In this document: in pieces, positions 1 to 27,067 of the stretch | Numbering within the stretch: position 1 is the first letter of the stretch | Layout: each line of letters starts with the position of its first letter | Origin: a virus | Direction: 5' to 3' (one strand) | IMG/VR virus record: IMGVR_UViG_3300011258_000860 | Location: 1-27,067 of that record | DNA length: 27,067 bases | Translations under genes and position numbers: made by a program | The notes under the pieces: generated by a model | Databases searched by the model: none | The model's input: the letters and a program-made list of their open reading frames with translations, nothing else | What the model was told of the DNA's origin: nothing

Positions 1-569
1 ACTTTAATGTTGTTATGTTTATGATGAATGACAAATTGAATGTCACTAAACTCATTGAAGACACCGTGCGTGATGCTGCGCCACGTCTGAGATAGTCTCT
101 GTGTATTCATGCTGCCTCTATCAGAATTCAAATAGAAGTCTGTTCTTGAGCGAATATCAAAATCCATAAGTGAATCAAATCCCCAAATATGCACTTCTTC
201 AGGCTTCATCTTATTGCAAGTGTAATGTAGAGCAAAGTGGCCGCAATTAAAATTGGTGTATCCCTGACCGCTATCTCCTGCATATTTAGGTAATGTGGTA
301 TAAAACTCTTTGATCTGCGCCATATGCTTTAGATGAAAACTACCATTCTTCTCCATATACATCTTCGGACGCATACCAAGAACCCAATTAAATGGGTTTG
401 TCAGAGAGCCTTCATGTAGAGCCTTCATCATTTTAAAGTCTACCATACATGAGTATGAGATGTTAGGAATATCAAATGGTGGTAAATTACAACAGACTTT
501 CAAACCTTTCTGAGGTGTATACAAATTTGAAGCATGTCCATTTCCAATTACATGAGCAACTTTAGGCAT
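1..569 (-). CDS. Partial DUF115/sialyltransferase-like protein (3' end outside window)
   Basis: An open frame starts at the ATG at 569 and runs off the left edge (about 189 codons visible, no stop). The N-terminus reads MPKVAHVIGNGHASNL, a beta-strand followed by a GNG turn like the nucleotide-binding start of DUF115/MptE-like and GT42 sialyltransferase-like folds. Around residues 107-130 an FNCGHFALHYTC helix is followed by EEVHIWGFDS, which resembles the 'T/N-C-G...A...A...G-I-GFD' stretch of those families. The start overlaps the preceding oxygenase stop by 8 bp, so it belongs to the same unit. A glycosyltransferase role fits the context but is an inference; the catalytic residues cannot be assigned and the C-terminus is missing. 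Confidence 0.6.
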   Translation of the reverse strand, partial: MPKVAHVIGNGHASNLYTPQKGLKVCCNLPPFDIPNISYSCMVDFKMMKALHEGSLTNPFNWVLGMRPKMYMEKNGSFHLKHMAQIKEFYTTLPKYAGDSGQGYTNFNCGHFALHYTCNKMKPEEVHIWGFDSLMDFDIRSRTDFYLNSDRGSMNTQRLSQTWRSITHGVFNEFSDIQFVIHHKHNNIK

Positions 570-1098
570 TATTTCTTCTAACTCCTGATAGCCAACCTAC
601 TAATGAGTATCTAGTGCCCTTTTTAACGGGCGTAACTCTATGCTCTAAATCTGAATAGAACATAATCATATCTAGCGCATTCTCAAAATTATCTATATCA
701 ATATCTCTAAATTCAAATTCGCCGCCTTCATATTCATTACTACTATTTAACAAAACACTAAACGATAGAACTCTTTTATCTAAAGGATCATTATCAAAAC
801 CTGGAAATGCATCTTTGTGCCAATTATAAAAGCCTTCATATGATTCATCATATTCTGTTATTTGTAGTGCTAAATTAAATAAATCAGGTTCATCAAAAAT
901 ACCTTCGGCGACTTCTAAAGAAAAGTTTTTTATTTTTTCATGCAAGTCAGAAAAGTTGTTTTCATTCAAACATAATACTTTACTTCTACGAAATTTAAAA
1001 ACTTCTTCTTGCGGTAAATTATGTCCAATAAGACCATCACCATTTTCATTTCTGAATTGATCAAAAAGATATTTTAGCTCTGAACCACTCAGAGACAT
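562..1098 (-). CDS. Fe(II)/2-oxoglutarate-dependent oxygenase (prolyl 4-hydroxylase-like)
   Basis: A protein of 178 aa. Its C-terminal half is a clear double-stranded beta-helix of the prolyl-4-hydroxylase/PKHD type. H94-x-D96 (in NWHKDAF) and H153 (in DLEHRVTPV) form the iron facial triad. R163 (in GTRYSLVGW) is the expected 2-oxoglutarate salt-bridge residue, and the strand GGEFEFRD sits between. Such enzymes hydroxylate proteins, sugars or small molecules using O2 and 2-oxoglutarate; the substrate is unknown here. I chose the ATG at 1098, one base after the upstream stop. An in-frame ATG at 1122 would overlap the upstream gene, and the frame stays open further upstream only as a shadow of that gene. 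It lies at the end of the glycosyltransferase run, so a sugar or protein decoration role is plausible. Confidence 0.85.
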   Translation of the reverse strand: MSLSGSELKYLFDQFRNENGDGLIGHNLPQEEVFKFRRSKVLCLNENNFSDLHEKIKNFSLEVAEGIFDEPDLFNLALQITEYDESYEGFYNWHKDAFPGFDNDPLDKRVLSFSVLLNSSNEYEGGEFEFRDIDIDNFENALDMIMFYSDLEHRVTPVKKGTRYSLVGWLSGVRRNNA

Positions 1099-1099
1099 T

Positions 1100-1774
1100 T
1101 TACATAGATGGTGTGTCTTCATTGCCAATAAGCCTCTTGATATGATCTTTGCCTTTAAACCCTGTCCAATGAATAATTTTTTTCTTTGAAGAGTCTTGCC
1201 CGTCAAGTAACTGGATACGGAGCCAATTATAAATGTTTGGCAAGTCTTCAATGTATACTCTTTTCTTTAGAGGATCATCCCGTAGCATTGCATGTAGAAC
1301 TTCTTGATCGCCTACAGCAGGCGATACATTAATCTGGTCTCTCCATTCTTTGAGAATTCTCGGTGTACCCTCAAAAAGAACTACACCTGAATTGTGCCAT
1401 GTCTCACCCCTTCGCTTTGTCCAAGGCAAGTCTTCTGTCATACTTAATTTGTTTTCAACAGAGTATTCGAAAATATTACCAATAGGTCTGAGAATTTCAC
1501 AGTCAGTGTCAATCCAACAAATCTTGTTAGCCAACTTAGATGCTCTAATCATAGCTTCTGGTTTTAGAAACCAATTTTTAGTTTCGTGAGGTTGCATGTC
1601 TATAACATAATCAAAATGTGTATCTATATTTTCTCTCAATACTTTGCTTACTCCAAAGTTCGCAAAGATGACTGGAATATTTTTACTATTATGTTTTTTG
1701 TAATTCTTGAACCACCAATCTAACATCCATTCAGTGTTAGAATCACAGCCCGTCAGAAAAGCCTTATCGAACAT
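1100..1774 (-). CDS. GT-A glycosyltransferase, GT8-like
   Basis: A protein of 224 aa. Features of a nucleotide-sugar GT-A enzyme are visible. A metal-binding DxD is at D89-T-D91 within the hydrophobic strand KICWIDTDCEI. HNSGVVLFEG follows at about residue 127, resembling the acceptor-side 'NSG' of GT8 enzymes. GDQEVLHA comes near 155 and IIHWTGFKGKDH near the C-terminus, where GT8 proteins carry their second metal-binding His. The predicted role is transfer of a hexose from UDP-sugar to a glycan in the cytoplasm; donor and acceptor cannot be told from sequence. The start overlaps the preceding GT25-like gene by 11 bp, so translation is probably coupled. It is one of at least five transferases in this island. 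Confidence 0.75.
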   Translation of the reverse strand: MFDKAFLTGCDSNTEWMLDWWFKNYKKHNSKNIPVIFANFGVSKVLRENIDTHFDYVIDMQPHETKNWFLKPEAMIRASKLANKICWIDTDCEILRPIGNIFEYSVENKLSMTEDLPWTKRRGETWHNSGVVLFEGTPRILKEWRDQINVSPAVGDQEVLHAMLRDDPLKKRVYIEDLPNIYNWLRIQLLDGQDSSKKKIIHWTGFKGKDHIKRLIGNEDTPSM

Positions 1775-2414
1775 TTACAATATCCATTTTACCTGTTTTA
1801 AGATAAGAGTGTTTTGCTTGAATGCCGTCTTCTCTTTGAATAGTTGTAAAGGTATCTCTAGCTTGAACAGGCCAAGGGTAATATTCAGTAAGTTCAAATG
1901 TATCTCTATGAAGAAAAATATCTGTTGGCTTTGCTAATCTTTTTGCCCGTAAAAGAAGTTGTTTAGCTCCCACTGGAGTAATGTAGTATCCATGAGCCCC
2001 AGGAAAGAAAGGTTTAGATACAAGTGGACCTTCGCCTAATTTGTTTGGTGTGGTAAACTCTCCGTATGATGGTTGACCTAAGTTTACAATATCTCCTCTC
2101 AAGAAAGATGGAATGTCGTTAACGATAACAGCATCATGTTCAAGAATCAAGTAGTCTTGTTGACTTCGAAATGATTCTAACCAAAGTGAGTAATGAGAAG
2201 AGAATGCTGATAGTGCATTCTTATACCTTGACCATTTCTCTTTGAAAAATCTAAAATCAATTTGTTCATCATCTAGAAATTGATCCACAGTCTTAGGAGT
2301 TACTGCATTAAAGTGTTCAATGCGCACTCCGTATGCAGCACCAGATTGAATACAGCGCTTTGCTATCTTCACTGATTCTGGCATGTTCATAAGTGTAATT
2401 ACTTTAGCAATCAT
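1764..2414 (-). CDS. GT25-family LPS-type glycosyltransferase
   Basis: A protein of 216 aa starting MIAKVITLMNMPES, the usual beta-strand start of glycosyltransferase family 25 (LPS core / LOS galactosyltransferases). The signature strand YLILEHDAVI has E92-H-D94 in place of the family's ExD metal motif. It is preceded by the SHYSLW helix (residues 73-78), which fits the GT25 'A-x-x-SH-x-x-x-W' pattern. FPGAHGYYITPVGAKQLL near residues 137-154 matches the family's 'GTxGYIIsxxgAkkLL'. It probably adds a sugar, classically galactose, to a surface glycan. It sits 3 bp after the next GT25-like gene, and the two are likely diverged paralogs. Confidence 0.8.
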   Translation of the reverse strand: MIAKVITLMNMPESVKIAKRCIQSGAAYGVRIEHFNAVTPKTVDQFLDDEQIDFRFFKEKWSRYKNALSAFSSHYSLWLESFRSQQDYLILEHDAVIVNDIPSFLRGDIVNLGQPSYGEFTTPNKLGEGPLVSKPFFPGAHGYYITPVGAKQLLLRAKRLAKPTDIFLHRDTFELTEYYPWPVQARDTFTTIQREDGIQAKHSYLKTGKMDIVNVR

Positions 2415-2417
2415 AAT

Positions 2418-3107
2418 TTAGCCTGTAGTTGTGGACTTTCTTTGCGCTACTGTAGTTATATAAGGGTAATATGACTTCAGTTGGCGAGGAAAGAATTGTT
2501 TACAAAGTAGAGCATCATTTGGCCATAGTCCAATTTTTCTCTGTAGTTCAGCAGCTTGTTTAGCAGCAGTAGGCGTAATCACATATGCGCTATTACCAGC
2601 AAGGCCGTCAGGGTTCTTTTCTAATTGTAGATTTACACCATCAATAAAGTTTACACCAAAATCCCATTTGATAATATTTTCATGATACTGATTACCTCGA
2701 CGTGTAGCACCTCTTGGATCATTAATCATTACAATCTCACCGTCTTCAATCTGATTCCATACTTTAGATGGTCTGAACTTTCTGGTGAAAATTGTATCAT
2801 GTTCAAGAATCATGATTGGTTCATTTTTCTCTACACACAAGTCCCACAACTTCAAATGCGATAAGGCACATGCCATAATTTTTCTATGATTTTCAGCACG
2901 ATAGCCAACTAGCTTCATGCCATGCTCCTCTTTTGTCTCTCCTTGCATTGGGTAAGTATACTCCCAATCATACGTCTTGTCAGGAGTTTCTGCTTTAATC
3001 ATTTCAATATGCAAGTCATCACTCATCTGCCTTGCTGTAGCTACAGTAGTCCTAGCGCTTGAGATGCTATATTGGTCATTAAAAAGTGCAATTACATATG
3101 CTTTCAT
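2418..3107 (-). CDS. GT25-family glycosyltransferase, second copy
   Basis: A protein of 229 aa with the same signposts as its neighbour: a MKAYVIALFN start, a SHLKLWDLC helix at residues 83-91, the strand IMILEHDTIF with E102-H-D104, and GNSAYVITPTAAKQAAEL near residue 170. It is only loosely similar outside these motifs, so the pair is an old duplication or two independent acquisitions. It overlaps the upstream gene by the 4-bp ATGA arrangement, implying translational coupling. The expected activity is transfer of a hexose to a lipo-oligosaccharide-type acceptor; this is inferred from the family. The C-terminus (QRKSTTTG) is polar and probably disordered. Confidence 0.8.
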   Translation of the reverse strand: MKAYVIALFNDQYSISSARTTVATARQMSDDLHIEMIKAETPDKTYDWEYTYPMQGETKEEHGMKLVGYRAENHRKIMACALSHLKLWDLCVEKNEPIMILEHDTIFTRKFRPSKVWNQIEDGEIVMINDPRGATRRGNQYHENIIKWDFGVNFIDGVNLQLEKNPDGLAGNSAYVITPTAAKQAAELQRKIGLWPNDALLCKQFFPRQLKSYYPYITTVAQRKSTTTG

Positions 3108-3829
3108 CTCACATACCTTTCTATAGAAGCTCCGCCATAGACAGATATATGATCGTCTTTAGGCTCGCTTAATACTTGATACCAACCATACTCTGCTGGC
3201 AGAAGTTGTTTGTTTTTATACATATCAAAAACTCTATCGCTATCAAATCTACTTCTATGATGAATAATTAAATTATCGTTAAGCCACCATCCCCAGTCAT
3301 TACTCACAGTAGCATCTTGCTTTTCTTTAGGGTAGATTTTAGGTATCTCATACATTTTATGTACATTACTATGTCTACTTCCTCTGATAGCAAATCCAAC
3401 AGATGCTTTATTTTCATATGCATACTCAAGGTATTTCGTGAAGTCCACATTGCTTGATGTAAAAGTGTCCCATCTAGCTCTGACTATTAAATCATATTCT
3501 TCAGTTACTTGATGCGTTAGCTGGTGTGCATGTCCTACTATTTGCTTTGCAGCGTGCGCCAATTTAGCGTGCATACTTTTACCTGCTCGAAAATTTCTTT
3601 TGTACCCCGCATATTTTGGATGAGATGATTCACTTTCACATTCTGTCCAAGGATTATAATGCATTTCAGGTTCATCAAAGTACGCACACTTTAAATCATC
3701 GCTCTGTTGACTTTTGAGACTTGACCATGTCGAGCAAAATACATTATTCCCAAAATGCTCTTTTGCAGAATCAATATTTCTCTCGATATTACCTCTAATA
3801 ATACCAGAGAAGCATATAGCAATTTTCAT
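3104..3829 (-). CDS. Phage-type putative glycosyltransferase (MKIAICFSG family)
   Basis: A protein of 241 aa beginning MKIAICFSGIIRGNIERNI. It has an FCSTWSS strand near residue 31 and YDLIVRARWDT at 112-122. This 'ICFSG-x-R ... STW ... YD-x-R-x-R-x-D' arrangement is one I associate with glycosyltransferase-like proteins of environmental phages and giant viruses; I cannot name a characterised member. The RARWD stretch would sit where GT-A enzymes put their metal-binding motif. It overlaps both neighbours by 4 bp (ATGA), so it is translated within the sugar operon. A transferase role rests on that context and the weak motif; call it probable rather than proven. Confidence 0.55.
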   Translation of the reverse strand: MKIAICFSGIIRGNIERNIDSAKEHFGNNVFCSTWSSLKSQQSDDLKCAYFDEPEMHYNPWTECESESSHPKYAGYKRNFRAGKSMHAKLAHAAKQIVGHAHQLTHQVTEEYDLIVRARWDTFTSSNVDFTKYLEYAYENKASVGFAIRGSRHSNVHKMYEIPKIYPKEKQDATVSNDWGWWLNDNLIIHHRSRFDSDRVFDMYKNKQLLPAEYGWYQVLSEPKDDHISVYGGASIERYVR

Positions 3830-4542
3830 AGACTGTCAACCTTACTCCACCACTCAGTCTTCTTCAAAGCCTCTAGTTCTTCTGGTGTTCCCATACCTAA
3901 GAACTTCTCAACTCGATATTCTCTTACATTACCCTCAAGATAATTATATACAGGCGCAAGGTAGAATTCACCGTTTGTACGATCATCAGCATCAAACATT
4001 CTCTGTGCAGCTTCAGCAAACTTTTTCTCGCTTGCAAAATGATAAACACCTACAGTAGCAATATTTGAAATCATTTTCTTTTCTGCCAATTCAGTGATAT
4101 ATCCACTTTCATCTACAGTGACATAACTATGAATTGGTTTATCATGGTCAGGAATAAATGTAAGAATAGTGCCTTCAGTATTATCCTGCTTAAAGAAGTC
4201 AGATTTATTCCATGACATTAACTGGTCACAGTTTGCAACTAAGAACCCATCATCACTCTCTGTGTCAATTGCTTCTAGTACAGTACAAGCAGCGCCTTCA
4301 GTAGTGGCATCTAGTACATGTACAGTAGCACTAGGAGAAGCATCTTTAATTAGCTCATCAATAGCATACTTGTCAATATGTTCACGACGAACAATAACAT
4401 GAATATCTGTTCCATGTCCAATGTTTTCTAACACTCTGACGAACATAGGCTTACCTTGAATGTCAATTAGTGGCTTTGGTAAATCATATCCAGCATCAAT
4501 AAATCTTTGACCGTTGCCAGCCATGGGTAAAATAATTTTCAT
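3826..4542 (-). CDS. Sugar-phosphate nucleotidyltransferase
   Basis: A protein of 238 aa with the full N-terminal signature of the NTP-transferase fold: MKIILPMAGNGQRF (G-x-G-x-R loop, residues 8-13), then LPKPLIDIQGKPM at 21-33 with the catalytic/phosphate-binding Lys in PKPL. FLVANCDQL near residue 96 gives the metal-binding Asp, and TNGEFYLAPVYNYL comes near 188. The protein is short and lacks the C-terminal left-handed beta-helix seen in GlmU or long RmlA forms. It should make an NDP-sugar (or CDP-alditol) from NTP and a sugar phosphate; the sugar is not determinable. Its ATG overlaps the RuBisCO-like gene's stop (TAATG), so the two proteins are probably made in step. This suggests the RuBisCO-like protein acts on a sugar phosphate of the same pathway. 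Confidence 0.85.
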   Translation of the reverse strand: MKIILPMAGNGQRFIDAGYDLPKPLIDIQGKPMFVRVLENIGHGTDIHVIVRREHIDKYAIDELIKDASPSATVHVLDATTEGAACTVLEAIDTESDDGFLVANCDQLMSWNKSDFFKQDNTEGTILTFIPDHDKPIHSYVTVDESGYITELAEKKMISNIATVGVYHFASEKKFAEAAQRMFDADDRTNGEFYLAPVYNYLEGNVREYRVEKFLGMGTPEELEALKKTEWWSKVDSL

Positions 4543-5597
4543 TAATCTAAGCTCTTTCTCATTTCATATACTTTATCGTAAATACTTTCACCGGTGTGCA
4601 GCCAACCACCGATGTTAGCCATCCAATCATCACCAATTCGATCTTTGATTTCTAAAGCAAGCACTGGATTCATTCCACAGCTAAGTGCAGCAACTCTATC
4701 ATTACTAGAACATAATGAGATTGCCTCTAATGTTTCATCTTCAGACTCGCCTTCTGGATAATATCCACCAAGCATACCGACGTGCATTGTGTCAATACCT
4801 GCCATAACACCAAGTTTAACCAGAACAGGCCATGAGATAGAAAATCTATTGTCCGGGTCAGTTAGAATACGAATACCAGAACGCTGATAGTGTGTGATAA
4901 GTCCTGCCTGATTACTTGCTGTATATGCACCTAGACCTGACCAAAAATTGATATGCACACAATCGCCACCAAGACTTCTAACATCTTCCAAGTTTTGAAC
5001 TAATTCATATGGATCAGCATTAACACAGTATGAATAAACAACTTTGCTATTTTTCTTTTCAATAAGAGAACTTACTGCCTGCACTCTTTGAGTCAAAGGT
5101 AAATAATCATTGTTAGCCATAATCTCATCTTCTTTGATGAAATCGCTGCCGCCGTCAATCATTTGCTCTACAATAGAAAGAAGTTGTTGTTCTGTAAGAC
5201 CTGACTTTGGTTTAACAATAGAACCAAACAGTGGGCGGTTCTCTGCACCTACACGTTCTTTAAATGCTTTCATTCCAAGAACAGGAGCATTCATATAAGG
5301 TAAACCTTCAATATCAATGACACGACATCGTTCTACAATTTCAATATCAGATTGCCCACCTTGAATAATACAAAGCAACTGAGAAATGTTTGGCCATGTA
5401 AATGCTTTGAGTGGGTAATCAATCTTTACGATATTACCTTCAATAGACTTTACAATAGCTTGCATTTCTTTGACATTAGCAGAAGTTTCAATTTCTGATC
5501 TAATATTTGGATTACCGATACTTTGGCCGATAGCAATATTATGTGCAGCAGCAGGAATATCCTTGCTGTGTACTTCATATGTCACTGTGTAATACAT
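4542..5597 (-). CDS. RuBisCO-like protein (form IV-type large-subunit homolog)
   Basis: A protein of 351 aa, shorter than the usual 400-480. The N-terminal domain ends in PNISQLLCIIQGG, matching RuBisCO 'GNIPQLLS'. The TIM-barrel holds GSIVKPKSGL (K129 and K131, equivalents of spinach K175/K177) and GGSDFIKEDE (K155, D157, E158, equivalents of K201/D203/E204, the carbamate and Mg site). It also has MHVGMLGG (H272, about H327), LSCGMNP (S306, about S379) and NIGG (G330-G331). The HIHRAMH stretch is replaced by ILTDPDNRF, so H294/R295 are missing. Loop 6 has no lysine at the K334 position (Y279). It is therefore not expected to carboxylate RuBP; an enolase, isomerase or decarboxylase-type reaction on a sugar phosphate is more likely. 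An AGGG 9 bases upstream favours the ATG at 5597; another ATG lies at 5606. Confidence 0.9.
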   Translation of the reverse strand: MYYTVTYEVHSKDIPAAAHNIAIGQSIGNPNIRSEIETSANVKEMQAIVKSIEGNIVKIDYPLKAFTWPNISQLLCIIQGGQSDIEIVERCRVIDIEGLPYMNAPVLGMKAFKERVGAENRPLFGSIVKPKSGLTEQQLLSIVEQMIDGGSDFIKEDEIMANNDYLPLTQRVQAVSSLIEKKNSKVVYSYCVNADPYELVQNLEDVRSLGGDCVHINFWSGLGAYTASNQAGLITHYQRSGIRILTDPDNRFSISWPVLVKLGVMAGIDTMHVGMLGGYYPEGESEDETLEAISLCSSNDRVAALSCGMNPVLALEIKDRIGDDWMANIGGWLHTGESIYDKVYEMRKSLD

Positions 5598-5621
5598 TTT
5601 AGACATCCCTACTATATTACG

Positions 5622-6218
5622 TTAGATGCGAATTGAGAATTGAGTTTGCCCATGCTTCTCTAGCTCAAGATTGTGTAAAGCGACAAATTCTTTTACAGCT
5701 TTAGTTACACCTGGTTTACCATATCTGGTTCCTGGCCATTTGTAATCATCACCTATAATCAATCCGCCTTTCTTTACAATATTTAGAGAATTACTTAAGT
5801 CTGACATTACACCCTCATATGCATGAGAACCATCAAGATAAATCCAGTCAAGATTTTTACCTTTGTAGCTACTAAAAAACTTATCAGAAGTCATTCTTTT
5901 AACAAAGACATTTTTATAATCTAAGAATTTATTCAACACTCTTTGATAAACAGATTCATAATACTGCTGAAAACCTGCTTCAGTTTTAGAGCCTGTAATT
6001 TTTGAATACCTCTCTAGATACTCTTCCCACTCAAATTCAGTTGTGCCCTTATACGCTTCGACGCTCCATGGGTCAACTAAGTATAATTTTTTAACGTCTT
6101 TGCTTGCGAAATTGATAGATGTATTACCTTCCCAAACACCAATTTCAGCACCTATTGTGTTTCTTTTAATTAAGTGTAAAATACTAGGAGAGTCTTTATT
6201 GACTGCGCTTCCCATCAT
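5622..6218 (-). CDS. Class I SAM-dependent methyltransferase (Methyltransf_24-like)
   Basis: A protein of 198 aa. The SAM-binding loop reads TIGAEIGVWEGNTS (residues 21-34, motif I G-x-E-x-G-x-x-x-G), followed by KKLYLVDPW, where the Asp binds the ribose of SAM. LDWIYLDGSHAYEGV then GGLIIGDDY are typical of the Methyltransf_24/TylF group, in which the DGSHxYE and GDD acidic residues bind a metal for O-methylation of sugars or catechols. The start is set by AAGGA 9 bases before the ATG at 6218; a TTG at 6239 extends into the upstream gene and lacks such a site. It probably O-methylates a sugar made or transferred by this island. Confidence 0.8.
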   Translation of the reverse strand: MMGSAVNKDSPSILHLIKRNTIGAEIGVWEGNTSINFASKDVKKLYLVDPWSVEAYKGTTEFEWEEYLERYSKITGSKTEAGFQQYYESVYQRVLNKFLDYKNVFVKRMTSDKFFSSYKGKNLDWIYLDGSHAYEGVMSDLSNSLNIVKKGGLIIGDDYKWPGTRYGKPGVTKAVKEFVALHNLELEKHGQTQFSIRI

Positions 6219-6223
6219 AAGAT

Positions 6224-6910
6224 TTATTCCTTGTTCCAATAGTTCTTTGTAGCGCCTGTATCAAAATCAAACCCCCAAAAATCAATGTCTTTTTTATACC
6301 AATCAGCAACAATTTGAATTGTCTCTGTAGTGTAGATATCTTTGTATGTTCCTTTATTTACACCTGTAACATTTCTAGGGCCTGTCATACTAGGAATATT
6401 AAAGTACTTACACAAGTCTTCATTTAATTTATCAAACCGCATCATGTCACAACGCAGATTGCCTTTCTCATCTGAGACATGATCAAATGCAGGATACCAT
6501 CCACGAATAGCCCTATGCCACATGTATGGCTTATCTGCCCATTCAAATCGTTCTTCTAAAAAATGCTCAAATGAGTCAATTTTATGTTTACCAACAGGTT
6601 CTTTCTTTTCAACTTCAATTACTTTTTTAGCAAAGAAATATCTCGATACTACACGATCCCATGGATTACGAATGACCGCAAAACAATCATGATACAGAGT
6701 ATATTGTTTAGATAAATCTCTCCATCTTGCATGTTCAAAGCCATGATGATCACCATTAGCGTTCATAGTGTTTAAGACTGCTTGAGAGTACTCTTCGCTT
6801 TTATGAACTTTAGGAGTTGCTAGAATAATTTTACCTCTTAGAGCATCACTACGTCGAATAGTTAGTCCAGCATTCTTAGGAATATGAATAAACAGTTTAG
6901 GACTAAACAT
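6224..6910 (-). CDS. Sulfotransferase family 2-like protein
   Basis: A protein of 228 aa. The N-terminus KLFIHIPKNAG (residues 5-15) is the 5'-phosphosulfate loop of carbohydrate sulfotransferases ('IPKTAGTS'). CFAVIRNPWDRVVSRYFFAKK (about 76-96) is the 3'-phosphate-binding motif with the R...S pair. RCDMMRFDKLNEDL near residue 148 corresponds to the family's 'v.r.E.l..d'. The usual Thr/Ser after the loop glycine is Leu here (AGLTI), a possible weakening of PAPS binding. If active it moves sulfate from PAPS to a glycan hydroxyl. A GGAG 10 bases before the ATG supports the start. It lies 1 bp after the preceding glycosyltransferase. Confidence 0.75.
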   Translation of the reverse strand: MFSPKLFIHIPKNAGLTIRRSDALRGKIILATPKVHKSEEYSQAVLNTMNANGDHHGFEHARWRDLSKQYTLYHDCFAVIRNPWDRVVSRYFFAKKVIEVEKKEPVGKHKIDSFEHFLEERFEWADKPYMWHRAIRGWYPAFDHVSDEKGNLRCDMMRFDKLNEDLCKYFNIPSMTGPRNVTGVNKGTYKDIYTTETIQIVADWYKKDIDFWGFDFDTGATKNYWNKE

Positions 6911-6911
6911 A

Positions 6912-7688
6912 TCAAATCTGCTCCATAAGTTGTTTCACATTCTCACCACGATCAGGCAGCTTATCTTTCAGAAAGAAGTGTACAAAATGACACTCTGAAA
7001 TTTTAGGGTTAGCTGTAAACAGTCCATTCCATTTCCAGTGCATGTGTTTAACAGGTACGTTACGGGACTTCATGAAGTAGTTTAATAGAGTCTGATCTGT
7101 TGACCATTTCCATGCACCAACACCATCCACAAACGGCTCAAACTCTACCTTAGCCATCCAATCTTTTGCAGGCATGTTGACATACTCGTAAAAAGATTGA
7201 TTCAGCAGCATAAGTCCCATGTTATAAAACTCATAGCCTAACTTATTTGGTTTAAAGTCTAATCCACGTTTACCATGCAAATTATGATACTGCATGTTTG
7301 AGTAGTTACGAATCTTTGCAGCATACTGCTTGTTGATCGACATCTCACGTTCACAGACTGCGCCAAATGGCTTATCAGTGCCAAAGTCATCAAAGATATT
7401 AGGAGCATCTGGTCTAATGTAAATGTCAGAATCTACGATGGCAATCTGATCATACTCAGGCAGTAGATCAAAAGCATTCTCTTTCTCAAAGATAGGCAAG
7501 TAACCTAAACGAGATGCGCCTTCACTTCGATTAGAGGTAAAAGGATTAGGATTGATGCGCAGTTTAGGCTCAGTCAATACCTGGTGTTCAATATCATGCT
7601 TAGAGCAATACTCAGATACGGATTGAATACAATGCTTGTAGAGTTTTGATGGTTTACCTACTGAAACCTGATATATGAGTCTTTTCAT
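6912..7688 (-). CDS. GT-A glycosyltransferase (GT8-like)
   Basis: A protein of 258 aa. The core strand QIAIVDSDIYIRP holds D86-S-D88, the metal/nucleotide-sugar motif. It is followed by FGAVCEREM, YNMGLMLLNQSF (family 'NsGvmL') and STDQTLLNYFM, and a C-terminal CHFVHFF provides the late His. This order is that of GT8-like or nucleotide-diphospho-sugar transferases. The protein is fuller than the GT8-like gene at 1100-1774 and probably has a different specificity. It overlaps the dehydrogenase stop by 4 bp (ATGA), so it is co-translated with a gene that would supply a UDP-uronic acid or similar donor; that donor link is an inference. Confidence 0.75.
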   Translation of the reverse strand: MKRLIYQVSVGKPSKLYKHCIQSVSEYCSKHDIEHQVLTEPKLRINPNPFTSNRSEGASRLGYLPIFEKENAFDLLPEYDQIAIVDSDIYIRPDAPNIFDDFGTDKPFGAVCEREMSINKQYAAKIRNYSNMQYHNLHGKRGLDFKPNKLGYEFYNMGLMLLNQSFYEYVNMPAKDWMAKVEFEPFVDGVGAWKWSTDQTLLNYFMKSRNVPVKHMHWKWNGLFTANPKISECHFVHFFLKDKLPDRGENVKQLMEQI

Positions 7689-8470
7689 TTTAAACGGTGT
7701 CCAATGTTAATATCTCTTACAGCTTCAATCAAGCGCAGCTTTCCTTCATGACGCTCTGCAAAATTTACAAACTCTGAAGTGTCTTTAGGCAGACAATGCC
7801 CACCCCAACCAAATCTACCATCATAACCAGGCACTTCATTATGAGAATGTCCGATACGCTCATCAAGACCCAGAGCATAGACGGTAGAGTCATAGTCAAG
7901 TTCTGGATGTGCTTTCTGCATCAGGTTATAAAGATCATTAAAGAAAGTTACACGCATAGCAAGAAAAGAGTTTTCTGCATACTTGACATAACCTGCTTCT
8001 ACAATATCAAGAAACGCTTCTTCTGCAATGTCGATACAATCAGCAAACACATTTGCCCAGCCTTCTGCTTGACTAGGTTCACCACCAATAATCATTTTAG
8101 TCTCAGCAAGAAAGTCTTCTACAGAACTACGTCCACGCAGAAACTCTGGAGAGAAACAAACATTAGGATAGTTTTCTTTGAAGAATTGCAGTGTATCAAT
8201 ATCAGTAGTAGACTTGATTAGAATTGGTATGTCTTTACCAATAGCTTCTACAGTTTCAAGTACAAGAGAAGCATCACAATCTCCATTCGCACGTTCTGGT
8301 GTTGGCACACAGACTACAGCAGCATCACATGACTCCATGACTTCGATCAATGGAGTGCTATACTCTTCATAAGCAGGGTCTACAATATCATAATCAACTT
8401 TATCAGATTGATCAAATGCAGCGACCATTGCTTTGCCAACAAAGCCATATCCAACTACACAAACTTTCAT
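7685..8470 (-). CDS. Short UDP-sugar/nucleotide-sugar 6-dehydrogenase
   Basis: A protein of 261 aa. It opens with the NAD Rossmann loop MKVCVVGYGFVGKA and has VVCVPTP (52-58), the SPEFLRG motif (107-113) and AGYVKYAENSFLAMRVTF (159-176) with K163 and N167. The catalytic GGHCLPKD has Cys226 and Asp230. All catalytic residues of the UDP-glucose/UDP-ManNAc dehydrogenase family are therefore present. The C-terminal UDP-binding Rossmann domain of the 390-430-aa enzymes is missing, because the frame ends about 30 residues after the cysteine. The ATG at 8470 is the natural start, 1 bp after the preceding stop. The expected reaction is two-step oxidation of an NDP-hexose C6 to the uronic acid, for use by the neighbouring transferases. 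Confidence 0.85.
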   Translation of the reverse strand: MKVCVVGYGFVGKAMVAAFDQSDKVDYDIVDPAYEEYSTPLIEVMESCDAAVVCVPTPERANGDCDASLVLETVEAIGKDIPILIKSTTDIDTLQFFKENYPNVCFSPEFLRGRSSVEDFLAETKMIIGGEPSQAEGWANVFADCIDIAEEAFLDIVEAGYVKYAENSFLAMRVTFFNDLYNLMQKAHPELDYDSTVYALGLDERIGHSHNEVPGYDGRFGWGGHCLPKDTSEFVNFAERHEGKLRLIEAVRDINIGHRLK

Positions 8471-8471
8471 A

Positions 8472-9329
8472 CTATTCTCCAAAAAAATTCTCATAAAAAT
8501 CTCTGAACACAGAAACTTTCTGTTTTGCTATTTGTACATTCTGATCTATATATCTTTTATCCTTAAACATGTCAACAGGAACTTTTGGTAAAAGATGATC
8601 GTAGTTTAAGTTAGAACTTCTTTTCCAATTAGTTAGCATAGTGGGTGTACCTAAAGAAACACTAACTGATTGGCATAATCCATTATATCCAAATGCAAAT
8701 TCACTAGTGGCTAAATGATAATAAAGTTCTCTAATTGGTGTTCTATACTCAACTTCAACAACATCATACTCTAAAAGTTTCAAGTTTTCTTTGATTTCAT
8801 TCCATTCGGTATAGCTATATAATTCATCTGTCTCTCTACCATCAGTGACCCATATAACATCATTCGATGTTCCCATCATTGTATGTACAAATGTTGTTTT
8901 CCAAAATACAACTTTTTTAGGGACTCTATCTAAATGATTTTTTAGTGGCCAAAGAAGGGAACGCTTGTCTACACCCTTTACTTTTAAAATCTTATTGATG
9001 CTAATACAATCATCATTAAACTGTCTTTTTCTTTTTACATATTCTTTCCGACTATCAATTATTATATGATTAAATTTTACACTTACTTTTGATTTGAACT
9101 CTATCATTGAATGTAAATAATTAAATTTATCTAAGAATGATTCTAGTTCATCACAGTCTTTAAAATAAAAATTTTCATCTACATAAATACTTGACCAAAA
9201 GACATCAACAAATAAGTCTATTTCATTATATCTTGCGAGATAATAACTATAGGAAAGAACCCTAATCGCCTCAAAGTAGCTTGCCTCACCGAGAGATACT
9301 TCAATTTTATTTGAATTTACGAAAATCAT
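8472..9329 (-). CDS. Putative GT-B glycosyltransferase (GT9/heptosyltransferase-like)
   Basis: A protein of 285 aa, AT-rich by eye compared with the dehydrogenase next to it. The clearest landmark is LATSEFAFGYNGLCQSVSVSLGTPTMLT near residues 207-234, which looks like the C-terminal donor-binding part of GT-B enzymes ('l...a.l.ig.nsG..h.A.alG.P.v.l'). An N-terminal start of small alternating strands and helices fits a Rossmann half. I cannot identify catalytic residues. The first ATG (9329) overlaps the radical-SAM stop by 23 bp. Transfer of a sugar within the island is the best guess. The nucleotide composition suggests it was acquired separately from its neighbours. Confidence 0.55.
   Translation of the reverse strand: MIFVNSNKIEVSLGEASYFEAIRVLSYSYYLARYNEIDLFVDVFWSSIYVDENFYFKDCDELESFLDKFNYLHSMIEFKSKVSVKFNHIIIDSRKEYVKRKRQFNDDCISINKILKVKGVDKRSLLWPLKNHLDRVPKKVVFWKTTFVHTMMGTSNDVIWVTDGRETDELYSYTEWNEIKENLKLLEYDVVEVEYRTPIRELYYHLATSEFAFGYNGLCQSVSVSLGTPTMLTNWKRSSNLNYDHLLPKVPVDMFKDKRYIDQNVQIAKQKVSVFRDFYENFFGE
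8547..8575 (-). promoter_or_regulatory. Possible internal sigma70-type promoter
   Basis: On the minus strand TTGACA (8575-8570) is followed by exactly 17 bases and TATATA (8552-8547). This is the same pair and spacing as the intergenic element at 14107-14135. It lies inside the codons of the preceding transferase, about 80 bp before the dehydrogenase ATG, so it could give extra transcription of the sugar genes. Being within coding sequence, it may be chance. Confidence 0.35.
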
Positions 9330-10263
9330 TTAAATCAAAGTCCGTTCCATGCATTTTATACAAGTCTCTTTCATGGTTTGTATAGACAAGTACTTCTGGA
9401 TCATCAATTAAAAAATCGCAACCTTTACAAAAATCAGGATAATTTCCTGTAGTATGCTGCTTTCTCAATAGCTCATATGCATGTCCATTCCAGATTTCTT
9501 CTGCTGTATTATCTGATATATGCCCAAGAATAGCATCATCATCTCTACCGAGAACCTGACAACAAGGATGTACAGCGCCCCATTTACCTTCTGCACCCCC
9601 TGCTCGAATAACTAAGTCTGGTGAAAATGGTCTACCACAAGTCTTGACCTTACCCTCTCGACCATATTCAGGCTCATATACACCTGACCAATTATGCATC
9701 TTCCATATTTCAGTCTTTACACCAGCAGTTTCAACGATCTTGCGGTACTGCTCTACTTCATAGTCAATATTATCATTATCCATGACAAGATGATATGTAG
9801 ACACAACACAGTCTGAATCTGAGTCTTCTACATATCTCTGCATAGCTTCAAGGTTATTAATGACTTTTGTAAACTCTTTTGAGTTCATCCATGCCCAGTA
9901 TGTATCTGCATTATATCCAATGATAGAGAAGCGAAAGAAGTCTGCGCCAGCATCTACAACTCGCTTCATATAATCACCGTGCATACGATTGCCATTAGAA
10001 TACATGAAAGCTTTTGCTCCATGCTTTTTTACAACTCTTACATATTCGTCAAGATTAGAGTTCAGCGTAGGTTCACCACTACCTTCAAGATTAACAACCC
10101 GCAGACCATGATTAACTAACTGATCTACTGTCTCTTCAAAACGATTGAGAGACATCTTCTTCAGCCAGTTTTTACCTCTGCCCTCTGGTCTAGATTGTGG
10201 ACACATCTGACATGAATAATTACAGCCGCCATTAATCTCAATAACAGCACGATCAATATTCAT
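9307..10263 (-). CDS. Radical SAM/SPASM-domain enzyme
   Basis: A protein of 318 aa. The N-terminal GGCNYSCQMCP gives the CxxxCxxC of the radical SAM [4Fe-4S] cluster (C14, C18, C21). LEGSGEPTLN follows near residue 59, corresponding to the 'GGEP' SAM-binding strand. A C-terminal cysteine-rich region (KTCGRPF near 216, HPCCQV near 236, FCKGCDF near 284) plus the GHISDNTAEEIWNG stretch is the SPASM/twitch layout with auxiliary Fe-S clusters. Related enzymes act on peptides (RiPP maturation), sugars (epimerase or dehydratase chemistry) or cofactors. Here it is embedded between a nuclease and sugar genes, with TAATG coupling to the exonuclease. A sugar-tailoring role is the inference; no precursor peptide was seen next to it. 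Confidence 0.85.
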   Translation of the reverse strand: MNIDRAVIEINGGCNYSCQMCPQSRPEGRGKNWLKKMSLNRFEETVDQLVNHGLRVVNLEGSGEPTLNSNLDEYVRVVKKHGAKAFMYSNGNRMHGDYMKRVVDAGADFFRFSIIGYNADTYWAWMNSKEFTKVINNLEAMQRYVEDSDSDCVVSTYHLVMDNDNIDYEVEQYRKIVETAGVKTEIWKMHNWSGVYEPEYGREGKVKTCGRPFSPDLVIRAGGAEGKWGAVHPCCQVLGRDDDAILGHISDNTAEEIWNGHAYELLRKQHTTGNYPDFCKGCDFLIDDPEVLVYTNHERDLYKMHGTDFDLNDFRKFK

Positions 10264-10934
10264 TAACTTGCTTTATATTGTGCAATGACATCTTTCAGCC
10301 GATCAGTCCAGTTGTCACGATACTCAATAAACACCTGCGGCTCATAGTGATCTACAGCCATAATAGTAACAAGCTGATTGATAGGTGTGCCTGTACGCTC
10401 TTCCCACATCATTGCATATGCAGACTCTTGAATAAAGTAATTTGTGATCTTGTCTTTAGTCTTGTGTCGTTTTGATGTTTTGAAATCAATTACAGAAAGC
10501 TGTCCATCAAATTCAGCAATGCAATCAACTCGACCAGCGACACCAAGGCTATGACTATAAAGAGGTACTTCTTGCGCATAGATTTTTCCAATACGACTAT
10601 CAAGAATAGGTTGAACGTCCTTGAAAGAATTTACAATATGTGGCATATAGCCTTTTGCATAGTTTGGATCATTATCCAAATACTTTTCAATAATCGCATG
10701 TACGTCGGTGCCACGACCAGCAGCCTGTCTTGAGATTTTATTAGCTTCTTCTTCACCCACACGCTTTCGCCATTCCATAATCGCTTTACGAGTGAGAATA
10801 GAAAGTACAGTTGTAATAGACGGATATGCTTTACCGTCGGGTGTAAGATACTTTCGACCAGTCTCTTTTGTCTCAGATTCTAGATCATTGTATCCAATAT
10901 CAAAGTCTACATGTTCAAAAATTTTACGTTGCAT
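10263..10934 (-). CDS. PD-(D/E)XK exonuclease (RecB/MGME1-like)
   Basis: A protein of 223 aa. YPSITTVLS near residue 37 and RGTDVHAIIEKYL (75-86) are typical openings of the Cas4/RecB-like phage exonuclease group. The catalytic core is GRVDCIAEFDGQLSVIDFKTSKR, with D137 as the first acidic residue and D150-F-K152 as the D-x-K. This is followed by a QxxxYAxM helix (ESAYAMMWEE). It probably degrades or processes DNA ends during replication, recombination or host genome breakdown. Marine T4-like phages commonly carry such a gene. The start overlaps the cupin stop by 11 bp, and the next gene begins within its stop codon. It is functionally unrelated to the sugar genes that follow in the same transcript. 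Confidence 0.85.
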   Translation of the reverse strand: MQRKIFEHVDFDIGYNDLESETKETGRKYLTPDGKAYPSITTVLSILTRKAIMEWRKRVGEEEANKISRQAAGRGTDVHAIIEKYLDNDPNYAKGYMPHIVNSFKDVQPILDSRIGKIYAQEVPLYSHSLGVAGRVDCIAEFDGQLSVIDFKTSKRHKTKDKITNYFIQESAYAMMWEERTGTPINQLVTIMAVDHYEPQVFIEYRDNWTDRLKDVIAQYKAS

Positions 10935-11268
10935 AACCTACAGTCTCTCTAACGATATCATTATGATTAAACTCTGCCCAATATAGTTCAAAGGCAACAC
11001 AGTCTTCTACGACTTCAAACTGATGGTAAACACCTGGCTTAACTTTAGTCCACATACCAGCAGTCAATACTGTCTCATCAATCAAATCATAGTCATTTTG
11101 CCAAACACGAATTAGAAGTGCACCTGCTTCAACATAAAAGCCGTTCCACTTAAATTCATGTTTATGTTTGGAGCAAACACCACCTTTTCTTGCCTCAATA
11201 CGATGAAACTCTAATGCGGCGTTCGCTTCAATTAGTTCAGTGTTTCCCCACACTTTGCCTGCAATCAT
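10924..11268 (-). CDS. Small cupin protein
   Basis: A protein of 114 aa with a single cupin barrel. HRIEARKGGVCSKHKHEFKWNGFYVE gives the first motif (H35-x-H37-E38 ... E48), and KPGVYHQFEVVED the second (H82 within the P-G-x-x-H turn). The arrangement resembles the metal-binding site of mannose-6-phosphate isomerase type II and sugar-epimerase/WxcM-like cupins. A role as a sugar isomerase or a metal-dependent modifying enzyme is possible given the island downstream. Many phage cupins have no known function, so this is a fold assignment only. It starts 1 bp after the preceding 55-aa gene. Confidence 0.7.
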   Translation of the reverse strand: MIAGKVWGNTELIEANAALEFHRIEARKGGVCSKHKHEFKWNGFYVEAGALLIRVWQNDYDLIDETVLTAGMWTKVKPGVYHQFEVVEDCVAFELYWAEFNHNDIVRETVGYAT

Positions 11269-11269
11269 T

Positions 11270-11437
11270 TTACCACCATCCTAACTTATTACCATTGTGA
11301 ATAATAATCATAAAACATGCTACAATATGAGCAAGCCACCAGAAGGTTCTGATAGCAGCGATAGCATCGGCTTGTCGATCACTCTCTCCAACTTTTTCAC
11401 CTAAGCTTTTCGCCCATAATCTCCAAAGAGATTTCAT
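11270..11437 (-). CDS. 55-aa conserved phage membrane protein
   Basis: Read by eye from the ATG at 11437, whose first bases overlap the preceding stop as ATGA. The 55-aa product begins MKSLWRLWAKSLGEKVGESD. It continues through RQADAIAAIRT into a hydrophobic helix (TFWWLAHIVACFMIII, about residues 31-46) and a short tail ending KLGWW. The 'LWRLWAK-LGEKVG...A-AIRT + one TM helix' pattern is one I recognise from many small proteins of marine T4-like phages, all of unknown function. A single-span membrane protein with a positively charged N-terminus is expected. The tight spacing on both sides (4-bp overlap, 1-bp gap) supports it as a real gene. Confidence 0.8.
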   Translation of the reverse strand: MKSLWRLWAKSLGEKVGESDRQADAIAAIRTFWWLAHIVACFMIIIHNGNKLGWW

Positions 11438-12213
11438 TCCATTATCCTATACTGTTTTTTAATACGAAACTCATGATGGTCGCAGAAATGTTCGAGAACA
11501 AACTGCGCCAACCCTTCTATGTTATATAGTTCGACATTCAACATTGGATTGTTGTTATCTATCTTACCAACTTTAACTCCTTTATGCCAAAAAGTCAAGG
11601 AGTTTTTATAATTATTAATAATACTTAAAAACTCTAATCGAATGGAGGTATGTTCATTAGCAAACTCTTCGCTAAAAAACTTTGGTGTTGTGATATACTG
11701 ATAACAAGGTTCTCCATTTTGCCAATCAGTAGCCCAATCAAGTTTAATCTCTGGAGAGTTTGTGACAGCAACAGTATTAGTTGGGAACTCTTTTTGAATA
11801 TCCTTGGTGTCTGTAAAAACAGCATCAGCATCTACGATATATGCTTTAAGTTCAATAGGCTCTAGGATTCTATTGAGAGAGTATCTGTGTAGTCCAGTTT
11901 CAACGTAGTATTTACCTCTTCGGTGAAATATCGTTATAGGTTCAATAAACTGATACTTGTTGTCTGGCAACTGTTCGAACAGAGAATAAATCGAAGATAC
12001 TCTATACCAAATGTGATCGGTGTGAGCTAGTTCAAGCCTTAGATTACTAGGAATCCAGTCCTTACCGACTGTCGCCTCCCAGACCTTTACAGTAAATTGT
12101 CTTTCTTTAAATTCATTTGTATCATAAAAAGGAAGGTTCTTCCTCTTTTCGATTTTATTTACAATTTCTGAAGCATTTAATGAGATAGACTCATACTTAT
12201 CAAAAGTTCCCAA
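11434..12213 (-). CDS. ParB/sulfiredoxin-like protein, paralog 1 (TTG start)
   Basis: A protein of 259 aa, unrecognised by name. The core EPITIFHRRGKYYVETGLHRYSL (residues 91-113) has the 'P-I-x-V...Y-x-I-x-x-G-x-H-R' strand-turn of ParB/Srx folds, with G107-L-H-R110. PSNLRLELAH at 55-64 recalls the ParB 'P..l' approach. The C-terminus LAQFVLEHFCDHHEF matches the two following paralogs. No ATG is available near the start; a TTG at 12213 lies 7 bases after AAGAGG and overlaps the upstream stop by 14 bp, so I take it as the true start. In known families this fold binds or hydrolyses nucleotides (ParB CTPase, Srx ATPase, nucleases). The function here is unknown. Confidence 0.65.
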   Translation of the reverse strand: MGTFDKYESISLNASEIVNKIEKRKNLPFYDTNEFKERQFTVKVWEATVGKDWIPSNLRLELAHTDHIWYRVSSIYSLFEQLPDNKYQFIEPITIFHRRGKYYVETGLHRYSLNRILEPIELKAYIVDADAVFTDTKDIQKEFPTNTVAVTNSPEIKLDWATDWQNGEPCYQYITTPKFFSEEFANEHTSIRLEFLSIINNYKNSLTFWHKGVKVGKIDNNNPMLNVELYNIEGLAQFVLEHFCDHHEFRIKKQYRIME

Positions 12214-13105
12214 CTTTAAACCTCTTATCCATTATAAAGTCTGATACAGAAACATCACAAAATTTCCATAAAATAAATTGAATAAATCCAAATTCATCTT
12301 TTACTTTGATCTTAATCTTTTTCTTTGCATATTCATTAGGTATTAAACACAAGTAAGTGTCATCATCTTTATAAAAATACCACTCTTCACCAAATTCCAT
12401 AAAAAGACCAACAAAATCTAAGACGTTTTCAGAATGCTCTTTCATAATATCATCTCTGCTGGGATCATATCTAGAAGTCGGCATCATATGAGATTTAAAA
12501 AAATCTATGCGACTTCTATTGACTAACCTAAAAATAAATTGATCATCATATGTTGTCCAGTCCCAATTAACTTGACCAATTTGGTCTTCTATTTTTTTGG
12601 CTGCGGCTGAACCAAGTGAATAGATAATAGCATCAATTTTTCCACCCATAACTTTCGTGTAGTAATATCTTTGCTGGCCCAAAGAAACATGAAAGTTATT
12701 TTTAGGTTCATCATAAAGTATCATTGTAGGGTCATTAAATTTACCATACTTTAAAATAGCATTATGTAAAGAATATAAAGTAGCAGTTTTACGAATAACA
12801 GTAGAAACTACTCTGTCATATTCCAACTTAAAATCAAACATGTGCTGAAATGCAGACTCAGTATCCATACTAACACGATCAATAGGAAAGTCTTCTTTAT
12901 ACCCTATAACGTGATTGTAAATATCGGAAGTCGTATCACGGTTTTTTTCATCAAGTGGGCGATAAGGAAGATCACTATTTTCATTTAGTAGTTCTTTATG
13001 TGCTTCTATTGCAGACGGTGTTAATACAAGTGAATCCCAAGAGGTGCGAATTATATTTCTATAATCCAAGTCACCGACATATTCATGATGCTTTCCCATA
13101 ATCAT
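12200..13105 (-). CDS. ParB/sulfiredoxin-like protein, paralog 2
   Basis: A protein of 301 aa from the ATG at 13105, chosen because AGGA lies about 12 bases upstream and the only earlier start is a TTG at 13138. The core DPTMILYDEPKNNFHVSLGQQRYYY (about 125-149) aligns with the PIT...G-x-H-R core of its neighbours, but the HR is QR here (G143-Q-Q-R146). The catalytic or binding histidine is thus lost, and this copy may be structural or have changed specificity. EEWYFYKDDDTYLCLIP and the terminal FIQFILWKFCDVS match the other two copies in order. It overlaps paralog 3 by 23 bp and paralog 1 by 14 bp. Confidence 0.65.
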   Translation of the reverse strand: MIMGKHHEYVGDLDYRNIIRTSWDSLVLTPSAIEAHKELLNENSDLPYRPLDEKNRDTTSDIYNHVIGYKEDFPIDRVSMDTESAFQHMFDFKLEYDRVVSTVIRKTATLYSLHNAILKYGKFNDPTMILYDEPKNNFHVSLGQQRYYYTKVMGGKIDAIIYSLGSAAAKKIEDQIGQVNWDWTTYDDQFIFRLVNRSRIDFFKSHMMPTSRYDPSRDDIMKEHSENVLDFVGLFMEFGEEWYFYKDDDTYLCLIPNEYAKKKIKIKVKDEFGFIQFILWKFCDVSVSDFIMDKRFKVGNF

Positions 13106-13910
13106 AGAATTTTTTATTCCTAAAATTGGTGATATCAAAAAAGTAATCTAATACAAATTGCATTAAGCCAAGTTTATATGTTACTCCTGGATGTAGATTT
13201 ATTCTATATATCTCTTTGCTTCTGCTAGGAGATTGGAACAAAAATACGTCATCATAATAAAAGTGTAGTTGCGGCAGTTCTTTTAATGATTCAATAAATT
13301 GCAAAAGATCATGTAAATACTGATAATTAAAATCTTCATGAACTGTTGGCACAGGATTAAATCTATAAAAGTTTTTTATTTTATTCTCAAAATGCACTTC
13401 AAATGGGTAGGGTTCAGAAAGCTCAAGTTCTTTAGGCTCAAATCCATGAAGATAAAAAACATTGGCTTGAATTTTTACATTTTCTAAGCAATTGAACAAC
13501 AGACACCTGTGTGTTCCTGCTATAATTTCATATGCATCAGAGCCATCGAAAAATAGAGTGATAGGATTTTCAAATTTACAATCTCTAAGATAATTCTCAC
13601 ATACAACATAGGTTGTAGAAAAATAACGCATATGAGTTAAGTAAGCATCTCTATATTTTATAGGATCATTACTAGGACTATCATATGAAAATTTTATATC
13701 TTTAGGTAGTTCACTGATGGAGCCGACGCCATAGTTTCTGTTTGTCAACTGTGGCGTAAAATTATGTGCCGTTGCACGTTTAAAACCATCTTCTATAAGA
13801 TCAGAGTAGTCTTGTTGTAAATATTGACCTATTAGCTTATAGAAGCTAACTCCATTAATTTGATCAAGAGGTTTATCCTTACGATCTTTAGTCAATTCAA
13901 TAGAGTTCAT
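13083..13910 (-). CDS. ParB/sulfiredoxin-like protein, paralog 3
   Basis: A protein of 275 aa. The core ENPITLFFDGSDAYEIIAGTHRCLL (115-138) carries G132-T-H-R135. This is the clearest ParB-like 'G-x-H-R' of the three, preceded by a strand and a hairpin loop. The C-terminal region PQLHFYYDDVFLF then LMQFVLDYFFDITNF parallels the other paralogs. By eye the gene is AT-rich, as are its two relatives. The ATG at 13910 overlaps the 57-aa gene by 14 bp. The three together form a run of about 2.5 kb with no recognised function. A nucleotide-binding or DNA-interacting role is only a fold-based suggestion. Confidence 0.65.
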   Translation of the reverse strand: MNSIELTKDRKDKPLDQINGVSFYKLIGQYLQQDYSDLIEDGFKRATAHNFTPQLTNRNYGVGSISELPKDIKFSYDSPSNDPIKYRDAYLTHMRYFSTTYVVCENYLRDCKFENPITLFFDGSDAYEIIAGTHRCLLFNCLENVKIQANVFYLHGFEPKELELSEPYPFEVHFENKIKNFYRFNPVPTVHEDFNYQYLHDLLQFIESLKELPQLHFYYDDVFLFQSPSRSKEIYRINLHPGVTYKLGLMQFVLDYFFDITNFRNKKFYDYGKAS

Positions 13911-14070
13911 CTTCGATAAACTTTCGGTATTTTTTCATGTACTTCTCATTCTCTTCATCAAAATGAGTTTTTGAAGCCGCTTTATTTTTAGCTTTGATTG
14001 CCTCTTTTGACATACTTTTATGTCGTCCATTTTTCTTGTTGCGAGGGTCAAATCGTGAAAATTTAGCCAT
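13897..14070 (-). CDS. 57-aa basic hypothetical protein
   Basis: Read by eye from the ATG at 14070 to the TGA at 13897. The product begins MAKFSRFDPRNKKNGRHKSM, continues with KEAIKAKNKAASKTHF and ends in a charged helix (NEKYMKKYRKFIEDELY). It is strongly basic in the first 35 residues and acidic at the end, with no membrane segment. Basic N-termini of this sort are common in small phage proteins that bind nucleic acid or host RNA polymerase, but nothing specific is recognisable. It is the first gene after the promoter at 14107-14135, with AAGGAAA upstream as ribosome-binding site. Confidence 0.7.
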   Translation of the reverse strand: MAKFSRFDPRNKKNGRHKSMSKEAIKAKNKAASKTHFDEENEKYMKKYRKFIEDELY

Positions 14071-14106
14071 TATTCTAGTGCTTTCCTTTTATGTAGTTAC
14101 TTTAGT

Positions 14107-14135
14107 TATATAAATGACTTTTGCTACTGTGTCAA
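14107..14135 (-). promoter_or_regulatory. Sigma70-type promoter for the leftward island
   Basis: TTGACA (14135-14130) and TATATA (14112-14107) are separated by 17 bases on the minus strand, in the 68-bp gap after phoH. The -35 is perfect and the -10 matches 5 of 6 bases (ending TA rather than AT). The upstream context AACACTTGAC recurs at the promoter near 16540. It would drive the ParB-like genes, exonuclease and sugar island. Confidence 0.7.
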
Positions 14136-14138
14136 GTG

Positions 14139-14843
14139 TTATTTGATACCCAACATTTCTTTGGTCATGATATAATCACGAACAAATCCAGAGCGAACAA
14201 TGTCAGCCCATCCAAACTCAACAATTTCAAAGTCTTTCATATGATCGACAATATTCATAAACTGTAGAATACCATTCTTCTCTTTCTCTTTATCAAAGTC
14301 TGTCTGATAGTAATCACCACATGCAATGAGTCTACAGTTTCTACCAACACGGGTAACAACAGAGTCTAACTCATGAAAGTTCAAGTTCTGCATTTCATCA
14401 ATAATGACAATTGCATTATTAAATGTAGTACCTCGAATGTATGAGGTGGTTTCAAACTGAATAGTGCCTGTCTGCTTCAGTTTGTTCCATGCATCTGCTA
14501 CACCAAAAAGCTCACTACAGATAGCTCGATATGGCAGAGTAAATACATTTTCTTTTTCTTCTTTCGTACCTGGCTGAAAGCCTTGCTCTCTAGTAGCTAC
14601 AGCAGAGCGAATGAGTACAATATTGTCATACTCAGTTTCTTTTTCTAGCACCTCTTCAAGAGCAAGATAAAGAGCCATAAATGTCTTACCTGTACCTGCT
14701 GAACCAGACAGCATAAGATTGTTACCTTCTTCAAACAAAGAAAAAGCTTTTTCTTGATTCTTTGTGATCGGTTCAATTTCTGGAAGATCGTCCAGACGAA
14801 TTTTCATTGCATTCATTTTTCGCACTTGCTTTTTGCTAGACAT
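14139..14843 (-). CDS. phoH: PhoH-like ATPase
   Basis: A protein of 234 aa. A PhoH-type P-loop LMLSGSAGTGKTFMAL lies near residues 43-58. It is followed by VLIRSAVATREQGFQPG, which matches the PhoH 'R.......GFLPG' signature, and by Walker B NAIVIIDEMQNL. CRLIACGDYYQTDF comes next, corresponding to the 'G.GD..Q.D' segment. The length is close to the single-domain phage PhoH proteins that are very common in marine myoviruses. Proposed functions include ATP-dependent RNA unwinding or degradation; the link to phosphate starvation comes from the bacterial namesake. The ATG at 14843 overlaps the previous stop by 8 bp; a TTG directly before it is also possible. Confidence 0.93.
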   Translation of the reverse strand: MSSKKQVRKMNAMKIRLDDLPEIEPITKNQEKAFSLFEEGNNLMLSGSAGTGKTFMALYLALEEVLEKETEYDNIVLIRSAVATREQGFQPGTKEEKENVFTLPYRAICSELFGVADAWNKLKQTGTIQFETTSYIRGTTFNNAIVIIDEMQNLNFHELDSVVTRVGRNCRLIACGDYYQTDFDKEKEKNGILQFMNIVDHMKDFEIVEFGWADIVRSGFVRDYIMTKEMLGIK

Positions 14844-15069
14844 CAATTGTCGTCTTCTTATCAGAGGCTTTTTTAACTTTCTTTAGAATATCTTGCCATT
14901 CACCGCCTGCCATACGATGAGTAGACATTCGTCCAGATACGGTTGCTGGCATCTTAAATACTTGACTGTACTCAGAGTTGCCTTGCAGGAATTGTTTAAA
15001 CTCTTCATACGGCATGTTTACCTCAAAGTATTCATCTTTTGAGTTGTCTTTAATCGTGTATACTGGCAT
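14836..15069 (-). CDS. 77-aa conserved phage protein next to phoH
   Basis: A product of 77 aa from the ATG at 15069: MPVYTIKDNSKDEYFEVNMP, then YEEFKQFLQGNSEYSQVFKMP and RMAGGEWQDILKKVKKAS. The start 'MP-x-Y...' and the following strand-helix resemble FmdB-like small regulatory proteins, but the CxxC pairs of the zinc ribbon are absent, so this would be a metal-less variant. Similar proteins sit beside phoH in other marine phages. The frame is open for 31 more codons upstream, but that part only shadows the oxygenase gene. With this start it overlaps the oxygenase by 20 bp. Function is unknown. Confidence 0.75.
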   Translation of the reverse strand: MPVYTIKDNSKDEYFEVNMPYEEFKQFLQGNSEYSQVFKMPATVSGRMSTHRMAGGEWQDILKKVKKASDKKTTIDV

Positions 15070-15577
15070 CTTTTGTTTCTCTAAATTGAATTGCAAATGA
15101 ATATCTAGGCTGATCGTGTGTAAATGATGTGCCTTTATGCCAAAGCTGACCATTAAATGCAACTAATCTGTTAGGCACAGGTAGCACTCCTGTAATATGA
15201 TCATCAATCAGAATTTGTGTTTCTCCAGCCATCATAAAATTATATTTAGCAATGTCTGGAAAATAAATTAGTGTATGACCAGACAGCCCATCAGTATGAA
15301 AATAAGTGGGTGTCTTTGGGTCATACTTATTATAGAGGGAAACTCTATGGCTGTTCTGTACAATGTCTCTGAGAAAATCATACTCTAGACAATAATCCAT
15401 AATTGTCTGAGTTGACGGACCTGTAAACTCTTCAGAAGAGTTATATCCAGAAATATCAGAAAGAGGATCGTTGGGATTGTCATCTACAGCACCCCACTCT
15501 CTTGTCATCAAACGATTATAGATCGCCCGATGTTCCTCTTCAGGTAAAAAGTCATCAATAACAATTAAGTCTTTCAT
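15050..15577 (-). CDS. Fe(II)/2-oxoglutarate-dependent oxygenase
   Basis: A protein of 175 aa with the complete oxygenase motif set: H94-x-D96 in TYFHTDGLSGH, H147 in QLWHKGTSF and R158 in QPRYSFAIQF. GETQILIDD between them gives the jelly-roll strand. The N-terminus (MKDLIVIDDFLPEEEHRAI) is the 'v.ddfL...e' helix usual in phage prolyl-hydroxylase-like proteins. It starts 20 bp after the tRNA-Thr 3' end, with GAGG 4 bases before the ATG, so tRNA and mRNA may be cut from one transcript. The substrate is unknown; such enzymes in marine phages are often proposed to act on proteins or nucleic acid bases. Confidence 0.88.
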   Translation of the reverse strand: MKDLIVIDDFLPEEEHRAIYNRLMTREWGAVDDNPNDPLSDISGYNSSEEFTGPSTQTIMDYCLEYDFLRDIVQNSHRVSLYNKYDPKTPTYFHTDGLSGHTLIYFPDIAKYNFMMAGETQILIDDHITGVLPVPNRLVAFNGQLWHKGTSFTHDQPRYSFAIQFRETKDASIHD

Positions 15578-15596
15578 AATACCTCAAAACAAAAAA

Positions 15597-15675
<79 letters not shown>

Positions 15676-15840
15676 GGCTCCTGGTGTAGTCGAATTCGAC
15701 GAGCCGGGGGCGGGGTTTATGTACCGTTTGACCATTCGCCACTACGGTACCAAGCCGACATCTCTAATACCAACAATCCGTAGATTAGCGTCGGTGGTTT
15801 TACTCCGAATAAGAGACGTTTCCGGAGATCTTGTTTATGG
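15676..15840. other. 165-bp G+C-rich structured insert between tRNA halves
   Basis: The stretch between the two 34-bp repeats is about half G+C (84 of 165 by hand count), unlike the AT-rich surroundings. It is full of inverted repeats: GGCTC/GAGCC around 15677-15706, enclosing the perfect 12-bp palindrome GTCGAATTCGAC; GTACCGT/ACGGTAC; CCGAC/GTCGG with an inner CTAAT/ATTAG; and CTCCG/CGGAG. It cannot complete the duplicated tRNA half, since no matching T-arm or acceptor is present. The plus strand is open through all 55 codons, but with no ribosome-binding site. It could be a structured RNA, a mobile mini-element or debris. Confidence 0.6.
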
Positions 15841-15874
15841 TCAACTGCTCTACCAACTGAGCTATAGCGGCAAT
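15841..15874. repeat. 34-bp direct repeat, copy B (orphan tRNA 5' half)
   Basis: The second exact copy of the tRNA-Thr 5' half. It lies 22 bp after the stop of the 115-aa gene in the direction of transcription. It is followed by the G+C-rich insert instead of an anticodon loop and 3' half, so it is a broken or purposely incomplete tRNA. A transcript would carry two identical 5' halves competing for one 3' half. Confidence 0.93.
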
Positions 15875-15895
15875 CTAGTGTTACTTATCTTTTCC

Positions 15896-16243
15896 TTACA
15901 TGACAGTACAGAAACCAAACGTATCAACCAGAATCTGCTCACCTTCTTCAGTGACAATAATATCACCAACACTCAGACTGTGCATTTCTGCATGCCGATC
16001 AATCTGGTCTTCTTTGTGACCAACATTACTAATCATGTAGGCATCATCAACATTGTCAGCAGTAATGGTTGCTACATGCTCATAGTAACCTTCTACCAGA
16101 CCATCATAGACAGCCTTCAGTGCGTTGCCACCATAGGTCATTGCGTCTTTCCAGACATTATATCGAGGCACATCAATACCTTCGTTGATAGCATCAACTT
16201 CAGCATCGGTCATAACAATCTGCATAATTTTGAACTTTTGCAT
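15896..16243 (-). CDS. Hypothetical protein, 115 aa
   Basis: A protein of 115 aa, not recognised. MQKFKIMQIVMTDAEVDAIN opens it, a short helix-rich section follows, and the end reads HSLSVGDIIVTEEGEQILVDTFGF. This 'S-V-G-D-x-x-x...F-G' beta-hairpin recurs at the C-terminus of many small phage and plasmid proteins of unknown function. It is acidic, with no membrane segment or signal. GGAG lies 10 bases before the ATG. It precedes the orphan tRNA half and the G+C-rich insert, so all of these may share a transcript from the promoter near 16513-16540. Confidence 0.75.
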   Translation of the reverse strand: MQKFKIMQIVMTDAEVDAINEGIDVPRYNVWKDAMTYGGNALKAVYDGLVEGYYEHVATITADNVDDAYMISNVGHKEDQIDRHAEMHSLSVGDIIVTEEGEQILVDTFGFCTVM

Positions 16244-16267
16244 TTTACGTTTTCTCCACTTCGTAAG

Positions 16268-16483
16268 TTACTCGTACTTGTTCTTCATCAACCAGATAAG
16301 CTCGTCGGCTTCGTCACACCACTGATCGAGACTGAGATCATTCAACCGATTAACACAAACAGAACGATCCCGGTAGGCACAACCGTCGTCGTAGATAAAG
16401 TACCAGTACCCCTCACCTTTGTAGAGATTGATGTGAGGATTGTTAATCTTGTTAACGATGGTGGATGTACGAAGGTTGGTCAT
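16268..16483 (-). CDS. Hypothetical protein, 71 aa
   Basis: A protein of 71 aa. The central part KGEGYWYFIYDDGCAYRDRSVCVNRLNDLSLDQW has the 'G-E-G-Y-W-Y-F...S-V-x-V-x-x-L-N-x-L-S-x-x-x-W' pattern I associate with small uncharacterised phage and bacterial proteins. It probably forms a small beta-sheet plus helix. It is the first gene after the promoter and palindrome at 16503-16540, with a purine-rich AGAGAAAG before its ATG. The function is unknown. Confidence 0.75.
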   Translation of the reverse strand: MTNLRTSTIVNKINNPHINLYKGEGYWYFIYDDGCAYRDRSVCVNRLNDLSLDQWCDEADELIWLMKNKYE

Positions 16484-16502
16484 GTCGTTCTTTCTCTCTC
16501 TC

Positions 16503-16540
16503 TTACATTATTAATGTAAACATTCTGAAAGAAAGGTCAA
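16503..16540 (-). promoter_or_regulatory. Putative promoter with overlapping 17-bp palindrome
   Basis: On the minus strand TTGACC (16540-16535), 16 bases, then TACATT (16518-16513). An odd palindrome with 8-bp arms, TTACATTA-T-TAATGTAA (16503-16519), covers the -10 and looks like an operator or a small hairpin. The -35 context AACACTTGAC is identical over 10 bases to that of the promoter at 14130-14135. Probable drive of the two small genes, tRNA-Thr and phoH. Confidence 0.5.
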
Positions 16541-16545
16541 GTGTT

Positions 16546-16983
16546 TTATGCAAAAAATTCTAAATCAACTGTCACAAAGTCAATCATACCTTCACCATCA
16601 AAGAATGGCAGTTCTACATCATCATAACGATCTTTGAGGAGAGTAGATGCATCACCACGAATTTCTACTAGTGCAGCATCATTCCATGTAGATACTTTTA
16701 CATTCCAATCACCTGTAAAGATATTAGGGTCATCTGCTTCTACCCAATCCATTACAGCATTCAAGGTAAGTTGTGCATCAATACCTTCATCATCTTCTAC
16801 AATATATTTAATACCAGCTTGCGGTTCTGTTAGAACTTCATTGTCGTGAAAGTATGTCATCAACGGAACTTCACTCTCTGCTGTATCTTCTTTATCACCA
16901 GCAAAGAATTCGTTATAGGCAATCCATCCACCGATAATAGCAGTGAGTGTAACACCAACTGCACCTAATCCTAAAAATAACAT
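16546..16983 (-). CDS. Membrane-anchored acidic protein, 145 aa
   Basis: A protein of 145 aa. An N-terminal hydrophobic segment (MLFLGLGAVGVTLTAIIGGWIAY, residues 1-23) without a clear cleavage site should anchor it. The remainder is strongly acidic (EDTAESE, EDDEGID, YDDVELPFFDGEG) and would lie outside the cytoplasm or in the periplasm. It is not a recognisable family. A role in lysis, superinfection exclusion or envelope modification is possible, but no motif supports one over another. AGGAG sits 8 bases before the ATG, and tRNA-Arg lies just upstream. Confidence 0.7.
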   Translation of the reverse strand: MLFLGLGAVGVTLTAIIGGWIAYNEFFAGDKEDTAESEVPLMTYFHDNEVLTEPQAGIKYIVEDDEGIDAQLTLNAVMDWVEADDPNIFTGDWNVKVSTWNDAALVEIRGDASTLLKDRYDDVELPFFDGEGMIDFVTVDLEFFA

Positions 16984-17008
16984 TATGTAATCTCCTAATA
17001 AAAATTTG

Positions 17009-17109
<101 letters not shown>

Positions 17110-17116
17110 TGTGCAT

Positions 17117-17650
17117 TTAAGCACAAAAAATATTTATTGTAAACCTTTTTTTATCTCCATCATTACGAAATGAATGTAATTCATCAGTAAAGATTGCTGC
17201 TCTATTTAAAATCCATTCACATTCAACTTCTTCTGTACCATTATAAAATATTGTTCCCGTAGCAACTTCAGGTAAAATTGGTACGGTGACATTAATTCTA
17301 TGTTCAGAATGTATATGAGGCTTCCACATTTCTTGAGGTTCTGTATATTGAAATTCAACATGTGAACATCCACCAAAAGAAATAACACTTTCTCCAACAC
17401 GTTCAAGAAGTGTAAAAATTTGTTCTTGAACGTGTTTATTAACAGTGGGATGGCACTCAGCGACTAGTCGTTTTTTTGCTTGTAGATTATAGTTAATGCA
17501 CACTTCTCTAGAAGTTTCTTTATCATTATAATAAACTATCCAACTCGACTTAATACAAGATTGAATAGTCTCGCTACTCACGTTTTTAGCAAGTTCCACA
17601 AAAGATTGGTGTAGATCATCATCTAAAAAATTCTCAACAAAAAGCGCCAT
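17117..17650 (-). CDS. Putative Fe(II)/2-oxoglutarate oxygenase-like protein
   Basis: A protein of 177 aa. The C-terminal part looks like an oxygenase barrel: KPHIHSEHRINVTVPI gives H114-x-E116 as a possible H-x-E, TGTIFYNG supplies the next strands, FTDELHSFRND the distal H159, and KKRFTINIF the R169. The first pair is H-x-E instead of H-x-D, which known members tolerate less often, so activity is less certain than for the other three oxygenases here. The N-terminal half (MALFVENFLDDDLHQSFVEL) is helical. By eye it is AT-rich. It lies between tRNA-Arg and the envelope protein pair. Confidence 0.6.
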   Translation of the reverse strand: MALFVENFLDDDLHQSFVELAKNVSSETIQSCIKSSWIVYYNDKETSREVCINYNLQAKKRLVAECHPTVNKHVQEQIFTLLERVGESVISFGGCSHVEFQYTEPQEMWKPHIHSEHRINVTVPILPEVATGTIFYNGTEEVECEWILNRAAIFTDELHSFRNDGDKKRFTINIFCA

Positions 17651-17656
17651 AGAATA

Positions 17657-18199
17657 TTATTGACCTGACAACATTGTGATAATAACCATTACCATAACTT
17701 TATCACCAATACGATAACGCTTATCTACAACAGTGCTGCCATACTGACCTTTCCATTGATAGTAAATCGTATAGTTATCTACTATAGATTCTACACGGTC
17801 AACAAACTGAATACCACAACGTTTCTGTTTCTCATATCCAATAATACGAGTTTTATCAGCACGTCCTGCTTCTGCTGCAACTACACCACCAATAACTGCT
17901 CCTGCTGCTGCACCTTCATCTTTATCTGTGATTGCTTTACCAAACAGACCACCGATAATAGCACCGCCCAGAACTTCTAGTCCTGTAGCACCTTGACCTT
18001 GTACTGTTTCATAGACAGGAACATCTACAAAACTACAAATGTTTTTACGAACAGGAGTTACCAGTTCAATATAGTTAGGTGTAACAGATGTAATAGTTGC
18101 ATAGACAGTATCATCTGCTGCTGCTTTGACAGGAATAGTCAGGGCAAGAACTGCCCCAACCAAACCTACAAGAATATTACTTTTCATAGACATGTTCAT
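17657..18199 (-). CDS. Secreted glycine-zipper (17-kDa antigen/SlyB-like) protein
   Basis: A protein of 180 aa at the longest start; ATGs at 18199, 18193 and 18187 are all possible. A signal peptide is evident (MKSNILVGLVGAVLALTIPVKA from the 18187 ATG), with likely cleavage at KAAA-DD. EVLGGAIIGGLFGKAITDKDEGAAAGAVIGGVV is a classic two-helix glycine zipper, as in the outer-membrane SlyB/17-kDa antigen family, and two cysteines follow. There is no lipobox. It probably inserts in or lines the envelope membrane of a Gram-negative host. It overlaps the lipoprotein gene by 23 bp, so the two may work as a pair. Confidence 0.75.
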   Translation of the reverse strand: MNMSMKSNILVGLVGAVLALTIPVKAAADDTVYATITSVTPNYIELVTPVRKNICSFVDVPVYETVQGQGATGLEVLGGAIIGGLFGKAITDKDEGAAAGAVIGGVVAAEAGRADKTRIIGYEKQKRCGIQFVDRVESIVDNYTIYYQWKGQYGSTVVDKRYRIGDKVMVMVIITMLSGQ

Positions 18200-18497
18200 A
18201 TTCCGGTTCTGTATAAGTTACTTCTGAAGTAGGACACACCTGATGTGTATGCAGACCACCAGCTGCACCAGAACCAACTGCTGCACCAACACCAGCACCG
18301 ATCATAGACATTGCAACATCACCATCAGACAATACTGCCAAACCAATACTACCAGCAATAGCACCAAGAGTAGCATAGGCTGGAACTTCTGGTGCATAGT
18401 AAACTACATCTGCACATTGATTAAGTTGTGGGTATGTGTTTGCTGCGCAACCTGAGAGTGCCAGCATTGACACTCCACCAATAATAACTGCTTTCAT
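18177..18497 (-). CDS. Small lipoprotein with glycine-rich membrane segment
   Basis: A protein of 106 aa. MKAVIIGGVSMLALSGCAAN carries a lipobox (L-S-G-C, Cys17), so signal peptidase II processing and lipid attachment are expected. The mature part has one long Ala/Gly-rich stretch (about residues 43-82, with G-x-x-x-G spacings) that could insert in a membrane, and a tyrosine/glutamate-rich tail. Phage lipoproteins of this size include superinfection-exclusion factors and outer-membrane spanins; it is too long and too hydrophobic to be a typical o-spanin. The next gene overlaps its 3' end. Confidence 0.75.
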   Translation of the reverse strand: MKAVIIGGVSMLALSGCAANTYPQLNQCADVVYYAPEVPAYATLGAIAGSIGLAVLSDGDVAMSMIGAGVGAAVGSGAAGGLHTHQVCPTSEVTYTEPEYEHVYEK

Positions 18498-18498
18498 T

Positions 18499-19086
18499 CT
18501 ATTCTCCTACAAGGGTATAATAAATGTCTTCCCAGCCAGTTACCCGCTGGTCAAACTCATTCTGCCGGTTATGAGGCAAATCAATCAAGAACGAGTCAAG
18601 TCCAAACTCTTTGCCCAACACAGCATTTTTATACTTATCTTCTACCCAAACACAACCTGTGTCACGGTACTGCTCAAGTGCATCATCTTTATCTGCACCT
18701 GTATCAAGACAGACAAGCTCATCAATAACGCTTTCACCGAACAGAGCATGAAGGTTCTGTAGACGTGCTTTGTAGGCATACTTGTTCAAAGACATAGAAG
18801 TAATGACACGCAGAACATATCCACATTCTTCATGAAGTTTCTTTACATACTTGACTGCATCTAAATGCGGAGTCAGATATGCCATAGCAGCAGAGTTATT
18901 AAACTCACGAACCAGACCTTCACCTGCTTCTTTGTTAATAAAACCATATCGTTTCCAGATAGCATATCCAGTAGGGTCTTGCTCTGTGTACCCACGGTCA
19001 TTCATAAATTCTTTAAAGCCATACAGCCAATCTACTAACACACCATCACAGTCTGTTAGGATTACTTTCTCATTTAGTTTTGTCAT
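18499..19086 (-). CDS. HAD-type 5'(3')-deoxyribonucleotidase-like phosphatase
   Basis: A protein of 195 aa from the ATG at 19086 (a TTG six bases upstream is less likely). Motif I is VILTDCDGVLVDW, with the D-x-D-G-x-x-x-D-W form of the NT5C/deoxyribonucleotidase group. RVITSMSLN supplies motif II (Ser/Thr), and CVWVEDKYKNAV the motif IV acidic residue with the following Lys. The expected role is removal of phosphate from (d)NMPs, adjusting pools during phage DNA synthesis. It is the first gene after the terminator at 19164-19206 and has its own weak promoter. Confidence 0.8.
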   Translation of the reverse strand: MTKLNEKVILTDCDGVLVDWLYGFKEFMNDRGYTEQDPTGYAIWKRYGFINKEAGEGLVREFNNSAAMAYLTPHLDAVKYVKKLHEECGYVLRVITSMSLNKYAYKARLQNLHALFGESVIDELVCLDTGADKDDALEQYRDTGCVWVEDKYKNAVLGKEFGLDSFLIDLPHNRQNEFDQRVTGWEDIYYTLVGE

Positions 19087-19124
19087 AAACAATCTTTCAT
19101 GTCTTTGTTTTCATCATTATCTAT

Positions 19125-19153
19125 ATACTACTACTTGTAGCATCAAATGTAAA
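19125..19153 (-). promoter_or_regulatory. Putative promoter for the nucleotidase/lipoprotein genes
   Basis: TTTACA (19153-19148), 17 bases, then TAGTAT (19130-19125) on the minus strand, just after the terminator and about 40 bp before the nucleotidase ATG. The -10 matches 4 of 6. The spacer contains the dyad CTAC-AA-GTAG. Confidence 0.45.
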
Positions 19154-19163
19154 GCTCTTTCTG

Positions 19164-19206
19164 AAAAAAAAGTGGCGAGAGAGAGTGTTGTATTCTCCCC
19201 CGCCAC
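19164..19206 (-). terminator. Strong rho-independent terminator
   Basis: On the minus strand a 13-bp stem (19206-19194 with 19184-19172, outer GTGGCG/CGCCAC, two G-T wobbles) has a 9-base loop and is followed by eight Ts (19171-19164). It ends the transcript from the RNR/sulfotransferase side, and it lies only a few bases downstream of a perfect promoter. Confidence 0.92.
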
Positions 19207-19207
19207 A

Positions 19208-19214
19208 ACAGGAA
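19208..19214 (-). other. Predicted transcription start of a ~50-nt RNA
   Basis: This is the expected start zone, 5 to 11 bases after the perfect -10 at 19224-19219. An RNA starting here and ending in the T-run at 19171-19164 would be little more than the terminator hairpin. It could be a small phage RNA, or an attenuator read through under antitermination. The start base itself is not determined. Confidence 0.4.
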
Positions 19215-19218
19215 CTGT

Positions 19219-19247
19219 ATTATATACTACAATTTTTGCTCTGTCAA
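19219..19247 (-). promoter_or_regulatory. Perfect consensus sigma70 promoter
   Basis: TTGACA (19247-19242), 17 bases, TATAAT (19224-19219) on the minus strand: full consensus in both hexamers at ideal spacing. The -35 overlaps the stop of the 54-aa gene. Transcription would begin near 19212 and meet the terminator stem within about ten bases, giving an RNA of about 50 nt unless antiterminated. Confidence 0.8.
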
Positions 19248-19408
19248 GCTGCTAGTTGCTCTTCTAGATCATTAATTGATTTTCCCAAGAAATCTCGTTT
19301 AACTTTTAATTTTTTGACTACCTCTGTGCGGCCTTGTTTGCCCATTTTATACTCATAGTGCTTGAGGTCACGGTAGTCTTTTCTAAGTCTTTCGAGTTGA
19401 GAAACCAT
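19244..19408 (-). CDS. 54-aa coiled-coil hypothetical protein
   Basis: Read by eye from the ATG at 19408 (AGGA 8 bases upstream) to the TGA at 19244. The product begins MVSQLERLRKDYRDLKHYEY, has a basic middle (KMGKQGRTEVVKKLKVKRDF) and ends LGKSINDLEEQLAA. Almost all of it should be helical, with leucines spaced for a coiled coil. It is the last gene before the terminator, and its stop codon lies within the -35 of the consensus promoter. No family was recognised. Confidence 0.75.
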   Translation of the reverse strand: MVSQLERLRKDYRDLKHYEYKMGKQGRTEVVKKLKVKRDFLGKSINDLEEQLAA

Positions 19409-19439
19409 ATAAGAAGTCCTTTTTTGTTATCATAACAAA

Positions 19440-19871
19440 CTATTCAGAAGAAATCAAATTAGGGAAAGCCTCCTGAACAATTGCAGCAGAAATGCCTTTG
19501 AAAGGTGTTTTATCTTTCATCTGCAATACGATTTTAGCGTCTTGAGGATGAATCGACTCAAGAAGCTGAATAAACATTCTTTCTATTTTAACCTTACCTA
19601 GCTTCCGTACAGAAGCAGGACTAAAGTATTGAAAATCTTTCCAACGTTTGTGGAGTGTAGATGGTGCGTTGTGTACGTCACAAGCTTCATAGGGAGGGTC
19701 GCCCTCTGGCAAAGGTAAGTTGATCAAAGGACTATAACAGCCTTGGAGTACAGTCCTGAGAGCTACAGAGTCATTCTGTTTTAGAATGCTGATCTTCTCT
19801 GCTTTTTTTCTAGTAGCGGCTACTTTTTCAAGAACTTCGAAAACATACCATGTAATTTTATTAACTGCCAT
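19440..19871 (-). CDS. Conserved T4-like phage protein (resembles DUF6433)
   Basis: A protein of 143 aa from the ATG at 19871, placed 6 bases after GAGAG; another ATG lies at 19877. The string EKISILKQNDSVALRTVLQG, then LPEGDPPYE, then ERMFIQLLESIHPQDAKIVLQMKDK and ISAAIVQEAFPNLI, matches a family of unknown function I know from marine T4-like phages (as I recall, DUF6433). In other genomes it sits with replication genes. It is soluble and helical. It overlaps the nuclease-like gene by 11 bp. The recognition of this family is one reason for calling the phage T4-like. Confidence 0.75.
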   Translation of the reverse strand: MAVNKITWYVFEVLEKVAATRKKAEKISILKQNDSVALRTVLQGCYSPLINLPLPEGDPPYEACDVHNAPSTLHKRWKDFQYFSPASVRKLGKVKIERMFIQLLESIHPQDAKIVLQMKDKTPFKGISAAIVQEAFPNLISSE

Positions 19872-20301
19872 TTTCATCTCTCTTCAAGTGTTTCGCATTT
19901 ATTCGACACTGAATAAATTCATTGTAGTAATCATCTCTTAACAATACGTCATAATCAAACTGATATTTTGCCTCATAGTAAGAACATTCACCTTTAGTCT
20001 TACAGAGCCTTAAAATCTCTCTATAATATTTAGTCGCATTCTCATCTTGACCATGCTCTTTTACTTCTTCTTGAAGTTTTTTGTTTGAGCCATAGTATTT
20101 TCGCCAGTCAGATTCTTTCGTAACATACTTTGTTTTTGTGCCACCTGACTTTGCTTTGACTTTTGTTTTTCTACGACTCCAAAATAGCTTTTTGCCAATG
20201 TACTTTTTGTTCGTATCTAAGTCTTGAATTCGATACACAAATCCAACATATTCTTCTGGCGCTGTCTCAGGATCATACACTTTAAAATCATGATACCACA
20301 T
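19861..20301 (-). CDS. GIY-YIG-like endonuclease
   Basis: A protein of 146 aa. GFVYRIQDLDTNKKYIGKKLFW (residues 20-41) is a GIY-YIG variant, with VYR in place of GIY and YIGK in place of YIG at the usual 10-11-residue gap. SDWRKYYGSNKKLQEEVKEHG follows, as in phage Seg-like and Hef-like nucleases, and ends with a conserved acidic region (GECSYYEAKYQFDYDVL). The catalytic Arg could be in WRKYYG and the metal-binding Glu in SYYEAKY. It could be a free-standing homing endonuclease, or a repair nuclease resident in T4-like phages. It overlaps both neighbours. Confidence 0.65.
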   Translation of the reverse strand: MWYHDFKVYDPETAPEEYVGFVYRIQDLDTNKKYIGKKLFWSRRKTKVKAKSGGTKTKYVTKESDWRKYYGSNKKLQEEVKEHGQDENATKYYREILRLCKTKGECSYYEAKYQFDYDVLLRDDYYNEFIQCRINAKHLKRDENGS

Positions 20302-20992
20302 CGTATAGGTCTTTCATTTTGTTTTCATAGTCATGCTTATCTATAAGTTTGCTAAAATGTGATAAATGCTCTTCTGTTAGAAAATCTCTATATCTTGACC
20401 CACCTCCATGAAACTTTTTTTGCAACTTGTATGCATCAAAAAATTCTTTATTCTCACTTCTTTGTACTAGCCTTTCTAAAGTATTATCGTGCCACACTTT
20501 TTCTATTTTGCTTCTATTGACATGAGGCATAATTTTATGAAACTCATTTATTCCATTTTTACCAATCAAATCTTCATAACGTAATAAAATAAAATCACTG
20601 GCCACTACATATTTTAATGCTGATATATGATGTATCAGAATATCTTCAAAAAGATTTACATATAAATCCAGAGTTTTACCATTATTTAAATATTGTTTAT
20701 GTTTTCTAACATTACCGTAAACAAATTCATCTAATCTCACTCTGGCCAATTCAACTAATGGATGAGTTTTATATTTCCATTTACTAGAACTTTTTTGATA
20801 TTGAGAAATGAATGTATCGTATGGATTCCTTATCAAGTAGACAAATGGAGTTGCACACAACATCTTCTGACTTGGGATGAAGCTTTCTTCTATTCTTAGC
20901 CCATGATCTATGAGACTATTAACCTCAAGATCATCTAACATAATTTTTAACCAAGTTCTTCCTGAACTTGGGAAAGAATAAATTCCAATCAT
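20288..20992 (-). CDS. PAPS-dependent sulfotransferase
   Basis: A protein of 234 aa. The 5'-phosphosulfate loop is SFPSSGRTWLKIML (residues 6-19, the family's 'YPKSGTTWL'; the catalytic Lys is Ser here but an Arg follows). The 3'-phosphate motif is VYLIRNPYDTFISQYQ, with R55 and S63. LLRYEDLIGKNG and the late FHGGGSRYRDFLTEEHL match the 'YEdl' and 'RkG..gdW...ft' segments of type-1 sulfotransferases. It should transfer sulfate to a small molecule or glycan. It lies 6 kb or more from the sugar island and is AT-rich by eye. The ATG directly abuts the T-run of a terminator. Confidence 0.75.
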   Translation of the reverse strand: MIGIYSFPSSGRTWLKIMLDDLEVNSLIDHGLRIEESFIPSQKMLCATPFVYLIRNPYDTFISQYQKSSSKWKYKTHPLVELARVRLDEFVYGNVRKHKQYLNNGKTLDLYVNLFEDILIHHISALKYVVASDFILLRYEDLIGKNGINEFHKIMPHVNRSKIEKVWHDNTLERLVQRSENKEFFDAYKLQKKFHGGGSRYRDFLTEEHLSHFSKLIDKHDYENKMKDLYDVVS

Positions 20993-21028
20993 AAAAAAAT
21001 AGCCCCAGAAATGAATCTGAGGCTATTT
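20993..21028 (-). terminator. Rho-independent terminator touching the next start codon
   Basis: A minus-strand stem of 13 bp (21028-21016 with 21009-20997, one G-T) has a 6-base loop and runs into seven Ts (20999-20993). It lies 10 bases after the zinc-ribbon stop, and the last T is next to the ATG of the sulfotransferase gene. It therefore both ends the RNR transcript and covers the sulfotransferase ribosome-binding region. Confidence 0.85.
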
Positions 21029-21037
21029 ATTAAATTA

Positions 21038-21184
21038 CTAACAGAGACAACTGCCGTCATGTTTTTCTACAGCTTCCTCTGGTAGAGGATCGCCACAAAC
21101 AGGACAATAGCTAGGTGGTTCATCATAAGGCATCTGCACCACTGTTTCCGCCTCGCAATGTGGACATTCGATTTTGTAATTCAT
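21038..21184 (-). CDS. 48-aa zinc-ribbon protein
   Basis: Read by eye from the ATG at 21184, which has a good AAGGAG six bases upstream, to the TAG at 21038. MNYKIECPHCEAETVVQMPY is followed by a short acidic stretch and SYCPVCGDPLPEE. The CPHC and CPVC knuckles (C7/C10, C27/C30) form a zinc ribbon, and the terminal SCLC adds two more cysteines. It starts 10 bp after the RNR stop, so it may be made with RNR. It could act as a redox partner or a nucleic-acid-binding adaptor, but neither role is shown. Confidence 0.8.
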   Translation of the reverse strand: MNYKIECPHCEAETVVQMPYDEPPSYCPVCGDPLPEEAVEKHDGSCLC

Positions 21185-21193
21185 AAAATCTCC

Positions 21194-23410
21194 TTAAAAA
21201 TCAATTTCACAGGCACCGCCAGCACAAGCAGCGGCCCCAAGTGTATCTACATCTGTAAACTTTTTCTCTGACAACTCAGAAATCCAGTCAATCTGCTGAT
21301 AAGAGCGTTCGATCTTTTGCCACTTATGAATAAGATGAGCATCTTTCAAACAGTATTCAGTCTTCTTCTTATTGCCTTCAAGATATTTATCAGCAAAAGA
21401 TTCGAACCGACGCACCCAGTCTTTCTTCAGTGTGTTCTTAGAGTTCTCCGCAGAGATATCTTCGCCGTATCCTTGTGCAGTCATACATGCAGCCCAAAGA
21501 TCATCAAATGCAGCAAGACCATCTACAACTAGACCAGATGCTAATACAGCAGCCACTCCATACTTTTCAACCATTTTTTCAGCGTCGATAACTTCAGTGT
21601 TTGGCGCTTGATTGAAATCTTTATCGCCAGAAGTAGACAAGAAAGAAATACCAGCGAAGTGATCCCGATTGCTATAAACATATTCTGCAACATCATCCCA
21701 ATCCTCTACTAGAATAGTATTAGAAACGTTATGTGATACTGTAGGGTCTGCGCATAGTTCTGGATTTTTACCAGCATTTACCCAATGATTTTGCGCTTTC
21801 TTGACAAGATCAAGGTGCTTTACACCAATCAACTTATCTTTGAGAATAGAACCCGTCTTTGGCGTGATAGGAAATGATACTACCCAATCAGTGCCGTTAG
21901 CAGACCATACAGAGTCTTCTACCATCTCAGGGTTATTTTTAGCGATTACTTGAGCGACCTCAGAGTCTTTATTCAGTTGGACATTTCGAATGTATCTTTC
22001 AGAATGTTCAGCATGAATTCCACTTGCAGTACCCAAGAGTACACTAGCATTGCCACTAGGCTTAACACAAGTAGTCCGAGCAGCAGCATTAATACCAAGT
22101 AACTCAGCAATTCTTTTATTAGTTTCTTTGACAATCTCTGCACCCCTTTCTAGAATTTTACTATCAAAAAGAATATCAGGGTTATTCATCCAACCAGTGA
22201 CAGAGACCCCAAGGAGTGCTTCACGATCAAAAATTGCTTTTGTAGTATCAGGAAGAAATGTAAAGTTTGTATAGCCAGCTTGTAGTGTACCAAGAATAGC
22301 GGCAGCTTCACATGCCTTGTAGAATGACTCTTCATCTACACATTGTCCACCATTAATCTCTGTTAGATTGCAGCCCTGCCAACCAGACTGACCATCAATC
22401 TGTGGGAACATACCAATCTCTACACATGGATTAGTTGTATGCTCAGTAGATTCTACAAATACGAAACCTGGTTCACCAAATTGTTTAATACTGTCCATGA
22501 TATTCATGAATTGCTCTTTGGTAGTTTCTTTACGAACAATAACAGCAGAGTTATTAGACCTTGCACGTTGTGGATTATCAGTAAACCAGTTGCCTGTCTT
22601 TGCATTCATCATCTCATCATCATCAGGAGAGAACAGACAGATAGTAGCAGACCGACGCACACCACCTGACAGAACAGCATCAGCACAGTGCATAGCAATA
22701 TCATAGACATGAATAGGACGTAACTGCACAGGTTCCTTAGAACCCATTACAACACCTTGAATAAGGTATTCAATACGATCTAGTGCTTGACGCAAACCAT
22801 CTGGCCCAGGTGCTTTAAATCCACCAGAAATCTTTGCACCCTTTGGTCGAATGTTAGTCAAGTCAAAGAATACACGACGACCTTCAAACTCTGGATGTGT
22901 TCCGCCTTCTACAAAGTACGAAGACATGAGTACGTCAAGTGCAGACGCCCAGCCTTCAATGCTATCTTCTACAATGTAGCCTTTAGCTTGCTTCTTACGC
23001 TCTTGGACAGCAGGTAATTTATTTACATGATGATGCTGTACAGAAAACCCTGCACCCGCTCCACAGAGCAGGATATAGAAGTATTCACCAAAGAAAGATG
23101 CACGATCTACATAAGAAGATGTGCAGTTGTACATTTTCATTTGATGCTTCAGAAGTTGATCGCCACCAAACTGTAAAGCTCGCTGTGCGCCAAGTACACG
23201 CTTTTCTTTGTATGCGACTGTAGCTTTTGTAAATTCTTTTTCTAAAGCTTCGCTGATTTTATCCTTATAATATCCTCTATGCATAGACATAACACGATCA
23301 ACCGATTCGTCCCAACTTTCATATCTATTTTCATCATCAACATATCTGGAATAAGAATCGTAGAATTTAGTTTGAGACAAAAAGTCTCTCATGTCTAGAC
23401 TATTGGTCAT
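21194..23410 (-). CDS. nrdJ: Adenosylcobalamin-dependent (class II) ribonucleotide reductase
   Basis: A protein of 738 aa, the length of monomeric class II ribonucleoside-triphosphate reductases. MYNCTSSYVD contains C96, and TNPCVEIGMFP has the active-site N337-x-C339-x-E341 (thiyl radical Cys and partners). QGCNLTEI has C357, the redox partner of C96, and CVKPSGNASVLLGTASGIHAEHS the phosphate-binding loop. GAAACAGGACEIDF at the very end provides the C-terminal cysteine pair C729/C734 that re-reduces the site. It makes dNTPs for phage DNA using host adenosylcobalamin. AGAGG precedes the ATG. No second subunit is encoded here, as expected for class II. Confidence 0.93.
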   Translation of the reverse strand: MTNSLDMRDFLSQTKFYDSYSRYVDDENRYESWDESVDRVMSMHRGYYKDKISEALEKEFTKATVAYKEKRVLGAQRALQFGGDQLLKHQMKMYNCTSSYVDRASFFGEYFYILLCGAGAGFSVQHHHVNKLPAVQERKKQAKGYIVEDSIEGWASALDVLMSSYFVEGGTHPEFEGRRVFFDLTNIRPKGAKISGGFKAPGPDGLRQALDRIEYLIQGVVMGSKEPVQLRPIHVYDIAMHCADAVLSGGVRRSATICLFSPDDDEMMNAKTGNWFTDNPQRARSNNSAVIVRKETTKEQFMNIMDSIKQFGEPGFVFVESTEHTTNPCVEIGMFPQIDGQSGWQGCNLTEINGGQCVDEESFYKACEAAAILGTLQAGYTNFTFLPDTTKAIFDREALLGVSVTGWMNNPDILFDSKILERGAEIVKETNKRIAELLGINAAARTTCVKPSGNASVLLGTASGIHAEHSERYIRNVQLNKDSEVAQVIAKNNPEMVEDSVWSANGTDWVVSFPITPKTGSILKDKLIGVKHLDLVKKAQNHWVNAGKNPELCADPTVSHNVSNTILVEDWDDVAEYVYSNRDHFAGISFLSTSGDKDFNQAPNTEVIDAEKMVEKYGVAAVLASGLVVDGLAAFDDLWAACMTAQGYGEDISAENSKNTLKKDWVRRFESFADKYLEGNKKKTEYCLKDAHLIHKWQKIERSYQQIDWISELSEKKFTDVDTLGAAACAGGACEIDF

Positions 23411-23459
23411 AGAACGTACCTCTTAATTTGTATGGATTTTTAGAATAAGTGTATTACTT

Positions 23460-23488
23460 ATACTATCTCATTTTTAGAGATAGTGCAA
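23460..23488 (-). promoter_or_regulatory. Possible RNR promoter with embedded hairpin
   Basis: In the 81-bp gap before RNR, TTGCAC (23488-23483), 17 bases and TAGTAT (23465-23460) could form a weak promoter. An 8-bp inverted repeat, ACTATCTC/GAGATAGT (23462-23484, 7-base loop), fills the spacer. It lacks a T-run on the minus strand, so it is more likely an operator or mRNA hairpin than a terminator. Confidence 0.35.
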
Positions 23489-23491
23489 TAA

Positions 23492-23944
23492 TTATTTTGA
23501 CTTTTCTATAGCTCTAGAACCAAACCAAAATGAAATAATTGCAGCAAAGATGGCTTGAGATTGTTCATCCCAAATCACATCTGAGATAGTAGACATATCT
23601 TGTCCATTTCTCATTGCTTCCATAACTAACACTGTTTTATAGAACAGAAAGAAACCAAAGAAACAGTATGTGATGATTGGTCGCACACCTTTTTTCAGTC
23701 CTGCGAAAAATCCTGTTTCTTTTGAGATTGCAATATCATGTTCGATAAGTCGCTTATGTTCTTCATGATGCGCCATATTTTGCAGATGATCAAATTCTGC
23801 GTCTGCCATCTGCATTTTAAGTTCCGCAGATGCTCTCATTTTATCTAACTCATGTTTCTGCTCTTGCTTCTTATTGATTGTTTCTAAAATCTTAGGAGCA
23901 AACGAAGTTCCAAATCCAAGCAAAGAACCAATAATAGCAAACAT
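23492..23944 (-). CDS. Holin-like 3-TM protein
   Basis: A protein of 150 aa. It starts with a hydrophobic segment (MFAIIGSLLGFGTSFAPKIL). A long charged coiled-coil helix follows (residues 20-75), with many K/E and HEEHKRLIEHD. Two further membrane segments (ITYCFFGFFLFYKTVLVM and AIFAAIISFWFGSRAIEK) complete it. This order resembles the 'holin of 3 TMs' family of gene-transfer agents and marine phages. The motif KKGVRPIITY before the second TM is a good family mark. It would form the membrane lesion that ends infection. No endolysin gene is next to it. Confidence 0.7.
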   Translation of the reverse strand: MFAIIGSLLGFGTSFAPKILETINKKQEQKHELDKMRASAELKMQMADAEFDHLQNMAHHEEHKRLIEHDIAISKETGFFAGLKKGVRPIITYCFFGFFLFYKTVLVMEAMRNGQDMSTISDVIWDEQSQAIFAAIISFWFGSRAIEKSK

Positions 23945-23956
23945 GACAGTTATCCT

Positions 23957-24553
23957 CTATGTTATGTTAAAACATACGCTTATCTTTTTTCCATCACAAG
24001 GATCAACTGAGTGCCATACTGTAGGATCAAATAAAATTAAATCGCCTTCTTGTACATTATTTAGCTCAAACGCATGTTCTCTGTCATCTTTTTTAGAATA
24101 AAAAATAGTAGTGTTTTCATTCTCAAGCTCTAGCAAGTAAATTCCTGATACTAATGCACCTGTATGATCGTGAGGGCCATGGTATCCATTATTATTATAA
24201 TTCTGATGCCAAAACTCAATTTTTTTGGGTAATTTTGTGTATCTCATTTTTGAGAGTAAATAATCACACTTTGGCTGCACAATATTTTTTGCAAATTTAT
24301 CATAATTAATTTGACTACTACTTGTGTGAAAGGACGTGCCAACTTTTAGGTCCCACATGTAGCCTCTTTGATGATATGAAGTCGCTACATTTTCATCTTG
24401 TGCATTTCGATTAATCTTTTTCAGATATTCTGAATCATCAATTCCCTGACTAAAGAAGTAGTCTTTCCATTTTACATGATCTTCTAAACGCAGAACAAAT
24501 ATCCATTTTTCAATAAACCCAGTTAATTGGATTTCATTATCAAGAGTGAACAT
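23957..24553 (-). CDS. Fe(II)/2-oxoglutarate oxygenase (TIGR02466-like)
   Basis: A protein of 198 aa. FWHQNYNNNGYHGPHDHTGALVSGIYLLE (residues 115-142), followed by EGDLILFDPTVWHSVDPCDGKKISVCFNI (169-197), is the pattern of the putative 2OG oxygenases I know as TIGR02466: H128/H130 with D129 form the first metal ligands, H181 the distal one, and the final strand is 'RiSisFN'. The usual Arg is Lys190 here. The N-terminal half is helical. Marine cyanophages and pelagiphages often carry such genes among structural genes, without a known substrate. It starts 2 bp after the preceding stop. Confidence 0.8.
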   Translation of the reverse strand: MFTLDNEIQLTGFIEKWIFVLRLEDHVKWKDYFFSQGIDDSEYLKKINRNAQDENVATSYHQRGYMWDLKVGTSFHTSSSQINYDKFAKNIVQPKCDYLLSKMRYTKLPKKIEFWHQNYNNNGYHGPHDHTGALVSGIYLLELENENTTIFYSKKDDREHAFELNNVQEGDLILFDPTVWHSVDPCDGKKISVCFNIT

Positions 24554-24554
24554 G

Positions 24555-25031
24555 TCAGTCCTTTTTACGCTTTAAGAATGCCTTAAATTTCATTGGTGTT
24601 GGAATTGTAGCAACATCTGCTGTAGTTGTGCCAGCTTCTTCTTCTTTGACTTTTTTCTTTTTCGTCTTAGAGTATTGTTCAACTAACATATTGATTTCCT
24701 CTTTAGATTCTACAGTTAAGTCCATCTCATTTAGTGCAAACTCTGGATCAATGTTGTAATGCTCTTTTAGTAATGCTAATGCTGCTACATAAGATGCAAT
24801 ACGGGATTTACCCAGTGGGAATTTACCTAACAATCTTTTTAAGTTAAATACAATTCTGTGAAAGAGTGTAAAGGCAGCACGTTCATTTGAATTTTCAACT
24901 TGCTTATCAGTACGCTCACCGTTCTCATCAATCAGCCCAAGCTTATAGGCTTCGGTCTTATTGAAAGGTGTAACCAATAGCTTTAAAAATCTATATGTAT
25001 AAACGGTATCCGTTACGATAGAAACGCTCAT
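24555..25031 (-). CDS. Conserved helical phage protein, 158 aa
   Basis: A protein of 158 aa. YTYRFLKLLVTPFNKTEAYKLGLIDENG, ERAAFTLFHRIVFNLKRLLGKFP and SRIASYVAALALLKEHYNI form a pattern I recognise in marine T4-like phages as a conserved protein next to structural genes. The C-terminal 40 residues are lysine-rich and disordered (KTKKKKVKEEEAG), ending PMKFKAFLKRKKD. A virion assembly or core role is plausible from position only. The ATG shares a base with the previous stop. Confidence 0.7.
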   Translation of the reverse strand: MSVSIVTDTVYTYRFLKLLVTPFNKTEAYKLGLIDENGERTDKQVENSNERAAFTLFHRIVFNLKRLLGKFPLGKSRIASYVAALALLKEHYNIDPEFALNEMDLTVESKEEINMLVEQYSKTKKKKVKEEEAGTTTADVATIPTPMKFKAFLKRKKD

Positions 25032-25408
25032 TAAATTTTCCTAAGTGCGTTAATCACAGTTGTATCCATTTCTATTCCTACTAAATCTGTAGTCTCAAGA
25101 TATTTAAGTTTAATCAGAAATGGCTTAATAACTGGCCAATATTTAAGTTCTAACTTAACTGCTAAAAGCTTTGTAGCAATCTCAATACCAAAGACATTAT
25201 AGAATACAATAATATGATTGATTAATAGTCTCTCAGAAATTTCTTTTGTCTCAAGATACCTATTAATCAATCTCTTAATATATTTAATTCTATTTAAATC
25301 ATCATAAAACTCTTCAGTGCTTGAACACTGAGGATTATTATAATGTTTAGCGGCAACGATTAGATAGTTATCTTCCGTTACTTCTACTTTTTCACTTAAA
25401 ATTTTCAT
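25031..25408 (-). CDS. Conserved helical phage protein, 125 aa
   Basis: A protein of 125 aa. It starts MKILSEKVEVTEDNYLIVAAKHYNNPQC. RIKYIKRLINRYLETKEISERLLINHIIVFYNVFGIEIATKLLAVK follows, and the C-terminus is KPFLIKLKYL. This order is familiar from marine T4-like phages, where the gene lies beside the preceding one in the structural region. It is all-alpha and soluble. The next gene starts within its stop. The function is not known to me. Confidence 0.7.
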   Translation of the reverse strand: MKILSEKVEVTEDNYLIVAAKHYNNPQCSSTEEFYDDLNRIKYIKRLINRYLETKEISERLLINHIIVFYNVFGIEIATKLLAVKLELKYWPVIKPFLIKLKYLETTDLVGIEMDTTVINALRKI

Positions 25409-25422
25409 TCAATGGTTACTTT

Positions 25423-25794
25423 TTAACCTTCAATTGCTGCAATCATTTTAGATTTAGTCAACGTAGGATCAAGTTCCATACCATGCACTTCAGCAGCATG
25501 TTCAATCAACTGTGCTTTAGTCATAGTCGAATGATCAGGATGTTGCTGAACTGGATCAGCTTCAACAAGCACTTCTGCCGTCGGCTCTGCTTCTTCAATA
25601 ACAGGGTCAGCTTCAATAACAACTTTTGGAGCAGGCGCAGGTGCAGGTGCAGGCGTATCTAATTGCGCCATCATATATTCAGTGACTTCACGGTCACTGT
25701 GCTTTCTAGATACCAGAAGTTCACCCGTTTTAGAATCTACCCAGCCTCTGTTAGTCGGCTTAGCGTTAGGTGACCAAGAAGGTGCTTTTAACAT
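25423..25794 (-). CDS. Ala/Pro-linker protein with a HeH/LEM-like end
   Basis: A protein of 123 aa. The N-terminal part (WVDSKTGELLVSRKHSDREV) is small and globular. APAPAPAPK at about residue 49 is a flexible linker encoded by a GCAGGT-type repeat at 25630-25655, followed by an acidic Glu/Val stretch. The end, MTKAQLIEHAAEVHGMELDPTLTKSKMIAAIEG, is a helix-extension-helix (HeH/LEM/SAP-like) fold of about 33 residues that binds DNA or protein. The layout suits a decoration or neck protein of the virion, but this rests on similarity to marine-phage proteins near structural genes. Confidence 0.6.
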   Translation of the reverse strand: MLKAPSWSPNAKPTNRGWVDSKTGELLVSRKHSDREVTEYMMAQLDTPAPAPAPAPKVVIEADPVIEEAEPTAEVLVEADPVQQHPDHSTMTKAQLIEHAAEVHGMELDPTLTKSKMIAAIEG

Positions 25795-25806
25795 GTTATT
25801 AATCCT

Positions 25807-27045
25807 TTAGTTATTCGTCTTCATTTGTTGTAATGCTTTGGTAATACCATCAATAACTTCAGCTTTGATAGGATTAACAAAAGAGGTATCACCATTTCTC
25901 TGATCGCCCATTCTAGGTGGTGTTTGCTTCAGAACATTCTCAGCTTCAGCTTTATTTTTCATATATTCTTGTTCAGCGTCAAGACCTACTTCCATTTTAT
26001 GTTGGTCAACGAAAGCTTGCTTGTCGCCCATAGGAACATCAGCAGAACCGGTGTTCATTTGCTTTTGATATGTATCAGTGGTAGCTTTGTCTGGGCCATG
26101 CTGTGCAGTAGCACCAGGAGCAGAAGCTTCATTGACAGATTCAGTAAACTGTGAATGTGCTACTGGAGTCTTCTTATTTGTGCCGAACTTAGAGAGATGT
26201 ACTGTATCACCCTGACGGTCGGCAGTTACTTTAGCACCTGTCTCATCTTTAAAGCTTGTCTTCTGATTGTCACCAAGCTTCTTAATTGCGGACTGATGTT
26301 CAGGATGCAGTGGGAAAGAGTGAGATTTGCCGTGATGTACTGTCATCATACGACCCCACTTATAATCTTGCTTCTTTACAGATACAGATTCATCCATCTC
26401 TTCTTTGCCCATCAAAGCATCATGGTTCTTACGGGCATATGCGTTTGCTTCTTCTTCATTGTCAAATTCAGCAGCAACTTCACCATCTTTATCATAGACA
26501 CAATACTTATCATCTTTCTTTTTGACGTGATCAGTAGGGTCCATTTCTTCAGCCATAGACTTCTTGATAGCCTTACGACGCTTCTTGAGATATTCATCAG
26601 AACTATCTACATCACCATCATTGTCGATGTCAGCATCTGCTTTACCTACAGGGTCAAGTTTCTTTGCTTCTGATTTAGACTTTGCCTTGTAGGACTTACC
26701 TTCAAATACAAAAGTATCTTCACCTTCTGCAATAGCAGCAATAGTTGCTTCCATGAATGCTTCTACTTGCTCATCAGCAATAGACTCTGGCACCCATGCA
26801 GCACGTTCTTCAGACATTGCCTTTTTCAAAACAAGGTTATGAAACTCATCATCTGACTTTACAGGGCTTTGGTTCTTGCGCATAATTTTTTGATGCTCTG
26901 GTCCATCAGTCATTTTCTTTTTAAGATCATGAAATTTTTTCTTTTGAGCATCAGTCATACGTTTACCATAATCAACGGACTTTACTTCATCCATCTGATT
27001 CTGTGCCATTTCCATCAAGGCGGTATGCATAGATTTAACAGACAT
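25807..27045 (-). CDS. Large acidic phage protein with EF-hand/dockerin-like loop
   Basis: A protein of 412 aa, low in complexity and rich in Lys, Asp, Glu and Met. The clearest element is ADADIDNDGDVDSSDEYLKKRRKAI (about residues 135-159), a D-x-D-x-D-G-x-x-D-x-x-D calcium loop like EF-hands and dockerin half-repeats. The N-terminal part is helical (KSMHTALMEMAQNQMDEV). EAFMEATIAAIAEGEDTFVFEGKSYKAKS resembles short domains found beside prohead genes of marine T4-like phages. It could be a prohead core/scaffold or a virion protein. AAGGA lies 8 bases before the ATG at 27045. Confidence 0.65.
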   Translation of the reverse strand: MSVKSMHTALMEMAQNQMDEVKSVDYGKRMTDAQKKKFHDLKKKMTDGPEHQKIMRKNQSPVKSDDEFHNLVLKKAMSEERAAWVPESIADEQVEAFMEATIAAIAEGEDTFVFEGKSYKAKSKSEAKKLDPVGKADADIDNDGDVDSSDEYLKKRRKAIKKSMAEEMDPTDHVKKKDDKYCVYDKDGEVAAEFDNEEEANAYARKNHDALMGKEEMDESVSVKKQDYKWGRMMTVHHGKSHSFPLHPEHQSAIKKLGDNQKTSFKDETGAKVTADRQGDTVHLSKFGTNKKTPVAHSQFTESVNEASAPGATAQHGPDKATTDTYQKQMNTGSADVPMGDKQAFVDQHKMEVGLDAEQEYMKNKAEAENVLKQTPPRMGDQRNGDTSFVNPIKAEVIDGITKALQQMKTNN

Positions 27046-27067
27046 TTTTTTATTCCTTATTACTTAT

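Follow-up and report, generated by a model that had tools for sequence, protein, structure and literature searches.

Enzymes with the RuBisCO fold are known as carboxylases and, in the guise of RuBisCO-like proteins (RLPs), from methionine salvage and acid-sugar breakdown. The RLP of R. rubrum is a sugar-phosphate isomerase of the MTA-isoprenoid shunt. Among the sequences closer to the present case, viral rbcL or RbcL-like genes from landfill and Great Salt Lake viromes were listed as carbon-fixation auxiliary genes, and the available portions of these reports contain neither an active-site analysis of the viral members nor a nucleotidyltransferase context (PMC12607003, PMC8506154). In the available part of its text, the 2007 GOS ocean survey describes RuBisCO groups left unplaced and reports that certain active-site residues are poorly conserved (PMC1821046). 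Some of the published viral RbcL-like sequences or unplaced GOS sequences may belong to the RLP clade described below. Within the partial literature covered, on RLPs together with phages, glycans or nucleotidyltransferases, no description was found of the clade's viral occurrence and its nucleotidyltransferase cassette. The author of a preliminary description of the locus knew of no RLP described as a standard phage gene or in a glycan operon. The viral genes cited above qualify this statement, although they were reported as carbon-fixation genes and outside such a context.

The window, by which we mean the whole 27,067-base IMG/VR virus sequence analysed here, comes from a marine phage and encodes PhoH, a B12-dependent ribonucleotide reductase, an exonuclease and other phage families. 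Within it the RLP and a sugar-phosphate nucleotidyltransferase (NTase) sit among glycosyltransferases, a sulfotransferase, a methyltransferase and an NDP-sugar dehydrogenase, as follows.

1764..2414, minus strand: glycosyltransferase family 25 (PF01755, 1.3e-9)
2418..3107, minus strand: glycosyltransferase family 25 (PF01755, 1.7e-12)
3104..3829, minus strand: conserved downstream protein, cluster c6, probably glycosyltransferase-like; located after the NTase in the majority of T4-like relatives; no Pfam match
3826..4542, minus strand: sugar-phosphate nucleotidyltransferase (PF00483, 1.9e-9, 37.9 bits against a cut-off of 21.2)
4542..5606, probable start 5597, minus strand: RuBisCO-like protein (PF00016 and PF02788 over cut-off; AlphaFold RuBisCO fold; dN/dS about 0.1)
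5622..6239, minus strand: TylF/Methyltransf_24-type methyltransferase, just upstream of the RLP (PF13578, 4.9e-14)
6224..6910, minus strand: sulfotransferase (PF03567, 3.1e-5)
6912..7688, minus strand: GT8-like glycosyltransferase (PF01501, 0.0011, under the cut-off)
7685..8494, minus strand: short member of the UDP-glucose/GDP-mannose dehydrogenase family (PF00984, 1.5e-19; PF03721, 4.9e-13)
9307..10263, minus strand: radical SAM/SPASM protein on the margin of the glycan block (PF04055, 1.6e-15; PF13186, 1.7e-8)

The stop codon of the RLP overlaps the start codon of the NTase (TAATG), a junction that the preliminary description had reported correctly. The nearest solved structures to the NTase are 4evw, followed by 5xhw/6jq8 ('6-deoxy-D-mannoheptose pathway protein'). 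The dehydrogenase at 7685-8494 has only 269 residues, its usual C-terminal domain being unmatched. The methyltransferase cluster represented at 5622..6239 occupies the position immediately before the RLP (−1) in 14 of 93 non-redundant RLP loci, and the GT8-like cluster (6912..7688) is kept near the RLP in 27 of them. The window also encodes tRNA-Thr(TGT) at 15597-15672 and tRNA-Arg(TCT) at 17021-17095, the latter 91% identical over 58 bases to a tRNA gene in Salmonella phages SPN1S and SPN9TCW.

The longest open reading frame of the RLP gene, on the minus strand, spans 4542-5606 (354 amino acids, ATG at 5606). The true start is probably the second ATG at 5597 (351 amino acids), the position chosen in the preliminary description, because relatives begin at residue 4 and an AGGG motif lies about 10 nucleotides upstream of this codon. 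That account had called the product a homologue of the RuBisCO large subunit, all of whose quoted motifs are present in the protein, and the domain search it proposed placed both PF00016 RuBisCO_large (E=1.8e-24, 87 bits; cut-off 30.1) and PF02788 RuBisCO_large_N (E=2.9e-5, 24.7 bits; cut-off 20.7) over threshold. A phmmer search of PDB sequences returned 99 matches at E<=0.01, headed by Rubisco 8vgs (3.8e-23) and with the RuBisCO-like 3nwr in third place (3.2e-21). An AlphaFold model built with 35 family sequences (mean pLDDT 92.6, pTM 0.89) was compared with the PDB by Foldseek and had 1058 matches at E<=0.001; 3nwr (3.6e-27) and the Pyrococcus Rubisco 2d69 ranked first, with query TM scores of 0.83-0.88. 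These data show that the protein is a member of the RuBisCO superfamily. Against viral relatives its dN/dS is about 0.10-0.12 in pairs with an estimable dS (one pair was saturated), and the gene is under purifying selection. Host contamination or a chance open reading frame is ruled out by this ratio and by the presence of the clade in at least 284 viral contigs.

These relatives, whose contigs measure between a few kb and more than 500 kb, were confirmed after viral contigs had been screened with the RLP family alignment. Screening of 84,980 species genomes of prokaryotes yielded 24 loci, about 22 of which are clear members of the clade; carriers include SAR11, three Legionella, Azospirillum oleiclasticum, Elusimicrobia, Verrucomicrobiia, DPANN archaea and others, and some of these cellular members are possibly phage contigs binned with the genomes. 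A contig of a Sphingobacteriales metagenome-assembled genome (JAAXIF010000028.1, L082) carries a phage-like cassette with a 75% identical RLP and may be a misbinned phage. Among 399 sampled Pseudomonadota, a close member was found in the seed genome only (352 bits; next best 152). Neither tblastn of GenBank phages with three different family members nor a search of a viral structure library, in which no full RuBisCO fold was seen and the best query TM among the top matches was 0.45, revealed at the sensitivity reached a cultured phage with an RLP of this kind.

All 41 clade members analysed grouped together (support 0.80) in a wider tree that sampled form I and a diverse set of form IV proteins along with partial form II/III, form III and 3nwr sequences, forms II/III and III being represented by two partial PDB entries. 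In a second tree, which likewise included form I and varied form IV sequences, a single branch separated 37 members from 26 other sequences (SH-aLRT 100). Most cellular members branch outside the viral ones. On the evidence of these sequences the clade is distinct and mostly viral, apart from the forms I-III and RLP types sampled, which agrees with the earlier placement of the protein outside the named RLP types.

The clade was also compared with individual families. By HMM and by fold the nearest proteins are the form III and II/III RuBisCOs (2d69 and 8vgs) together with 3nwr, and K177 is common to these RuBisCOs and the clade; in contrast to them, the clade lacks the loop-6 lysine, E60, N123 and H294, has a short C-terminal tail and occupies other branches. 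A true RuBisCO is rejected by the form III model (107 bits against a cut-off of 497), by residues and by tree position. The DK-MTP-1-P enolase MtnW is likewise rejected (TIGR03332, 53 bits against 514), and no methionine-salvage genes occur among the recurrent neighbour clusters examined at RLP loci. OiaX, the 3-oxo-isoapionate-4-phosphate decarboxylase, is the best-scoring characterized RLP family besides the RuBisCOs and acts on a sugar phosphate, although its score (NF042437, 98.9 bits) is far from the cut-off of 700 and an annotated OiaX (L222) sits with other proteobacterial RLPs outside the clade, so that this assignment too is rejected. This form IV protein shares K175, K201, D203 and E204 with the clade, whereas K334, H294 and R295, which it keeps in its catabolic apiose context, are all changed or variable there. 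The R. rubrum-type RLP (L223), whose substrate is a phosphopentulose, provides the best precedent for an isomerase reaction and has the fold, K175, the carbamate lysine and the D203 equivalent in common with the clade. It lies elsewhere in the wider tree, its placement in the second tree being unsure owing to a long branch, and it has His at E204 and retains H294, where the clade has Glu and Gln, respectively. It also adjoins mtnK/mtnA on an Agrobacterium plasmid, methionine-salvage neighbours that are absent from the clade.

The active site was compared in 41 clade members using spinach RuBisCO numbering. K175, K177, K201, D203 and E204 are kept in every one, and for the present protein the preliminary description had already listed the carbamate and magnesium residues and K129 (the K175 site) as retained; in the RLP of the window the carbamate lysine and the Mg ligands are K158, D160 and E161. 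S379, G381 and G403 are conserved in the 40 members that have those sites, and G404 in 38. By contrast, Gly replaces both E60 and N123, Asn replaces T65 and Gln replaces H294 in 41/41 members, and in all 40 that reach the site the loop-6 K334 is Tyr and G380 is Cys. Gln at position 294 occurs in none of the other RLPs compared, whether isomerase-type or decarboxylase, and K177 is kept in the clade while being absent from those RLPs. H294 and the loop-6 lysine are thus replaced in the window's protein (Q241 and Y282), as had been claimed, whereas R295, which had also been listed as lost, is present as R242; most other members have Lys or Ser at this position. Across the clade the apparatus for the metal and the carbamate appears to persist, as do the glycines belonging to one phosphate site. 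From the established RuBisCO mechanism, the lysine that stabilizes CO2 would be gone and the second phosphate site altered.

Because H294, K334, E60 and N123 are all replaced throughout the clade, CO2 fixation by these proteins is very unlikely. The usual reading of a 'viral rbcL', a working RuBisCO serving phage carbon fixation, can appeal to the intact fold and carbamate site and to the listing of such genes under carbon fixation in the available parts of the virome reports (PMC8506154, PMC12607003), yet it would have to accommodate the position of the clade outside the sampled forms I-III, the score far below the form III cut-off and neighbours that are glycan-related throughout, and we regard it as extremely improbable. 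The loss of the carboxylase residues supports the earlier view of a RuBisCO-like protein that is not a carboxylase. The absence of several active-site residues, and a length (354 amino acids) below that of most RuBisCOs, might instead indicate a catalytically dead protein that serves the NTase in a structural or regulatory capacity. This is highly improbable in view of the invariance of the carbamate lysine, both Mg ligands, K175, K177 and the phosphate-binding glycines over 31-94% identity, with many of the clade's invariant residues falling at active-site positions.

The coupling of the RLP to a nucleotidyltransferase, which the preliminary description had drawn from this one locus, holds clade-wide. 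In the 93 non-redundant loci an NTase of a single cluster is nearby in 83, a 108-amino-acid cupin in 42 and a 150-amino-acid protein resembling glycerophosphodiester phosphodiesterases (GDPD) in 41. Where at least three genes flank the RLP on each side (75 loci), the NTase lies within three genes of it in 67, always with a copy on the same strand (other genes of the same loci, 26%). RLP and NTase distances are correlated across 50 dereplicated loci (r=0.74), a value that 0 of 2000 permutations matched. In the NTase tree RLP presence changes 6 times compared with a shuffled mean of 25.7, the sets with and without RLP having been seeded differently. The arrangement extends to cellular loci: Azospirillum has GDPD-RLP-NTase on its chromosome, Elusimicrobia RLP-cupin-NTase, and Legionella, Verrucomicrobiia and a nanoarchaeon the RLP-NTase pair, while SAR11 has GDPD-NTase-RLP-NTase with an aminotransferase, an epimerase and a glycosyltransferase nearby (by eye). 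Directly upstream of the SAR11 genes, also by eye, is a ThyX-like protein (L092:3525-4472). In the three Legionella a divergently oriented LicD gene (PF04991, 1e-42; for example L100:8639-9487 and L102:8919-9755) stands beside the pair; it was found nowhere else among the RLP loci searched, and it may point to a CDP-linked product.

Genes are shuffled in phage glycan islands, and the cupin and GDPD can in part occur separately from the RLP, which is present in only 10 of 80 GDPD-seeded loci. The RLP could therefore be tied to the NTase only through a mobile glycan module and serve a different branch, such as the supply of an unrelated side-chain building block. We consider this improbable, as the same-strand NTase neighbourhood in 67/75 loci, the correlated divergence, the pairing in bacterial chromosomes and an archaeon, and the sorting of NTase lineages by RLP presence all argue against it.

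The composition of the cassette gives a further indication of function. Neither its cupin nor its GDPD family was seen in the 27 kb window; in a 94% identical relative (L001) a GDPD gene adjoins the RLP. The mini-GDPD-like protein, present in over 590 viral contigs (for example L050:11183-11620) and often beside NTases in phage glycan islands, has invariant HRG, E-x-D and GH motifs and no significant Pfam match; its AlphaFold model (pLDDT 96) weakly matches the fold of GDPD 2o55 (TM 0.57, E 0.017). Cupin-seeded loci contain the RLP in 63 of 80 cases, most of the others having a PMM-like HAD protein or NTase-HAD fusions. RpiB is a pentose-phosphate isomerase, and one locus (L305, 4519-5676) encodes an NTase fused to an RpiB domain. 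The cultured cyanophages Bellamy and SynMITS9220M01 resemble the RLP cassette in having the NTase, the 108-amino-acid cupin, the mini-GDPD and glycan genes in one gene block, and differ from it in carrying the RpiB domain (PF02502, 4e-32), fused to the NTase, where the RLP would be. As predicted beforehand, in 30 viral loci with such fusions the cupin is directly downstream in 28, the GDPD is present in 26 and the RLP in none; the other two contigs end where the cupin would follow. Conversely, the RLP loci searched contain no RpiB domain. The two cassettes otherwise match, an RpiB domain fused to the NTase taking the place of the RLP. The fusions (L390:172-1326, which is Bellamy gp206, L391:3775-4929, L305:4519-5676 and L392-L421) are annotated merely as 'phosphatase' in the two cyanophages. 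Since identity between the RpiB-fused NTases and those linked to RLPs is only about 31%, the two cassettes may handle different sugars.

The NTases that bear an N- or C-terminal HAD phosphatase fusion and have no RLP include L355:4634-5998, L355:6321-7403 and L387:3299-4681. A strict alternation of RLP and PMM-like HAD was rejected, as six loci (L039-L044) carry both. In raw counts, biased by locus seeding, 7 of 76 NTases at RLP loci were long (mostly HAD-fused) compared with 59 of 88 elsewhere; owing to this bias, and to a p value of only 0.05 in the dereplicated cupin set, the anti-correlation is not relied upon.

Taken together, we propose, with a probability of about 0.5, that this distinct, mostly viral clade functions in the synthesis of a nucleotide sugar (or nucleotide polyol) as a sugar-phosphate isomerase-type enzyme that feeds the NTase, and not in carbon fixation. 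The carbamylated K158 with Mg2+ held by D160 and E161 would deprotonate a small phosphosugar at the carbon adjacent to its carbonyl, giving an enediolate that K132/K134 would reprotonate. The net reaction would be a phosphosugar isomerization (aldose/ketose or a 1,3-shift) on a substrate probably of pentose size. This product, or a compound derived directly from it, would then be activated by the NTase, and the glycosyltransferases encoded downstream would place the activated sugar on virions or host surface glycans, with the cupin and mini-GDPD contributing later or parallel steps. Isomerization is preferred on two grounds: RpiB belongs to the isomerases, and so does one RLP type, which acts on a sugar phosphate. 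Against this, HAD phosphatase fusions and PMM-like HAD proteins also occupy the slot, and some loci hold both an RLP and a PMM-like HAD, so the slot is not strictly that of an isomerase. Furthermore, the invariant H294-to-Gln change, seen in neither isomerase-type nor decarboxylase RLPs, means that the reaction may be of another kind. The suggestion in the preliminary description that a new reaction provides the sugar phosphate for nucleotide activation is plausible and gains support from the RpiB swap.

Enediolate chemistry on the NTase precursor might alternatively be that of a decarboxylase or an enolase/tautomerase resembling OiaX or MtnW, yielding, for example, a ketose phosphate from the phosphate of a 3-oxo sugar acid. 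RLP types whose plasmid neighbours imply 3-oxo-acid phosphates are among the nearest characterized (OiaX at 99 bits; L222 and L224), and OiaX has the K175, K201, D203 and E204 of the clade. This reading is unlikely, albeit the most substantial of the alternatives, given the scores far under both family cut-offs, the OiaX residues H294, R295 and K334 that the clade has changed or varies, the lack of a conserved acid-sugar dehydrogenase or kinase beside the RLP, and its exchange with an isomerase.

If the isomerase-type reading is correct, the clade, large and viral, would add a biosynthetic role to the RuBisCO fold, and it offers a well-defined protein pair to test. In its fullest form, for which we would put the odds slightly short of even, the proposal is of a biosynthetic sugar-phosphate isomerase for glycan nucleotide sugars, mainly phage-borne and exchanged for RpiB within a modular NTase-cupin-X-GDPD cassette, which is found on bacterial and archaeal chromosomes as well. 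This phage sugar cassette is apparently undescribed, and two of its conserved partners, the cupin and the mini-GDPD, are uncharacterized. The assignment of any member of the clade to 'viral rbcL carbon fixation' would then be a misannotation, and RuBisCO homologues in viromes should be checked for K334, H294 and their neighbours before they are counted towards carbon fixation.

Follow-up and report, generated by a model that had tools for sequence, protein, structure and literature searches.

A new divergent family of tandem phage paralogs with a probable ParB/sulfiredoxin-type core

Three overlapping tandem genes of an environmental phage, here called A, B and C, belong to a new and divergent family within what is probably a known fold. 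Each most likely carries a ParB/sulfiredoxin (Srx)-type core, and the three are old copies of one another, that is, distant paralogs. They are real genes under purifying selection, and the one locus that they occupy, between phoH and an exonuclease gene, carries three, two, one or no members depending on the contig. The family looks rare, previously undescribed, lineage-specific and accessory in phages. Recent work established the ParB fold as a widespread and versatile module for NTP binding (PMC12704722), and the present family extends it to forms missed by Pfam and to side-by-side paralogs whose number varies between related phages. With its range from 0 to 3 copies, the locus offers a natural series in which the purpose of additional copies can be studied, and the family suggests that domain searches underestimate the number of phage ParB-like proteins. 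The window analyzed here is the whole 27,067-base virus record IMGVR_UViG_3300011258_000860 (positions 1 to 27,067).

Gene layout, relatedness and selection

The genes are transcribed in the order A (13910-13083), B and then C (TTG 12213 to 11434), within a chain of overlapping ORFs that starts with a 57-aa ORF, ends with a 55-aa ORF and is followed by cupin and exonuclease genes (Table 1). The exonuclease gene matches phrog_298, and the operon runs on into it. An earlier sequence-only reading had reported the place of the three genes and overlaps of 14-23 bp between them, and both were reproduced, the overlaps being 23 bp between A and B and 14 bp between B and C; the A/B figure assumes that B begins at ATG 13105, the tool-called ORF start being TTG 13138. 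The TTG start of C is also found in its ortholog in the sister contig IMGVR_UViG_3300006919_000183 (L001). A, B and C are presumably co-translated. An ORF similar to the 57-aa ORF is the immediate upstream neighbor of the cupin gene in L168, a contig without a family member, and in the sister contig C abuts the cupin gene, leaving no room for the 55-aa ORF. The AT-richness described earlier is real, with GC contents of 30.9% (A), 31.7% (B) and 34.9% (C) versus 36.8% for the window. Promoter and terminator scans gave nothing informative.

Table 1. Coordinates of the three paralogs, their motifs and their immediate neighbors in the window
Feature	Position	Strand	Remarks
phoH-like gene	14139..14846	(-)	Conserved left-hand neighbor of the family
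57-aa basic ORF (MAKFSRFDPRNKKNGR...)	13897..14070	(-)	Directly upstream of A; 14-bp overlap with A
Copy A	13083..13910	(-)	275 aa; variable N-terminus; probable ParB/Srx-like core, residues ~92-160; C-terminal alpha/beta domain, ~190-272
A, GTHR	13506..13517	(-)	Residues 132-135; box II (P motif) equivalent
A, C-terminal block QFVLDYFFD	13134..13160	(-)
Copy B	12200..13105	(-)	301 aa from ATG 13105; 312 aa from TTG 13138
B, GQQR	12668..12679	(-)	Residues 154-157 (TTG numbering); box II equivalent
B, C-terminal block QFILWKFCD	12254..12280	(-)
Copy C	11434..12213	(-)	259 aa; conserved TTG start, AGAGG upstream
C, GLHR	11884..11895	(-)	Residues 107-110; box II equivalent
C, C-terminal block QFVLEHFCD	11479..11505	(-)
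55-aa ORF	11270..11437	(-)	Hydrophobic stretch; 4-bp overlap with C
Cupin gene	10924..11268	(-)	Conserved right-hand neighbor of the family

The proposal that A, B and C are diverged tandem paralogs was upheld, as their homology is above chance and their identity low (18-25% pairwise). BLASTP gave E-values of 3e-5 for A and B and 1e-4 for A and C, and phmmer linked B to the C ortholog of the sister contig at 3.7e-8 among ~8,100 ORFs. In hhalign comparisons of copy-specific profiles, A and C matched at an E-value of 6e-6, while the matches of A with B (0.025) and of B with C (0.0024, not above the shuffle maximum) were weak, and the links of B therefore depend mainly on sequence searches. The P-I strand and GxxR turn that had been put forward as a shared core are common to all three copies, as is the C-terminal block. 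An FYxDD-type hairpin, claimed for the whole trio, was confirmed in A and B but not in C, which reads FWHKG. The sole invariant columns among the nine family members are M1, the Arg of GxxR, one Phe and one Gly.

The sister contig has the complete trio in an unchanged order, and its orthologs share 87% (A), 81-82% (B) and 57% (C) identity with those of the window. Between the two contigs dN/dS was 0.11 for A, 0.20 for B and 0.125 for C, the last value being rough because the dS of C (2.39) is near saturation. This range of 0.11-0.20, together with a C ortholog in a more distant contig, agrees with the earlier description of the triplication as old and retained. The dS values were 0.58 for A, 0.44 for B, 1.80 for the cupin gene and 0.36 for the exonuclease gene. 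The idea that C evolves fast and is hence adaptive was rejected, since the dS values of C and of the adjacent cupin gene are also very high. The jump in dS in these two genes, compared with 0.36-0.58 in A, B and the exonuclease gene, makes recombination likely, and the stretch from C to the cupin gene (window 10924-12213) was probably exchanged in this way.

Evidence for a ParB/Srx-type core

A profile of 80 bacterial ParB proteins served as the reference for calibration. The family profile aligned to it by hhalign with a score of 29.4-29.6 (nominal E-value 0.002, probability 14%) over 53-63 columns at a core identity of ~23%; the alignment is in register, beginning at the box I helix and ending with the strand that follows GxxR. 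This score was attained by none of the column shuffles in three runs (0/100, 0/150 and 0/250) and by none of 78 decoy families (best 23.6, mean 13.3, s.d. 3.0). When copy A was left out, the score was 24.1 in the same register and above all 120 of 120 shuffles. Single-copy profiles of B and C were also in register with ParB, that of C without exceeding its shuffles (4/120 attained its score), and no in-register match to ParB was obtained when the L169 and L171 proteins were profiled on their own. A profile search of the PDB returned Noc (7ol9), the Bacillus ParB relative, as the first match, at an E-value of 0.7 (six-member profile) or 0.34 (nine-member profile); the alignment is in register and places the PI...GxxR of the family on QPI...GERR. 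Single-copy profiles against the PDB gave noise.

A PHROG scan of A had one match, to a ParB-like protein (E 0.26). Pfam PF02195 (ParB_N) was not matched at an E-value of 10, and Pfam and PHROG scans with all members and the family consensus found nothing significant. The canonical ParB HMM ranked A merely 75th among ~8,100 ORFs and did not single out the trio. The ParB/Srx assignment first made from the letters of the sequence is supported as remote homology, given the in-register hhalign result, and not as a match that any search alone returns at standard significance.

Structure prediction, which had been proposed as a check, was suggestive of ParB/Srx for A and uninformative for B. The AlphaFold2 model of A has low confidence (pLDDT 45) and arranges a helix, two strands, a helix and a strand around GTHR, in the order seen in ParB. 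Among its 19 structural matches at Z >= 2, 15 were ParB, Noc, SerK, SbnI, PadC or Srx, with Z <= 3.0 throughout and the best ParB at 3.0. The model of B (pLDDT 37.6) has the same order of elements, and a Foldseek search with it matched noise only. Foldseek against BFVD also gave noise, with an Orpheovirus ParB/Srx protein listed at a probability of 0.20. The box I helix/loop followed by the P-I/V strand is aligned in register by hhalign and has the same placement in the low-confidence models of A and B.

The GxxR motif aligns on the GERR of the 80 ParB proteins. Its Arg is present in 9/9 members and its Gly in 8/9, S replacing G in copy 1 of L169. Across the family it reads GTHR, GQQR, GLHR, GLQR (C of the sister contig), GTQR, GFSR or SFTR, so that the second x is free (H, Q, S or T) and differs even between the two C orthologs. 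GxxR is the P motif of the ParB fold and nearly invariant there (PMC12704722). In the ParB-like NTP binders that were examined, among them phage proteins, replacing the R by A abolished binding; 17 of the 28 ParB-fold proteins tested bound no NTP (PMC12704722). The loss of the His in B had been taken to suggest a catalytic plus non-catalytic assembly. The comparison does not support that suggestion: with the Arg kept in every member and the His position variable, there is no basis for regarding B as a non-catalytic copy.

The family shares with the ParB-CTPase fold (PF02195; Spo0J/ParB, Noc) the order of box I helix/loop, P-I strand, GxxR, helix and strand. It differs in that the trio has no recognized box III (ENxQR), HTH, ParB C-terminal dimerization domain or nearby parA, its C-terminal alpha/beta domain being another one. 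Box III, the HTH and the dimerization domain were found neither in the family alignment nor in Pfam scans, and no parA-like gene was recognized among the neighbors read in the window and the sister contig, both of which are fragments. Given that box III, HTH and ParA are missing, a role in partition is unlikely. Sulfiredoxin has the G-x-H-R turn seen in A and C and is among the structural matches of the A model. The catalytic cysteine of sulfiredoxin sits in GCHR; it is absent from 9/9 family members, and these proteins are therefore not sulfiredoxins. SerK and SbnI are weak fold matches of the low-confidence A model, and the catalytic Glu of SerK was not located by alignment.

Phage orphan ParB-like proteins, described as single-domain forms and as fusions to DUF3850, DUF6551 or DUF1983, resemble the trio in a divergent fold with GxxR kept, a fused domain and no partition role (PMC12704722). 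In contrast to them, the trio consists of tandem paralogs in overlapping genes without a PF02195 match, and none of those three fusion domains was detected in it. The DdrB-like ParB domains of phage P1 (PMC5512222) are likewise accessory phage members of the ParB/Srx superfamily with a conserved active-site arginine. Unlike them, the trio has no polyvalent architecture and lies beside phoH and an exonuclease gene, not among late virion genes.

Relatives and copy number at the locus

The productive route to relatives was through the neighbors phoH and cupin. Scanning next to phoH revealed three more members, two in L169/L170 and one in L171. In L169/L170 a 307-aa member precedes the cupin gene (profile E 2.4e-8) and a 247-aa member follows it (profile E 8.9e-10), and L171 has a single 305-aa member (profile E 3.1e-5). 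The 247-aa protein is closest to C (4.5e-14 to the copy in the sister contig; clade support 87/86), and the duplication is therefore at least partly older than the split of these phage lineages. The arrangement of phoH, a small ORF and cupin with no member in between was found in L168 (identical to L271), L251, L252, L254, L258, L273, L274 and L275, and these related contigs mark the family as accessory.

Wider searches returned few relatives. A six-member profile run against 50 further records matched in the sister contig only, the others being fragments in which absence is weak evidence. In 50,697 phage records, tblastn found no relative with five members at an E-value of 1, and none or noise with the family consensus at an E-value of 10. 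Scans of viral contigs with A, B, C and the alignment returned the sister contig or nothing, and a bacterial genome scan with B gave no match. In L254/L258 an ORF of 169-172 aa lies between the cupin and exonuclease genes, in the position of the C-like gene of L169; no similarity to the family could be detected in it, and by eye it resembles a 2OG-Fe(II) oxygenase. The cupin-exonuclease locus may be a site of gene exchange.

Possible roles and neighboring genes

The optional presence of the family, its phoH and exonuclease neighbors and the purifying selection on it suggest that it plays an accessory part during infection. Roles proposed for phage ParB/Srx proteins are those of NTP-sensing or NTP-regulated DNases and of anti-defense factors (PMC5512222; PMC12704722). 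In the account that we prefer, and in which our confidence is evenly balanced, the trio is an anciently duplicated, co-translated set of members of an accessory family. Each copy would combine a variable N-terminal region, a ParB/Srx-type core and a shared C-terminal alpha/beta domain of ~80 aa, and all three would use the GxxR pocket to bind an NTP, either CTP or ATP. A, B and C would probably assemble with one another, a hetero-oligomer being plausible, and the resulting NTP-controlled complex would act in host takeover or counter-defense. A more elaborate version seems quite improbable: in it, the copies would be differently specialized NTP-binding subunits, perhaps each for another NTP, of a single hetero-oligomer. 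This complex would sense or remodel the nucleotide pool or the DNA of the host during takeover and would amount to a ParB-fold switch of several subunits that works without ParA, HTH or parS.

The proteins could instead be ParB/Srx-like nucleases whose NTP-regulated, non-specific nicking degrades host or rival DNA or aids early replication, as has been suggested for DdrB and other phage ParB-like DNases (PMC5512222). DNase and NTPase activities are frequent among the ParB/Srx proteins that mobile elements encode (PMC5512222) and the operon runs into an exonuclease gene, but an acidic metal-binding motif is not conserved across the nine members and a non-specific nuclease leaves the keeping of three diverged copies unexplained; we consider this unlikely. 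To a similar, small degree we credit the possibility that the trio is not ParB at all and that a new or unrelated fold, for example of a structural or receptor-binding accessory protein, resembles it by chance in the PI strand, GxxR and helix. The lack of curated family matches, the low hhalign probability and the poor AlphaFold2 models would fit such a fold, whereas the shuffle and decoy tests, the correct register in the separate paralogs B and C and the first rank of a ParB-family protein in the PDB profile search speak against it. A kinase or transferase that acts on small molecules in the manner of SerK/SbnI, modifying a metabolite at the expense of ATP for the nearby sugar and surface-modification genes, is very doubtful: the structural matches of A include SerK and SbnI and the window abounds in nucleotidyltransferase, UDP-sugar dehydrogenase and sulfotransferase genes, yet the SerK Glu was not found by alignment and a syntenic phage without the trio (L274) still has a UDPdh gene nearby.

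In the window these gene types fall in a dense cluster (562-11268) of glycosyltransferase-like, nucleotidyltransferase, UDP-sugar dehydrogenase, sulfotransferase, 2OG-Fe(II) oxygenase and radical SAM/SPASM genes, the content of which suggests surface or glycan modification. Amid its sugar, sulfotransferase and radical-SAM genes lies a gene for a 354-aa RuBisCO-like protein (4542-5606, minus strand; Pfam RuBisCO_large 1.8e-24, RuBisCO_large_N 2.9e-5); the protein contains the motif KPKSG and a segment, GGSDFIKEDE, resembling the carbamylated-lysine region. Elsewhere, the window encodes a diverged ribonucleotide reductase (21194-23410, minus strand), which matches the barrel domain and the B12-dependent (class II) insertion domain weakly, as well as tRNA-Thr(TGT) (15597-15672) and tRNA-Arg(TCT) (17021-17095), both on the minus strand.
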